A DNA stretch of 64,000 nucleotides from positions 347,894 to 411,893 of the forward strand of contig VCMS01000025.1 of the NCBI GenBank assembly GCA_022539475.1, written 5' to 3'. A program made the translations under genes and the position numbers. This DNA is from Gracilaria domingensis (Eukaryota; Rhodophyta; Florideophyceae; Gracilariales; Gracilariaceae). Positions 1-64,000 of this stretch are shown one piece after another (position 1 is the stretch's first letter; the number at the start of each line of letters is the position of its first letter). The notes below the pieces were generated by a model that was given only the letters and a program-made list of their open reading frames with translations, was not told where the DNA came from and made no database searches.

Positions 1-853
1 AACTTCCTATGCATTTGCGTCAGCGATAGGCCCAGGCCATAGTAGAAGTTTCCCGCGAACATGTCCATGACAGATCTCTCGGTCTTGGTGAACGCAAAAT
101 ATAACTGCTTCATCAACTCCTGACTTCTGTTCTCTGCTCGGTCTTATGTACTGCCCACTTGGTAACTGAACTACCTGGTTCATTATTACCTTCCATGTCA
201 ACCACTCCGCGGCTCTGCGGTTTTGGCACCACGGTCAATTACATTCCTGTTTAGGCCGGGAAGGTAAAAGGAATTGAATTGTTCTCCTCCAATGGAGTAA
301 GACTTGGCTTCCTCGATGGTCGCAATCCACGCTTCACCCCAGATGAAGCGGCGTACTCCGTAACGCGGCTTTGTTATGCCCAAACTTTCGTGGAATTCCC
401 TCCAACATTACTTCGTTATCCGGGATTGAACAGGTCAGTGATTCCCAATCCACTTTAAAGAAGGGGGAATGAGCATTTCTGGGGCTTACCTACTCGCTTC
501 CAGTGTTATCGTCATCGGGCTAGCTCGCTTTTCCGACGGGTCATCTGTGCCAAGATGAAACGCTGTAACCAATGGCGCAGAATATGGATGAAGGTGGCCG
601 TTCACCTGACGAAGCGCTGCAAACTTATTACCCAGTCAGCCGTACGGATGGTGTCATCCTCACTGAAGACATCGTGAGCACTATTCCGTTTGTTCCTCTT
701 CCTTCGGGTGTTAAAAGGAGGGTCTGTTAGGACAAGCTGTGCCTCACCCCATAAAATCTCACTCTGATTCACAAATGTTTCGTGTGTGTGCCTCAGGTCC
801 TTCATGTCACAGTTGTACGCTACAAAGTATGACTTTCTCGTCCCCTTCCACAC
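1..853 (-). pseudogene. Broken beta-class DNA methyltransferase domain (C-terminal half of the minus-strand gene; runs off the window)
   Basis: Reading the minus strand downstream of 853 gives methyltransferase motifs spread over several frames. One frame (602-853) carries LVLTDPPFNTRR, the DPPF catalytic motif IV of amino-methylating DNA methyltransferases. A second frame near 560-605 gives NGHLH, and a third then gives IFCAIGYSVSSWH, matching the strand that follows motif IV. Near 10-120 another frame reads ELMKQLYFAFT and then VMDMFAGNFYYGLGLSL, an FxGxF-type AdoMet-binding motif I preceded by the usual RPSxE-like stretch. Motif IV before motif I is the permuted beta-class order (N6-adenine or N4-cytosine). 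At least four frame changes and stops separate these blocks, so this copy looks inactivated. Introns could explain some breaks, but I saw no convincing GT-AG pairs. The substrate base is inferred only from the class. The gene continues past position 1. Confidence 0.65.
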
Positions 854-2255
854 CCTTGTCCATATTCATTCGAAGGAGAGTGGATATCCCCTTCATGGGC
901 GGCTCAATACCAGTCTTTTGGAAGTTGTAACTGGCAACCCGAGATTCATGCTCCGCAAGATTCACCGGCTTCTCGAAGTAGTCGCTATCGGAGCTCACGA
1001 GGTTCATATACTCTCGACGAGGTGGGGGTGGGGCAGACTTGGTCGAAGAAGGTTCGGCCTTACCGGAAGTTTTAGGGGTTTTCGTCAGTTCAATATCAGG
1101 TTTCGCCTGAATGCCGACATGGAACCCTGCCGCATGACGCATATCCTGTATCGGTTTCCATAGCAACTCCGAAAACTTCTGAAATCGAGCAGGCAACTCA
1201 CCGGAGTCAGAACCAGATACGGTATCCATCCGTATCCCCGAAAACTCTATCCAGTTCCTCATCTGATCAACCCGTAAGCTATAGAGGCTATCGTGGGTGC
1301 ATATGGTTTCGAGATCTGTCAAAAACTCCTTAGCCAGTATTCGCAGGTTTGTATCGCATTCATCACTCAAGATCTCCACCGATCCACTAGTACTGCTCTG
1401 TGGCACATCCTGTGTGTTGAATCGAGTACTCTGGCTCGGCGGGGCATAACCATACTCCCGTGTCTCTAGCGCTGTATACTTCAACGTCTGCATATTCATG
1501 TAAATGTATGGTTTCACCATGTGCTCAACGTTCGTGTATCCAAGATGAGCCGCAAAACAACTCCATGCCCATACGACCTCACTGATAGCGAATCCCAGTC
1601 GATCACAGTTGTCTTTGGAGAACGACGCAAAAGTGGGTATGTACACAGATGGTGCATGGTTCACTTTTCGTTTCTTTTTCGGTTGTTTCTTCTTCATCAT
1701 TCTGATGTTGTCGTTCTCTCCCATTATGTGGTCGAGGTATGATAAGTATATAATGACCTCAAATGGGTTCACAGCTGTTGGTGGGATGAACACTGTCGTC
1801 TTTAGAACCTGCTTTCTCCTGGTCATGAAATAACCAACCAGGCATCGCACCGGTAGGTATATACCCATATCCATAGAGAGAAGGAAAAAATCGCGCAGTC
1901 TCTGGTCCTCATCACCGTCCTTCTTGTCAAGAAGCTTCGTCACAAGATATCGTTGCTCCACAGGTTTGTTATTCACAACACTCTTTCGCAGCTGTTGCAG
2001 TGTCAAGTTCTGCAGGTTCTTGGAGTTAGAGGCCTCCTCAAACATCTTCCTTGCCTCCGGAATATCCTTATAGTTCTCGGCGCAGAACTCTATTAGCCCT
2101 CTAAACCCCACGTCCCGTGGCCGATCAGGGCCTCCATCGCTGTTTGCCAAAGCATCGCGAAGAACCAAGAAAAGTCTGACATATGCATGGAACGCCGGAG
2201 GCGGAGCACTCATGTCGATAGGATGTATCTCCTCTCCATCATCGGTGGAATCCAT
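807..2255 (-). CDS. N-terminal region of the methyltransferase gene: nuclear protein of unknown fold, 482 codons
   Basis: Intact ORF with a true ATG at 2253-2255 and a TGA at 807-809. Around residues 187-197 lies a strong basic nuclear localisation signal (KKKQPKKKRKV). The middle (about 200-400) is hydrophobic/aromatic and predicted globular; residues 400-450 are low-complexity Pro/Ser. I recognise no domain here. The last 15 codons overlap the frame that carries the methyltransferase DPPF motif (602-853), so this ORF was probably the N-terminal half of one long protein, now separated by a +1 frame change near 830-850. The ATTTAAAGGCTCGCC box just upstream is shared in mirror image with the divergent plus-strand gene at 3196, suggesting co-expression. 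Confidence 0.6.
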   Translation of the reverse strand: MDSTDDGEEIHPIDMSAPPPAFHAYVRLFLVLRDALANSDGGPDRPRDVGFRGLIEFCAENYKDIPEARKMFEEASNSKNLQNLTLQQLRKSVVNNKPVEQRYLVTKLLDKKDGDEDQRLRDFFLLSMDMGIYLPVRCLVGYFMTRRKQVLKTTVFIPPTAVNPFEVIIYLSYLDHIMGENDNIRMMKKKQPKKKRKVNHAPSVYIPTFASFSKDNCDRLGFAISEVVWAWSCFAAHLGYTNVEHMVKPYIYMNMQTLKYTALETREYGYAPPSQSTRFNTQDVPQSSTSGSVEILSDECDTNLRILAKEFLTDLETICTHDSLYSLRVDQMRNWIEFSGIRMDTVSGSDSGELPARFQKFSELLWKPIQDMRHAAGFHVGIQAKPDIELTKTPKTSGKAEPSSTKSAPPPPRREYMNLVSSDSDYFEKPVNLAEHESRVASYNFQKTGIEPPMKGISTLLRMNMDKGVEGDEKVILCSVQL

Positions 2256-3195
2256 CGCTTCAGCGTAAACAACGGAGGCGAGCCTTTAAATGGCGACTTA
2301 CGCTGGGCACCCTCGCTTTCGGCAGCTCCTCCCACCGAACTGCCAGTCTCGTCCGTGTCCGTGTCCGCTCGGTGCAATAGCGTCGCGTGTCGGCCACGCC
2401 GCGATTCGGAGCTATTGCAAAGGTCGCGTATTGTGCAAAAAGTCGCGGATGAAGTGGGTGTGAAGCGCTAGTTTTCTCTAGTTCGATATATGTGCACGGC
2501 GTGTACAGCGAAATCACTGCCGGAAGTGCCGGAAGGAGTGTTTTGGGAGGTCTCCGGAGGGTGCCAGAATGCGGCCAGAACGTGCCCGCGGGCGGGGGGT
2601 GTCGGTCGTGTTAGGGTAGGTACCCTAACACGACCGGACCCCCCCGCCCGCGGGCACGTTTTGGGCGATTTTTTGAAAAATGTGCGATTTTATGCCCGCG
2701 GGCTGGGGGGTCCGGTCGTGTTAATGTACCTACCCTAACACGACCGACCCCCCCCCCCGCCCGCGGGCACGTTCTGGCCACATTCCGGCGCCTTCCTGGG
2801 ACCTCCCAAAACACGTCGCCCTGCAGTGATTTCGCTACACCCGGCCGCCGGTACGTTTGCCCCGCAGTCCACGTGTAGTGGCGGGAGTAGGCTGTACATG
2901 AAAGTGAATGAGTGTACTCTTGACTACTATGCAAAGCATTTGAAGAGCATGATTAGAGAGCGCGACCATTGCTCGCGTGAGTCATCATTGCGCGAACTCC
3001 ACGACTCTAAAGCGTACAATCAGCGTACGAGCGGCCACGGACAGGACACGGATGAGAATGGCAGTGCGCTGGGAGGAGCTGCCGAAAGCGAGGGTGCCCA
3101 GCGTAAGTCGCCATTTAAAGGCTGGCCTCCGTTCTTGTATCGTCCAGAGCGAGCGTATTGTTGATATACACCTTTCACTGCAATAGCTGTTCAAC
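2256..3195. promoter_or_regulatory. Mirror-image bidirectional promoter region between the divergent gene pair
   Basis: The outer ends of this intergenic stretch are inverted copies of each other: about 2283-2371 (minus orientation) matches about 3040-3123 (plus orientation). Shared features are a GGAGCTGCCGAAAGCGAGGG block and the core ATTTAAAGGCT(C/G)GCCTCCGTT, placed about 30 and 75 bp before the two start codons. The TTTAAA is a likely TATA-type element. The central part holds a second long inverted repeat (separate entry). No ORF here looks coding. The symmetry implies that both genes use the same regulatory input; that is inference. Confidence 0.6.
2510..2835. repeat. Large nested inverted repeat (two ~155-bp arms, each with its own palindrome)
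   Basis: The left arm (about 2510-2665) and right arm (about 2690-2835) are imperfect reverse complements around a short AT-rich centre near 2675. Shared blocks, in mirror order, are GAAATCACTGC, TGTTTTGGGAGGT, GGCCAGAACGTGCCCGCGGGC and CGGTCGTGTTAGGGTAGGTA. Within each arm the GTGTTAGGGTAGGTACCCTAACAC segment is itself palindromic and flanked by CCCGCGGGC, so the locus could extrude cruciforms. It may be the fused inverted termini of a mobile unit or a duplicated regulatory block; the sequence alone does not decide. Confidence 0.75.
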
Positions 3196-6100
3196 ATGAA
3201 GCCAACTCGTGTTCGAAAGCGTACGCAAAGCGTGACTCCTCGCACTCGGCGGAGCACTCGATCATTGCAAGGTGGAATGCGGGTTTCTCTGCAGATGGAT
3301 ATTAAGAATGAAGGAAAGGTGATAGTCGGGGAAGCGTTGTTGCATGGAATTGGATGTGTTCTACGCCGCGAGCTGCACGGGAAGCAATTGGACCCAGATC
3401 TTGTGGTGGTTCATAATATTCTCATCAGTCGAAGCGGTCAGACGTTCTACCCTTACCGCGCGGAGGGCCTGGATCTTCCACAATACATCCAGGATCTCCG
3501 GACGGCCGCTCCTTGGGATGAGAAAATGATGGAACCGGTGGCAGCCAGCATTCCGGCGTCCAAGCGGGGAACGGTGAGCGCTATGAGTGAGGTGATGACG
3601 CCGACAAGCCGCACGGAGCCAATTCGAAATTCATCAACACCGAGAGATAGCGCATCAGTAGCACCTCCGCGGGCAGGTCCGTCTTCTGTTACGAAGCGGT
3701 CTATGGAGACGAGAGCATTCCCAGCTACGAAGCAGACAGGTCAAACAAAGTCTACCTCCGCTACGAAGCCCACTGCGTCGAAAAGGGCATCTTCTGCGAT
3801 GAATCAGACCGTCGACACAAGGGGAACTTCTGCGTCGAAACAGACGGTTCAGCACCGAAAGGCTGTGCAAGAAGAGGAAGATGAGATCATAAAAGGTCCC
3901 CTTCCAGACGCGGATGCGCAATCCGCGCAAGGAGCTGGTCCATCTGTACCCCAAACTGCACCAGAAACTGCGGAGCAGCAGGACGATGACGTTGTGCTTC
4001 TATCCGCAAGAATGGCACGTTCAAGTGTTTCTGGCGAGCGGTCTGGAACACAAGGGACACCCACTCGGAGCAAGACGTACAGACAAATTCGTCAGAAGGT
4101 ACCAAAGGTGAACCTCAATCAGTACCGGATGGTTGTTGTTACTGTTGACATCACTCTGGTGGACACTCCGCCCAATTTACTCCGTGGAGTAAGTAAACGC
4201 CACGTTGAAGCCCTTGTGAAGAGTATGGAGGAGCGGGGGATATTGCAGTCGATGGGTTCTCCAGTGGTGGCCTTACAAGATGCTACTACGGGAGAGAGGG
4301 ATACTGACAAGGGACGCCTAACGAAGAAGTGCTTCATTGTAGATGGTTTGCATCGTCCGAAAGCTATACAATATTTGGCAGCGACTGGTGCACCGAAGCG
4401 GAAGCGATTAGCTACGTTTTGGCGTTGCAATCTGCTGATACGAAGAGATGGGAGGCCCATTGGGATGAAGGAATTGTTGTGTGTTGCTTCGTACCTCAAT
4501 GAGTCGACGAGTACCATGCGAAGGATGATGTTTAGAGACAAGATACACTCTATAGTTAGTGTGGTCGCCATTCTAATTGAAGATGTTGAGGAGGTGACGC
4601 CGGCAGACGTGGATCCTGCAGAAGTCACAGAAGTGTTGAAGGAGAGCCAACTGATTGGGACTGTGCAAGAGCGTCAGTATCTTAGATATGCCAATGTCGC
4701 CCTGCAACTCATGTCTCGTGAGGGAATGCTGGCCCATTTCGAGGATATATGTGAGAGTGTGAGTGACATAGGTCTCACACGTCTGTCCCATACTCCGCTA
4801 TATGTTTTGGATGCCGAGGAGTTTTCCTTCATTCTTGATTGTCTTCAGATGTTTCTATTGAAGGGCAAGTCGACGAAGACAAAGCAATGGAAAAGCTTTG
4901 AGGAGGTTCGAGGTTTCTTTTATGATAGAGCAGTGTCTCTGTTCCGCGCGGCTAGAGCAGTGAGGAATGAACTGAACGAGGAAGAGTCCATGGAAGCGTT
5001 CCTGAAACGCAAAGTCAGTCTTTCTGCTCCATCGAATGAAGATGATGTTGAAGACCCAGACAACAACGCAGTTGTGTATCAATTCCTTTTGGGACAAGTT
5101 GTGAACTTCAACACATTGCCGCGTGTTCGGAGCAGGACGAACTCAATTAGAACTGCCACGACTTCCGTTCAGAATCGATTGCGGACGATGCTCAAGGTAA
5201 TTCCGCCCCCCGCACCAGTGAAGCAGTCCGTGACGAGGAGGAGGACTCCCACTGCTGCTGCTGCAGCATCTGCCAGTGAAGAAGGGGAGCCGCGAAGAAG
5301 CGCACGAGAACGGGCGCAGGTGAGTTATAGGGAAATTGAGTACGGCCGAAATCGAGGTGCCATAGAAGTCCTGGATAGCTCTGAAGAAGAACAGTGGGCT
5401 CCGCCGAAGAAGAAACGGAGAAAGACTTTCACGAAACAGATGAGATCTACTCTGAACAGCATGACACCGGATGACCTGATGTCTCAACTAAATAAACATG
5501 TGCTGAGACGAAGGTCGATGAAGGTTCAGTTCGTGGCATTGGGAGAGAGAGCGAATGCAGAGAACGCAGGCAGTTCTGCATTCGTGGATGACGAAGAGCT
5601 TCTTTCTGTGACGGTTCCACGGGTTGTCACCGTCGAGAAAGATGCTGCGCCAGACGATCAGCAAGAGACAGGTGGGGGGTCATTTGATGACGAGTTACCT
5701 ACAGCTCTTCCGGAATCTGAGGAGCACGGACTTGTTCGAAGAGACCCATATGATGGCCCACCGAACCAATCATGGTGCGGGTATGTCAGGCTGAGACCGC
5801 AGGGATGGCAAGGGAAGAACGTAATTGAGCACAAGGACCCCTGGCTCAGAGTCAATCACTTGCCGAAGGCACATAGGTCGGAGCTGCTAAGTGTCTCGAA
5901 TCTCAGAGATGTACACCATCTTGTCTTTTGGCACGCTGCAAGGACTGAACACCGCCTACGGGCGGAGACATTTGGTATGCAGTATCCTCGTACTCGGCCG
6001 ACAGGTATGGATGATGAAGAGGTGCTGTGGGTTGCTGCGAAGGAGCATGACGAATTTGGGCAAATGTTCTTCGCCCGAATGCAAGCTGAGCTAAGGCAGA

Positions 6101-7086
6101 ATGGATATTGCGTGCTTGATGGCTTTGCGACGGATAATGGTGTCCCTAAATGGGAGGAGTTGGAAGACGTTCGGGAGTTCGGAGATGTGTCGGGGAAGTT
6201 GGTGGACTTCTTCGAGAATGAGTATGGAGCGATGCCGGATATACGGAAAGGGGAGGAACAGAAGTCGTTTGTTCAAATAATCAACGATGATGAAGGATGG
6301 AAGGACGGTAGCGATGGACCATTTGAGAGGAGAGTGATGTCGACACGTTGGGGTACGGTGGAGAAGCCGGAGGATGATGAGGAGCTCAGGTGGGTTGTAA
6401 GGTCGCGTGCTTTACTTGATGTTCGAATGGGTACAATTGCTGCGGCTTTGGGACTATGGGACAATGAAAGGGAAGCTGTGAAGATGTACACTCCGAGAAC
6501 TGGTGGTCGATTTCTGGGGACGACGAGAAAGTGCAAGCGCCAGACGCTGCACACCGACTTCAGTGGTCTGGTTAGGAAGGAAACAATGAATACTGGTAAC
6601 CCCGGATACTTTGTAATGGCCTCTGGGAAAGAGGGCTTCCCTCTCTGGGTGAGCGCTGGAAGCCATCAACTGGTGGGGATGAACAACCAACAGTTGCGAG
6701 TGATGTCGGAGGTGTATCCGGCGAAGAAGATAATCATCCCACCGTACTCTGTATTCGTGGGCCGTGGTGATGTGACACATGCTGGAGCAAGTAGGAAGGA
6801 CAAGGTGGATAGGCCCGAGTCTATGGATTTGCTGGTTAGATACCACATGTACATGGTACCAGAGGGTTACGCACAACCTAATGCTGTTCATCAAGTGCAG
6901 GATTTCCGACCCACGTTTGTCAATGGTGACGAGGAGGAGGAGGCGGAGGATGAACTGTTGTCCGATAAGGAGGGTGGGGCGGTTGACATGGAAGAAGACC
7001 AAGTGGTCGTGGAGATTGGTGTGGAAGCGGAGACCGGTAGAACTGAAGTGCTCGAGAGTAGTAGTGATGACGATTTGCCAATATGA
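3196..7086 (+). CDS. ParB/DGQHR-like domain fused to a 2-oxoglutarate/Fe(II) dioxygenase-like domain (1296 aa)
   Basis: One uninterrupted ORF starting at ATG 3196. Residues 1-300 are a short N-terminal globular segment followed by Ser/Thr/Lys-rich repeats. Residues ~305-400 look like a ParB/Srx-type fold: VDITLVDTPPNLLRG, then HVEALVKSMEERGILQ, then CFIVDGLHRPKAIQYL, which matches the DGxHR motif of ParB and DGQHR proteins. Residues ~400-660 are mostly helical. A basic PKKKRRK near 737 is a nuclear signal. The C-terminal ~400 residues resemble a double-stranded beta-helix dioxygenase: HTDFSGL (HxD, ~1117), GDVTHAGAS (distal His, ~1192) and an Arg in LLVRYHMY (~1213), the spacing used by Fe(II)/2OG enzymes including the nucleic-acid-modifying TET/JBP group. 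Residues 1240-1296 are acidic. It is divergent from a DNA methyltransferase gene. The domain assignments are by eye; DNA-base oxidation is inference. Confidence 0.7.
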   Translation: MKPTRVRKRTQSVTPRTRRSTRSLQGGMRVSLQMDIKNEGKVIVGEALLHGIGCVLRRELHGKQLDPDLVVVHNILISRSGQTFYPYRAEGLDLPQYIQDLRTAAPWDEKMMEPVAASIPASKRGTVSAMSEVMTPTSRTEPIRNSSTPRDSASVAPPRAGPSSVTKRSMETRAFPATKQTGQTKSTSATKPTASKRASSAMNQTVDTRGTSASKQTVQHRKAVQEEEDEIIKGPLPDADAQSAQGAGPSVPQTAPETAEQQDDDVVLLSARMARSSVSGERSGTQGTPTRSKTYRQIRQKVPKVNLNQYRMVVVTVDITLVDTPPNLLRGVSKRHVEALVKSMEERGILQSMGSPVVALQDATTGERDTDKGRLTKKCFIVDGLHRPKAIQYLAATGAPKRKRLATFWRCNLLIRRDGRPIGMKELLCVASYLNESTSTMRRMMFRDKIHSIVSVVAILIEDVEEVTPADVDPAEVTEVLKESQLIGTVQERQYLRYANVALQLMSREGMLAHFEDICESVSDIGLTRLSHTPLYVLDAEEFSFILDCLQMFLLKGKSTKTKQWKSFEEVRGFFYDRAVSLFRAARAVRNELNEEESMEAFLKRKVSLSAPSNEDDVEDPDNNAVVYQFLLGQVVNFNTLPRVRSRTNSIRTATTSVQNRLRTMLKVIPPPAPVKQSVTRRRTPTAAAAASASEEGEPRRSARERAQVSYREIEYGRNRGAIEVLDSSEEEQWAPPKKKRRKTFTKQMRSTLNSMTPDDLMSQLNKHVLRRRSMKVQFVALGERANAENAGSSAFVDDEELLSVTVPRVVTVEKDAAPDDQQETGGGSFDDELPTALPESEEHGLVRRDPYDGPPNQSWCGYVRLRPQGWQGKNVIEHKDPWLRVNHLPKAHRSELLSVSNLRDVHHLVFWHAARTEHRLRAETFGMQYPRTRPTGMDDEEVLWVAAKEHDEFGQMFFARMQAELRQNGYCVLDGFATDNGVPKWEELEDVREFGDVSGKLVDFFENEYGAMPDIRKGEEQKSFVQIINDDEGWKDGSDGPFERRVMSTRWGTVEKPEDDEELRWVVRSRALLDVRMGTIAAALGLWDNEREAVKMYTPRTGGRFLGTTRKCKRQTLHTDFSGLVRKETMNTGNPGYFVMASGKEGFPLWVSAGSHQLVGMNNQQLRVMSEVYPAKKIIIPPYSVFVGRGDVTHAGASRKDKVDRPESMDLLVRYHMYMVPEGYAQPNAVHQVQDFRPTFVNGDEEEEAEDELLSDKEGGAVDMEEDQVVVEIGVEAETGRTEVLESSSDDDLPI

Positions 7087-7376
7087 GGCTGCGAGCGCCT
7101 CGAAGTGGATGAGAATGAGATGATTAGTAAATTATGAGTGTCTTGCGAGTATTAAGAGTAGTATACTATTGCAAGGCTATACATATGAACATAGAAAAGG
7201 TGCGGCAGGCTGGTAATTGAACAAATGTCATACGTCTTTGGTCCAGTTGCGTCTAATTGCAACATGACACATGCTCGGTATCGTTAACATCATTGGTGGC
7301 ACCATTCAATTCGCAATTGAACATGTAGCGTCCTAACACTTCTGGAACTGCACTTAAATTTGCTTTTAAAAGAAGT

Positions 7377-8243
7377 ATGAAACTGAGAAGTCTATGCAGT
7401 TCCTGTCTATGCGGTACTTGTGGCAGTATGGTGACTGTATCAGGAAAAATGGCAGAGGAACAGAGAGACTTTACGGAAATTTCACCTAATACCTTGTCTA
7501 AGTTCATATATGCCAATGGTTACGGTATAGTAAGTTCCGTTGAGGGAACGTTTAGAAGAGAAGGAGAGTCAATTCCAGAAGAAGTTGTGAAGTGCATGAA
7601 GTTCATTGACGAACGTGTTGGTTTCGGACTTGTCACAGGGGGTGATGTGGGCGATGTGGAGGGGAAAATGGAAGGACTCGGAGACTATAAGTTTGGTGTC
7701 TCGGCGAATCATGGAGCTTTCCTCCGTTTCTCTGACGAGAGAGAAATTAAGGCTGCATTCAATGATCACACCCTTGACCACACTGTTGACGGACTACTGT
7801 TCCTGGCAAGGGATTTGAATAGGAGGCATGGTACTTTGAATGATGATGAGAAGGGGTTCGTGGAGACCAGAAGTGATAGTGGCCTTCCCAATTTCGTGTA
7901 CAAAAAACTGTGGCAGTGGAGAGAAGAAGTGAATTCTGCTATTGGGGACCTGTTGCAGAAGATGGATGCGTTTGTTATCTATCCCGGCGATAAAAGTTGC
8001 GAAATTGTGGACAAGCGATACACAAAAGGAAGCGGAGGAGCAAATCTTGTGGATAATGAACCGAGATTTATTGATACGGATGACGTCGTGACGTTCAGAA
8101 GTGCTTTGAGCGACGGGCCTTTGCTTGAGGTAGGCGTGTACGGCGTTCACGTCAAAGAAGATTGTATCCCGGGTGGAGTACACAACCTGTTCGAAAGCGT
8201 GGAGGATATACACTCGACAATTATGCTGGTGGCTCTGTTGTAA
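7377..8243 (+). CDS. HAD-family phosphatase paralogue lacking catalytic residues (pseudoenzyme or decaying copy, 288 aa)
   Basis: ORF from ATG 7377, with a TTTTAAAA box just upstream. It aligns by eye along its whole length with the minus-strand HAD protein at 8341-9249 (EVVKCMKFIDERVGFGLVTG; RSDSGLPNFVYKKL; SCEIVDKRYTKGSGGANLV). The catalytic motif I, SDIDGTL in the partner, reads SSVEGTF here, so both aspartates are gone; motif II TGRD has become TGGD; motif IV FGNASNDGPL has become FRSALSDGPL. It also lacks the partner's Cys-rich tail. An open frame of this length with so many active-site changes points to a pseudoenzyme or a recently relaxed duplicate. It is convergent with its paralogue, with under 100 bp between the stops. 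Substrate unknown. Confidence 0.7.
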   Translation: MKLRSLCSSCLCGTCGSMVTVSGKMAEEQRDFTEISPNTLSKFIYANGYGIVSSVEGTFRREGESIPEEVVKCMKFIDERVGFGLVTGGDVGDVEGKMEGLGDYKFGVSANHGAFLRFSDEREIKAAFNDHTLDHTVDGLLFLARDLNRRHGTLNDDEKGFVETRSDSGLPNFVYKKLWQWREEVNSAIGDLLQKMDAFVIYPGDKSCEIVDKRYTKGSGGANLVDNEPRFIDTDDVVTFRSALSDGPLLEVGVYGVHVKEDCIPGGVHNLFESVEDIHSTIMLVALL

Positions 8244-8340
8244 GGCTACGAGGAAAAGCCGCACGATAAAAACCACCATGAATCATAAAAGGGTATTGAG
8301 ATGTATACGACACTTTTATTACTGAGATCTTATATCCTAG

Positions 8341-9249
8341 CTAAGTATTACAGGCATCGTAGCACTTGAAACAAATTCCAGGAGCATTTCTAAACCATTG
8401 ACACTTGCATTTTGTGTACCCGTACAGTTCTGCCACCCTTCTGATGGTCTCATGCACGTCCTCCACCCCATCAACAAGATATGTTACGGCTGCTGGATGG
8501 TCGTCTCCCTTCACATGAACTGCCAGGGTTGCCATTTCATATAGAGGGCCATCATTGGAAGCATTCCCGAAAGCAACGACTAAATGTGTGTCGAACTGGG
8601 GGTCGTTTTCAACCAAGGCTAGCGCCCCACTATTTTTCGTGAAACGAATGTCCCCTATGTCACAGTTTTCATCCTGAGGGTACGCAACCAGGTTCGGAAA
8701 GGATTTCAACACTTTTGAAATACCGGAGTTAACTTCTGTTTTCCACTTCGACAGTCCATTGTACGTGAAGTTAGGGAGTCCACTGTCTTTCCTAGTGCTC
8801 ACAACTGCTTGTTGACGCTCTTCGTGAAGTCCGTGCGATTCATTTAAGGAGAGTGCAAGTCTCTCAAGTTCGGCTGCACATTTTTCGTAGCCTTCCCTGT
8901 CAGGGTCCTGATCAATTTCGGTACCATTGGATAATCTCACCCGTTCGCCTTGGTTTCCAGAGATGCCAAAAGTGTAGCCACCCAGGTGCTCCATGAAACT
9001 CTTGGCATCCTCTATATCTCGCCCAGTAGCAATTCCGAAACCAACACGTGCATTGATGTACTTCATGCATTTGACTGTTTCGGCAGGAATGTTCTTCCTA
9101 GCTCTTTTCAGAGTACCGTCAATATCACTAATCACGGCGTAGCCATTTTCGAATATTTCGTTAGCCAGCTGCTGAGGAGTTACTTCTTGGGCTCTAACTT
9201 CTGAGTTATACATGTTTTGAAAGCTTTCGAAAGGGTTCGTTTTGCACAT
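8341..9249 (-). CDS. HAD-superfamily phosphatase, trehalose/sucrose-phosphatase-like (302 aa)
   Basis: The start is placed at the ATG at 9247-9249; the frame upstream opens only with GTG. Motif I is YAVISDIDGTLKRA (nucleophile and acid/base Asp, ~42/44), motif II GIATGRD, and motif IV FGNASNDGPLYEMA, the full set of a Mg-dependent HAD phosphohydrolase. The order and the GYTFGISGNQGER segment fit the class IIB cap group that includes trehalose-6-phosphate, sucrose-phosphate and Cof-type phosphatases. The tail ends in a Cys-rich stretch (CKCQWFRNAPGICFKCYDAC) not normally seen in these enzymes, perhaps metal-binding or disulphide-forming. No clear targeting peptide. The exact sugar phosphate cannot be named from the sequence. 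Its plus-strand paralogue at 7377 has lost the catalytic motifs. Confidence 0.75.
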   Translation of the reverse strand: MCKTNPFESFQNMYNSEVRAQEVTPQQLANEIFENGYAVISDIDGTLKRARKNIPAETVKCMKYINARVGFGIATGRDIEDAKSFMEHLGGYTFGISGNQGERVRLSNGTEIDQDPDREGYEKCAAELERLALSLNESHGLHEERQQAVVSTRKDSGLPNFTYNGLSKWKTEVNSGISKVLKSFPNLVAYPQDENCDIGDIRFTKNSGALALVENDPQFDTHLVVAFGNASNDGPLYEMATLAVHVKGDDHPAAVTYLVDGVEDVHETIRRVAELYGYTKCKCQWFRNAPGICFKCYDACNT

Positions 9250-9839
9250 GAGTGTGGGTATACGAATGAGAAGGATGTGATTGATGTTCACAAGGTGTTT
9301 CGTAGTATAAAAAGAGTCTAAGAACGACCATATACATGTATTGTAGTACTGTTGTAAAACGTTACTACGACGAGAAGCTTTTGCATCGATTTGCTGTAAA
9401 GAAAGGATGATTTAGTCATAAATTATATGTACGGGTTCAAGTGGGTAAAGAAAACTATGAATATCTTCACCATGAGCTTAGAAATCAAGAAGAGTAAAAC
9501 AACCTCCATTAGAGGTTGAAACCCATAAAATGTTTACCTTACTTTATACGGGTGCCCCAAGTATTGCAAAGGCTTAGTTCTTCAGAAATATCACAATTTT
9601 GTACTTGTTTTGTTACTAGTATCGTGCACTTTAATGATGTGGAATGACCCTTTTCCATCTAGCAAAAACTTAGCCAGGTATTAGTGATAAGGGATGTAGG
9701 ATGTAAAAGGGCAAATTTGAACCACAGAAAGACGAACAATAAAAGTAATGTAATAGGAACAGGTCATTTGGATAAAGTAACTTTTATGTTTAACTATCTG
9801 TAAAAGGTTTACAACACCGAAAAGTCATGTGTTCTAACC
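9250..9839. other. Intergenic, no gene seen
   Basis: AT-leaning sequence with a possible TATA element (GTATAAAAAG near 9305) for the minus-strand HAD gene. I found no coding-like frame or RNA structure. Confidence 0.5.
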
Positions 9840-10742
9840 TCAAAGCTGGGGGAATGGGGAGGGGGATAACTTTTCCTTAACAACGTTGACGTAGTTTGTA
9901 TGAAAAGGAGCGGAGTCACCGCCTACGATGTTTCTTTCTTGGCGGGAAAAGTCGTAGAAGTACGCGTTCCTAAACTAAAAGTCGGAGAAAGAAGTAGGGA
10001 AGCCAACGAGAGTTTTCCCATATGCAAGAAGTCGCCCAACGGTCTCTTCCAGGTTGAAAGTACTACCTGTTTTAAGCGAAACTATCTTCAACAGCTCTCT
10101 CATTATTGTGAGCACAACCGTACTGCACTCCGTAGCGACTACGTCCATAGGAATGAAACCTCTTGAGGCCCCGACGATGTTGAACGCTGATAGCCACACG
10201 AGCTTCTCATAATAGCTTACGAGAAATGTGCCTTCGTCGACAACCCCGCAAGTGAGACCCATAGACCTAAACCTGTCTGCAACGTTGGAGGCCCACTTTC
10301 CTGTTGCGACAGTGAGACCATCCGGACTTTCAGGAGTGACACCATCCTGCGGAGCTGCGTTTCTTGAGGGGACACCAACGTATAGGACAACTTTTGAACA
10401 TTTGTCCACACCGAGCTTCGAAAGCAATGGTATGATGTCTCCATTCTGGAAGAAAACGAGATTCTCTCTGAGCGAATAAGGGCAAGCCTGAATTACGGTC
10501 TCCAGGGTGTTCGTTCTTCCACAAACTAGTATCGGTACATCAGAAAGATGAGAGGTAGCAGCCATGCTGCAGAATTCGTGTGCGGAAATGACCGTATCTT
10601 CTTCGTTTGCCAGCATGGTACCTATACGCCCCCTTCCAACAATAACGGCCCGAGTCCTTCGGGTGGGAGATGAGGCCTGAGGGACGTCAGAGTATCTGGG
10701 ACTCGGAGGCGGAGTCGGAAGCATGTCGGACTGGGAGCTCAT
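9840..10742 (-). pseudogene. Ketopantoate-reductase-like (ApbA/PanE family) oxidoreductase with in-frame TAG
   Basis: Start ATG at 10740-10742. After a Ser/Pro-rich leader, residues 32-43 read AVIVGRGRIGTML, a Rossmann dinucleotide-binding start. Later segments such as YEKLVWLSAFNIVGASRG fit the C-terminal helical domain of 2-dehydropantoate 2-reductase relatives found in plants and algae. At GFPTSFSDF the frame meets TAG (9975-9977), but the same frame continues after it with FRNAYFYDFSRQ and PFHTNYV, the conserved xWRNGYFY...HT ending of the family, to a TGA at 9840-9842. So the gene is either truncated by a nonsense mutation (255 aa of about 300) or the stop is read through. A sequencing error is also possible. 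The reaction of the family is NAD(P)H-dependent reduction of a 2-oxo acid; the substrate is not certain. Confidence 0.65.
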
Positions 10743-11109
10743 TGCAAGTGTTGGAGTGTTTTTGTGTGACGATAAAAATGGAAGATGGGGCGGAGAACTG
10801 CTGGGGTAAAGAGTGATAATTAAGTACAAACGGTTGGGAAGCGCAGAACGGGAACATGGTTCACTTTGTGAAAGTGAGCGAAATGTATGATATGTGATTG
10901 TACTGAATGAATGATAGGGCTTGTATGAGACGAAAAGCCACAAAGTGTGATGATGTTTTATGAAAAGTAGGTGGAAGAGTAGAAAGTGTACAATGAATGA
11001 AACTGATTTTGAACCTGAGTTGTAAAGTAGTTGTAACGTACGAGTTACGGGAAGCTTGAATCCAGGATGAAAGGAGCCATTTTGGCTTCATACATGACGT
11101 GAACGGGTT
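10743..11109. other. Upstream region of the reductase-like gene, no further gene seen
   Basis: The minus-strand frame stays open above the chosen ATG but is Ser/Pro/Tyr-rich and probably 5' untranslated. No other coding signal found. Confidence 0.4.
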
Positions 11110-11281
11110 CTATAGTTTCACAACAGGCGGTCCAACGGTAAGGTTCGCCACAAAATGACCATCCATTACATCTATATGCAGCCACTCCGCTCCAGCCTCT
11201 TCCATTGCACTCGGTTCATCTGAAAGGCGAGCAAAGTCTGAAGCCAAAATTGATGGCGCTATAACTAAACGATAATCCCTA
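11110..11281 (-). pseudogene. Fragment of ribulose-phosphate 3-epimerase (N-terminal ~50 residues)
   Basis: The minus-strand frame reads [14 protein letters not shown], then [18 protein letters not shown], then [10 protein letters not shown], followed by a stop at 11110-11112. This is the first beta-alpha unit and second strand of ribulose-phosphate 3-epimerase, including the metal-ligand HIDVMDG motif. The rest of the enzyme (the HLM and GxGGQ regions) was not found downstream before the next gene, nor an ATG upstream. It may be a relic of a duplication, or a lone exon whose neighbours are lost. Too short to function alone. Confidence 0.7.
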
Positions 11282-11829
11282 CTGTTTTTGGACTGTCATC
11301 TGATGGTATCAGATCCAATATATCCCCAATGGACGCTGAGAGGGAGGATGAACTACTCTACGCGCTATCATTGTTACCCATCCGGTGTCGAGTGGTGACA
11401 TATTCTTTTTTTGTCACAACCCACACAGGATGTGACGGAAGAAGAAGATGCCCTCAGTGGAGACAGAGGGTGAGCTACTCTAAGTAGAATCACTAGTCCC
11501 TAGCTTGCCTCCACTGGCAATATCTTCCTGTTTTGCTACAACCATCGAGTGAGGTTGTGGCGGAAGAGAAAAATATTGCGGGTCGAGGCGAGGTGGGTGG
11601 GGACTATGTGAGCGCGAAAGAGGGGACAGAGGGGTGGCGCTTAAATAGTGGAAGGTGCGGAGGTGTACAGTAGATGTTTTGGCGAGAAATGGGATGAGGG
11701 AAACAGGGACAATCATGGTGCTGGATATAGCCCGTGTGGTTGGACAGTGGGGGTGGACAGCACAGTTTAGCTAGATTGCACTGTATCGCAGCGGAAACTT
11801 CGATCCAACTACTACTTCTTCTTCTGAAG
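11282..11829. other. Intergenic, low-complexity GA-rich sequence
   Basis: No gene seen. Short similar purine-rich segments occur around 11390-11480 and 11510-11600. A CTTAAATAG element near 11640 could serve the downstream plus-strand gene. Confidence 0.4.
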
Positions 11830-12759
11830 ATGTCGAACGGATACGTGAAGGATGAGGAGCTGTGGGCGCTGTTGGAGGGGAAGGAGGTACCGCCGACGCC
11901 GTCACCAAAGCGGGAAGAGGACGGGATTACGGTGGCTGGTCGGATGTCGCAGAAGAACGAAGTGGCCGATGAAGGAAAGAAGTGTGAGGCGAGGAGAGGG
12001 GATGGTGATGAGGTGGAGAAGGGTGTAGAATTGGAGGTGGAGGGGGTCGCAATGGAGAGAAGGGGTGCGGTGCATCTGAGTCAGTTAGAGGTTGGAGACC
12101 AGATAGAGAGTGGGGGCGGAGAGGGTGACAGGGAGATGCGGTTTGTGGGGGAGATGAAGGCGAGGGTGGGGATGTTAGGGTTGGTGATGAAGGAGCAACT
12201 GGACGATGGAGTTGTGGAGATTGTAACGGAAATGGGCGGTGTGGTGCTGAGTGGTGGTGGTAGTGCTGTTTCGGTTGAGGCGATTTCGAGCCTGCGGAAT
12301 TCGTTGTCGGTATTGGGAGTGGAGATCAGAGATCATGTGTATGGGATAGTGGAGTGTGCGAGAAGGGAGGTTGGAAAGTTGCGGAAGGAGAATAGGGTTC
12401 TGAACGAGAGATTGGACATGCTGGAGAAGGAGGTGAAGCAGCTGGGCAAGAGGAAAAGATTGGTGGAAGAGGAGACGGTGAAAGGAGGTGTGGAGGGAAA
12501 GACGGAGAAGGGAAGTGTGGGAAGGGTGGTGGTGCAGAAGGGGTTCCCTGTGACACCGAAGACAAAGGGTGGTGGGGTTGGGGATGGGAAGAGCCGTCAG
12601 AAGAAGAGGCGTAAGGAGATGAAGAAGGTGGTGGAGGAGGTGCCGCGGGAGGGAGTCGGAGCTCCGGTGGTGACTGGGTTTAGAAGTACGGCGGAGGTAG
12701 CGCGGACTGCGAAGGGGATTCTGAGGGGACAGGAGGAGAGAAGGATGGGAGGGATTTGA
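11830..12759 (+). CDS. Coiled-coil, basic-tailed protein of unknown function (309 aa)
   Basis: The start is taken at ATG 11830 (MSNGYVKDEELWALLEG); the frame is open further upstream but without another plausible ATG. Composition is rich in Glu, Gly and Val, with very strong GA-rich codon bias. Residues ~190-240 form a heptad-like coiled coil (KLRKENRVLNERLDMLEKEV), followed by basic stretches (GKRKR, RQKKRRKEMKK) that could be nuclear signals. I recognise no domain. The opposite-strand frame over the same DNA is a shadow of the purine bias. Confidence 0.45.
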   Translation: MSNGYVKDEELWALLEGKEVPPTPSPKREEDGITVAGRMSQKNEVADEGKKCEARRGDGDEVEKGVELEVEGVAMERRGAVHLSQLEVGDQIESGGGEGDREMRFVGEMKARVGMLGLVMKEQLDDGVVEIVTEMGGVVLSGGGSAVSVEAISSLRNSLSVLGVEIRDHVYGIVECARREVGKLRKENRVLNERLDMLEKEVKQLGKRKRLVEEETVKGGVEGKTEKGSVGRVVVQKGFPVTPKTKGGGVGDGKSRQKKRRKEMKKVVEEVPREGVGAPVVTGFRSTAEVARTAKGILRGQEERRMGGI

Positions 12760-13237
12760 AGCCGTTTTGGGGCGAGGCGGGTATACGAGAAGGAGGAGAG
12801 TTGTCCACCTGACTTCTACAAAATGACGTTTGCGGAGACGGAGAGAGAGGATGCGAACGCGTGATGGGCGAGAAATGGGTAAATAGCGGGGATGGTGTGG
12901 ACTGGGAAGAAGTGATGGGATGATTGAGGTGGGATGAGTTGCGATTAACATTGCAACATGGGAGAAAATGGAAACGCAAACTAGCACGAGTGCAGTTTTG
13001 AGAGAGGGTCGCGGAAAAGAGTGAATGGGGTGGTGCGGCGAAGTAGAACCTCTACAAAAACTAGGGGACCCAAGAACTAAACTGCGCCAAATGGAATTTA
13101 TTATTCCAAAATTTCTTAATTTTTTGAGTGCCAGCCTCTGCCACCCCCTCGCGCTCCCCAAAGCCCCAAAACTAGCTTAGTTTCCAAAGCGAACAGACTA
13201 TATTCCACTTTGCAGAAAACGGACGATAGACAATTAA
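12760..13237. other. Spacer between coiled-coil gene and DIRS-like element
   Basis: GA-rich, then AT-rich near 13090-13120. It probably contains the 5' end of the retroelement, but I could not find a left copy of its 3' repeats. Confidence 0.4.
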
Positions 13238-14368
13238 GTGTCTCAGACGTTCTCCGATGTTGCACAACTTGCAGATGATCAGCTCGAAACCCTTATTATG
13301 GCAGCTCAAGCATCTTCTAAAGCCAACATTGACAATCCGGCTAACCGCAGTGACGAACGCATTGCTTTGCTAACGATTCAGATTTATCTTCAAAACAAAT
13401 TGTACAACGATACGACCTGTGAGCAAGCTTTGCAGAAAATATTACAATATTCTGTGAACGAACTACAGCACCTTTCTGAATCCAGCCCGGACCTTCTGCT
13501 GCATCTTATGCAGAAAAGCAAGCAATATGATCCCACTCTTCCTGATTTCAATCCGGAAGCGTCAGCAAAGGATCTTTTGCTCACAGTACTGTATTGGAAA
13601 ATCTATGCCCCACAGCATCAGCACACCGCATCTCCTGCAGCTGTTCTTGCAGCAGACTCTCTGCCACCCAACATAAACAATGCAGATCAAACCACTCTGA
13701 ACAAACTTACCGCGCTCGAAAATTACCTTGCGAACTCCGAAGACCATCAAACCCCTCCTCACAAGAAGTACCGACTCAAAATCGGTGGAATACCAATTGT
13801 AGACAAAGACGGGAAGGACACAAACAATCTGCCCGTCAATCTTGGAGAATATCCCGGGAAAGCATCGTCCCTCCCAACTCTGACTCTCATAGGGATTCTG
13901 GGAGGGCAAATTTTGCAAGCGCTTCTTCGAAGAGGTGTGAATTTGGTGCTTTCTATTGCGAAGATCGAATGGACTCGCGGCGCCAACAACGAAGTAATGG
14001 CATCAGAGGCAGAGGTATGCACACTGGCAAGAGTCCTACACTTCGCGCTGCTTCAGTATCCTTCAATGCAGGAAGCATTAGAGAATTGTATCTGGATGGA
14101 GGTCGCCCTGCGACGACTCTACGCCCTCATATTCGTCGAATCCTCAATTCGAACACGAAATGCCTCTCGAGCCCAAGCTTGGCGCGTGGAAATTCTGATT
14201 CTGGAAGCCTATCCCTCGACAACATCTCTTCTTCCAGACATAGAAAATCGGCTCAACAGCCAGTTCGCGTCCCGGGTGAAAACCATAAACGCCTTCAAAT
14301 CGACGAGAAACAAAAGCCACGGGCAGCGATCGCCAAACCGAAGACCACCAAATCCACATCAAAACTAA
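13238..14368 (+). CDS. Gag-like ORF of the DIRS-like element (about 376 aa)
   Basis: Long open frame beginning after a TAA; its first codon is GTG, so the true start is uncertain. The product is helical and Leu/Ala-rich, ends in a basic Arg/Pro/Asn tail and has no zinc knuckle. The gag role is inferred from its position before the reverse transcriptase. Overlapping frames in the same stretch are shadows. Confidence 0.5.
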   Translation: MSQTFSDVAQLADDQLETLIMAAQASSKANIDNPANRSDERIALLTIQIYLQNKLYNDTTCEQALQKILQYSVNELQHLSESSPDLLLHLMQKSKQYDPTLPDFNPEASAKDLLLTVLYWKIYAPQHQHTASPAAVLAADSLPPNINNADQTTLNKLTALENYLANSEDHQTPPHKKYRLKIGGIPIVDKDGKDTNNLPVNLGEYPGKASSLPTLTLIGILGGQILQALLRRGVNLVLSIAKIEWTRGANNEVMASEAEVCTLARVLHFALLQYPSMQEALENCIWMEVALRRLYALIFVESSIRTRNASRAQAWRVEILILEAYPSTTSLLPDIENRLNSQFASRVKTINAFKSTRNKSHGQRSPNRRPPNPHQN

Positions 14369-14399
14369 GATATAAGCAGCCTCGTTTAGAGAAAAGATC

Positions 14400-16491
14400 T
14401 CGCACAATCCCCCTCCCCAACCTCTCTTCCGTCACAGGCAGTACCGAAAATGTCATAGGCTCGATGAGAGACAACCTGAATGTCCTGTACAGCAGCCCTT
14501 GCCCGCCCTCCAGAGACAACTTACCCTCCGCTTCCAAGCGTGTCTCTCTCTCTCTCAGTGCAAGAGTTACATGCTGGCTTAAATATCTCGAAAAAGAAGT
14601 TAGACGAAGCTAGTCTAGAAACAATGAAGCGTCTCAACCGGCTACCGAACACTGTAATATTGCACCATCCTGGAAAAGCATCTTCAGAGATTTTCTTTCT
14701 TCCACGAAAAATCTGGGCATCGAAAGAGGATCTTTCACAACACTAGTCGCCAAGCGCATCGACCTTCCAGATGCCAGCGAATCTCGAGGCAGTACCTCAC
14801 GGTCAGCACTGCTTCCCATGTTACAAGAGGCTATATTCTCGTGGAAGGAATTTCTCCGTCTCACCGAAGCGCGTGAAAAGCCGCTGGAGAACACCAGAAG
14901 AGACAGAGATCATGGCTGTGAAAACGAATACAGTTCTGTGCTTCTTAAGGCACACAAGGCGAACATGTTAGCTTGGTCCGTGGTTGACAAAGAAGACCCA
15001 ACATACCGATCCCTGGCTGACACCCTAACCATGTTCTCCTTTGCAGTCACAAAAGATGCAGAACGAGACAGGTTAATCAGCTGGCCAAGAGTACAGAATG
15101 AAATTCTACCAGAGCCGCCATACACCGAGCTCCCCTGTCCGGACATGTTCTGGTGGTACGAAATGGGAGCTGGAAATCTTCGCTCCTTCTACTTCGATAT
15201 TCAATACATGTTCCATAACATACGGCTCCCGACAGAAATGGCAAAGATCTTCCCTCTACAAGCCCTACCCATCTCCAAGCTTCTAGCGGAACTCAAAAGA
15301 CTTCTTTCTAAAGTCATAATGCTTTGCAGCAACGAATCTACCCTGTTGCGTCCACTGCAACAAACTCAACGCATGGGATACAAATGGGCGGTTCACATCG
15401 CCCATAACATAGCAAACTCCATAATCAATCATGCCTTCAACCTCTTTCGGCACCACCCCCACTGCGAACGAGACCCTCAACTCCTACATCTCTCAAGAGG
15501 CCCAAACATCACCTACTACAACACGGGAGACGCAATGCGGCTGCATATAATCGACGACATTAACTTCATCTTCAAAGATTGGGAGGCATACGAAATTCGC
15601 ACCTTTCAACGGATCTGCTATTCAAGATTCCACTCCCACGAGCTCCCGATAAAGGCGAGTAAGTCCTCCCCTCTCGGCTCTCTTTGTAGCACTATCATGC
15701 CATTCATCGGATGTAAAATTGAGCTTCAGCAAAGAACCGCTTTTCGTGATCCTCAAAAGTCGAATGCCATTCCGCAAAGGATTCTATCTATTTCCAACCC
15801 TATTGATCTTACTTCGAAAACGGCAGGAGCCCTCACCAACAAACTGGCATGGGCTGCCTTAGGGAACCGGCCTCTCCTCGCCGTCTTACTTAATACTTAC
15901 CGCTTCATCGAAGCATGCAAACAAGGTCGCTCGTCTGCCGTACTCTAAACGCGCGCTCATGCCAAACTTACAAGGCTTCCACAGCTTCTCCCGCTCTCCT
16001 TCGTGAACATGAACACTCCATTCACCCACATTGTTCTTTGTTTTGACGCCTTGCTCGACGCCGGCCCCCTCATATATCACGAATCAGACCATGCAGAGCT
16101 CTCGCAGTTCGCGCTATGCTTGTCTAAAGAATCACCTGCAATGCAGTCCGTTCTGGTTCAGCGGTTCGTACAGCAGCGACCTTGGAAAACTGCCTTTGTC
16201 CACAGATGGGACAAACCAGATCACATCAATATTCTGGAAGCCACGACAGCGTATCTAAGCCTGGAATGGCTAGCCTCGCGGAAAGCCCAGCACTGTCGGG
16301 TGATTATTTTGGCAAACTCAATGGTTACAATCCAGGCCCTCAAAAAAGAGAGATCATCCAGCCCGGCCCTCGCGCTACCATGTCGACGATTCGGTGCGGT
16401 CTCTCTCACGCACGACCTTCACCCGCTTTTCTTCTATATACCATCCCCCTTAAATCCGGCAGACTCCTCATCCCGCACATATCTCACTTAG
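14400..16491 (+). pseudogene. Reverse transcriptase-RNase H of the DIRS-like element, two in-frame stops
   Basis: The frame with codon starts at 14614, 14818 and 16003 is continuous apart from TAG at 14611-14613 and TAA at 15946-15948. RT motif A appears as SFYFDIQYMFHNIRLP, motif B as MGYKWAVHIAHNIANS, and motif C as HIIDDINFIF (catalytic DD). RNase H follows: FTHIVLCFDALLDAG, then HINILEATTAYLSLEWLA, NSMVTIQALKKERSSS and YIPSPLNPADSSSR, the pattern typical of DIRS/PAT RNase H. The catalytic motifs survive but the stops would prevent a full-length enzyme unless suppressed. The 5' boundary of this ORF is not clear. Confidence 0.7.
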
Positions 16492-16699
16492 AAAAGCACA
16501 GTGAGGCAGGCACTGCATTAACAACCTGCACGAAAATGACTGTGCACCTTACACTCTCCGGCCAGCTTTTCGCCAAGATTCAGAAGGAGCGAAACAAACT
16601 TGGTCCAGGCAGTCGCACAGTCGTCACACCTTCCGGCGAATCTTTTTACAGGATAAGCAAGGCTCGAACAGCCTCTCGAGTTTCCCAGATCGCCGCCTG

Positions 16700-17797
16700 T
16701 CGGACTGACACGAGGTCTAAACACGAGACTGAGAAACTCCGCCACTCGGACCGCCCGAGTCAGCACATTGATCAGTCTGACAGCTCGTCATCAAAGCACG
16801 GTGTTCCACGATCCAAATCCTCCATTGGTAAGGAAAGGATCTGCAGAAAGCCAGTCAATCTCCAGTTTTCCTTCGTGTCCTACTTGCGGAGGCACCCCCT
16901 GTTAAGAAACACATTGAAGCCAGTGACACGCAAGAGATACAACGACGGGCTGCACAGCTTTCAAAAAGTGCTTCCGACGATCCCCCCGACTATCACAGAA
17001 TTGGACGAGAAACTTTTGCACTTTATTGAGGAGTCCTTCAACAATTGCGAATCGAGAGGTGTAGAGCAAAAAATGTCCAACCTGGTCTGTGCTATACATA
17101 TAATCGTGCCAGCCACCAAGAAAAATCTTTGTCTTTCAACAAGGGCGTTAGACGGCTGGGACAACGCTAACCCATCCAAGTCCTCCATACCGCTCACAAA
17201 GCAGTTCGCGTACGCTATGGCGGGCTGGCTTTTAGCCCACAATAAATTCAAGGCCGCTGTCGCTTTTCTAGTATCATGGGGCGGCTACTTACGTGCCAGA
17301 GAAGTCTTGAACTTGACATGGGAGCTCGTCGCTCTACCGGGTGATCCTAGAGTTTCAACCTTTAATCAGAAAATGCAGGCGTGTGCTTCAAGGATAGAAA
17401 AACCGGACCATTTCAATTCGTAGCGTTGACCAAACCAGCACCAATCACCGTTCTCAAAGTTCTCCACAGCAGGTTTTACAATTCTGGAGCTGGATCCCAA
17501 AACTTTTTTCGTATGTCCCATACCACTTATGCTAAGAAAATTCAACAGGTCTGTCGAGAGCTCGGTATTGAAATTTACGGGATATCAACTCATTCCGCCC
17601 GAATTAGAGGCGTGCTACACGACTATATTAATGGAAAAACTGCAGAAACGATTGCCATAAATGGAAGATGTAAATCATTGTTCTCTCTCCGGGATTACCT
17701 CACAAATGAACGAGCCGGGATTATAAAGCTAAAAGTCAACGCCAAATCTAAACTATTACCAGAGAGATACGACAATCTAAATGCAATCCGCTCGTGA
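16700..17797 (+). pseudogene. Tyrosine recombinase of the DIRS-like element, frameshifted
   Basis: The N-terminal SAM-like part is in the frame ending at 17423 (TRKRYNDGLHSFQKVLP), followed by the first catalytic Arg in GGYLRAREVLNLTW. Near 17383 the frame changes and continues as CFKDRKTGPFQFVALTKP, then GISTHSARIRGVLHDY (His/Arg catalytic pair) and SLFSLRDYL (candidate nucleophile Tyr). The break falls inside the conserved beta-hairpin, so it is a real lesion or a read error, not a domain boundary. Family role: integration of a circular DNA intermediate. Confidence 0.7.
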
Positions 17798-17852
17798 AGC
17801 ATCAGGGCACGGCTGAACCTAGCTCAAGCTTTTCGTTTTCGAAACGGGTTGG

Positions 17853-18340
17853 GCAAGATTCTATCTGTTACTCACAGGTAAGCAGTGAACAATCTTCACT
17901 GTGATGCATCTTACTCAGTGCATCTGTCAGCCTGTAGGCTGACACTGCCTTTACCAAAAGTTTTAAAGAAAGTTTGAATTTTCTGGCCACGAAAAGTGTG
18001 CAGTAAAATGGCAATCGGAGGAACGAGAATGTAGTTTTTACAGCAATTACGCAAAGTGGACGGCGAAGATCACCTTATGAAGGATGCTCATCTCTCAGCT
18101 GACGTTCTTCTTGGACTCCGCTGTCACCGTCTTCTTCTGCGCTGCTCCTATTAAGATCTGCCATTTGATTACCCTCCCTCCTCTCCCATGCAAGATTCTA
18201 CCTGTTACTCACAGGTAAGCAGGTAACAATCTTCACTGTGATACATCTTACTCAGTGCACCTGTGAGCCTGTAGGCTGACATTGACTTCACCAAAAATTT
18301 CAAACAAAGTTTGAATGTTCTGGCCACGAAAAGTGTGCAG
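17853..18340. repeat. Direct repeat pair of ~151 bp (17853-18003 and 18190-18340)
   Basis: Both copies begin GCAAGATTCTA and end TGGCCACGAAAAGTGTGCAG, with high identity between. Each contains small inverted repeats (ACCTGTTACTCACAGGT; AGCCTGTAGGCTGA). The 186-bp spacer differs. They sit just past the recombinase stop, where DIRS-type elements keep internal complementary repeats, so they probably belong to that element. Confidence 0.8.
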
Positions 18341-19269
18341 AGGTAAGAACATGTAAAACATAGAAATAGCCTTACTTCTGCCTCGTAGTTAGAAAAGGAT
18401 GACTATAAAGAAGAGAAAGAGATAACTGTAGTTGTGCTACTGCATTCATCACCCGTTTTACTCTCCGTTGAGGTCCAGACGAAGAATTGGAATGTAGTTG
18501 GGCTCCAACTTTAGCACATTGACCGCTGTTAGAAAGAGGGGTTTGTTTCTAACTACTTCTTCTTAATCAAACACCCGCCCTTTTCTTGATGTCGTATCTA
18601 CAAAAGTCAATAAAGTAGTCAAATGGCTTTCGAGCCATGGAGAAGCCTTTTTTACTTCTTTCAAGCCTTAGACCTCTCAACAATCGTTCTTGCTACTTTA
18701 TCCGCCGCTCTACGAAAGCCAAACGCGTTTGGGGGCAGCAATGTCCGCTGAGATACTGATGAGGATGATGATGATGAACGCAATTTCTTTTATAGTTTTA
18801 CACGAGTCTAGAATGTGTGCTCGACTCGGGAGGTCGTTAAACTCGTCTGAGCGATTGGTCAGCTCGGTGGTCATTCTCATGGACCTAGGCGGCACGTCGC
18901 TAAAATGCCCTCGCTTAGCTGCACGAAAGCAGTAGATCACGAGCAGGTCATTGAAGTAAGACCCTACTGCAATTTCCCTGACTTTTCCATCTGAAGAGGG
19001 TCTTTCCAGGGATTTCTCGGACGGACTACACTAGGGTTGGCTGACGATGAAAGGCTACGGACCGGTTCTTCCACCTGGTTTCGCCGATGATATGAGGATC
19101 AAGTGGAAAGAACGTCGCTCATGGTTTCTTGAGTGGCCAATGTGGGGCATGGAGGGCGCCTTGTCGTGGTATAATCCTCTGCTGACGGTCTCTAGAGGAT
19201 GAATGAAGAGAGGAGTGGGAGAGAGAAGGCGATAACCGTCGATACCGAAACGCCCGCGGTCAAAAACAC
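18341..19269. other. Interval between the two retroelements
   Basis: No gene seen. It may include the 3' end and LTR of the minus-strand gypsy element, but I could not match it to a second copy upstream of gag. Confidence 0.4.
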
Positions 19270-20016
19270 TTAAGATATCTGAGATTTCTCGTTGTAGTCC
19301 AGTACGTGTAGTACGGCTACTTGTTTGTGGTCAGTGGTTGCGATGTAGAGGTATAATAGGTCGTTGGGTCTTGACCCGAGAAAGGAGGTAGCGTTATCGG
19401 AGACAATCGTGCGGGGATAGCCGAAGGGTGTGACGATCTCCGTTCTAATAAAGTTGACTACGTCGACTGCAGTAGATGTCCGAGTTGCCACTGCGATCGG
19501 CCAACCCGTGAGGTGCTCGACCCAAATGAGCAAGATTCGGTTTCTGTTCCTCGTCACCCTGAGGGGTCCGGCAAAATCAATTGAAAACGTGTGGAAGATA
19601 TCCGTCAGTGGGGCTCGTTGCCCCGCTCGGTAAGCAAGAAAAGACCCCATGAACTGGCGTCCATCACAACTCTTGACGTAGGTTGTGACATCAGAGCGAA
19701 TATTGGGGCACCAGAATCGATCAATGACGTGCGTTCTGGTCGCCCTGACATCCCAGTGTCCCACATCGTCATGAAATGTTTTCAAGAGTTTACGCCTTTC
19801 ATTGACGTTAGGAAGGAGTCGTAACCCGGACCCCATTCTGCGATACAACTGCCCATTCGATACCATGAACTTCTTAGAATTCCTTTTGATCACCCCTCTG
19901 AGGCTCGAGTTGGGCTCATCGACCGGAAGGTCACTCAAATATCGACCAATATTTGCATAATAAGGTTCGAGGCCTGAGAAAGCTCCGCATGTAGGGGAAG
20001 AAACAGTAGTCGCCAC
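19270..20016 (-). pseudogene. Truncated integrase of the gypsy element
   Basis: Contains a degraded H2C2 zinc finger (FHDDVGHWDV ... YVKSCDGRQF, where the last Cys is replaced) and the start of the catalytic core (FSIDFAGPL and IVSDNATSFLGS, the first two Asp of D,D-35-E). After the second Asp the sequence diverges to an unrelated tail and stops, so the Glu and the C-terminal domain are missing. It is in a different frame from the RT ORF, with a frameshift around 19975-20035. Confidence 0.8.
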
Positions 20017-23000
20017 CTCTGGAGCATGATGCCCTTATCGTGGAGGAGCGAGAAAGATAGTCAGCAGCGCAATTCTTATCCCCTGAGCCGTACACAACCT
20101 CGAACTCGTATTCAGCTAGGAAATCGAGCCACCTGGCCAATCGCCCATGTACATCCTTCTTCTGAAACGCATACTTCAGCGCCTGATGGTCTGTAGTCAA
20201 TTGAAATGGCTTTGTTCCAAGAAGGTATAGTGGAAATTTCTTGAACGCGAAGATGACAGCAAGCGCTTCCTGCTCACAGACCGCGTAGTTCCTTTCAGCT
20301 GCAGTCATAGTCCGGCTGTCATACTGAATTGGGTGAAACATACCATCAGATTTCTTCTGAGCGAGAACGGCGCCCAACGCAAATGAAGAAGCATCGGTTT
20401 CGACCCGAAACGGATTGTCGAAGTCGGGAAAGGCCAACACTGGAGGACTGGTTAGCTTCTCCTTCAGGTCTTTGAAGGCTTCAACCATCTCATTGTTTAA
20501 CACTAGTTTCCGATTTCCGGACGTTGCTGCATGGAGAACTGCCGAAGTTTTGGCAAAGTGCTTGATAAACCGGCGGTAGTAGCCAGCAAGCCCGAGAAAG
20601 CTCCTCAGTTCAGTGGTTGTCTTAGGGATCGGAGCCGCCTTGATGGCCTCTATTTTCTTCCCGTCCACTGCAACTCCGCTCTTGTCGACAACATGTCCGA
20701 GCAGTTCAACCTTGGGATGGGCAAAGTCGCACTTAGAGATCTTCAGCTTCAACCCATGGGAGGCAATTCTCCTTAGTACCAACTTGATGTGCTCGACGTG
20801 AGCCTCTAAGGTTTTGGAATAGATAACCACGTCATCCAGATAGACCCTTACAAACGGATAATTATTGAGGATAGGGTCCATCATTCTTTGGAATGTAGAG
20901 GGGGCGTTCATCAAGCCGAACGGCATGACCTCGAACTGATAGGTTCCTTGACGGCAAACGAAGGTGGTCATCTCCTTACACCGAGGTGACATTCTAATCT
21001 GCCAGTACCCAGAGAAAAGGTCGAGCGTAGTGAAAAACGAACAGCCGCCTAAGTCATCAAAGATTTGTTCAATATAAAGTAAGGGCCATCTGTCCGCTTT
21101 CATGACTTGGTTCAGAGCTCGGTAGTCCACACAGAACCTTGGCTTGCCATCCTTTTTGGTCGCAATGACGATCGGAAAGGACCATGCCGATGTACAGGGT
21201 TTGATTATTCCAGCGTCAAGCATCTTGCGGAGTTCCTTCTTGACGACTTTATTATGTCGCGGCGGAAGCCTACGAACTCTTGAGGGTATCGGAGTCTGGG
21301 TCGTCAGTGAGAACTCATGCATGACTGGTACATCCGCCGGTCGAAGATCATACAGAGACCAGGCGACCACACCAAGGTCAAGTAAAACACGAAGTAATTC
21401 CTGTTGCTCCGCGCTGGGCAAGTGCGAAAGCCTTTTGAGGATGACTTCTTCGTGACTCGTGCCAGGAGGGTAATCTCTTGGATCCAATGTACGACCCTTG
21501 CCATCAATCGCGACAGGATCTAAAAGGGAGTAATCGATCCCAGGAGCGGGACACGCAACCGTCGGCTCACTATCACGTGAACTAGAGTGTCCTTCACCAG
21601 AACCAGTTGTACGCGGCTCTGTTTGCGAGGTGTCGGGTTGATCCTGCAACTCTCCAACAGGTAGTGGGGGGACCTGCGTCGAGAACTCTTCTTGAGGAAG
21701 CTCTTCTTCGAAAGCAATCACGTAACGGCCATCGTCATCCTCCTCCAGTAGCCCGGTACGACCAAAAGGCATGTTGAGCGCGCCAAGGTGAGGGGGCTGC
21801 GCTGGAGTGGGTACAGGGTACCGAATCTGGACACGAACCAAAAGAAAGTCGCTGATAAGTTCCCCTTCTTTAGGTGGTAACAAAGTGACCTCGTCCATAA
21901 TCGGGATTGTGAGGACAGGGTCGCGGTAGAGAGAAGTACCAGACAGCTCGTCTTCTTCCGGTGAAGAACCGTCTTCATCTTCTTCAACTCCATTTCCATT
22001 ATTCGCCACTTCCTCTTCTACTTCTACTTCTGCTTCATGAACTTCTGCTTCTACTTCTACACAATCTTCATCTTCTTCGTCGTCCCTCCTAGAGTTCTTC
22101 TCTTCATCTTCTCCATCATTGCCAGATGACAAAAGGGGAGGATGAGGTGGTTGAAGGCTAATGTCTGTCGTGGAACTCTGAAAAGACGAGGGATTCGGGG
22201 CGTGAGAGACCGATCGGCGTTGATCGTCATTCGGTTCAGCTGAACCGCTCAGCTGGTTATCGGCCTCATCGTTACTGTTGTCAAGACTTATAACCATCAC
22301 ATGGTCTTCATGAGCTTCAATTTGCGATGGAACCGCGAAGGGATCTTCATCAGCCAGTGCAGGTATAGGCGAGCCTACTCCGAAACGGACTATTGGTTCG
22401 GAACTGTTGTCCAGCTCTAGGACACTTGTTTCTCCATACGGGAGTTCAGAGGTGTGTGGATGAAGTTGTCCTCTGTCCGGTGGCTGAGGATAACGACGGT
22501 AGACTCGAAAGATTAGATAATCATGGTGTCGTCTCACATCTTCGGCTCGTAGAAGAACAACGTCATCCCTGACTGGGACAACGAGATCGCGTTCATGCTT
22601 TTCATCTGATGGAGAGCGTTCGGAGTCATCGTCGTCTGCGCTTTCGTCCGATTTTTCATTGTTCTGAAATTCTCTATTTGCTTCCGCAAGGGCGTGAGGA
22701 GTAGTAATAGCAGGTTCCGGTTCAACATCATTCACATTCAATTGTCTCATACCTTCCTCCAAATCCTGAGGATCAGCAGGGGAGGATTTTTCCGGACCGA
22801 GACTCGTAGCACCAATATCCTCCGGCCCATTCGTGGATTCCTCTTCGAGTGGTTGTAAGCAGTCTTGTTCTTCATTCATAGTATTCAAAGCATATACTGA
22901 CGTGTCAACTTTACCCTTCGAGGAAGCGATCGCGTATCCATCGTCATCGCTTTCTGAACTTCCAGAGAAGAATGACTCTGAAGCGGAAGTGAAATCTTCA

Positions 23001-23719
23001 CTGTCGGTGTGTTCATCCTCTTCGTCGAACACTACCCCAGGGCGTTGGTAATCGAGAGGCAAAACAACAGATGCGCCGTCAAATTGCATAGAAACTTGCT
23101 GAGTACCGAGACCCAAGCAGGCTTGGAGGTACTCAAGAGCAGGACAGCGAACGATCACATTGAAAGGAGGCTTCTCAACGACCAGGAAATCCAACGGGAC
23201 GCAGAGAGAACCAAACTCGAGGGGAACATCGTGCAGGCTTCCGCGAACTAAGGATTTGGTTCCGTCGGCAACGACAATCCCCCTACTCGACGGTTTCATC
23301 TCCAACGATAACCGGTTGCATAACGCAATACACATGAGACTAGGGATAGCACCGGAGTCCAGCAACGCCTGGGAACTAGTGCCATAGACAGTAACATTCA
23401 CCACTTTGAGAGTCTGAGGGAGTGAATGAGTATGAGCGTAACTGACACGCCTTGACGAGAAACCTCCGGAAAGAATGCCCCGAATGTCTTTCTTGCCCTC
23501 GTCCGCATCACCGCGCACTAGTTGACCAAAAGTGATGCCAGAAGGGGCTCTCGCCAATTCTTCGTAAATGTTATATTTCCCAACGTGTTCTTGGATTCTA
23601 ACCCTCCGGGACTTCCCTTTAGACTTCTTCTTAGTGCCCTTCCTGGTACTTGTCGACTTCTTGGGAGGGCCTTTGGCTTGCTGAGAAGCAGTTCTGGTGG
23701 TGTGAGATTCGGGAAACAT
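19931..23719 (-). CDS. Pol polyprotein: protease, acidic spacer with duplicated module, reverse transcriptase, RNase H (1262 aa)
   Basis: ATG at 23717-23719. A Lys-rich start is followed by an aspartic protease (ALLDSGAIPSLM, ~120). A spacer of some 500 residues rich in Asp, Glu and Ser then precedes the reverse transcriptase: GIIKPCTSAWSFPIVIATKK, FFTTLDLFSGYWQIRM, and the catalytic FVRVYLDDVVIYSK. RNase H shows FRVETDASSFALGAVL, YAVCEQEALAVIFAF and TTDHQALKYAF. Motifs look intact up to the RNase H end, where the frame is lost before integrase. Inside the spacer a ~65-residue module occurs twice (DVVLL...RVYRRYP...PYGET and EVTLL...RVQIRYP...PFGRT), which is unusual for gypsy elements. Confidence 0.85.
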   Translation of the reverse strand: MFPESHTTRTASQQAKGPPKKSTSTRKGTKKKSKGKSRRVRIQEHVGKYNIYEELARAPSGITFGQLVRGDADEGKKDIRGILSGGFSSRRVSYAHTHSLPQTLKVVNVTVYGTSSQALLDSGAIPSLMCIALCNRLSLEMKPSSRGIVVADGTKSLVRGSLHDVPLEFGSLCVPLDFLVVEKPPFNVIVRCPALEYLQACLGLGTQQVSMQFDGASVVLPLDYQRPGVVFDEEDEHTDSEDFTSASESFFSGSSESDDDGYAIASSKGKVDTSVYALNTMNEEQDCLQPLEEESTNGPEDIGATSLGPEKSSPADPQDLEEGMRQLNVNDVEPEPAITTPHALAEANREFQNNEKSDESADDDDSERSPSDEKHERDLVVPVRDDVVLLRAEDVRRHHDYLIFRVYRRYPQPPDRGQLHPHTSELPYGETSVLELDNSSEPIVRFGVGSPIPALADEDPFAVPSQIEAHEDHVMVISLDNSNDEADNQLSGSAEPNDDQRRSVSHAPNPSSFQSSTTDISLQPPHPPLLSSGNDGEDEEKNSRRDDEEDEDCVEVEAEVHEAEVEVEEEVANNGNGVEEDEDGSSPEEDELSGTSLYRDPVLTIPIMDEVTLLPPKEGELISDFLLVRVQIRYPVPTPAQPPHLGALNMPFGRTGLLEEDDDGRYVIAFEEELPQEEFSTQVPPLPVGELQDQPDTSQTEPRTTGSGEGHSSSRDSEPTVACPAPGIDYSLLDPVAIDGKGRTLDPRDYPPGTSHEEVILKRLSHLPSAEQQELLRVLLDLGVVAWSLYDLRPADVPVMHEFSLTTQTPIPSRVRRLPPRHNKVVKKELRKMLDAGIIKPCTSAWSFPIVIATKKDGKPRFCVDYRALNQVMKADRWPLLYIEQIFDDLGGCSFFTTLDLFSGYWQIRMSPRCKEMTTFVCRQGTYQFEVMPFGLMNAPSTFQRMMDPILNNYPFVRVYLDDVVIYSKTLEAHVEHIKLVLRRIASHGLKLKISKCDFAHPKVELLGHVVDKSGVAVDGKKIEAIKAAPIPKTTTELRSFLGLAGYYRRFIKHFAKTSAVLHAATSGNRKLVLNNEMVEAFKDLKEKLTSPPVLAFPDFDNPFRVETDASSFALGAVLAQKKSDGMFHPIQYDSRTMTAAERNYAVCEQEALAVIFAFKKFPLYLLGTKPFQLTTDHQALKYAFQKKDVHGRLARWLDFLAEYEFEVVYGSGDKNCAADYLSRSSTIRASCSRGGDYCFFPYMRSFLRPRTLLCKYWSIFE

Positions 23720-24006
23720 TACAGGGGAAATCCCTGAGAGAGGGCCAGTTCGAGGTTGCTTGGGCAGAGGCTCCCCTTCCGCGTCTCTTTTTGCGGTAGT
23801 AACGGGATCTTCATCATCTGAAGGTCAGCAATCACAACTGAGATTTGGTTCCCACCTGTGTTCTGGGAACCTCGTTTCTCACTCAGGAACTTCTCTTTCT
23901 CTGGTTCGGACTTCATATCTTCAAATGCAACTTTTCGGACAACATCGGTGTTATTATTTCTCCAGCACGTAGCTGTAGAGTGACCTAACTTGCCACAATT
24001 ACCACA

Positions 24007-24795
24007 TCATGTGCCTCGATGTGGATTAAGCTCACAAAGTGCCGCAAAGTGACCGGGTTGGCTACAATACGAACAGACTTTTTCCGTATCCTGACGTCCG
24101 GTGGCAGTCGCAGCACTCTGAGTTTTCTTCACCAGGAGGTGCAACTGTGCCCTCTGGTCAGCCAACTGATCCACTTTCGATTCCAGCGGACTTGGACGAG
24201 CGGGCTCCTTAGCACGTTGAAGAATGTGCTTTGCCGGTGGGAAAGCGTTAAGGGTACCATACGATCCGAGAGCTTTCTTTCCGCCAACGAAGTCCTTAAC
24301 GATTGATTTCAAGGATTCATAGTCATCTGCTCCACGGAATATGACAAACTGAGCAAGATCTGCAAACTCCATGACAGCGTTTCGTAGTAACCCGAACTTA
24401 GCTTTCGAGTTAAAACCTGCCTGATCGAAGAAAGAGTCCATCTTCTTCAGGGACCCTAGCAGATCGACGTAATCTAAACGTGCCGAAACTGCCCGGCGAA
24501 TCCTCTCCGCCGGTTCCTCGATTGCACCGAAACGTTCGATCAAAGCGAACTTCACCTTCTGATAGTCCTTTGCTTCAATCGAAAGAGAGCCATCAACAGC
24601 ATAGTTGTCATAGTAGAAGTCAAACGCTTCACCCTCAAGATAGCGGAGCAACTTTATAGCCCGAACACTATCCTCTTCGTTGGGGGTAGCGACATTCTCG
24701 AAGTAAAACAGAAACTTCCTTACGTCGACGGCAGAACCATCGAAGGAAATCACACCAGAATCAGGAGAACCAGACCCCTCCCTCGAGAGTACCAT
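24007..24795 (-). CDS. Gag of the gypsy element (262 aa)
   Basis: ATG at 24793-24795. Residues ~20-180 resemble the retrotransposon gag/capsid domain (FLFYFENVATPNEEDSVRAI, LEGEAFDFYYD). The C-terminus carries one CCHC zinc knuckle, CSYCSQPGHFAALC, and stops shortly after. The frame appears intact. About 290 bases separate it from the pol ATG. Confidence 0.8.
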   Translation of the reverse strand: MVLSREGSGSPDSGVISFDGSAVDVRKFLFYFENVATPNEEDSVRAIKLLRYLEGEAFDFYYDNYAVDGSLSIEAKDYQKVKFALIERFGAIEEPAERIRRAVSARLDYVDLLGSLKKMDSFFDQAGFNSKAKFGLLRNAVMEFADLAQFVIFRGADDYESLKSIVKDFVGGKKALGSYGTLNAFPPAKHILQRAKEPARPSPLESKVDQLADQRAQLHLLVKKTQSAATATGRQDTEKVCSYCSQPGHFAALCELNPHRGT

Positions 24796-25892
24796 GTGGA
24801 CGCCATTTTTGGGGGAAACAGCGCCGGTGGTGACAAACCCAAGGAGAGCGACACAGTAAATGCTCGAGAGTACCAGCCCAAAAGGGGCGACAAGTTACCG
24901 TAGCTCAGATGCCTGCAGGAGCAGACAAGATAACCCCAAGGTAGTAGAAACTCTCCGCTAACAGGAAGCGGGGAGAGTAATTAAACGAGAGTGTGGTTCG
25001 GCGTTCGATGCCGAATGCCAAGACAACGACAGAATGCAGCGCCAACAGACCAACACACCAAGGCTGTCGGCGGAACAGTAGAATGGGCAGGGCTAAGGTG
25101 TTCGGTCTTGTCGTCGATACCACCATAAACCTAGTAACCAGGCGAGGTGACGACAGGAAGGGAACCAGTGCAATGCGTACCACTGCCCACGTTCGTCCGG
25201 GGAACGGGGATGTAGATATGATCGCAATGTGCGGACGGGTCCAATGGAGGGCAGCACAAGGCGACTGTGTAGAGAACGGCGGGAGACCAGGCCGCCGGGA
25301 ATAAGGAAATGTAGGGGGAAAGGTTGGTGGCAAGGAGGCGCAAACTGCGCTGAGGGAAGATGGGATTGCTAAAGGAAAGAAGGTTGGTGACGACGGAAAG
25401 GGAGGAAGAAAGGCGAGAGAGGCAAGGATGGGGGGCAGTCGTCGAGAGGGGAAGTGGTCTGCCTGAGTCGAAATGGCTGAGAAGCCTTGGATTTGGGGGT
25501 TTATATCTACACTGGTGATGCTTCGTACACCCTAAGTTCTAGCATGATCTTCTTGTTGTCCCAAAAAAACCTAGTGTTGCTCACCATTTCCATAGTAGGT
25601 AGTGATGTTAACGTACGGTTCTTCGTTATGTTGGCTGGTGGTTGGCCAGTGTTGATATGTTGTTAGGTCCTGAATCAGTTTCGTAGGTTATATTCGTGTT
25701 CCATATAATGCCACGATGTTCGGTCCCAATATCTCATTATGTTGATTTGTGCTTGGCTATTGTTCTCATGGCATCTTACTACTCTCTTTCTCATCTGCTT
25801 ATCTATTTAGGTCGCATCGGTATCATCACCTCTCTTCGTTGTTTCCCAGGTACACAACTATTGTTCGGATCTTTCTCAAGTTCAGTCTTACA
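24796..25892. other. Upstream of gag: probable leader/LTR region, no gene seen
   Basis: Expected to hold the 5' LTR and primer-binding site of the minus-strand element, but I could not define either. The open frames here are Pro/Ser-rich shadows. Confidence 0.35.
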
Positions 25893-26297
25893 ATGTCGGC
25901 CGAAGGTATTTTAGCCACCGTTACAGATGATGATTCCAATAGTTCGGATGTTCCAAAAGCGAGGTCGACTTGCGTGATGGAGTCTGAAGCCAGAGAGGTT
26001 ACGGCTGATGTTATCGAGGAAGAGGAACTTATGGCGTTGGCGAACGAGGATGAGGAGTCGGCCAAAGAGCGTGTCGAGGCCCAGCTATTAGCGTTCGAAG
26101 ACGTCTTATATGCCTTTCTGTTTAAGCGGGGTATCAATTTGGACGAGTTGAGAGAGAACCTTGGTGAACTACGCGATCATTTCGTTCTTGGTATCAACGT
26201 GGGCTTGGAGCTGTCTTTGATGGCGCTTAGGTCTCCATCTCGAGCTCTGGCTCTCCGTTTGGTTCACGAAGCCGTCAAGGCCAAAATCTCTGCCTGA
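25893..26297 (+). CDS. Small acidic protein, unknown function (134 aa)
   Basis: Start taken at ATG 25893 (MSAEGILATVTDDDSNS), though the frame is open upstream. The N-terminal half is rich in Glu, Asp and Ser; the C-terminal half is helical and Leu-rich (AFEDVLYAFLFKRGINLDEL, then LGINVGLELSLMAL). I recognise no family. It lies next to a retroelement and could be a local duplicate or element-associated; the sequence does not say. Confidence 0.45.
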   Translation: MSAEGILATVTDDDSNSSDVPKARSTCVMESEAREVTADVIEEEELMALANEDEESAKERVEAQLLAFEDVLYAFLFKRGINLDELRENLGELRDHFVLGINVGLELSLMALRSPSRALALRLVHEAVKAKISA

Positions 26298-26649
26298 GTC
26301 CCAATCGTTCTTCCTGTTTTTAGTTATTTTGCTCACGTGCGCTTTAGATGCCTCGAAAATTAACCCAGCATAAGGCAGCGCATCGCCAGTGTCATCGCCA
26401 TCATATCAGTAGCCTCAACATCATTATCATAGTAGCAGTCACACGGCGCGCCAATCATCCAGTAGCCGCAGCCCCACTTCCAGAACAGTAACGGTCCCAC
26501 AGCAGCGGTAGCAACAGTGTCTCTCAGCAATTTCTCCCATTTCCTTTCGTTCACAGTAGAAGCGTCCATTCTCGTCCGTAGCAATACAAAAGAACAGCAG
26601 AGCGAGGGGCACAACACCGGTACAAAGCCTGTGGTACCATCTTCAGTTT

Positions 26650-26935
26650 CAGGCACGTTGCAGCGCACGGCGCGCAACTTCATCGCCCTCTGCCTCAGGC
26701 GCGCCGAGGCGCGCGGCGCGCCACTTCATTGTCCTCAGGCGCGCCGCAGCGCGCGGCACGCCACCTCATCTTCCTTTTCCTCACGCGCGCCGCAGCGCGC
26801 GGCGCACGACTTCATTGTCCTCTTCCTTATACCCGCTGCAGCGCGCGTCGCGCAGCTTCCTTCTATTTATCGCGGCGCTGAAGCGCGTGACCCCATCATC
26901 TACGGCGGCGCGCGGTGGCGCGCAGCGCGTTGCAG
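26650..26935. repeat. GCGC-rich degenerate minisatellite
   Basis: About six imperfect copies of a ~40-55-bp unit of the form GGCGCGCCGCAGCGCGCGGCGCGCCACTTCAT followed by a CT-rich spacer. Units vary in spacer length. Open frames through it are repeat translation, not a gene. The flanks (26298-26649, 26936-27100) show nothing coding that I recognise. Confidence 0.7.
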
Positions 26936-27100
26936 TGAGCGCAGACGGGGTGGCAGACGAAGTTCACGGGTGGAAGGTTATTTTATCTTCGGAGCAATCT
27001 CCGAAGAGAAGGAAATGTCTTGGCCGTGTCCAAGGCAGTGCGGGACACTCTCTTGGAACCGCTTCCATAACGGCCTCCACAGATAGTAATCGTGATAGCT

Positions 27101-29060
27101 AACTGGGTGTGAGTCATTAAATTAGACAAACTGTTAGACCACAAATCATGTAACCACTATTTCTAAATATGCTTGTCTGGGAGACTCAAAATATCTCGGC
27201 GAAGCTAGGTATTGACAACGGTACCAAGAAAGTTCTTGAAGAAATAAAATACTCATCTCATCTTTTACGTGACAATGTTGAAATATGAAATGTGAATTGT
27301 GTACTTGGATGAAAACTTCCTCTTATTGGAAGCATCAAATCTAAGGAAATTGTAATAAATTTCCAATTAAAGTATCCAGTATACCTTCAAGGTTCAAAAA
27401 CGTTTTCCTCGGATTTAACCATCGTCAAGACGGTGTTCGGGTTTATAAAAAAGATTTTGGATATGCGAAAATTAATATTGTGCAGCTTCTGATTCTTGAA
27501 AAATATGGAGCTACTACGTACAAAGTTAAAGGTCAAACTGCTGACGAAATTGTTCCTTACTCGTTAACTGGGGGATGTCGTGGCTGAACAGTAAAGGCCT
27601 TTGTATACGTTGTTGTATCAAGGGTTCGAACCCTGGAAATCCCTACCTAATAGAGCCAATATCAAAATCATATTTCGAATATTTTACACCAAGTACGGCT
27701 CTACTAGAAGAAGAAAATAGACTTTGTGCCATTGAATATTTGTTGGAAAAATGACATTGAAAAGTTCGCAGTTTTTGCATTTTTCATTCTCTCGGCAAAA
27801 TGTCGAATGATTAGACTTCAACACTACAGATGTATTACAAGATTACAAAAAGTAAATAAGATATAAAATAATTATAAATATTTACAATTGGTCATTTTCA
27901 TATGCGTAGGAAGTATTAGTACTAAAGCAATATTTAAAACATTTTAGAGTAGATTTATTTCTATATTTTAAGTTTGCTATGTTTATTTGTTGACTAAAGA
28001 CAAAAATGTCTGCGATTATTTTGCATACGTTTGGTTATTGGTTTTTATTATTTACATGGAAGGAGAATTTCAGCATTTTGTAGCAGTAATCGCTAACTTT
28101 TGGATTGAGTAAAATGTAAAGTCTTTGATTTTATTTTGATGGCTACTTGATTATTGCGCAGTAAGGCTAAACTGGAGCTTGCGTAATATTTCCTTAGATT
28201 TGTTCAATGTTTTTGTTAATTTTACTTTTGATGTTTTTTTATGCTCAAAAAGTTATGAGAAAATAGCTGCATCCAATTCTTGCTGAGAAAAAGGAGATTG
28301 ACTATGTGTCAACAAGCAATTTGATGTACTAACTTAAACGGAAGTTGCTGAACAATGTGCGTAGAATAGTGTTTTTTGCAATAATGTTCTTAATACTTTT
28401 TTTATATATAAAAAGGTAAACAAATAGTAATATGTTTTTTACTTTTTAGACGGTTGCTACAATATACTACAAAATTGTTAGAATTCTTCAGTTCTCTTGC
28501 AAGATATTGAGACATCTAATGGTCTGCTTTAGTGTGTATCGAATAAAGTTAAAAGTGATTTGAATGAAGCGTTTGAGCCAAAAGCATTTTGTGCCTCAGT
28601 ATTTGTATCAAGAATATGCTGCCTCTGAACGGTTGCGCAAAGATTATGACTTTTTCAGTTTGTTAAATATATTTGCGTGCAATTGTTGTGACGCAGGCTT
28701 TGCATTATTGTATTATTTTGGACTGTTTTTACTTCTGTCAACTTCATTGAATTTGCCTTTCGTGTATTAAGCAGCGCTGGCTACCTTTACGAGCTTTTTA
28801 ATGGCTTTGAGTGGGTTATTGGGGGTAAAACGTACATTAGGCCCGTTGATACCGTCCCTAATTGCTGTTTTTGACGAGACAAACGTGAAGGTTCCCAGCG
28901 GTGGTGTTTTTTGTTTCCTGTTCTTCGACAGTATCACTACAGTCATTGTATTGAAAAACTAATAAAAACAGACTGCAAACTTCTGCACTCTTTTGTAATT
29001 GTAATATCTGGAATGTAGCAAAATGTGTATATTTTGTTTGTAATTTTAATTAATTGAATC
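27101..29060. other. AT-rich island with broken coding fragments
   Basis: Base composition drops sharply to AT-rich compared with both flanks. Three plus-strand stretches look coding but short: 27169-27288 (starting MLVWETQNISAKLGIDNG), a frame ending at TGA 27585-27587 (containing FGYAKINIVQLLILEKYG) and one in another frame ending at TGA 27752-27754 (containing TALLEEENRLCAIEYLLEK). The last two overlap and would join with a frameshift near 27560. ORF 28564-28770 (68 aa, ATG) is also possible. I recognise none of them. They may be remains of organellar, plasmid or virus-like DNA, or of an unknown element. Confidence 0.45.
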
Positions 29061-29429
29061 GTCGAGGACCCCCGACGTAGTCGTTCGAATACAATAGATT
29101 TATTGGAGTGTGTCTGTGCGTGTACACGTGCGTGAGAACACTTTGGTTTCACGTGACGATTTGTCCAAGTCACCAATAGTCACGCGTGTTGCGGGCTATC
29201 TGTGACAATCTCGTCCTTGCTCATAATTCGCGCCAATTCTCCCGCCGCGCACGGCACTCGCAGATTTTCCCATCGCTGAAAATTGCGCGCCTCGAAGTCC
29301 AGATCCACGCGCGCAACACTTCGCCCCCATTGCTTCGATCTGACTACCTTAGGGTAGAGTCTGGAATAGGCCGTCACTTTCCTCTCCTTCTGACTAGCAC
29401 TTCCTTCAAGCGGATCGGTCCCGTTCACA
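29061..29429 (+). promoter_or_regulatory. Upstream region of the peroxidase gene
   Basis: GC content returns to normal here. No TATA box is evident. Open frames on the opposite strand mirror the downstream gene's Ala/Arg-rich leader and are not coding. Confidence 0.3.
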
Positions 29430-30819
29430 ATGGCCACACGTCTTCTTGTCGCTCGCTTAGCCGCGCGCGCGCTTTCTACCGCTGTCGCTTCCACGCCGGC
29501 CTCTAGGATTTCTCGCGTTGCTTCGTCGCGCACCTTTGAGGCCGCTGCCGCTGCCACGCGCTCTACTACTGCGCTTACGTGCGTCGCTGCTGTCGGTTTG
29601 AGCGCGTCCGTGGCGTACGCCGCTTCGCCTGTGGACGAACCGGTTGGAAAGGAGGATATTGCTGGCGTGGCCGCCGCCATTCATGACATTCTCGATAATG
29701 ACGATGAGGATCTTGGACCTACGCTTGTGAGACTTGCATGGCATGCTAGTGGTACGTACGATAAAGAATCTGGTTCTGGCGGTAGTGAGGGCGCCACTAT
29801 GCGCTTTAAACCAGAGAGTGAGCATGGAGCAAACGCCGGATTGGATGTGGCGCGAAATGCTTTAGAGCCGATTAAGATTCTCTTTCCCAACTTCACGTGA
29901 GTTTTTCGCGGATCAGTTCGCACGACGTTTCTCATCGATCCACAATTTAAGACACTGACATGAATGTGATCCATCCTTTTTCGGTTCTATTTGTCCAACT
30001 ACGTGTTCATCGGTAATTCAAATCATTTCATTTGAAAAGATACGCCGATCTTTGGACGGTACGTTGGTGAATGAAGGTCTGCCCAAGCGCGAGAACAGAA
30101 TGCATTACTGACAACTGGCTGTGTCGGAATGTGATCGATGCAGTTAGCAGGAGCGGTAGCAATAGAACACATGGGCGGGCCCAAGATTGTATGGAGACCA
30201 GGTAGACGTGATGCGGCAGACGGGAGCGAGTGCACTCCGGATGGGCGTCTTCCGGACGCCGACAAGGGAAAGGTGGGAGCAACAATTCGACATGTTCGCG
30301 AAATTTTTAACCGACAGGGGTTTGACGATCGTGAAATGGTGGCGCTAATTGGCGCTCATGCGCTGGGAAGATGTCATACCGATCGCAGCGGATATACTGG
30401 CCCTTGGACGCGTGCACCGACAACTTTCTCGAACCTTTACTACAAGGAACTTTTGGAAAACATATGGACTCTAAAACAATGGGAAGGTCCTGACCAATTT
30501 GAAGGTACGTGTGGCAGTGGCCTTGCTGATTGTCGCTGTTGACTGCAGCTCTGTGGAATAGATATCTAATCATTACTTTGCTTGTTTGTTATGTTTGATT
30601 AACTGTGAAACAGATCCTACGGGTGATTTGATGATGCTTCCTTCGGATATGGCACTTCTTTGGGATAAGAAGTTTAGAAAGTATGTGGTGGAATTTGCGG
30701 AAAACGAGGATGAATTCTTCAAGGCGTTTGCTTCTGCATTCCAAAAGCTAGAGGAAAACGGGGTGAAGGCGTTCCAGGGATTGGGAGGGGCAGGAAAGCC
30801 GTGGTACAAATTTTGGTAG
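29430..30819 (+). CDS. Class I haem peroxidase (ascorbate/cytochrome c peroxidase family), four exons
   Basis: Model: 29430-29896, 30040-30058, 30144-30504, 30614-30819 (350 aa, in frame throughout). Each join is GT-AG and restores the family sequence, e.g. FPNFT+YADLWT+[12 protein letters not shown] and QFE+DPTGDLMML. The 19-nt second exon is required. The N-terminal ~70 residues are Ala/Arg/Ser-rich with a later hydrophobic segment ([13 protein letters not shown]), like a mitochondrial intermembrane-space leader of cytochrome c peroxidase or a plastid transit peptide. Catalytic residues visible: distal Arg/Trp/His in RLAWHASG, proximal His in [12 protein letters not shown], Trp in GPWTRAP and Asp in PSDMALL. 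Role: removal of H2O2 using ascorbate or cytochrome c; the donor cannot be decided here. Confidence 0.9.
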
Positions 30820-31223
30820 CTCAATATAGTAGTTGAGGTGCAGTAAGGATATCCGTTCCTACCTTCGCTACATCTTTTCGTACCCAAGCAAGTGGGAAGA
30901 TGGGCGGTAAAGTTATCACGTCGCCACCAGCAAGGATGCGGTAAGTGCTGTAAGTTGGCTGAATTTGCACCAGTGGCACAGCGCCAAGTGGCGGACGAGG
31001 AACAAAAGTGTGCATAGCCGCTGCATAGCTGACTCCACGCAGCATTGCAAAACGGCACGTCAGCGTTACACTACCGCACCAGACATATCGGACCATCGCT
31101 CCCGTTCCTCCCGTCGAGCGTCGTTCCTCAGCTGCTTCCCGTCCCAAGCGGCATCCATCCCCCTTTCCGCCCGCCGCCGCCGCCGTTCGCCGTGTGCAAT
31201 CACAAGCAGCGCCCCGCTCCCAA
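30820..31223. other. Intergenic between peroxidase and ArfGAP genes
   Basis: No gene seen. The last ~120 bases before 31224 are pyrimidine-rich and probably the ArfGAP promoter/5' leader. Confidence 0.4.
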
Positions 31224-32309
31224 ATGGCTCCCTCAGTAGCCTCTGAAATCGCTCACGATTCCAAGACCGTATTACGCCGTCTTTGTACCCGTCTCGACAA
31301 TAAGACTTGTTTTGACTGTGGCGCCAAGAACCCGACATGGGCCTCAACTCGCTTCGGCGTTTTCATATGCCTCGACTGCTCGGGAAGCCATCGTAATTTG
31401 GGAACTCACATTACTTTTGTTCGCTCCGCCTCCATGGACACTTGGTCAAAACAAGACCTGTCCCGAATGGTCAACGGCGGAAACGCCAAGGCGCGGAGCT
31501 TTTGGAAGGACCATGGTTGGCATGATTTTTCCGGCTTTCATGCCGACAAGTACACTGGCAGAATTGCCAATTCGTACAAGTCCACGTTGGAACGACTTGT
31601 GGCTCAAACTCCTGCCGATGCTGATGTGTCGCAGCTCGCGAACGGCGTCGCCGCTGTGTCTACGTCAGAGCAACCATCTGCTGAATCCACTGCAGTTAAA
31701 ATCAACCCCGTGGCTGTTAAAGCACCTCAAGCGCAGCCCACTACCGTTTCCCCCCCGAAACCGAAACGCCCGTCCTCTATTACAATTTCTGCCCCGGTTG
31801 CCGCGGATGCTTCCATAACTTCTACTCGAAGAACTTCAAGAAAAAGTGGTGGATTGGGCGCCAGACGGAAAGGTACCGCCTCTAAGAACTCAGCCTCCAG
31901 TATTGACTGGAGCAAAGTAGGGTCTGATGTTCCGCCAGGGCCGCCAGTTCCAAAACTCCCACCAAAGCCAAAAGCAAACCCTCAGCCGAAAGAGGTTAGT
32001 GCTACTTCAATGAGTTCTGAACAGTTTGCGGAAAGGTTCCGCGGAAAGAAGGCTATATCTTCGGAAGACTTTGCACCTCAGAACGGCAGTACTCCTGACT
32101 ACTCGCATCGTTTTGCAAATATTCCGTCCCTCTCTTCATCAGATCTCTTCCCGTCACAATCTTCATATTCTGCTCATAATCCTCCTGTTGAAGATGGGCT
32201 TGCTGGTCTTGCTGACGATTTTATGAGAGCTGCATCAGAAGGCGTCGCTCAGGCTGCTGACGAAGTTTCTAACGCTTTTTCCGATTTTCTTAACAAAGGC
32301 TACGCGTGA
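31224..32309 (+). CDS. ArfGAP2/3 (Glo3)-type Arf GTPase-activating protein (361 aa)
   Basis: The start is ATG 31224; the upstream GTG in the same frame is ignored. Residues ~15-125 form the ArfGAP domain: the zinc finger [13 protein letters not shown] ... ICLDC (CX2C-X16-CX2C) followed by the arginine finger in [13 protein letters not shown]. The middle is Pro/Ser/Thr-rich. Near the C-terminus [12 protein letters not shown] matches the Glo3 regulatory motif of ArfGAP2/3, which act on Arf1 at COPI coats in Golgi-to-ER traffic. The length is somewhat short for the subfamily. Single exon. Confidence 0.9.
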
Positions 32310-33162
32310 ACGAATCGCTCGTTCTATACGTGTGCTTCAGCCTTTGCAACGGAGCTAACTGTTTGTGCTTAGTGATGGCACTGATGAAGGCGTGGTATGA
32401 ATGCAATATATGGGGATGCGGTCCTTTCGCCTAACATTATGTTGAGCATATCTGTTTGCTGATTTTCTTCCGTTGCTGTTTTATGACTACAACGACCTGT
32501 TCTAAGATTAAAAAAAGACAAACATGACGCACTGGACTTTCATTCGCTAGCCACTTTTTAAGTTAGGTATCGTTGAGCTGGCGTCATTTAGTTCACATAG
32601 TCTGTGAAAACCAAAAGGATCCAGATATTGCTTTATTGATATCCCGGAGCCCCCGAGGCCAGTTGGCAGAGCTCAAAGAGCGTAGTGTACTGTCCCACGC
32701 AGGTATAATTGTTATGATGTACAACGAACGAAACCCCAAAAACGAAGACCACGAAACGAATGTAGCATATCTATTTCGTTCACGTTATGGGCCATTATCG
32801 TAAACGAAATTTGTATATATCCGGGAGCTGCGACAAATACCGAAATGAATAAAATTATCACCTCGAAGCGCAAGGCGTCTTCTTTGCGAGCTATCGAAGG
32901 AGGGCTAGCCACGCCAGTTCCGAGAAAGTACTCTTGTCGTTTATACTTCCATGTGCTTCCCCTCCAAGAGAGCATTACGCTCTCCGCACTAGTCGCACAA
33001 GGAGATCACAAGCTGTAAACTGCGACAGAAACAGAGAAGCCTCAACTTCATCTCATCCCTCCTTGTCTTCGTAACAGTTAAAAGAATTTAAGGCAGAACA
33101 AACGAAACTACAAAACCTTCACTCTTAGCTCCACCAAATGCATTATACACTGAATTTCTGGT
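32310..33162. other. Intergenic, no gene seen
   Basis: 3' flanks of two tail-to-tail genes. No coding-like frame found on either strand. Confidence 0.5.
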
Positions 33163-36100
33163 CTATATTCTCGAGTCCTCAGGACCCGCTGGTATTGGGT
33201 CATCGGGAACGGCGTTCTTCAAATTAGTTTCTGACTCTGAGTCACCTTCGATATATGTAGGGAATCGATGTGGGAAAGCACTCAAAATGATGTGGAGAAG
33301 CACCACAATTGCTACAACCACACCCGCCACCGCATACCATCCCCTCGCATTAGAGCCCCGATCTGTGATAACGGCTATTCCTAAGAACACATTTGCGATA
33401 CCCAAACCCGATGCCACACTGCCAACAAAAGCATGCCCAAAGTACCACGGTTTGCGGGCTGGAGCACTCTTCTGCGGTCGGAGAAGCCCTCCTAGTCCTT
33501 GCAACACAGTCAGACTGAACAAAATGGAACCGATGATCAAATGTGCTCTTTCCACTCGATTGCCACGAGCAATCCCCATGAAGTACGCTACAATCACCAA
33601 GATAACCACGGTGCCATTCAATCCCCGATGAATTTGGAATGCAACCGGATTGTACTTTTTGAAATATCTCATTGTGATGATTGCAGTTGGCGCAAATAGC
33701 AACCACGAAAGACCCATGAAAACACCATGTACAATGAAGAATGCAGATGTTCTACTTCCGCTTGAGGTTGAAGAGCCACTAGAGAGGTTGATGGTCGCAA
33801 CACCCTCGGTGGCGTGTTGAATCAAACTTGTCGGTGATTCCGGGCGTGCACCGATAGACCAAATCGCGTTTGTCTCACCTTCAGATGGGATGCTTGGCAA
33901 ATCTGTAATGCTCAACTTTCGTGTGAACCTGCCGATAACGAATTCACCTTCGACAAATGCTGCAGTGTTCGTGAGTCCCTGATTTGTATTGGGCTGTACA
34001 CCTGCTGTGTTTCGCTGACTCAGCTGGTAATCATCAATTTCGGCAGAATCGTCTCCAGTCTTATACACAACCGCGGCGTTTCCTGGAGTCATACTGGAGT
34101 ACCCCCAGCCGAACCCAGCGTAGCCACCAGTGCGGACCCTAATTAAAGTTTCGATCTCGTCTTCTCTGATATTCCAGTAGGCCATGTACTCAGATGATGC
34201 GTCTATCTCCGCACACGAATCGAATGAAACGTCGTCGCCACCCACAGTAACCATACAAGTTCTACTACTCTCTTCCTGAGCACCAGAACTGACTTGTCGC
34301 AAAAGCTGTTCATCCACCTGTCCTTCGTCAAAGACACGAATCTCAAAGCCAAGAAGGCTATGAGTTACGCATTGATAGTAGACGACATCTGGAGTGTCGT
34401 CTTCGACGGTCCACACCAGCTCTCCCGCGTCCCTGGTGATCGTGTCATTTTGGGTGCATGAGGTGTCCAGACTGCTGTAAAACGCTTCGTATGTTTCTAC
34501 ATTTGTAGTTTCTCTCAAGCTGGTGTCGAATTCGCACAGTGATCCAGCTGCGGTCGGAATGAAATCGTAGATTCCAGAGGCATTCTGGGACGTAATGTTG
34601 ATACCAGCATAAACGCGTTCTGTCAAACGATCCGCTGGACTCAGGTCCCTGTAACCTCCTCTTGCATTGGAGGTAATGTACAATGGATGGCTCCCGGGGC
34701 CACTATTACCTCCATACACCTTGAAACTATAGGTTTTTCCACGCTCGACACCGATGGCAGGAATGAGCACATCCTCCCCTTCAGATCCCTCCGGGGACAA
34801 GTACCACGCGATACCCCATGAAATTCCTCTGAGCGCAGTGACTCCTCTTTCGAAACCAGAAGGCCCAATACGTGCGGTAAACTCAGTGACGTCTGAGAAA
34901 ACAGGTCTCTCGAACGGTTCAGCCCTTTGCTCATTCGAGTCACCCGTATCAATTTCAAGAGCATCGCAATTGTCCTGTACATCACGTGTGAAGTCAATCT
35001 GCACATCGCCCTCAGGGAAGGCGAGACCCCTCATGTTACCATGAAACGTTGGTCGCCTAGATACGGTATCCAGAGGACCAGTCGCCCACGAAATAAAGGT
35101 AGGACCATCAGTCTTAATCGGGCGATCCACGTTGGCATCTTCTCCAGCGATGGGCCGCGTGTAGGATATGCGAACGACATTTTCCTGAGAGTCACCTTCT
35201 ATGTTCTTGAACTGATCCCGCCCATTTTCGGGGTCTCTCTCTTCATCTGGACACACTCCATTTCCTTCAGAACAAAATGCTCGAGAGCTCATATGGTAGT
35301 CAATGGCAAAGTACTCGTCTCCCTGCTTGAACGCAATAGCAACGTCACTGTAGGCATTGTAAGCATGTTAGATATCGACAGATGAAGAAAAGAGCTACGT
35401 TGAGGAGGCTTGATGAGAAAGGGGGAAACAAAGGGACGTACCTGCCAACCATGTTAGTTGCCTCGTCGGAACCACTGACACCAAAGCCCATATACACATC
35501 TTCTTCAAGAGCGGCGACGAGTTCAATGTTGACCGCATCATTCGCCGAATCAAGTTGCCAGCGCACTTGGTAAGACGAGGAAAGTGATTCACAGTTGTAT
35601 CCCTCTCGAACTGGAAATATGTCCTCACGAGCGCTATCACCACCAGGGCCGCACTGCGCGTCAGCTGGAGCAGGTGTTTCATCCAAACGATTTACATCAA
35701 TTTCGATTCCCCCAAAGGATGTACCGACTGCCTCGCACCAAATGGAAAAGAATCCAACTTCAGATAGGGTAAGATCGTCTGGAAGCTCGATGCGTACAGT
35801 CTGGCCATCAAACGCCGGCAACGGGTTAATCAGATCACACGAATCTAGGGCTGGCGCGATGAGACCTTCTGAAGAGGCTACGTTGCCACGATCGATCCAG
35901 TACACTGCGGCTGGCCCCACTCCATCATAGACGAAATTCTCAATCTGCAGTGTGCGCTCATTGAGAGCATACAAAGTACCGGCAACATCATGATCAATTG
36001 TCTCGAGGGGGCCAATGAGAATTCTCTGTGTCGGCTGAGCGTCATTCCTCCCACATTGGGGCTGAGCCGTTGGCGGTGTGGGTGACAAATCACCCGCGTT

Positions 36101-36496
36101 AATATCAACGCCACCGAATGAAGTACCAACAGCTTCACACCAAATGGAAAAATGTCCCACATCAGAGAGAGTAAGATTATCAGGCAATTCGATACGAACT
36201 GTTTCGTCACGGAATTCTGGTAGACTAGTGATGATCTCACATGTGCCCGCTGTGGGGGCGATGACACCCTCTCGCGTGGCGACGCTTCCACGGTCTACCC
36301 AGTACACACCAGCGGGTCCAATACCATCATAATTGAAGCCTTCAATTTCAAGCGTCCGGTCATTGATGGCGTAGACGGTACCGCTGACATCATGGTCAAT
36401 CTCTGACAGGTCGCCGATGAGAATTCGCTCCTGAGCGGCGCACAGCCACAGCAGCACGGACCAACATGCGACCGCTAACAAAAGGCGCGCAGACAT
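33163..36496 (-). CDS. DM13-DM13-DOMON-cupredoxin-DOMON-cytochrome b561 membrane protein, two exons (1079 aa)
   Basis: Exons 35442-36496 and 33163-35347 (intron 94 nt, GT-AG). The joined frame reads NMVGS+DVAIAFKQGDEYFAIDY. A signal peptide (residues 1-21) precedes two DM13 domains (~22-130 and ~157-265, each with a GPAxVYWxDRG core and FSIWCEAVGTSFGG end). Then comes a DOMON domain interrupted by the intron, a cupredoxin-like domain with GSHPLYITSN and YYQCVTHSLLG (His, Cys, His copper-type ligands), a second DOMON, and a cytochrome b561 core with haem-ligand His in HGVFMGL, QIHRGLNG, RAHLIIGS and FGHAFVG. The domain set recalls animal Skeletor and plant DM13-DOMON-b561 proteins. Probable role: transmembrane electron transfer to an extracellular or lumenal acceptor. 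Confidence 0.85.
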
Positions 36497-37252
36497 GACT
36501 GAGAGCTAACTCAATCTGCTCTGGGAGAGGAAGGGGGAGAGGAAGGTGGGTGGAAAGGGAGGAACAGAAGTGAAGAGCGACGGTAGCGGGGGACAAAAGT
36601 AAGCGCGTGTCAACCGCCGTGCTTTAAGGGGAGAGACGGCAACGGATACAAAGTGGCTAAAGCATGCTGCACCTTTGGTGCCCAAGGGAACAACGGTACC
36701 GACGGTGTCCAGCACGTACGGGAGTAGAAACGAGAAGGTGCTCGAGGAAAACAATGCTGCGCGCGAGAAATGACGTAAACGTGGTGATATTGAAGCAGCT
36801 CCACACACTCGGTGCCACGGCTCGCCTGCTGGTTGGCGCGTGTCGCGCGCACGCGCGGCCAAAGAGATGTCCGACTGCTCCGTTGACGTCGCGGAGGCAG
36901 AGACAGCGTCTGCTACAGAACTACCAATGGTACCTTCATCACCATCGCCAGAACGCGCGGGGCCCGTTGTGTTGGCGAGAAATTCGCCGCCTCGGCCGCG
37001 GGCGGGAGGACCACACAGCACGGCGCGCGGCGCGCCGCATCTCCCACGGCCGTGCATGCGACATGCATGCCGACGCGGGCACACCTTCGCAGGTTGATAG
37101 GCTGATGGCGTGTCATTATGTGGACTCCGTAATTTGGAGCTGTTTGTGGCGGCCGTTCGAAGCTTCGTCAAGCGAAATTCTTTCTCGCACCCGTTCGGAA
37201 CTGGAAGCGATGCTGTGTAGACCTAACTAGTATGTAACATTATATATACTAT
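36497..37252. other. Intergenic, GC-rich
   Basis: Upstream of the b561-type gene and downstream of the next minus-strand gene. Contains GCGCGC tracts (36840-37060). Long open frames on both strands reflect composition and are not supported as genes. Confidence 0.4.
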
Positions 37253-37939
37253 CTAGTTACTCAAGGCAACTAGGTTGATCTTGTTTCGGAGATCTTGGTG
37301 CTCGCGGCGCGCCTCTTCAAGCTTCCATCCGTTTTCCTCGTACCAGTTGGACTTGAACACTGCGTCTCGATTGCGACAGCGTCTTGTTCTCATCGCAATA
37401 TCGCTGAAGTGGACGTACTCATGGTTGATGACAAAACCCGGTAGCATGAGGCATTCATAGCCATTGAAGCGCATGTCTGTTTCCTCGAACACTACGTTTG
37501 GAATAATGCATCCACAGGAGAACAGCACTATGCCATATCCCTTCACGCTGCTTTGCTTGAGCAGCTCATCTGCTTGTTGCAACCACGCCTCGCTCATCAT
37601 TCGATACAGGTCGTCGTACACAAACGCCACATAGTCTACCTTGGAGGCTATCTTGGCCCATTCGTGTCGTTCCAGCGTGTTGAGCATGTCATCCGCGCGA
37701 CTTGAATCGCCAAAGTAGACGGATCGGTTTCCAAGCGTGGTGACTTGTCTCTCAAATGTCGATAATTGATCGAAAGAAAGCTCCACGTTGTGGGAGCGGA
37801 TGGCGCTATAATACACGACCGTTACAAGTAACAGCACGATCAACGCGACAAACGGCGAAGCATTGGCGATCGTTTTGGACCACGAAGCAGCCAAATGCTT
37901 CCGAGACGGCGCGCGTGTCAGGGTGCTTCTGCGCGGCAT
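37253..37939 (-). CDS. Type II membrane protein of unknown function (228 aa)
   Basis: ATG at 37937-37939. A short basic N-terminus (PRRSTLTRAPSRKHL) precedes one membrane segment at ~28-48 (PFVALIVLLLVTVVYYSA), giving a signal-anchor topology with ~180 residues on the lumenal side. These contain one NRS glycosylation site and several Cys (LFSCGCIIPN, YECLMLPG, RRCRNRD). The C-terminal helix is charged. It could be a Golgi protein such as a glycosyltransferase relative, but I see no DxD or other known motif. Single exon. Confidence 0.55.
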   Translation of the reverse strand: MPRRSTLTRAPSRKHLAASWSKTIANASPFVALIVLLLVTVVYYSAIRSHNVELSFDQLSTFERQVTTLGNRSVYFGDSSRADDMLNTLERHEWAKIASKVDYVAFVYDDLYRMMSEAWLQQADELLKQSSVKGYGIVLFSCGCIIPNVVFEETDMRFNGYECLMLPGFVINHEYVHFSDIAMRTRRCRNRDAVFKSNWYEENGWKLEEARREHQDLRNKINLVALSN

Positions 37940-38374
37940 AACGTGCGTGCTTGGTTTGCTAGTAGTTAGCGCAAAGGTATTGCGATGGCGGGAGGCACGA
38001 GTGTCCAGTTAGCCTTCCAGCAGCTAAAGTTACAGTCAAAGCTCACAGCCTCAACTCGCTCTCAGGTGGGGCGGCAGCAGCGATCGCTCATGTTGCGTAG
38101 AAATGGGAAAGGGCAGTATCTTAAGTTGTATGGGGTAATAAGGCAAGCGCGGTGCGGTAGCGCGCGCTTCCAGCGCGAGGGCAAGTCTCGACAGCAGCTT
38201 GGATCAGAGTGCACCAGAGTGCACAGCCTGAGGGATACAACACAAGCGATAGGGGTAGAAGGATAGCTGCCAAAGAGGGTTGCTACATACCATCGACGTG
38301 CTTGTTGCACGAAGCAACACTGCGCGCGTCACCCCCTGTCTGCGCGAGTGGACGGGTCGAAAGCGCTTGTTGTC
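37940..38374. other. Divergent intergenic region
   Basis: Lies between the minus-strand membrane protein and the plus-strand DUF3228 gene, so it probably holds both promoters. No TATA box or other motif identified. Confidence 0.35.
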
Positions 38375-39357
38375 ATGACCAAAGCTGTCACACGTGTCGG
38401 GTTTCGATCGAAAGTTTCGAAACTGCGGTTTTTTGGCTCTGCAGGGTCTGCAGTGCAGACTCTGCACGCGGCGCAATCCACGAGGAGCAACAACGCCCCT
38501 CGCCATCAGATGCTGCGGACGACACGCACACTCCTGCGCTCCATACCGCGCGCCATGCCCGACATCTCCCTGGATTCGTTCGCGCACCGCCAGTTTGACG
38601 ATCCAAAATATGGCGGCACCAAGATCACGCTGCCGAAGGAGCACTTCATGAGCAAGGTGCTCGCGTTCTACGAGCAACGCAAGGCTATGCAAGACGAGTA
38701 CAAAGACCGACCCGTTCTGGTTGATGGCTACGCCCCCTTCTGCAAGCATCTTTTCATGCCCAACTTTGACCGTTCTATACGCGACGGCGCGCTGCAGATC
38801 ACAGCCCAAAACGAGCATTTGTTGAAGACCGCCTACGAGGCGCGGAATGAACGAGAGCTGCCTGTTCTGGTTCGCTACTTTGACAGCGGAGACGTGGCTC
38901 CCCCCGTGTCCAAGTTTCTTGACCTCATTTGTACGTCTGGCACAGCGTGTCACATTGCAAGCCCACTATCTTATGGCCGTCGAAATCTAACCAGCAGAGC
39001 AACGCTTTATGTGTGTGTTGCAGTGTACAGTCGGGAACAAATACAAAAAGAAAATGAAGCGATGGGCAAAACCGAGCGTTTGGACGACGCGCCATGGCGC
39101 CTCATCAGCGTCAAGGGCCAAGCGGAACCCTACGAAATCCCAATGTAAGAACAACCATTATCTTACCCAATTGAATACTGTGTAACTGCGCGACACGCAA
39201 GCCGTTCACTCACACACTTCTGCCACGCACAAAAAGGAACCCCATCACCATGATGCGAAACGAGCTCATCTCACAGGGAGGAAGTGGTGTTGCAATCGAA
39301 CGAGAGGCGTACATGAAGAGCGTTCGGTACTGGACAGCACATGCCTCCGTTCACTAA
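38375..39357 (+). CDS. DUF3228-family protein, organelle-targeted, three exons (265 aa)
   Basis: Model: 38375-38930, 39024-39144, 39237-39357, all GT-AG and in frame. The joins give KFLDLI+LYSREQIQKENEAMG and PYEIPM+NPITMMRNEL, restoring conserved family sequence, and the end YMKSVRYWTAHASVH is the expected C-terminus. The family core starts near MPDISLDSFAHRQFDDP (~residue 62); the preceding ~60 residues are Arg/Ser/Ala-rich without acidic residues, a probable mitochondrial or plastid targeting peptide. No catalytic function is established for the family. Confidence 0.8.
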
Positions 39358-39660
39358 AATACATACATCATCATGCATATGCCGATTGAACGGACATGAC
39401 GTTCAGTTATGGATGTGTTGCCTTTATTCAACACGTGATCAAAATTTGCACAACACAGCTCATCATGTGCATGATGCACCAGCACCACGTCAACTGCAGC
39501 AGACTGCACTCGAGCTCTGCCCGTGACAGAGCTGAGATCATCTCAGATGATGTGCCTGGCACAAGGCAAACAAGCTGTACCGACGGTAGCCGCTACAGTG
39601 TAGCGCTGAGATTGCCAGCCTGAGAAGCTGTTGCAGAAAAACCGCCGCATTGCATTCAAT

Positions 39661-40481
39661 TCACGAATGCTGCTGCGCCCTCTGCTCGCTTTCCAGCAGC
39701 GTGGTGATCGATTCCTGAGGCGGCAGACGAGCCTCAATCTCCTTGCGCAACATCTCCAGTCGCAGGTGCCCTTCCCTCACATTTTCCTCCGCGGCAATGA
39801 CAGCGGCCTCTCGCGCGCGCAGCGTCTCGCCCATACTGACCACCTTGCCGGCGTTCGGAATGGGCTTGGCCAGCGACAGCACGCTGGCGCCCGGCTTGGC
39901 AATCACAATGGTGCGTCTCCACAGCGCGGTAGCCGCCACAGTGGGCACCAAGACCAGTGGCAACACAATGCGCGCCGGCCACGAGCGCAGCACGTGCGGC
40001 ACAAACGTGTGCAGCAGCAAGACGACGCACGCCTGTAGCACAAAGATGAGCGTAGGATCCGGCAGCTTGCACACCACGTCCTTCACCTTTTGCAGCGGCG
40101 GCTTGGGCGGTAAAGCAGACTCGGCGCTCTCCGCGGCCGCGGGCTTGCGGCGCTTGAGCATGGCCAGCACGGAGGCCAACAGCCCCTTTTTCTCCTCCTC
40201 GTGCACCGCCTCCTCGGGCGGCACGGCGGGCTGGAGCAGCGACGCGGACAGGTTGTCGGAGCTGGCTCGATTCCATGCGACGTCCTGCACGGGCTGCTGT
40301 GGGGAGGGCTCTGAATTGGCCGCGGCGGCCGCCGCGAGCGGGGACGCGGCGCCATTGGGCTGCGAGGACAGCGGGGTGTGCGCGGACTGCGGGCTGGTCC
40401 ACGCCGGCTCGTCGTGAATGGACGGGAAGCTGGGCGGCAGCGGCATCTCCTTCGCGGCGTCGCGCGCCACTCGCGGCGGCG

Positions 40482-40536
<55 letters not shown>

Positions 40537-40734
40537 GGCGCGACGCGCGGGCGGCGATGGGTGAGCGGCGGTGGGCGGCGCGTCGGGGAACGGCGGCGGG
40601 GACGGCGGCGCGTGCGCGGCGACGCGCGGCGGCGGCGGCGGCGGCGGCGGGGTGGACGGCGTGGCCGACAGCGACGCGTCGCGGATGAGCGTCGGCTCGC
40701 GCGGCAGCTTGGGCGCTTGGTCGAACGACGACAT
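39661..40734 (-). CDS. Proline-rich two-pass membrane protein with C-terminal coiled coil (357 aa)
   Basis: ATG at 40732-40734. Residues ~28-95 are almost all Pro/Ala, with uninterrupted polyproline runs encoded by a GGC trinucleotide repeat on the plus strand. After a low-complexity stretch two hydrophobic segments follow (LIFVLQACVVLLLHTFV, then RIVLPLVLVPTVAATALW), probably a hairpin in a membrane. The last ~70 residues are charged and helical (REAAVIAAEENVREGHLRLE), a likely coiled coil. No family recognised; the plan is like a tail-anchored or reticulon-type membrane organiser, but that is only a resemblance. Confidence 0.55.
40484..40535. repeat. (GGC)n trinucleotide repeat inside the proline-rich gene
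   Basis: About 17 tandem GGC units, read as polyproline on the minus strand. Likely length-variable. Confidence 0.9.
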
Positions 40735-41847
40735 GGCGGCGGCTGCAGGCGGCGCGGCGGTGCGCGCGGCGGGGGTGGGGGGGGAGCGGCGCGCGGCGTT
40801 GCACGCAGCCGGCTACGCGGCAGACGGGTGGCGGCAACGGGCGGCCGCGACAGAACGACGCCACGACGCCATGACGCCATGACGCCATGACGCCATGACG
40901 CCATGACGCAATGACGCCGTGACAGCAGCGCCAGCCGGCGGGCGCCGCAGGCGGCGAAGGTGCGAAGGGGGGGCGCGCCGGCGCGCACTGCACGGCGGTG
41001 CACCGCAGCGGGCACCGCGGCGCGCGCGCGCGCCGTGCGGCCGTCGCGCCGCCGCCACGCGCATGCACGCCGCGTGTAAGTGCGCCACGCACGCGCGAGC
41101 GTTACAGAAAGTGCGCGCGCGTCATTGTAATTGCACCGCAACAATTACGGAATCGCGCGCGCAGATTCAGGCGGCGCGCACGCGCGCGGCAGCGGCGCGG
41201 CGCGCGCAGATTCGCGCGCGAAGCGGCGCGAGATACGGCTTGCACGCGCGTTACAGCGCGCAGATCTTTCGCAGATACGGCGGGTGCGCCGCGCCCATTC
41301 GGCGGCGCAGCGGCGCGCCGCGCCAACCGACGGCGCGCCGCGCGCGCCGCGCATGGGCGCGCCATCTCGCCCAATCCGCCCGCGCGGCGGCGCAAAAATC
41401 CCGCGCGTATCTCGGCGCGCCGCCACGTGCCGCCGGCACCGGGACCATTTGCGCGCGCGCGCCGAAGCCGCACGTCTTCCGCCGCGCGGCTGCAGTGCGA
41501 GCGCGCGCCGTCGTTGGTTGTGCCGCTAGATTTCTTGCGCTCGCGCGTGCGCCGCGTGCGCCGCACGTGCGCGCGCAGCGAGCGCGCGCGCGCGCCTGCG
41601 CCGGTGCGCCATACTTAATCGCCGCGCGCACCGCGCTGTGCACTCCCCCGCACTCCCCCTGGTCGCCAGCGCCGCACCGCCCACCCCACTTCCTCCCCCC
41701 CACCGCCCTCGCATCGTACCCCACCCCCCCCCCACTCCCCCACTTCCTCCCCCCCCCCCTTTAACACCCCTCCTTCCCCCCCCCCCCCCCCCCCCCCCTT
41801 CCACTCTCCACCACACACACCCTCCGCAACACCCGCGCCGCCGCCCC
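40735..41847. promoter_or_regulatory. Extremely GC-rich divergent intergenic tract
   Basis: Lies between two divergent genes. 40860-40920 holds about seven copies of the 8-bp unit GACGCCAT. 40980-41640 is dense in GCGC/CGCG palindromes with no coding logic, and 41690-41815 is a C-rich, one-sided pyrimidine tract with runs of more than ten C. Long ORFs in every frame result from the lack of A/T-containing stops. Probably a CpG-dense shared promoter. Confidence 0.5.
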
Positions 41848-42957
41848 ATGGACGTCACGCAACACGCCCGCTTCTTGGCCAACCCGATCGCGCTCGCCGC
41901 GTCGGCCGAGCTCCGCGCCAATGCCGCGGCCAACGCCACGCGCATCCGCGAGCTCGAGACCATGCTTCACACAAAGCGCCGCGAGCTCGCCCGCTTCCAC
42001 AGCTCCAAGCGCCTCCGCAGCACCAGCATCTCCCCGCCCGTCAGCGCATCCACCACCCCGCTCACCTCATCGCCGCGCACCATCGACTACGTCAACCACA
42101 CCTCACCGCGCGAAATGGCCGCCAGGGGCTCGCACTGGAGCTTTGCAGAAAAGGCTCGCTTCGAGGCCGCGCTCCATCGGTACGGCCCTTTTGCCTGGGA
42201 TCACATCATCCGCGCCGTGGGCACCCGCTCCGAGAAGCAGGTCAAGGCGTACGCCGCCCGCTATCGCAGGAGGAAGAAGCTTGCCGCCAAGGCGCAGCAG
42301 GAGGCCGTTCGCGCCTTTGCCGCCGCTCAACTCAACGCCGCCGCCGCCGCCGCCGCCGCCGCTGCGGCAAACCACTCGTTGGCGCTTTCTGGAAGAGCGC
42401 CAAATCGCGCAGAGGCGCCCAAGTCGGAGCCTCGATTGGCCACAATCATGCCCGCCGATTTTCGTGCCGCGCCGAGCGTGCACCTGCGCTCGCCCGACGT
42501 GTCTTCGCCGTTCGCGTGCAATTTCGGCGCCGTGGCGCCGGCCGCCGATGAGTACGACCACTGGTCATCGCCGGTGCGCACGCTGGAATCAACGCCACAG
42601 CCGGAGCCGCGCACGCCACCGCTGACCGCGAGCGGCACGCCCCAGACCGAAGCGGACGACGGCACGGACGGCGACGCGTTCGGCACGGATCTGAGCGCGG
42701 TGGAAAGCAGCAGCAACACCGACAGTGTGGACGACGTGCTGGTGTGCGACGGCGCGACGGAGCAAGACGACGGGTTGGTGCACCTGATGCGCGCCGCCTC
42801 GGAGCCAATGGCGGACGACGAGCCCGACCGGCGGCTGCCGTTCGAGTGCACGCTGCTGCGGGACGGCGACGGCGACGGCGACGGCGACGATTGGACGCTT
42901 GCTGACCGCTTGGGAGACGAGCTGCTGGACGACGCGCTGTTGGGAGCGCCGTTGTGA
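41848..42957 (+). CDS. Single-MYB/SANT domain protein, putative transcription factor (369 aa)
   Basis: The start is at ATG 41848 (MDVTQHARFL); the frame upstream is low-complexity Pro. Residues ~90-145 hold one MYB-type helix-turn-helix: SHWSFAEKARFEAALHRYG, WDHIIRAVGTRSEKQVKAYA, then ARYRRRKK. The recognition-helix region resembles the SHAQKYF-like one-repeat MYBs of plants and algae, with AYAARYRRR in its place. A poly-Ala run follows at ~155-180. The C-terminal half is acidic (VESSSNTDSVDDVLV, GDGDGDGDD), possibly an activation region. Single exon. Third-position GC is extreme, as in its divergent neighbour. Confidence 0.75.
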   Translation: MDVTQHARFLANPIALAASAELRANAAANATRIRELETMLHTKRRELARFHSSKRLRSTSISPPVSASTTPLTSSPRTIDYVNHTSPREMAARGSHWSFAEKARFEAALHRYGPFAWDHIIRAVGTRSEKQVKAYAARYRRRKKLAAKAQQEAVRAFAAAQLNAAAAAAAAAAANHSLALSGRAPNRAEAPKSEPRLATIMPADFRAAPSVHLRSPDVSSPFACNFGAVAPAADEYDHWSSPVRTLESTPQPEPRTPPLTASGTPQTEADDGTDGDAFGTDLSAVESSSNTDSVDDVLVCDGATEQDDGLVHLMRAASEPMADDEPDRRLPFECTLLRDGDGDGDGDDWTLADRLGDELLDDALLGAPL

Positions 42958-45560
42958 GCGCGCCGACACCGTCAGCCAGTGGCGGTGTTCGTAAAGCCGC
43001 ACAGTTGTTTGCGGGACACACGCGCGCCTTTTGTCGGAAAACGGGGCACATGCGCGCTGGAGCGCGCGCATGTGCGCCGCGCTCAACTGTGGTTGGCTGT
43101 CCAGTTTTCGTGGCCGCCTTCCGTAACGCCGCTGTTGCATCTCACTCGTGCAGTTGCCGCCGCGCCAACGTTCTATCACATCACACGCGTGTTTGCCCGC
43201 CCTCCGTGGCGCCGCCCCCCCCTCCCCCCCCTGCGCCGCCGCCCGCCCTGCGCCGCCGCCCGCCCTGCGCCGCCTGTACGATATCTACCGTTTCGTGTAT
43301 TAAAATCTCCGTCCCTTGTGGCTGAGCGAGATTGTGCACGGCACGCAGCGCCCGCACAGCGCGTAAAACCCTGTCTCCCTTCACGCACCGCCCACGATCT
43401 AACGCCCCCCTCCCCCCCCCCCCCCCCCCCGCCGTCAGTCCAAATGCCATATAATATGGACTGGTGGTTGTGCGGTCCCAAAAATATCTCAAATCTCGCC
43501 GTTCCACGCCGTTCGCCGCAAACGTGAATCAAGCCATCTCTCCTTTGCTTCCCTTCCTCCTGTTCGATAAAACAAACCTCGCTCTCATGACCTTCTATCT
43601 CCCCCTGCTTACCACATTCAGTCACATACGCGCGGCCGCCACGCTTCGAGTCGAGAGTGCACACATTCATCAGCGTTATAGACAACCGCAAGCGTTAGGG
43701 ACACAGCTCTGTCACGTACCTTGTTCCATGTATGATGTAGACTTGAGCTTTCCATCACGGTGCTGCCGCTGATATCGATAACCTTAAGTGGGCGCAATAT
43801 AAAACCTTGCACTCCCTCCGCCAAACCGGCAACCATACGTACCCTGCACATTACTGGTCCAGACCGATACAGCGATTCAAGTATCACCCACTCGCTTTCG
43901 CCTTCAACTCAGCGAACTCAAGTACCTCAGCTCGATATTTCAGCTTAAGCGTCATACAGACGCATTCGTCATCACTTCGCTCAACAAATGCAAGTGTCGA
44001 ATCTCCATATGCCACAACGCCGCACACTGCATTTTCATCGGTGTACAGAAACCAAGCTTACGCACCGATGATCTATATGCATACCTCTGCCATTGAAAGC
44101 AGCAAACGGTGGCCAGATCTCGATCTCTCTGATTTCTTCCCAGTGTTGCAGCGATAGGACATATGGTCTCCATCTCGCTTTGCATCGCGTTTTGTAGTAG
44201 CGCCTACTTCCGCGTTCTGTCAACTCAAGCTTGTTCATCGCTCCCCTAATGAGAGATTAAAAGGCATTTGTTTCGCTCGCCATGTCCGAAACCAACGTCG
44301 CAGTTACAGTTTTTGCACACACAAAGTGAAGAAGTTGCAGTAAGAGTAGAAATCTTCCTCAATGAACCATTAATAGTAACATTGTAACTCTTTCCTCAAT
44401 TTGCAGCAGGAAAACTTGACCTCACTCTTTCGAGTATTTGCAAAGCGGGTCGCAGCTAAGATGGTCCGGCCCACGCATTCTAGAACGAGATCCACTTCCA
44501 AGTGGCGAGCCAATGTGAATTTCGATCGAGAGCGCCGTGCAAGTCAAACTGGCGTGTCAAACTGGCGTCTCCGAGGAAACGCACGATAGACGAAGGCATA
44601 TCCGGACTCTTCGCGTTGCTATGTTCACGAATGTGGCGTGGGAAAGAACGAGAGGCACGGATCGAAACTGATCCGGGCACGGGTAGCAATCAAAACCGTC
44701 AGCAGGCAAGTTCAACCTGAGGTTGGTAGCAAAGGAGATGCCTCCAACACCCAAAATTTCAAAAAAAAAGTTGTGCAACCAAAAGATGGGCCCCCAAGCC
44801 ATGTAGATACAACGCGCGTTAATACAAACCAACTACCAGCGCCCGCACTGCAGTCCGTAAGCATGTGCTCCGAGATCAGTTTGTAGAAGATAGAGCATGA
44901 GAGTGAACCGCAGTCAACTGCAGAGAGCGTCCGCTTTAGATAGAATGCTGAACGGTGGGATGTGCGTACGCACGTTGACGGCTCGCAGCATCCACCCCGA
45001 AACATACTGAAGCTTTCGAGCGCTGTAGTTTGACAAACTTATGATGAACTCAGTTACCCCTGGTACGTAGATGAAAAGTGAGCACACATTCCCGCACTTG
45101 GTGCGAAATTGATTTGCAACCCTCGAACAGCTGCGGGACTTCCACGTGATCGCTGCTCTATTGCTCTTGCTCAAGGAAAAGATACCCTGCACGGCGAAGT
45201 GCGACAACTTCATCAGCTTCCTAGACACGATAGCACCCCGCCATGTGCTCTTAAACCACAAAAAGGGTCGAAGCAAATGGGCAGCGCTAAAAAAGGGAGC
45301 TCCAGAGTCGGTGATATGCCGTGTATGCGTTCATTTCCATATTTTCGCACAGCGAAGCTGGACAGGCAGCACCGCTTTTCGAAACGTTGCGTAGTGTGGC
45401 ACCCAAACAGACCCATTGCGACTGCTTCGTGCCGTTTCGTGACGTGTTTCGACTGTACGGCGCTTGTTCCGAACAGTGAGCAATAATCTGTGACATAAAT
45501 AGTAGAGCTCCTGTCGTTCGTAGTTTGTCGCATCAGGTGTTCACATGTGCCTGCTGCGCG
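42958..45560. other. Gene-poor interval
   Basis: Starts GC-rich with a C-run at ~43410-43430, then becomes mixed. A CAATATAAAAC element near 43796 could be a TATA box, followed by an open frame 43807-44157 with no clear ATG and no recognisable product. I saw no supported gene or RNA. Confidence 0.35.
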
Positions 45561-45857
45561 ATGAGCACCATGGCACAGTTTGTCTCGCTAGAAGAAGAAG
45601 GCGAGGGCGATGGAACAGTGGCGCTAGCAAGACGCATTCAAGAGCGCCATGAGATGTGGAAGGTGGATGATGAACATTCATCGGAGCCTCTGTGGGCAAG
45701 GAACAGGAACGGAGCGTCCTATCAAGCACATGCGCACGCCGCATCGGGGTCGATCTCGATGAGTACGTTTGTCAGCCGATTGGATTCGTCCCATCGGCTG
45801 CATCGAAAAAGAAGCCAGATCCCTCTACGTAACAAAGCTTTGGTAGATACTGCGTGA
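45561..45857 (+). CDS. Possible small protein, unknown (98 aa)
   Basis: Starts at ATG 45561 (MSTMAQFVSLEEEGEGDG). Charged, with an acidic first third and a basic Ser/Arg-rich last third. No family recognised, and the only support is an ATG-initiated frame with protein-like composition. A long T run followed by TTG repeats lies just downstream (45890-45928). Confidence 0.3.
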   Translation: MSTMAQFVSLEEEGEGDGTVALARRIQERHEMWKVDDEHSSEPLWARNRNGASYQAHAHAASGSISMSTFVSRLDSSHRLHRKRSQIPLRNKALVDTA

Positions 45858-47127
45858 AGAAGCGAATGGGAACGTACAAAATGATGCACGCTTTTTTTTT
45901 TTTTTTTTTTTTTGTTGTTGTTGTTGTGATGGGAGATAATGCCGCACTGGTGCCGCGGCACGACGAAAAGCGTGTTACTCGTGAAAAGCGCATTTGCGGC
46001 CTCCAAAAAACCCCCAATTTCATAGGTTAAGTCGTTGCACGCCGGAGCAAATCGGGCGCGCGGACAACATCCACTTGTGCTGCTCACGTGCACGGTCCAC
46101 TGGGGCGCTTTGACCCCTGCCGAAATGCCATTATTGCTGTCCGCTTGCTTATATCCATGCCTCGCCTTCGATGCGACATTCGTGCATCTTCCTCATCCCC
46201 CCCTTTTGCCCTGCACCTTGTGTAACCTAGATTTTTCCAAAAAGAAAAAAAAATCAGCTGTCTCGTTGAGCTCGTGTGCGTTGGTTCCACTCTTCTTTTC
46301 CTGCACACGACTGATAACTTACATTCAAGTGACATCTGCATCCTCATGTGCGGCTCTCCTGTGAGCATTCTCCATCCAGGGCCATCCAGATGTACACAAC
46401 CAGTTGGCGCGGGTGACAGGCGCGCAGATGATTTGTTGGGTCAAGCCACCACCTCTTGTGGCTGAGTTTGCTCCAGCCGCCGTTTGACATGTTAGACAAT
46501 ACTATTATTCCTCCAGCCCGACCTGAGCCTGCAAGGCTTCGCACATTATTCAACCGTATGTGTCACAGAATCCAATCTTGTGTCATCCTACACGACTTTG
46601 GATTGCTTAAATCACAAATTTCGCGGTATGCTCGCAATCACGTGCAAGATCTGCTGCTACTGTACCGTTTTACGTTTGGTGCTTCGAATACATTGATGTT
46701 GTCCAAAGAACTGCTCCTGGAACGCCATCAATGTATTCGTTGTCTTCGTATCTTTCGTCCGTCAACAGAACTTTCCGTAACAAAAATGAGCGAACGGGCA
46801 AGGGACGCTTCCTTGAGCATGATCACAACAAAATAGCAGTCAAAGACACTGAGACTGAAGTCCAGAGCATCTGTACAGATTGCCGTCAGATCCTCTTTCT
46901 GCGCACCAGAACCGTTTTCGCTGTGCGCGGGCTCCACCCCTGTAAAGCGATCAGTGAACTCCAAAGCATTGTCCAAGAATTACTACGAAAGCCTGTCCCT
47001 GTATCCTGTATAGGTAAATCATCAAGAATATATCTAGTAGGACAAATACCTATACTTCCCTGCACTGCGTAATGAACCTCGGTCCGTTTTTGATCGATTC
47101 TATTCGGTGCAGCATGTAACATTGGCG
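45858..47127. other. Gene-poor interval
   Basis: Contains the T-run/(TTG)n at 45890-45928. Open frames on both strands around 46456-47072 are short and mutually overlapping; I could not support any of them. Confidence 0.35.
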
Positions 47128-47605
47128 TCACTCCTTGTGAATGTTGTCCATAACATTACCATGGGGGCTAGATGCATGTTGTATGCTGTAAAAATTCTGC
47201 ACCAGTTTCTCATACAACTGGAAAAGTGCTGCAGAGTAAGAGGGATTCGTTTCTGATTCCATTTTGCGCAACGCTTTCATGAAAAGCAGTTGCGTAGAGG
47301 CAGACAAACCTCTACTCCATCTTCGGTTTCTCGCCATCATTCTAACAGAGTGCTGCCGATACGTTCTCTTTCCTTTCGGATTTCTGTTTGTAACACAGAA
47401 TGGTGGATGTACGTGTAGTGTCCTTATCAATTTGGAATAATCAGGATGCTTCGGAAACACAGGAACAGAAAGCAAGCATATGGCGGGAGCATCATCTTCA
47501 ACACTTCGAATTGACGTTATAACGTTACAATGTTTTCCGTCTTGCAAGGCTAGATCCGCGACGTAAATGGACACTTGACGATAATGGACATGGAACATAG
47601 ACTAG
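47128..47605 (-). CDS. Coding-like region of unknown protein, 5' part unresolved
   Basis: This frame reads like protein over 157 codons (VSIYVADLALQDGKHCNVI; HVHPPFCVTNRNPKGKRTY; LSASTQLLFMKALRKMESE). It opens after a TAG at the sequence GCTAG|TCTATG, which could be a splice acceptor. A second frame with a true ATG at 47708-47710 runs just upstream and may be a first exon, but I could not settle the join. No family recognised. Confidence 0.35.
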
Positions 47606-47736
47606 CATCGTTTTGTTGAAAGGTGACCTCCTCTCCACACGAGAAGATTGGTAACAAACATGCGAAACAGTAATATCCAACGCATTCTTTAAACTCGTTC
47701 CCGCTCCCATATGGATCGGCTTCTTTGTGCGCTATG

Positions 47737-47821
47737 AGAAGAGGCTGAGTGTAGTGCTGTCAGCTGCAGATTGTGCTTTTTGTGTGAGCTCGGGGTCCTG
47801 GGTTCGAATCCCGGCTCTGCT
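47737..47821 (+). repeat. tRNA-derived sequence (tRNA pseudogene or SINE head)
   Basis: Ends AGAAGAG and CTCTGCT pair as a 7-bp acceptor stem with one mismatch. The T arm CTGGG-TTCGAAT-CCCGG is perfect and contains the polymerase III B box GGTTCGAATCC; a D-arm-like GCTGAGTGTAGTGCTGTCAGC follows the acceptor strand. The anticodon stem does not fold convincingly, so no anticodon is assigned and a functional tRNA is unlikely. Confidence 0.5.
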
Positions 47822-48239
47822 TTGCTCCCCTCTCGGTACACCACACTGAGGAATGGCCGAGTTGAAAATTCAAACAGGTCGCCGACTTTGGCTGTCCATG
47901 CCTAATCGTTTTTGAGAGCATATCATCTGACTGAGAGTTAAGGTCTGTATTGACACCAGATTGGCGTTCTCCGTTGCCTCTATATGCACTTTCCGCTGCT
48001 GGATAGACGTACTGAGCTTGAAACTTTTCTTGTTTACGTACCGTACACTTAACTACCTTTCTAACCCCAATATCGGCCGTTGACTCCAGTTCCATCCCAT
48101 GGATTTCGTATTTTTCGTGTTTTATGAATTCCTTCCGCGAAGAACAAAGTACATGGAAATATATACGCTTCACGATGGAACGAAGACGAACGATAAAGTC
48201 GCGCAATTCACCAGAGCATTGAAACGAAGGTCGATGCAT

Positions 48240-49274
48240 TTCAAAACTATTGCAAGTCAGTTCGAGTGCTGTTCCGGCCAGTTGATTGCAACACTCGCAA
48301 CATATAGTGATTGTTTCAAACTCAGCTACATTGAACCATGAAACTTACCCGGAGTATGTTCCGTATGCTATATGTCTATCGTTAGTAACGTAAGGCTTTT
48401 CGGAAAGCTCCTCTAGGTCCCGACACTCTTCGTTCTTGGCAGCATGTGTGTTCATAGAAGTTCCTGATGAGTTTGAAGCATATGACAGACGCATGAAACG
48501 TTATCTTTGTATTCGTTTGGTTTGCAACAGAATCGATCTTGAATCGAATAGAAAAATTCAATCACTTGTATCAGAATCAGGAGCAGTTTTGGGAATCGAT
48601 CCCTCTTTGATGGACTCCATTCTTTTTTGACGTGAGAGCGAGGCGATCAAGGCTTCTCGCGATGGAAGAATAACATATATCTGAACTTCTACTGAAGAGG
48701 GTAGCACGGAGCAATTGCGTCTCGGGTACGGGAATGAACTACTACGTGTACGACGGTACCAACGGCATCGTAAATGGTGTAAGGACGATTAAATCCAAAC
48801 GAGGCCAGATTCTTGGCGCGCAATATTGACGCATTCTCGTATTTTTTTCTTTGTTCGTATCAGGTGTACAAGGGTACCCAGGGGTAGGTCCTCAGCTCCT
48901 GAAGCCGCTTGGCCGAAGCACGATCCAATTTTGTGGAGGAAGAAATCCGCGTGAGAGGGTGTCTCGAACGAGCCCCGTCAGTGATCAAGTCAGTCGCGTC
49001 GATCGCCAAATCAATAATCGATGAAACATGAGGTTAAGTCATGGGCACGAGCAAGAGAATTTCCTAGGTAGACAACACTTTTTACCCTTCTTCCGATTCT
49101 GGTATGGAAACCACGAAGTTGAATGCCCGCCCCGCTTAGAAGTTGCCCCAGCTGGCAGATTGCTTGTCGGAAGCGGCTCGAATCAGGTTCTTCTTCAATA
49201 GTATGATACTTCGGCCTCCTTTCTCTAATCCCCGAAATTCTGTGTGGTACTGCTGTTCTTTTCGCTAAGCCCAC
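48240..49274 (-). other. Unresolved coding-like segments
   Basis: Minus strand 48850-49020 reads IIDLAIDATDLITDGARSRH and STKLDRASAKRLQELRTYP in one frame; 49011-49274 is open in a second frame; 48700-48830 is protein-like in the first frame again after a stop. On the plus strand, 48436-48630 is also open (FIEVPDEFEAYDRRMKRYL). These may be exons or relics of unknown genes. I could not build a consistent model. Confidence 0.3.
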
Positions 49275-51354
49275 AGCAAAGACTTTTTTACCCCTTATGG
49301 ATATTCCAGAGTTCTCTTCTCGTCGTGTTCTTCTTCTTCATTTTGAAGGGTACGTCTATTCTTCATGAGGCATGAGCTTTGCCCGAGGACCCCAACACCT
49401 ATAATGGTTGCCCTAACAACTTAGCTGGGGACTACAAATCTGTCGCAGGGTTAAGCTCCTTGAGTTACATCTAGCTTGTACAAGAAGAAGCATTTGCCAC
49501 TAACTTATTCTCGTCTTCTGCGTGCATACTTTGTCAATGATGATTCCGCCTGTTCGTCTCTTGTTTCTTCAGAATGCTTCTTTATGCATCCTCTACTACA
49601 TTGCGCCGTTACAAAAGGCTATGACGACTCTTCTTCACTCGGCCTTCATCATATTGGTGACATTTGGCAAAGGGAAAGCCAGTTGCTTCACAATTTTCTT
49701 CGATAGTGAATAAGCGTGGAATAGATTCCCCGAGAAAAGAACATTCTAAAAAGCCCCACACATCTCGCCTCGGATGAATGCATCGCTCCATGAGGGGGAA
49801 AAGCCGACGAAGAAGGGAAAGATCGTTTTACGGTGCTGGGGTTGCGGCCTATCGCTTGTGTACTGCTATTCGGGGGTGTTTTTGCGACGTCTCTAGCCAG
49901 GTCGACTGCGCGGATCAGTATGGTCATATGGTCGATTTTGGCGAGTTTGCAAATCTGGAGAGGCACCAGTGCGCTGAGCGCCTATGCGATTATGTATTTC
50001 CCGAACCCGAACGTTCACTCGCTCGTTCTCTCTCTTATATACGAATGAAGCAACTCGGGGCGCTGTTTATAAGCAGAACGATTTATCACAAGAAAGACTG
50101 AAACCATATCTGCCCAGTTCAGGACCAACTGGGACAAAACAAGAATTGCCTTTCCCAGAAGACGGCAGCCTCCATCTCCTGGAGACCAGAAGTTGGAAAC
50201 TGCTCTCTTTTTAGCCTCGTGGTAATCTCACTTGGTGGTCGGCAGCAGTCAGAAAACGTGGCCAAAGCACGAACTATACATACCCCCCCACAGAACATAT
50301 CTATGGGCGACAGACGGAGTCTGTCAGGCAACGAGCTGCGAGAGCGCGACCTTAACTTCCTGTTGAGAAACTACGTTGCGCAACGTCTCTGGAAATCCTC
50401 GATTGCGAAGGCAACGTACGTCGAAAAAGCAAGTACCTCATCCAGCTTTGTCCTTCTCTCTGTCTACAGGTGCCGAAGTGCAACATTACGTACTGCAGAA
50501 CGTTCCTACCCAAAGAAACGTTCTTTCTCTGAGCAGGCCAGGACTCGGCGGTAACAAACGTCTGAAAGCTTAAGGGCATCACGGAGAACAAGGGTGCGGT
50601 TCTGGTAGAAATTGAATCTCGATAGAAATTGAATCTCGATTTGACGCTCACCAGGCGAATGTAGAGCATGTCTAGCATGGTATACATCATGACAACGTCT
50701 TTGCGCGTTAATCTGCCATAATGAAATGGACAACGTTTCCTACCTCATGTGCCCATGTTGACAGCTCTTGTATGGCATAGGATGGTTATCGCGGAAGGTT
50801 CCACCATACTTGGCGAGTTCGTGACGTGTGAGCAACCATGAAAGCGGCTATTCTTTCGATTGTCCGTAAAGGGATGAGGTCTGCACCAAGTTGGATCGGA
50901 GATACTTGAACCACAGTTTCGGACCCAGAGAGAGAACCCACGGAGGAGCAAACTTGGAGAAATCTACGGAACATTGCACAAAGGCACCCAGAGGTAGCCT
51001 ACCTTCGTAGCTTTCGCGGAGACGAAAGTACGTGCGAGCGAGCGAACAGGAAGAGGAGGGTTCGCGATTGGTGAACAAATATGAGCTGGTGAAGAATGTG
51101 TACGTGTGCATGTTGGACTACACGATATCGAGAAAGTGCTCCCTGACACTTGTGCACGTGTACGGCCAGAGAGAGGAATCGTGCGGGTGGGACGGGATTG
51201 AGGCAACAACGCAGCGAAAGCAATTACAAGCGCTGTGCTTCAATTTTGATGTGATATTGACGGACAGTACGTAAAGGGAGAGTTTGGGGATGCGCCGAGC
51301 AGCAAGGAAGCGCGATGTTTACAAACACACGGCAGACTACGGTACAGGAAACCG
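49275..51354. other. Gene-poor interval
   Basis: The only candidate is a short plus-strand frame from ATG 50303 (MGDRRSLSGNELRERDLNFL) followed by a GTACGT...CTACAG pair at about 50417-50468; its continuation is unclear. Nothing else supported. Confidence 0.3.
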
Positions 51355-52218
51355 TCACGAGTGGTGGTGGTGAGCATGCGGATCGAGCATGGTTTCATGA
51401 TGATGGTGACCATGACCGTGGTCATGGTCATGCTCATCGGTGAACACAAAGAAAGTAAGCGCCGCCAGCACGACCAAACCAGTGGCAAGAATGAGCCGTT
51501 CATGCTTTCTCACAGCCGTAAATTCCATTTTAGAAGCTCCCAAAAGCGAGACCGCAACCAGCGCACAACACACAGTCATGGAAGTGAGAAACAGCACGGC
51601 GGCGGCTAGCAGAACGGTGGAAGCGGCCACCGGCGGGGCCATCAAGGTGACCAGCACCGGCATCGATCCCACGCAGGGTGACAAAGTGGTCAGCATGACG
51701 AGAGAGATTGCGGCCGTACGTTGCACGGCGGCGGAATCGTTCTTCGATGCGGAGTGCGGTTTTGCAAGGGTTGGTAACTTGTCCGGCGTCTCGCAGCACG
51801 CGGTTTTGCGATTGGAAAGGTACGAATATAGGTAGTACAAGCCCCATACAAACAAGAGCGCGCTGGAAAGAACGCGGTACTGCTCATGCGAGATGAAGGC
51901 GGCACCTATCTCAGAGATGAGCAGCGAGATGGCGATCGTGGCCGTGACATGCCCCGCCGCGCCCAACGCAGCTACTCACGACGAACGCGGCGCAGCCAGA
52001 GATGTCAGCGGATGCACAGCTACGCGTACATGCGGCGCACAAAGTCGGGTGGGGGAGTTGCAAAGCGTACTGAGAAGCAAGGCCTTTCGAAGCGTCCATG
52101 AGTGCGCTCGCGCCACGAGCGAGTACGGCAGCCAGTGATTCGGCATGGACATGTGCGACGCGGCGACGGCGGCCACGATGGCCAGCTGCGGCCAGATGGT
52201 CTGCGACGGCGCGTCCAT
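51355..52218 (-). CDS. His-rich polytopic membrane protein, probable metal-ion transporter, two exons (255 aa)
   Basis: Exons 52071-52218 and 51355-51974 (GT-AG, in frame); the join gives RKALLL+IAALGAAGHVTATIAI, repairing a continuous transmembrane segment. About six hydrophobic segments are visible, with HMSMPNHWLPYSLVARAH at the first loop and SPCVGSMPVLVTLMAPP in the middle. The tail is extremely His/Asp-rich (DEHDHDHGHGHHHHE, then HAHHHHS). This plan resembles bacterial and organellar NicO/HupE-like nickel/cobalt permeases and other metal exporters. Direction and metal are inferred only from the His tail. No ATG before 52218 in a supported frame. Confidence 0.6.
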
Positions 52219-53225
52219 GCTGCTCGCTCTGTGCGTCACCGCCGGCGCGCGCGCTCAACACCGTGCCGTCCTCGCCGCGGCCGCGCCGCGCCGCGCCGCG
52301 CCGCGCTTTGCAACGCAGGCACAACGGCAACGAGCCGCTTCAATTCAGCCGCGGCTTACAGCGAGCGTGGGCGGGTGTACGCGTGTTCGGCGTGTCAGTG
52401 CTGCGTTCCGGCTGATTGTGTAAGCCTCCCGCGGGCGGCGCGTTTGCGCGCGTGGCACGACGTTCGGCATGGGAAGCACGGCGCAGATCCGCGCGGGCTG
52501 CGCCGATGGAGAGCCTCCACCGCGCAGATTGTGCTCACGAGGCGCGCATCGCGCCGCGGCGGCCGTGTCGACCGCACGCCCGCACTCGCGACCGGGGCGG
52601 CAGCAGGCGACGCCGCGCGCGGCGACGGCCGTCTGCCCTGTCGCGCGACGCCGTCGACGGCGCGCGCGCTTTTCGCCGGATCAACGAGGTACGTGCAGCA
52701 CGACGCGCGCGAGGCGCCGCGCGGCGCCGCGCGGCGCCGTTGGGGTGATGACTGTTCGACGGTATCCGAGAGCCAAACACCTTACTTGGCGCACGCTGTA
52801 GAAGAACACGAACGTTGACACAACAGTCTGACCGACGTGAAGGCCGTGGCCCGATCAGCCTTCAAACAACTCACTGAATCGCTTGTCATTATGTTCTCTT
52901 TTCTCGCGCGCCGCGTTCCTCACGCACGAAAGAGCCCGACATACTCGACGCCGACCTTCGTGAGCGCGAGGACAAAAAGTCCCGTGCTGTCATGTTTTGC
53001 GCCGTTTTTTTTGATTTTCGTTGTGGAATGGAACATGCATGCTGTTGTATATGTGTGCCTTGACACCTTTTTGGTGCTCGCTGCGCGTTTCTAGTTTCAA
53101 GCCGCAGCTCTCGTGCTTGATTCTTCTCCTCTGCGCCCACAGCGTACCACTTTGACGCCCACAGCAGCATCAACGGTCTACCGTTTTTGTCTTCTTCATA
53201 CACCGCCACATTTTCAGTCCTTCGT
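52219..53225. other. Divergent intergenic region, GC-rich
   Basis: 52240-52740 is rich in GCGC blocks, with long composition-driven frames. No gene supported. Presumably includes promoters for the flanking divergent genes. Confidence 0.4.
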
Positions 53226-54268
53226 ATGTCGCTTTCGTTATCCACTCCGTCCGTTAAGTCGCGTTCGCACCATACCGCCATGTCAAACACTCGACAACCC
53301 TCTTCTCCACACACTCCCCCCCCGCCTTTGACGACGACGACGATGATGCCTCACTCCCAGAGCAGAATGAGTATGATCCCACCGATGATGATTCTCACCA
53401 CTCCGACTTTCCTAATGCCGAATCTTCATCCCGACCATCGCAATCTAACTCTCGACCCACCTCTCGTGTGCAAGCTCGAGCAAGCACTCAGCCGGAAAAT
53501 CAATCCGTCACCTCTGGACACGCTTCTCCCACCCAACAACGTCGAAATCATCACAACACCCACACCAGACGCTGCCGTGCTCGACTCAATGGTCGCTTTG
53601 ATACCCTCAACAACATGTTACCTCGCTCACCCACAGTGGAGGTAAAACACAAGGTACATATTCTAGACCATGCCATAACCGCTTTACAACACATGCATCA
53701 GGAAAACGCAAATCTTGAGCTTTTCCTTGCCATGCGTTCAAGACCACGAGTGGTAGCCTGGGTTGATTCTTTCATCCCCACTGCCACCACCATCCAGTCC
53801 GCTCTCAATCCTCTCATCGATCTCATCAGTCATACTGGCGCATGGCCGTATGCTGAGGTTTGGGAATCAGATCCTCCGAACATGTCATTGGTACATTCCA
53901 GGCTACGAGGAGCCCCAATGCAATATCCAGCTCTCAGCACGCTTGCACGTTTTTCAGCTGCACACCACAAGCTTCCCATAGCCTCCGACTTTGCTGGGCG
54001 ATCTTTTGAAACCCGTGCACCGTTTTGGACTGCAACTCCGTCACAGTTGTGTCAGGTTGTGAACCGAGCTCAGCTTATGGCGGCGGCACGATTGAATTCT
54101 GCTTTCTCTGTGCCAATACCGGTGGCCGGCGAAATTCCTTTTGTTGTGTCGTTCTATGATGTGAGACAACGTGAACGCGACCCTGCGCAGCTCCATTCAG
54201 CTTCTTTTGCTGCTGTTTGTCTTGGGAATGCCTGGGCTGCCAAGCAAGCTGAGACACTTGCTTCGTGA
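53226..54268 (+). CDS. bHLH transcription factor with GAF-like C-terminus; frame broken at a C8 tract
   Basis: A first frame starts at ATG 53226 (MSLSLSTPSVKSRS) and runs to a run of eight C at ~53316-53323. From there protein-like sequence continues in the -1 frame (AFDDDDDDASLPEQNEYDP) to the stop at 54266-54268; one additional C would join them. The basic helix-loop-helix lies in the second frame: RRNHHNTHTRRCRARLNGRF, then LNNMLP, loop, KHKVHILDHAITALQHM. The C-terminal ~150 residues (from ~53760) resemble the GAF-like region often placed after algal/plant bHLH domains. Likely an intact gene with a sequencing or recent indel; DNA-binding regulator by family. Confidence 0.7.
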
Positions 54269-54993
54269 TGGAGTTGTTTCTGGAATCTGCAGATGCGTTT
54301 GTGTTTTGGAAACTGTCTGCTTTAAATCCTGGGAGGAGTGATACAAGTCGTTTTTGTTTTCGTGCTTATATGTAACGCTTGTGTTGTCTATATCCCCTGA
54401 GGATGATTTTTTTTTTGCTTGTCCGTTTATTGTAAATGAGTGTGAATGCGTTGTGTAAAGAAAGCGATGAAGAAGCCAAGAAGCCAATGTACAGTCTTGG
54501 ATGTTCATCTGGCTGCCAGCCGTCGCTCTTTCAACGAGCGATGGCGACTTTTCAGTTGCTCCGATACAAGGTACGGGCAACTCTAAACTAACGGCGTGTG
54601 AAGTCAAGGCTCTGATTAGAGTTGTGAACCGCGGGTGAGGGCTTTGCCCTGCCCCTCCGCTCGCGTAGCTGTCATTGCCGTTGCCTCATGGTTTGTCCAA
54701 CGTCCACCATCGTACGGACTCAAGTTATGAAGCTCACAACACTCGCGCAGTGCGAGCGGGGCTGCCACGAGTTTCTCCCTTTAACGGCGAATACACGTGG
54801 GCCAACTCGTGCCCCTAAATGGTATATGGGCACTTGGATTAACTTTCTTTGCCTTCGGCCGCCCTGGCACACAGCGCACGATTGGTGACAGCGAAGCATA
54901 ATCGTCGGTGATTGCGGCCTTCATTTGTTGTACCCCGACCCGTTGTTCGGAATGACTATGGCGTTGTCGAATCTATTACGTATGCAGAGGACA
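54269..54993. other. Intergenic, no gene seen
   Basis: 3' flanks of two convergent genes. No coding-like frame recognised. Confidence 0.45.
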
Positions 54994-55415
54994 TTAGCGA
55001 CACTTGAAGCGGGGCTTCGAAAGGTGTAGGGGATGAAGCGGGGCGTCGAAAGGTGTACCTAGGGGATGAAGCGGGGCTTCGAAAGGTGTAGGGGAGAAAG
55101 AGGGAATGCCCTGTAACCCTTCACGATCTTTCAACAGCTTTTTCTCAATGACGTTCCATAGGGACACCTGCAAAGATAGCAAACAGTACAAGATGGGCCC
55201 CGAGCTAGTTGTATAACATATTTTGTGCTGAAGTGGTGCTTCAAACATTCTGAGTGCAGTTGTGGGTCCTCAAGTGGCTGGAAATATTCTTGTACGGACC
55301 GTAGTAGGGGAGTTTCACTGAATACCCTAGCCTGTTTCGCAAAAGCACTGGTTCTGTACATCATGCTGTCAATCATCTTGTCGCAAAAACCGTACCCGCA
55401 ACAGAACCTTTCCAT
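54994..55415 (-). CDS. Small Cys-containing protein of unknown function, two exons, repeat-encoded tail (123 aa)
   Basis: Exons 55218-55415 and 54994-55167 (intron GTTATA...TTTGCAG, 50 nt). The join reads HHFSTKY+VSLWNVIEKKLL, in frame to a stop at 54994. The start is placed at the ATG giving MERFCCGYGFCDKMIDSMMY; the frame is open further upstream without ATG, and a TATATAAA lies ~100 bp upstream (~55515). The C-terminal 30 residues, TPFEAPLHPLGTPFDAPLHPL, are encoded by a ~30-bp tandem repeat. No family recognised. Confidence 0.5.
55003..55095. repeat. ~30-bp minisatellite, three copies, within coding sequence
   Basis: Three copies of GAAGCGGGGCTTCGAAAGGTGTAGGGGAT (plus strand), the second with small changes and a 3-bp insertion. 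It encodes the repeated PFEAPLHPL on the minus strand. Confidence 0.85.
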
Positions 55416-55755
55416 GAACTCCCGACGCAGGGCCAGCTTGGCTTCGGCCGATTTGCATGCCGCAGCTTGGCCAAACGCTTGCAAACACGTTACGACGTAA
55501 AGGTGAAGGGGTTTATATAGTTATCGCCAAAGGGCAAGGCCACGTACAAGTTTGAGCAAGTTGGAAACAGGCCATGATTTTCCTATGATAAAGCATAGTT
55601 CCACGCGCAAACCAAACGAAAGTGTTACCTCGGAGCCAACGGTATCGAAACTGTAGTACCTTTACGTTCGCAGTACCTTATAGAAACCAGCCACCCCTTC
55701 TTCTTCTTCGCTTCCCCATAGCAGTGTTAGCGGCGTCTCCGTCAAGTGCTCCTCA
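55416..55755. promoter_or_regulatory. Divergent promoter region
   Basis: Contains TATATAAA on the minus strand near 55515 for the small Cys-containing protein. The right half is pyrimidine-rich before the next plus-strand ATG. Confidence 0.4.
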
Positions 55756-56268
55756 ATGCCGGCAATGTCGAATATCAAAGTCGATGAAGATGAAAGATCC
55801 GTGAACTGGAAAGATATCGCCCGCCTCTTTTACGACTTCGACAGTGGTGAACCACTCCGACTACCCAGCGATTGCGGCGTCACAGAAATAGCGATCCAGA
55901 TGGGCATTTGCGCTCGACTTTTCCAAAACGGCTTTGAGGAAGATGCGAATGCTGTTTTGCAGCGAATGATCTCTCATGACCGCGATATGGAAGCACATGA
56001 AAACTCACCTGCTTTGGATGACTTACTTGGAGATGACAGCTCAGATAAAACAACAACACATGAGGGGACTCAGAAGTGTGCGAACGTTCGTATGCAACCG
56101 GCTCCAGGAGACAAACGTGAAGCCCCCGAGGGAGTAAAACACGCAAATATGAACTTTCAAAATGAGGACGAAAACACTGAGCGAGGTGAGTTCGACTTGT
56201 TCGGGACAGACCAATCCAACGGTCCAGAGATGCCATCAGAGAGGGCAGATTGGAGTATTAACTCATGA
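55756..56268 (+). CDS. Acidic protein of unknown function (170 aa)
   Basis: ATG 55756. The N-terminal ~75 residues look folded (VNWKDIARLFYDFDSGEPL, then VTEIAIQMGICARLFQNGF); the rest is polar, acidic and probably disordered (LDDLLGDDSSDK; FDLFGTDQSNGPE). The DLF/LLGDD-type short motifs resemble adaptor- or clathrin-binding peptides, but this is speculative. No domain recognised. Confidence 0.5.
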   Translation: MPAMSNIKVDEDERSVNWKDIARLFYDFDSGEPLRLPSDCGVTEIAIQMGICARLFQNGFEEDANAVLQRMISHDRDMEAHENSPALDDLLGDDSSDKTTTHEGTQKCANVRMQPAPGDKREAPEGVKHANMNFQNEDENTERGEFDLFGTDQSNGPEMPSERADWSINS

Positions 56269-56471
56269 ATGGTTAATTTGCTCGACATACGGCTGAACAA
56301 GTTTGGTACCATAGAGCTTCTAATGGTCACTTTTCTCTTTCTGCCTCGTTGTGCTTTGAAACACGATGCTCTAACAAGGATAGAGCTCCATAGAGGTGTG
56401 GGTTTGGCGTACGGACGGCCTTATCATAGACGTATACCGCGAATGGAACTATGCAAAACACTAGAGCACGG

Positions 56472-57104
56472 TTACAATTCTTGACTCCCCCTCTTTTCGA
56501 ACAAAACTTCATCAATGATCCAATCGAATTCATCAGTGGGAACCGTATCTATCATCTGTACAGATAGGGCTAGAGATATCAAATGTGGCATACGTCTCGA
56601 AGATTTAGAATACGAGGACAAAAACTTATCGTAAAAGCCCATCCCCTGTCCACAGCGACGACCGAATGTATCAAAAGCTACCCCAGGGACAACAACAATG
56701 TCCACGTGAACGTCTCTCGGGGCTTGCAAACGTCCCTCTTCAAGAGGCGGTTCGCGAATTTTCCAAGAGTTTGGCTCCCAAGAATTCAACTCTCTCATAC
56801 TCTTGCACTCCAACATCAACATTTCATGGTCCTCCTTCGAAACAACTCTTGGTAGGAAAACCTTCTTTCCATCGTCGAAGGCTTTTGTAAGAAGAGACAT
56901 GGTGTTGAACTCATGCGGCATGGAAGCGTACAATGCGAGAGACGAAGCATTTCGGTATGCTGCCGAGTTTGTGAATTGTTTGATAAGGCGTACGCTCTCC
57001 TGATCGATTCTTGCTTGCGGAAGTAATTGTAACGATAATCGGATTCGGTTTCTAAGTTCTCTTTTTAGGAGTTTAGTAGCATCCGTAGCGTTCCTCATCA
57101 ACAT
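56472..57104 (-). CDS. 5-formyltetrahydrofolate cyclo-ligase (MTHFS), 210 aa core
   Basis: The start is taken at ATG 57102-57104 (MLMRNATDATKLLKREL), which gives the usual family length of ~200 residues. Conserved features: the N-terminal KRELRNRIRLSL helix, ALYASMPHEFNTMSLL (substrate pocket), VFLPRV, DIVVVPGVAFDTFG and the ATP-binding GRRCGQGMGFYDKFL motif, then LALSVQMIDTVPTDEFDWIIDEVLF. The enzyme converts 5-formyl-THF plus ATP to 5,10-methenyl-THF in one-carbon metabolism. The same frame is open far upstream (to 57510) and could join by a GT-AG intron (57511-57593) to an exon at 57594-57781, giving a 408-residue product; see findings. Confidence 0.9.
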   Translation of the reverse strand: MLMRNATDATKLLKRELRNRIRLSLQLLPQARIDQESVRLIKQFTNSAAYRNASSLALYASMPHEFNTMSLLTKAFDDGKKVFLPRVVSKEDHEMLMLECKSMRELNSWEPNSWKIREPPLEEGRLQAPRDVHVDIVVVPGVAFDTFGRRCGQGMGFYDKFLSSYSKSSRRMPHLISLALSVQMIDTVPTDEFDWIIDEVLFEKRGSQEL

Positions 57105-57593
57105 TGTATAAAAGAGTCGAGGGGTCTCAGAGTCCAGTCCCAAATACGAGAGTATAATCCAAAAGCTTTTCCGAATGCAGTTTCTTGTTAGGCGTAGAGC
57201 CGAAGGATACCCTTCTGCAACGTTCCACGTATGATGTCTCAATACCAATAAGGGAAATCCAGCCGGTAATATGAATATCAGTCTCCGTTGCACCAACTGG
57301 GTGTGACGGATCTTCCCTTTCAATCCAAATCGGGACAGAAAGAGCAAAATGCGGGCGTTCTTGAGATCAACCTTCCCTTGCCTCCAGTCTCGGCGTGTGC
57401 AGACTCGTACGATTGTACATACCCGTAGCGGCGAGCAGACGTCTACCACCGCTAGAAGGCTACCACATTTCATGCAACTTTTGTACGACGGAGGTGTAAT
57501 TGTCCCAATGCTGTTGGACCAACAGCATCATTAATTAAAATCATTTTAATGCGGCATATGATGTGCAGGCCTTGCAGGGAGGTCCTATCTTAC

Positions 57594-57781
57594 AATCCTG
57601 TATTGATCTCCCACACATTTGTTGGATCATCCAGACAAAGCGTTGCCGTATCCCCTGAAAAGAGTCTTGGCCGAAGCTTCAGCTTCAACATCATTTCACT
57701 CTGTCGCAACTTGCTGAAAAATTTTCGAGTGCTCTGCTTCTTTAATCGGACTTCTCTATTGTTACTTGCTGCATGGGACAC
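57594..57781 (-). CDS. Possible upstream exon (extension of the MTHFS gene or part of a separate gene)
   Basis: From ATG 57779-57781 the frame reads MSHAASNNREVRLKKQ and later LFSGDTATLCLDDPTNVWE, ending at a GTAAGA donor. Joined to an acceptor at 57511/57512 it continues in frame as INTGFIGTITPPSYKSCMKC and onward, without stop, into the cyclo-ligase. No family recognised for this part. Confidence 0.35.
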
Positions 57782-57876
57782 ACGAAGAGAACATTCTGCA
57801 GATTAGTGTGCTAAGGAATAATCTATCATCGTTTTCTTCGGTATTACTGACGTTTTGACTCAAAGGTGGTTAAGAC

Positions 57877-58604
57877 ATGGCTTTCATTCCCGTAATTCTG
57901 CCATATCGCTTAAACAGTAACCATAGCCCATGTAATAAGAAATTCCGAACGGCCATGGATTATGGTGGTGGGACAATTTGTCGAAGAACCTGCCTAAAAG
58001 GATTGTCTCTACTGACGATTAATGCGGTCCTACATCCATTTGCAGCAGAAGCAACTATGTATTCTCCAGAGACAAAGTCAGGATTTACGATAACAGGTGA
58101 TCCGAACAAACTAGAAACGTATGTTTGGGCATAATTGTTGTAGCCTTTACTCTCGTTAACACATACTGACGCAGACTTTTGTTTCTTATTACTTTTGGGT
58201 GCTCGAGTAGGTACCTGCCACAAATAGAGGCGGGATACAACGCTCTTGTAGACCTTGAGAATAATTGGGAGGCAAAAACGAAAGATTTTGACGGAGATGT
58301 CGTTCGACGTGTTCTCGGTACTGTGGGGGTTAAGTCACCTTTGTTCAATATTCGAAAGTCTTTCTTGAAATCATGGCAGATCGTAGCCGAGACCAGCTCA
58401 GATGATGACCTCATTGAAAGACTGGAATCGGAATGGAACGATGTCCTCGATGGTATTTCATCAGTTGACTACCAACTGTACTCAGTGAGTTTCACAGAGC
58501 TCACAGAAAGCAAGTTAAGTCTTGTGAGACAGGGCAAAAAGGCTTTGTTGGACACAATTGAAATGTACGACAAACTCTTGAAAGATCTCAAATCCGCCGT
58601 GTGA
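57877..58604 (+). CDS. Probable thylakoid-lumen protein with twin-arginine leader, two exons (211 aa)
   Basis: Exons 57877-58118 and 58211-58604 (GT-AG); the join gives PNKLET+YLPQIEAGYNALVD. The N-terminus is a transit-type stretch followed by CRRTCLKGLSLLTINAVLHP and an A-x-A-like FAAEA cleavage site, the signature of Tat-imported lumen proteins. The mature ~150 residues are helical and acidic (LENNWEAKTKDFDGDVVRRV, then LGTVGVKSPLFNIRKSFL) and look like a four-helix bundle of the PsbQ/lumenal-protein kind. The exact family is not identified. Single-copy photosynthesis-associated role inferred from the leader only. Confidence 0.7.
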
Positions 58605-58699
58605 AGGTAGAGGTAGCAAAACGTAAATCTAGTCTGTTTCTGGCTTCTACTTTTCGTTGATCTGCCGTGGGAAGGCGAACCATTGGAGCCAAAGAAGTT

Positions 58700-60737
58700 C
58701 TAGACGATGAACAAATCTGAAAATGGATCCACCTGGCGGCGTAGTCCATCCAACGCTTTGTATACACGTCTAGCCACGACAATATGAGGTTCGTCTTCTT
58801 CGACGGGAATAATTTTCTTCTGGGCTGATTTGTCATATCCAAAGTATCCAAGACTTGCGTTTGCTGCTTCGTAGCCAGTCACAAGAGCCTTCTCCTGGCT
58901 AAAACTCCCGTGTGAGGTGCGAATCCTGTTCGTAAGGAAAGCATACCCAATGCGACGTTAGTAACTAATGATTCTCTGATGCGGTCAAGTGCGATCCACT
59001 ACATACCAATCTAACCGTGAAAAATAGTAAAGTTGGCATTCGATGAGGAACAGCGCAATCGCAGGCATTTCCCCCAAGCGACCATTCGAATTGTAGCGAA
59101 AGGTTATAGTTAGAACAATTCTTCAAAGATACTGTGAAGAGTCCACGAACAACATTGGTTCGAAAGAACATAGAACTGCAAACTTACCACCAGACATGAA
59201 TACGTTCTCAATCGACGTTCGCACATCCATGAAGTCTTGATATGACCCAGGACGAAAATCTGTCAATGCAACATTTTCGCGTCGACACAATCATAGGACT
59301 ATCGTTAGTACAAGAATCTCCATTCCCGTCGGAACGGCTTGCTTCACAAGGTGAACGGTGCAACGTACGTGTAACCCCTCGAGGAACTCGAACTACAACG
59401 TAGTCTTCAACTTCTGCACCTTTGAACGTGCTTTCGGCCACACAGAGTCGTCTACGGACTTCTTCAGCAATTTCAGCGTCATCCATTGGCATGAGTTGAT
59501 TACTGTGATAAAAGTCAGCCTCTATGACAGTCTTCTCCGCATCCTTGAACTCATCATGAATAGCATTCAGATTGAAGTACGTCCATCCCGTGCTCTCATC
59601 GAAACCAAAGCAGGCATTCGAATCAAACTCGATGTGAATTTTTCTGTCAAAGTACAAACGAACAGCCATGACGTCGATACTAGACAAATTGTTCGTGTTT
59701 CGAAACTCTTTGCGAGATGCGAGGGTCTTACTATTGCGTAGAATACCTTGCAATCCACTGATACCGACCGAGAACACAACAGCGTCGACATCCATCACGC
59801 TCTCACTCCCGTCGTTCGAAGTGGTCACAATCTTCGTTACTCTGTTTCTGTCGATTACGACATCCTTGAGCCTCGTTGATGTTTGCACGTGACCCCCAAA
59901 AGACCGTATACGGTCAACAAGAGGAGCAAATATCAGTGTCCCCACTGTGCCACGAGGCCAGACTACGTCAAAATCAGCCTGGTGAGCCAAGATGAAGAAG
60001 TACAGCATACCCAGTGCACCGGCTGCGCTGCATTGTTCCCCAGGAGCAAAGAGACCTACAAGGAGCATGGGTTCAAAGGCTTCTTTGTAAACACGTTCTG
60101 TGCATCCATAATACTTGAACAGCTCCTTCGCTGTCATTTTGTCAAATTTACGCCAGACTTCATCAGAGTTATCCCATTGAATGACGGCTTCAAGCAAAGG
60201 TAATGCAGAAAGCCTATCTGCCAGCGGTAAGTCTAAGAATTTTGTGTACACAAAAGTACCCAAAGGGGACGGTAGTCTGGGTAAGTCATTGAAGATTGGG
60301 CTTTCGACCACTTTTCCTTTTGGAGACCTTTGCGATGATCTAGTCCAATCGGTGAAGGGATTCAGTTTCAGCTCACGTTGAACTAAATGAAAGAGGTTAA
60401 AGTATGGGCGCCACATTCCATGGATGCCTACCTCTACATCTTGACCGTTTTTTGTCTTCCATCCAGCAACCAATCCTCCAACTGAGGGGGCAGCGTCAAT
60501 GAGAGTTACGTTGGTGTTGGACTGTTGTACTAAGTGATGAGCAGCGCCCAAACCTGCCCAACCTGCTCCAATCACGGCGATGCGCTTTGGACTCGTGCTC
60601 TCAGATTCCATCGTCCATTTTGTTCTAGGGTGCCTGACATATGTCGCATGTCGAGTATAAAACTTTTCTCGCGAAACTGGCACAAAGCCATTGAATGATG
60701 AGCTAGAAACGAAGGCAGTCGACAGCATTTGCTTCAT
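58700..60737 (-). CDS. Zeta-carotene-desaturase-like FAD oxidoreductase, four exons including a 4-nt exon (556 aa)
   Basis: Model on the minus strand: 59369-60737, 59188-59259, 59007-59010, 58700-58925. All introns are GT-AG and the total is a multiple of three. The joins read RGVT+HFRPGSYQDFMDV, then FMSG+D+WIRTSHGSFSQEKAL, recreating the conserved GDW...HGS(F/W)SQEKA..TG.EAAN end of carotene desaturases; the 4-nt exon ATTG supplies parts of Asp and Trp. FAD-binding begins at ~51 (KRIAVIGAGWAGLGAAHHL), and VWPRGTVGTLIFAPLVDRI is typical of the group. The first 50 residues look like a plastid transit peptide. The family oxidises carotenes in the plastid, but this member is divergent, so a different polyene or amine substrate is possible. 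Confidence 0.8.
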
Positions 60738-61340
60738 CAGCTTATTCAGGAATTCTCGTCTGAAGCCGTACCGGGATCACCATAAGTTCAAGAAATTGGA
60801 AAGCTGGTACAAATCTCTACCTTATATCGGTAGGCGAGTCATGCTTTTTACACGGTTTGCTTTCCTCGAACGAGATATGCATACTTAATGCAGACCGTAC
60901 AATCCTCATCGAGTGCCCCCTTGGTGAGCTCTACAATTCTTGACGGGGATTAACTGCCGTAGGGACCTCATTTCATCGTGCGGCTATCCAGGTGTATTCG
61001 CCACATCCAATTGAGTTAAGAATAGGCTACTACAGTGCCCCCAGTAATTGCTCGAGTGCAATTCAACATCGGCAATTGGTGGCTAATTATATTCTAATCA
61101 TGCACACTTCCTGGCTATCAAGCCATCCTATCCATCACCGAATAGAGATATCGACAGACGTCGGTACCGCCGTAGCTGACCGGCAGTACATCCCTTGGTC
61201 GTACCACCCCCACACCCCTTTTTCGCTGTAACCTTGATAAACGGTTTTCATTCAGAGAAGTTGAACCCTGGCGAGACCATACTCTCCGAACTGCGTAGTA
61301 ACCCCGCGGTCGTCACGTACGCATACAACAGTGTCAAGAC
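60738..61340. other. Divergent intergenic region, no gene seen
   Basis: Between the desaturase-like gene and CIAO2. No coding frame or clear core-promoter motif recognised. Confidence 0.45.
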
Positions 61341-61853
61341 ATGAGGGCTGCTTTTGGATCAAGCATGCACCCTGATGCTCCAGACAATCCGAATCCCGAG
61401 GTGAAGGTACTGAATCGTCGAGCCCGTGATCCAGGTGAGGCTCTCACTCTAAAAGAGCACATCTTCGAGATAATCCGTGACATTCGTGACCCAGAATATC
61501 CCCACTCTCTTGAAGAGCTAGGAGTAGTGAAGCTAGAATATGTGGACGTTGAAAACCCTCCGACTGACAGTCCAGGGTATGGAACAGTTTCAGTACAGTT
61601 CCATCCTACGGTTCCGCACTGTTCGCTGGCTTCAATGATCGGCCTTAGTATACGAGCCAAACTCAAGGAAAGCGAAGTTCTCGAGCCGAAAGGTGAACAC
61701 TACTACAAGCTTAAGGTTATTTGCATTGAAGGCACCCATAACAACTATAGAGACATTAACAAGCAACTGGGCGACAAGGAGCGCGTCTCTGCTGCGTTCG
61801 AGAATCCAAGGATCATGAGGCTTCTGCGGGAATGTACAGACAATCTACCGTGA
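61341..61853 (+). CDS. CIAO2/MIP18-type cytosolic Fe-S assembly factor (170 aa)
   Basis: ATG 61341. The DUF59/MIP18 domain covers nearly the whole protein: EHIFEIIRDIRDPEYPHSLE, LGVVKLEYVDVE, then VSVQFHPTVPHCSLASMIGL (with the conserved reactive Cys in PHCS) and NKQLGDKERVSAAFEN. In the CIA targeting complex this factor works with CIAO1 and MMS19 to hand Fe-S clusters to cytosolic and nuclear proteins. Length and single exon are normal. Neighbouring gene SPCS2 is convergent, ~90 bp away. Confidence 0.92.
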   Translation: MRAAFGSSMHPDAPDNPNPEVKVLNRRARDPGEALTLKEHIFEIIRDIRDPEYPHSLEELGVVKLEYVDVENPPTDSPGYGTVSVQFHPTVPHCSLASMIGLSIRAKLKESEVLEPKGEHYYKLKVICIEGTHNNYRDINKQLGDKERVSAAFENPRIMRLLRECTDNLP

Positions 61854-61943
61854 CAGTACGTGTGATTGTGAGATGAGGAACAACGAACATCTCAATTAGG
61901 CAGAGCAAGGATTGTATTTATGCGTGAGGCCGATGATGAAACT

Positions 61944-62745
61944 TTAGTTGGTTTTCTTTGATGCTGGACTAAGCTGGGAAAGCAAGATTTTCATGTCAGC
62001 GCGAAAATCAGAAGAAAGAAAATCCCCGTCTTCTGTGATGTACTTTTCATAGGGCGTGGAGTTTGAAACGGATCCGATCTTCGATCGAGGAGCCTGTCGT
62101 ATTTCCACTTTGTACGAACTGGAGCCCTTTCCCCCGATTGTAGTATGAACCCAAATCTTGTCGCAGGCCGAGCTTTTGATTGTTTGCTTCACACGTTTTG
62201 AAAGAGTTCCAACGTATATGGCAGAAGCTTCGAGAATGAAAGAAGATATATTGATGATCCCGACGCATACTAGATAGGTCGCCACGCAGGCGAGAACTTC
62301 TAGTCTGTTGGCAGGGAATTCACCGGGTCCAAAATGAGAATACAGAGCTGCTGCGACTGCAATCGAACCCAAAACAATCTTTATGATGCTTGCCGTAGTT
62401 GATTCAATATAACCTTCATCCTCCATGAACTAAGCAACGCTCGCAGAGCACGAACATGTTTACGAACAGTACAGATTAGAATGCGCGGGTTAGGAAACAA
62501 TCATGCGCAGTGAAGAGGACTAGGGAAGCCGTAATCGAGTTGAAAGAACATACCGCCATAACCTCATCATCGAGAAGACGCTTGACTTGCTGCAAATCGT
62601 ACAAGCCTGATTTGTCTAGCTTTGCCCTTGACCGGGATTTGGTGGTCGAAGCTGAAGAAGTTGCGGGTTGGAACGACTCATTGGCGTCGGTGACGTCTGT
62701 AGAAATTGATGCTTCCGGGGCAGATTTTCTTGTTCTTTTGCTCAT
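61944..62745 (-). CDS. Signal peptidase complex subunit 2 (SPCS2/SPC25), two exons (225 aa)
   Basis: Exons 62554-62745 and 61944-62429 (GT-AG, phase 0); the join gives LLDDEVMA+FMEDEGYIESTT. A charged Ser/Lys-rich N-terminus is followed by the family start (YDLQQVKRLLDDEV), two membrane segments (IIKIVLGSIAVAAALYSHF and VLACVATYLVCVGIINISSF) and the soluble C-terminal domain (KIWVHTTIGGKGSSSYKVEI, then TEDGDFLSSDFRADM). The protein is a non-catalytic ER subunit that couples the peptidase to the Sec61 channel. Confidence 0.85.
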
Positions 62746-64000
62746 GATGACAGCTCTCTCTCTCTCGCTTGCGTTGAGCGGGAGGAAGAAAGACAGGGAC
62801 GATTGGCAGCCTGGGTGAATCTCGTCTTAAAGTTTGTCTCGGGTGCACTCTTGTTCGAACACAAGCGCCGTAGGCGCGTCGATCAAGCGGTACGTTTTGG
62901 TTACCTTTGGTGCTTGTTTCCCTCTACAAAGGGTCACATGCAACCCAAATCATGCTGCTTTGATTGAATTTTTGGTCCTGCGTATAATTCGAAAACTTTT
63001 GGTAGATGATCACACGTGTCCCCTGTGTGCGCATGTGTCTGTACGCCGTTCACCTTCAAAATCATCGAAGAAGAGAAAGTGTTGTTGAGCTGCAGAGAGG
63101 TGGCAGCCAGTGCCTCTTTTGAAGGGTCGCCAGAAATTTATGCTTCATCCTTCCTCGTTGTGCAGTCTGTACGCCAAACAGTGCTTTCAAATCGATAGTC
63201 TTCACGACCGTTGGTGAAATGGGCAAGTTTTTGCCTCGCACAGATTGTATCTCACGAAAAGCGCAAATGAGACAGATCACAGAGATTCGTGGCCATTGAA
63301 TTCAGAGCAGGCGATTATTCCGTCCAACGTGCAAGGATCATCCTTGATGATGTGCAAGGTGTGTTCACGTCTGCTCGGAGGTAAAGGTTATCGAAAGTAT
63401 TGAACAAACTTGGGCATGACAAAGGCAGCAGGACAGAAAGAACTGAGTTATCGTGAAAGGAGTCACTCCTGCAAGGTGTGTTACGCGAGTGGAACGAAGT
63501 GTTTTGGGTTATTTTTGACCACCATTCGGACAGCAGACCAAACGCAAATGCAAGGGCGATGTGGATCAGCGATTGGCACTTAACTCCGGGTGCACCTTGT
63601 GCAAAAATGCACGAAGGTATGCTTGCCTGCCAGAATGGGCCATTTTTCGTCGAAGGTATCCTTACCTTTGTAGATACAGTAGCTTTGTACCGAAGCTACC
63701 GTCGTGCATTATAGTGCCTTTCCGTAAATGCGAGAACTGCTATATTCAGACACGTCCTGCTCAGGACGAGCAGCTGGGTTTGTTGTCATGTTGATAGTAT
63801 AACCATAGTTAGAAGGCAACGCAAGACAAGCGCCGGTTTTTGTTCCCTCAACACATGTCAAACAGTCATCTAGGCTTGGTTGAGTTTGCCAACCTGTGCC
63901 CGCCCAATGTTTTCCACTAACAGTATCTGACTGCCTCTTTGGAGATCAATGTAATGCCGCAACAACAGGATACAAAAGATTATTGTGTACGCTGTTGTTG
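62746..64000. other. No gene seen
   Basis: Open frames up to 78 codons exist on the plus strand (63478-63794) but have no recognisable product. The region may be upstream DNA of genes outside the window. Confidence 0.4.

Follow-up and report, generated by a model that had tools for sequence, protein, structure and literature searches.

The divergent gene pair and its surroundings

We analyzed a stretch of 64,000 nucleotides from Gracilaria domingensis (here called the window), which holds two divergent genes within a longer repeat. An earlier note on this DNA had confined the unit to positions 1 to 7086, which is too narrow because homology between copies continues to position 13225. The features of the repeat are as follows (+, - and. 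denote plus strand, minus strand and no strand).

3..865, -, frameshifted remainder of the DNA-methylase-SET gene in the window copy (three-frame reading)
810..2255, -, first 482 codons (N-terminal part) of the gene for the DNA-methylase-SET protein, forming the coding portion of open reading frame [ORF] 807-2255
2268..2360,., mirror-image promoter region, left arm (93-nt inverted repeat, 94% complementary to 3044-3136)
2500..2843,., intergenic palindrome of the divergent pair, containing repeats of the units CGTGTTAGGGTA and GCCCGCGGGC (sequence and folding)
3044..3136,., mirror-image promoter region, right arm (inverted-repeat partner of 2268-2360)
3196..7086, +, gene for a ParB-like/oxygenase-like protein (intact ORF, 1,296 aa)
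4120..5250, +, ParB-like domain region, residues ~309-685, with DGLHR at 383-387 (PHROG ParB-like families)
6308..6862, +, putative 2-oxoglutarate (2OG) oxygenase core with H1119, D1121, H1195 and R1215 (motif reading)
7377-8243, +, diverged inverted relative of the HAD-like gene (reading only; no Pfam match)
8341..9291, -, HAD hydrolase-like gene (PF08282, E 3.2e-13; within the homology to locus L040)
9975..10943, -, dehydrogenase-like ORF (named by reading only; no Pfam match)
11116..11284, -, piece, in inverted orientation, of a gene for ribulose-phosphate 3-epimerase (open in another copy)
11734..12759, +, coiled-coil-like ORF near the element's right end (Pfam matches all below cut-offs)
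13189..13225,., putative right transposon terminus, degenerate here (..CGGACG) (homology end in five copies including the window)

The upstream regions of the two genes mirror each other, as had been claimed, and their arms flank the palindrome. The latter folds as single-stranded DNA at z = -22, and palindrome-like sequence occurs in 31 fetched loci, one of which (L046 2219-2500, C296) lies outside any listed gene pair. It is possible that the palindrome serves as a binding site.

Both genes are repeated in the G. domingensis genome. The plus-strand gene is found in at least 36 places, with stops in many copies, and the minus-strand gene gives at least 88 matches at 86 to 100% identity, 12 of which fall within 1,055-codon open frames (9 of these 12 have no stop in the match). 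A divergent partner lies within 6 kb in 11 of the 36 listed plus-gene copies, and a further pair is present in contig C465; the pair thus recurs elsewhere in the one genome that this check covers. The absence of an annotated partner had initially been read as counting against the pair, a reading overturned by the methylase copies in the genome. The automatic names given to the plus-strand gene in G. domingensis, "mediator subunit 15" and "cell-wall-anchored SasA," do not fit it. Among the other genes of the repeat, the dehydrogenase-like ORF has 124 matches in the genome at 94 to 100%. In 16 of the 88 methylase copies it lies no more than 15 kb away, with the side and strand that collinear copies would predict, compared with 1 case in all other arrangements combined. 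The open epimerase copy (L040:4434-4997) matches PF00834 at 3.9e-42.

Predicted domains of the two proteins

For the minus-strand ORF, the earlier note had named a nuclear signal and the beta-class methylase motifs IV and I. The signal, PKKKRKV, is present at residue 192 (~1662-1694). The motifs are also found on the minus strand and in the claimed order, but not within the ORF itself, since they lie past its stop in other frames (LTDPPF, motif IV, in frame 602-865, and MDMFAG, motif I, in frame 3-143). The window copy is broken, with several frame changes between positions 1 and ~830, and its SET part falls beyond the window. When we searched Markov resamples with patterns written after the motifs had been seen, both motifs occurred in order in 0 of 20,000, the first in 17 and the second in 95. 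Frame 602-865 gave a weak Pfam match. An intact paralogue (L038:3954-7088; 1,045 aa) matches the N6/N4 DNA methylase family PF01555 at 3.8e-15 (56.9 bits; cut-off, 26.7), and the DNA methyltransferase assignment is therefore right. This paralogue also matches SET (PF00856) at 1.7e-7 (32.0 bits; cut-off, 22.4), covering profile positions 1 to 105 of 105, and its solved-structure matches, which extend over ~70 residues, are four adenine methylases: DpnA (two), CcrM and MboIIA. These beta-class enzymes carry DPPF motif IV before FAG motif I, as does the Gracilaria protein; unlike them, the Gracilaria methylase is fused to a SET domain and an N-terminal part of ~480 aa. Searches with that N-terminal part recovered no relatives, and those with the minus-strand ORF and its 740-aa read-through found no protein relatives outside Gracilaria. 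As predicted from the intact paralogue, the minus-strand protein joins a SET domain to a DNA methylase of the N6/N4 type.

In the plus-strand protein, every motif reported earlier was recovered (DGLHR at 383, HTD at 1119, THAG at 1194 and VRYH at 1214), as was a basic KKKRR stretch at residue 738, the proposed nuclear signal. The best ParB-like PHROG match of residues ~309-685 has an E value of 2.2e-3; that of a 152-aa piece has an E value of 6.5e-4 and covers residues 315-351, before the DGLHR motif, which is itself spanned by three more ParB-like PHROGs at E 0.03-0.3. Reversed and shuffled controls matched a ParB family in 0 of 7 cases, with a best control E value of 0.051. The region has no match in Pfam, NCBIfam or PADLOC, and ParB is not among the solved-structure matches of the protein. 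Across 29 fetched copies, the DGLHR residues are largely retained (D383 in 29/29, G384 in 25/29, H386 in 27/29 and R387 in 25/29). Taken together, the PHROG matches and their controls weakly support the proposed ParB-like domain. Scoring of the 7,993 candidates with the greatest word sharing revealed no relatives of the plus-strand protein outside Gracilaria.

The C-terminal part of this protein had been proposed to be a dioxygenase. Its motifs run in the order KMYTP...QTLHTD...PLWV..GSH...HAG...R, which we take to be the order expected for a 2OG oxygenase. The bare HxD...H...R pattern is worthless as evidence because it arises in 79% of shuffles, and a stricter hand-made oxygenase pattern did not match the actual sequence. 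Searches with the C-terminal part yielded no Pfam or NCBIfam match (TET/JBP included), only PHROG families of unknown function at E 0.18 or worse, and two solved-structure matches, both at chance level; two structure predictions had mean pLDDT values of 33 and 30 and are unusable as fold support. The dioxygenase claim has neither family nor fold support. The 555-nt core segment (6308-6862) lies in a frame that stayed open this far in only 1 of 5,000 resamples, and it is carried by 29 of 29 other fetched copies. Among copies with letters at these positions, which are related and hence not independent, the putative metal- and 2OG-binding residues are mostly kept (H1119 in 29/29, D1121 in 28/29, H1195 in 25/28 and R1215 in 27/28). 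The pN/pS of the core is 0.62, compared with 0.51-0.89 in other parts of the protein, indicating no extra constraint on the core. Two annotated paralogous proteins lack the segment, whose ends are GT..AG, which would imply a true intron; we do not accept it as one because its frame is open and the fetched copies carry it. On its motifs only, the C-terminal part reads like a 2OG oxygenase.

The linked Plavaka transposase and the ends of the element

Two copies of the SET gene have a Plavaka transposase match (PF18759; 1.2e-18 and 2.9e-18) beside them. More broadly, a convergent Plavaka gene lies 3 to 6 kb downstream of 25 of the 150 listed SET copies, where ~1.4 would be expected by chance within 12 kb; the spacing is 4,420 to 4,457 bp in 23 of the 25, and no same-strand Plavaka gene lies within 12 kb of any listed SET copy. 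The other 125 listed SET copies are without a listed Plavaka gene at 3 to 6 kb, and most of the 123 listed Plavaka matches do not adjoin a listed SET copy. In the window copy, the transposase side falls beyond the window. EnSpm (PF02992) was considered as the carrier transposase and rejected, with 4 pairs within 15 kb of the 88 methylase copies and ~2 expected, in a count that used 68 of 146 rows, hand-picked mostly on contigs in other lists. KDZ (PF18758) had no match in the genome, and the control genomes were also silent. No phage, plasmid or viral-contig relatives were found.

The tips of the element read CGTC|TGT..ACA|GACG, with a short inverted match (CGTCTGT plus a partial match). Homology stops exactly at the left tip in C328, C359 and C192; four of six fetched left-end stretches end before the tip and are hence uninformative. 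The right tip is seen in C359, C296, C163, C108 and the window, and homology stops within a few bases of it in all five. A first candidate left tip, which had no match in the window, was a nested insertion point. C359:30920-53390 is the only copy seen with both tips; it spans 22.5 kb and has a Plavaka match between them. The flanks beyond the tips differ between copies, and this sole copy with both tips has no obvious direct repeat that would mark a target-site duplication. Given the repeats, the collinearity of the copies, the linked transposase and the inverted tips, we therefore interpret the pair as accessory genes carried by a giant DNA transposon of the Plavaka type. The description of the pair as a self-contained selfish module holds for "selfish," since a transposon would carry it, but not for "self-contained," because the partner has a SET domain as well and the element holds a transposase plus further genes.

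Single epigenetic genes are already known from DNA transposons. According to the parts of PMC12477816 that we cite, the Sola1 element Sola1-1_Ec32 of Ectocarpus encodes a ParB-like domain and an N4C/N6A methylase in one 1,104-aa protein, its ParB-methylase genes have green- and red-algal relatives, and a role proposed for the algal protein is to bind the sequence of its own element and mark it. The Gracilaria element likewise combines a ParB-like domain with a prokaryote-type DNA methylase on a large algal DNA transposon; it differs in having two divergent genes, methylase-SET and ParB-oxygenase-like, and a Plavaka transposase. In the cited parts of PMC12730594, fungal DNA transposons, PlavakaB among them, encode TET/JBP dioxygenases, an arrangement resembling that proposed for Gracilaria, where a putative 2OG oxygenase that would act on DNA travels with a Plavaka-type transposase. 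The Gracilaria tips resemble the PlavakaA termini (TGT..ACA) and differ from those of TET-carrying PlavakaB (CATCA..TGATG), and, unlike the fungal cargo, the oxygenase-like part is fused to a ParB-like domain, has no TET/JBP Pfam match and occurs in a red alga. For the red alga Bostrychia moritziana, giant elements of the EnSpm type that carry several accessory genes have been described (Petroll et al. 2025, as cited in PMC12477816); by that citation alone, they share with the Gracilaria element a red-algal host, giant size, a related transposase clade and accessory genes. Against these sources, as far as cited, the two fusions, methylase-SET and ParB-oxygenase-like, seem to be new variants.

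Proposed function and rival explanations

Our main reading, to which we give a probability of about 0.7, is that the pair is cargo of a many-copy Plavaka-type DNA transposon of ~22 kb and would mark or unmark the element's own copies, the likely benefit being escape from host silencing or the timing of transposition. The methylase domain would methylate bases of the element's DNA, probably at adenine-N6, and the SET domain would methylate lysine residues on histones close by or on other proteins. Shared mirror-image promoters would yield both proteins together. The plus-strand protein would use its ParB-like domain to bind the element, possibly at the palindrome, and may oxidise a base or a chromatin protein at the bound site; the role of "eraser" proposed for it is hypothetical. 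A more specific version is tentative: a self-directed chromatin programme in which a writer of DNA-base marks (probably N6-methyladenine) and histone-lysine marks would act with a ParB-guided oxygenase, loaded at a palindrome specific to the element, that would remove a mark or modify it further, giving the element an epigenetic state independent of the host.

It is doubtful, though worth weighing, that the plus-strand protein is instead a ParB-like DNA binder with a structural C-terminal domain, leaving methylase-SET as the sole modifier in the transposon. The lack of a family match, the frequency of the bare motif by chance, the two annotated paralogous proteins without the core and a core no more constrained than its neighbours all fit such a protein, whereas the open 555-nt segment (1 of 5,000 resamples), its presence in 29 other, related copies with the four residues mostly kept, and a motif order that presumably is that of 2OG oxygenases argue for an oxygenase.

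The near-constant distance to the transposase and the palindromic repeats between the genes would also suit proteins that serve the mechanics of transposition (end binding, protection of excised DNA or synapsis), with methylation marking the element for its own transposase. We consider this unlikely: the palindrome is internal, away from the tips, and a SET domain suggests handling of protein rather than DNA. It is quite improbable that the repeat is not one transposon at all but a set of segmental duplications, or a DNA virus that became endogenous and carried metabolic genes, alongside which Plavaka inserted by chance. Metabolic-type genes (epimerase and HAD hydrolase) are unusual cargo and C359 showed no target-site duplication, yet the transposase keeps a single orientation as well as its distance, and inverted tips occur at both ends with differing flanks beyond.

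If the reading of the pair as transposon cargo is true, base marking and protein marking would be linked in one selfish unit. It opens a direct question about 6mA and histone methylation on these repeats in Gracilaria.

The divergent gene pair and its mirror-image upstream regions

Both divergent ORFs of the earlier note were present in the window, and the mirror-image promoter that it proposed has a counterpart in upstream regions that mirror each other.

3196-7086, plus strand: ORF of 1,296 amino acids (ParB-like/oxygenase-like; the plus protein)
2255-807, minus strand: ORF of 482 amino acids (N-terminal part of the methylase-SET gene; the minus ORF)
2268-2360 and 3044-3136: inverted arms upstream of the two genes, 93 nt, 94% complementary
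2500-2843: palindrome between the mirror arms, folding far better than its shuffled versions (z -22)
L038:3954-7088 (contig C465): intact methylase-SET gene, encoding P0003 (1,045 amino acids)

Because the arms of inverted repeats here diverge by 6-17%, an artefact of read folding is unlikely. Among the loci fetched, 31 have palindrome-like sequence, in one case outside any listed gene pair. On C296, such a palindrome lies directly outside the right tip of another element copy (L046 2219-2500), so the palindrome may be a dispersed palindromic repeat and not part of a promoter. The sequence at 2500-2843 could be an address for the ParB-like domain or just a dispersed repeat.

To count copies, we searched the 77.9-Mb assembly G000 (680 contigs), where the window occupies C25:347894-411893; all counts are lower bounds, with only the best candidates scored. 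The plus protein had at least 37 matches (36 places, 81-100% identical, and one fragment), and 23 of the 37 listed contained internal stops. At least 88 matches were found for the minus ORF (86-100% identity); among those listed, 12 lie in open frames 1,055 codons long, and in 9 of the 12 the match itself is free of stops. The SET part had at least 150 matches, and the dehydrogenase-like ORF at 9975-10943 at least 124. The same divergent pair, which the earlier note had suggested looking for, recurs in the genome: among the matches listed, a divergent partner lies within 6 kb of 11 of the 36 plus genes, and C465 holds a further pair outside those places. The plus protein is 100% identical between 3196-7086 and G000:C108:197246-201133, amid flanks of the same elements that are 95-97% identical, suggesting that gene conversion happened recently or that a copy is mosaic.

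Domains of the two proteins

The intact partner P0003 exceeded the Pfam cut-offs for N6_N4_Mtase (PF01555; 56.9 bits, cut-off 26.7) and SET (PF00856; 32.0 bits, cut-off 22.4), bearing out the proposal that the minus-strand partner is a DNA methyltransferase. The methylase motifs reported in the window copy do have the described strand and order, an arrangement seen in 0 of 20,000 resamples with patterns written after the motifs had been seen, but they lie past the minus-ORF stop and in other frames. Since other copies match both families in open frames, including a 350-codon frame of a second copy (L039), the frameshifts in the window are decay or assembly error of one copy. DPPF in motif IV points to adenine methylation, and the four solved-structure matches of P0003, covering ~70 residues around motif I, are all adenine methylases; the sequence suggests adenine as its target base.

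For the plus protein, residues ~309-460 matched ParB-like families in PHROG (four of the six families listed; best E 6.5e-4, covering residues 315-351), and seven controls (one reversed, six shuffled) gave no ParB family match, with E 0.051 as their best value. Pfam, NCBIfam, and PADLOC gave no match at all, and solved structures returned only ribosomal L7/L12 and other chance matches. The DGLHR motif is conserved in most of 29 copies (D in 29, G in 25, H in 27, R in 25). At the level of sequence, a ParB-like domain, as previously proposed, is weakly supported by PHROG and its controls, and not by the other libraries.

The HxD...H...R motif, previously taken as a sign of a dioxygenase, is by itself at chance level, occurring in 79% of shuffles. 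The C-terminal segment had no relevant match in any library searched, and single-sequence AlphaFold (two runs) gave no usable model. Its 555-nt core (6308-6862, residues 1038-1222) keeps an open frame in only 1 of 5,000 resamples and was found in all 29 other fetched copies; L026 lacks 201 nt of it, and five more copies differ by an insertion or small gaps. Putative ligands are kept at H1119 (29/29), D1121 (28/29, one E), H1195 (25/28), and R1215 (27/28), counted among mutually related copies with the window copy as excluded reference and six of the 36 places also left out. Relative to the window copy, pN/pS is 0.62 in the core and 0.51-0.89 in the remaining parts of the protein, which shows no special constraint on the core; such values would fit a cargo whose function is kept by some copies while others drift. 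We regard oxygenase activity of the C-terminal segment as putative.

Two annotated G. domingensis near-copies of the plus protein (92% and 87% identity, 79% of the query stretch covered) carry the names mediator subunit 15 and SasA, neither of which the domain searches supported. Residues 1038-1222 are missing from both proteins. This segment was probably predicted as an intron, because its window counterpart begins with GT, ends with AG, and has a length (555 nt) divisible by three.

The proposed carrier transposon and its other cargo

The pair is proposed to be accessory cargo of a giant Plavaka-type DNA transposon, whose gene content, linkage, tips, and methylase and SET domains we establish here. 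Past the SET gene come coiled-coil-like ORFs (so named by reading; no Pfam match) and then a Plavaka transposase (PF18759; E 1.2e-18 on C163, 2.9e-18 on C328). A convergent Plavaka gene lies 3-6 kb downstream of SET in 25 of the 150 listed copies, in 23 of them at 4,420-4,457 bp; for the other 125, none occurs at that distance among the matches listed (at least 123 Plavaka matches genome-wide). Within 12 kb of SET copies, no Plavaka match shares the SET strand; of those on the opposite strand, 27 are downstream and 2 upstream, against a chance expectation of ~1.4 per class. The dehydrogenase-like gene lies within 15 kb, on the expected side and strand, of 16 of the 88 methylase copies listed, and all other arrangements together gave one case. 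EnSpm was rejected as the carrier: its transposases (PF02992) are common (at least 146 matches, 139 above cut-off) and not evidently linked in the 68 of 146 compared.

On one side, C328, C359, and C192 share homology up to ...GCAAGAGACAGACG and have differing flanks beyond it. Two of the six stretches fetched as a test of this end reach the tip, and four end before it. On the other side, homology stops at ...TTTGCAGAACACAGACG in C359, C296, C163, and C108, and the two ends are in inverted relation (CGTCTGT...). The 22.5-kb stretch C359:30920-53390 has both tips, with Plavaka, SET, and dehydrogenase-like matches inside. The same CGTCTGT tip also starts within the coiled-coil/transposase side of two copies (L037 6739 and L039), suggesting nested insertions of related elements.

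The right side carries a HAD hydrolase-like gene, the dehydrogenase-like ORF, and a coiled-coil-like ORF. The C296 copy has a ribulose-phosphate 3-epimerase gene (L040 4434-4997; PF00834, E 3.9e-42); such metabolic cargo is unusual for a DNA transposon.

7377-8243 (by reading; no Pfam match) and 8341-9291 (Pfam match), inverted: diverged HAD hydrolase-like ORFs inside the transposon
9975-10943, minus strand: dehydrogenase-like ORF, named by reading
11116-11284, inverted: epimerase gene fragment, the only remnant in the window copy
13225: degenerate right end, counterpart of the TTTGCAGAACACAGACG end, where homology between copies stops
13238-17423, directly after the right tip: DIRS-type-like ORFs with tyrosine recombinase, by reading (no Pfam match)
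19934-24795: Gypsy-like retroelement with reverse transcriptase and RNase H matches and a weak aspartyl protease
L043 (C163:95001-103300), reverse strand, outside the C163 right tip: Crypton-type tyrosine recombinase-like ORF, by reading

A self-marking reading of the element

In algae, PMC12477816 describes a large DNA transposon (Sola1-1_Ec32 of Ectocarpus) that encodes a ParB-like domain and an N4C/N6A DNA methylase. Fungal Plavaka elements carrying TET/JBP oxygenases are described in PMC12730594. In the titles and abstracts of one full-text collection, we found neither a methylase-SET nor a ParB-oxygenase fusion in a transposon. The targets and purpose of the proteins we infer as follows. 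In the simplest reading, the element would write marks on its own copies, on a DNA base and on lysine; the ParB-like domain would give the sequence address for marking, and the putative oxygenase would perhaps erase or elaborate the marks on those copies.
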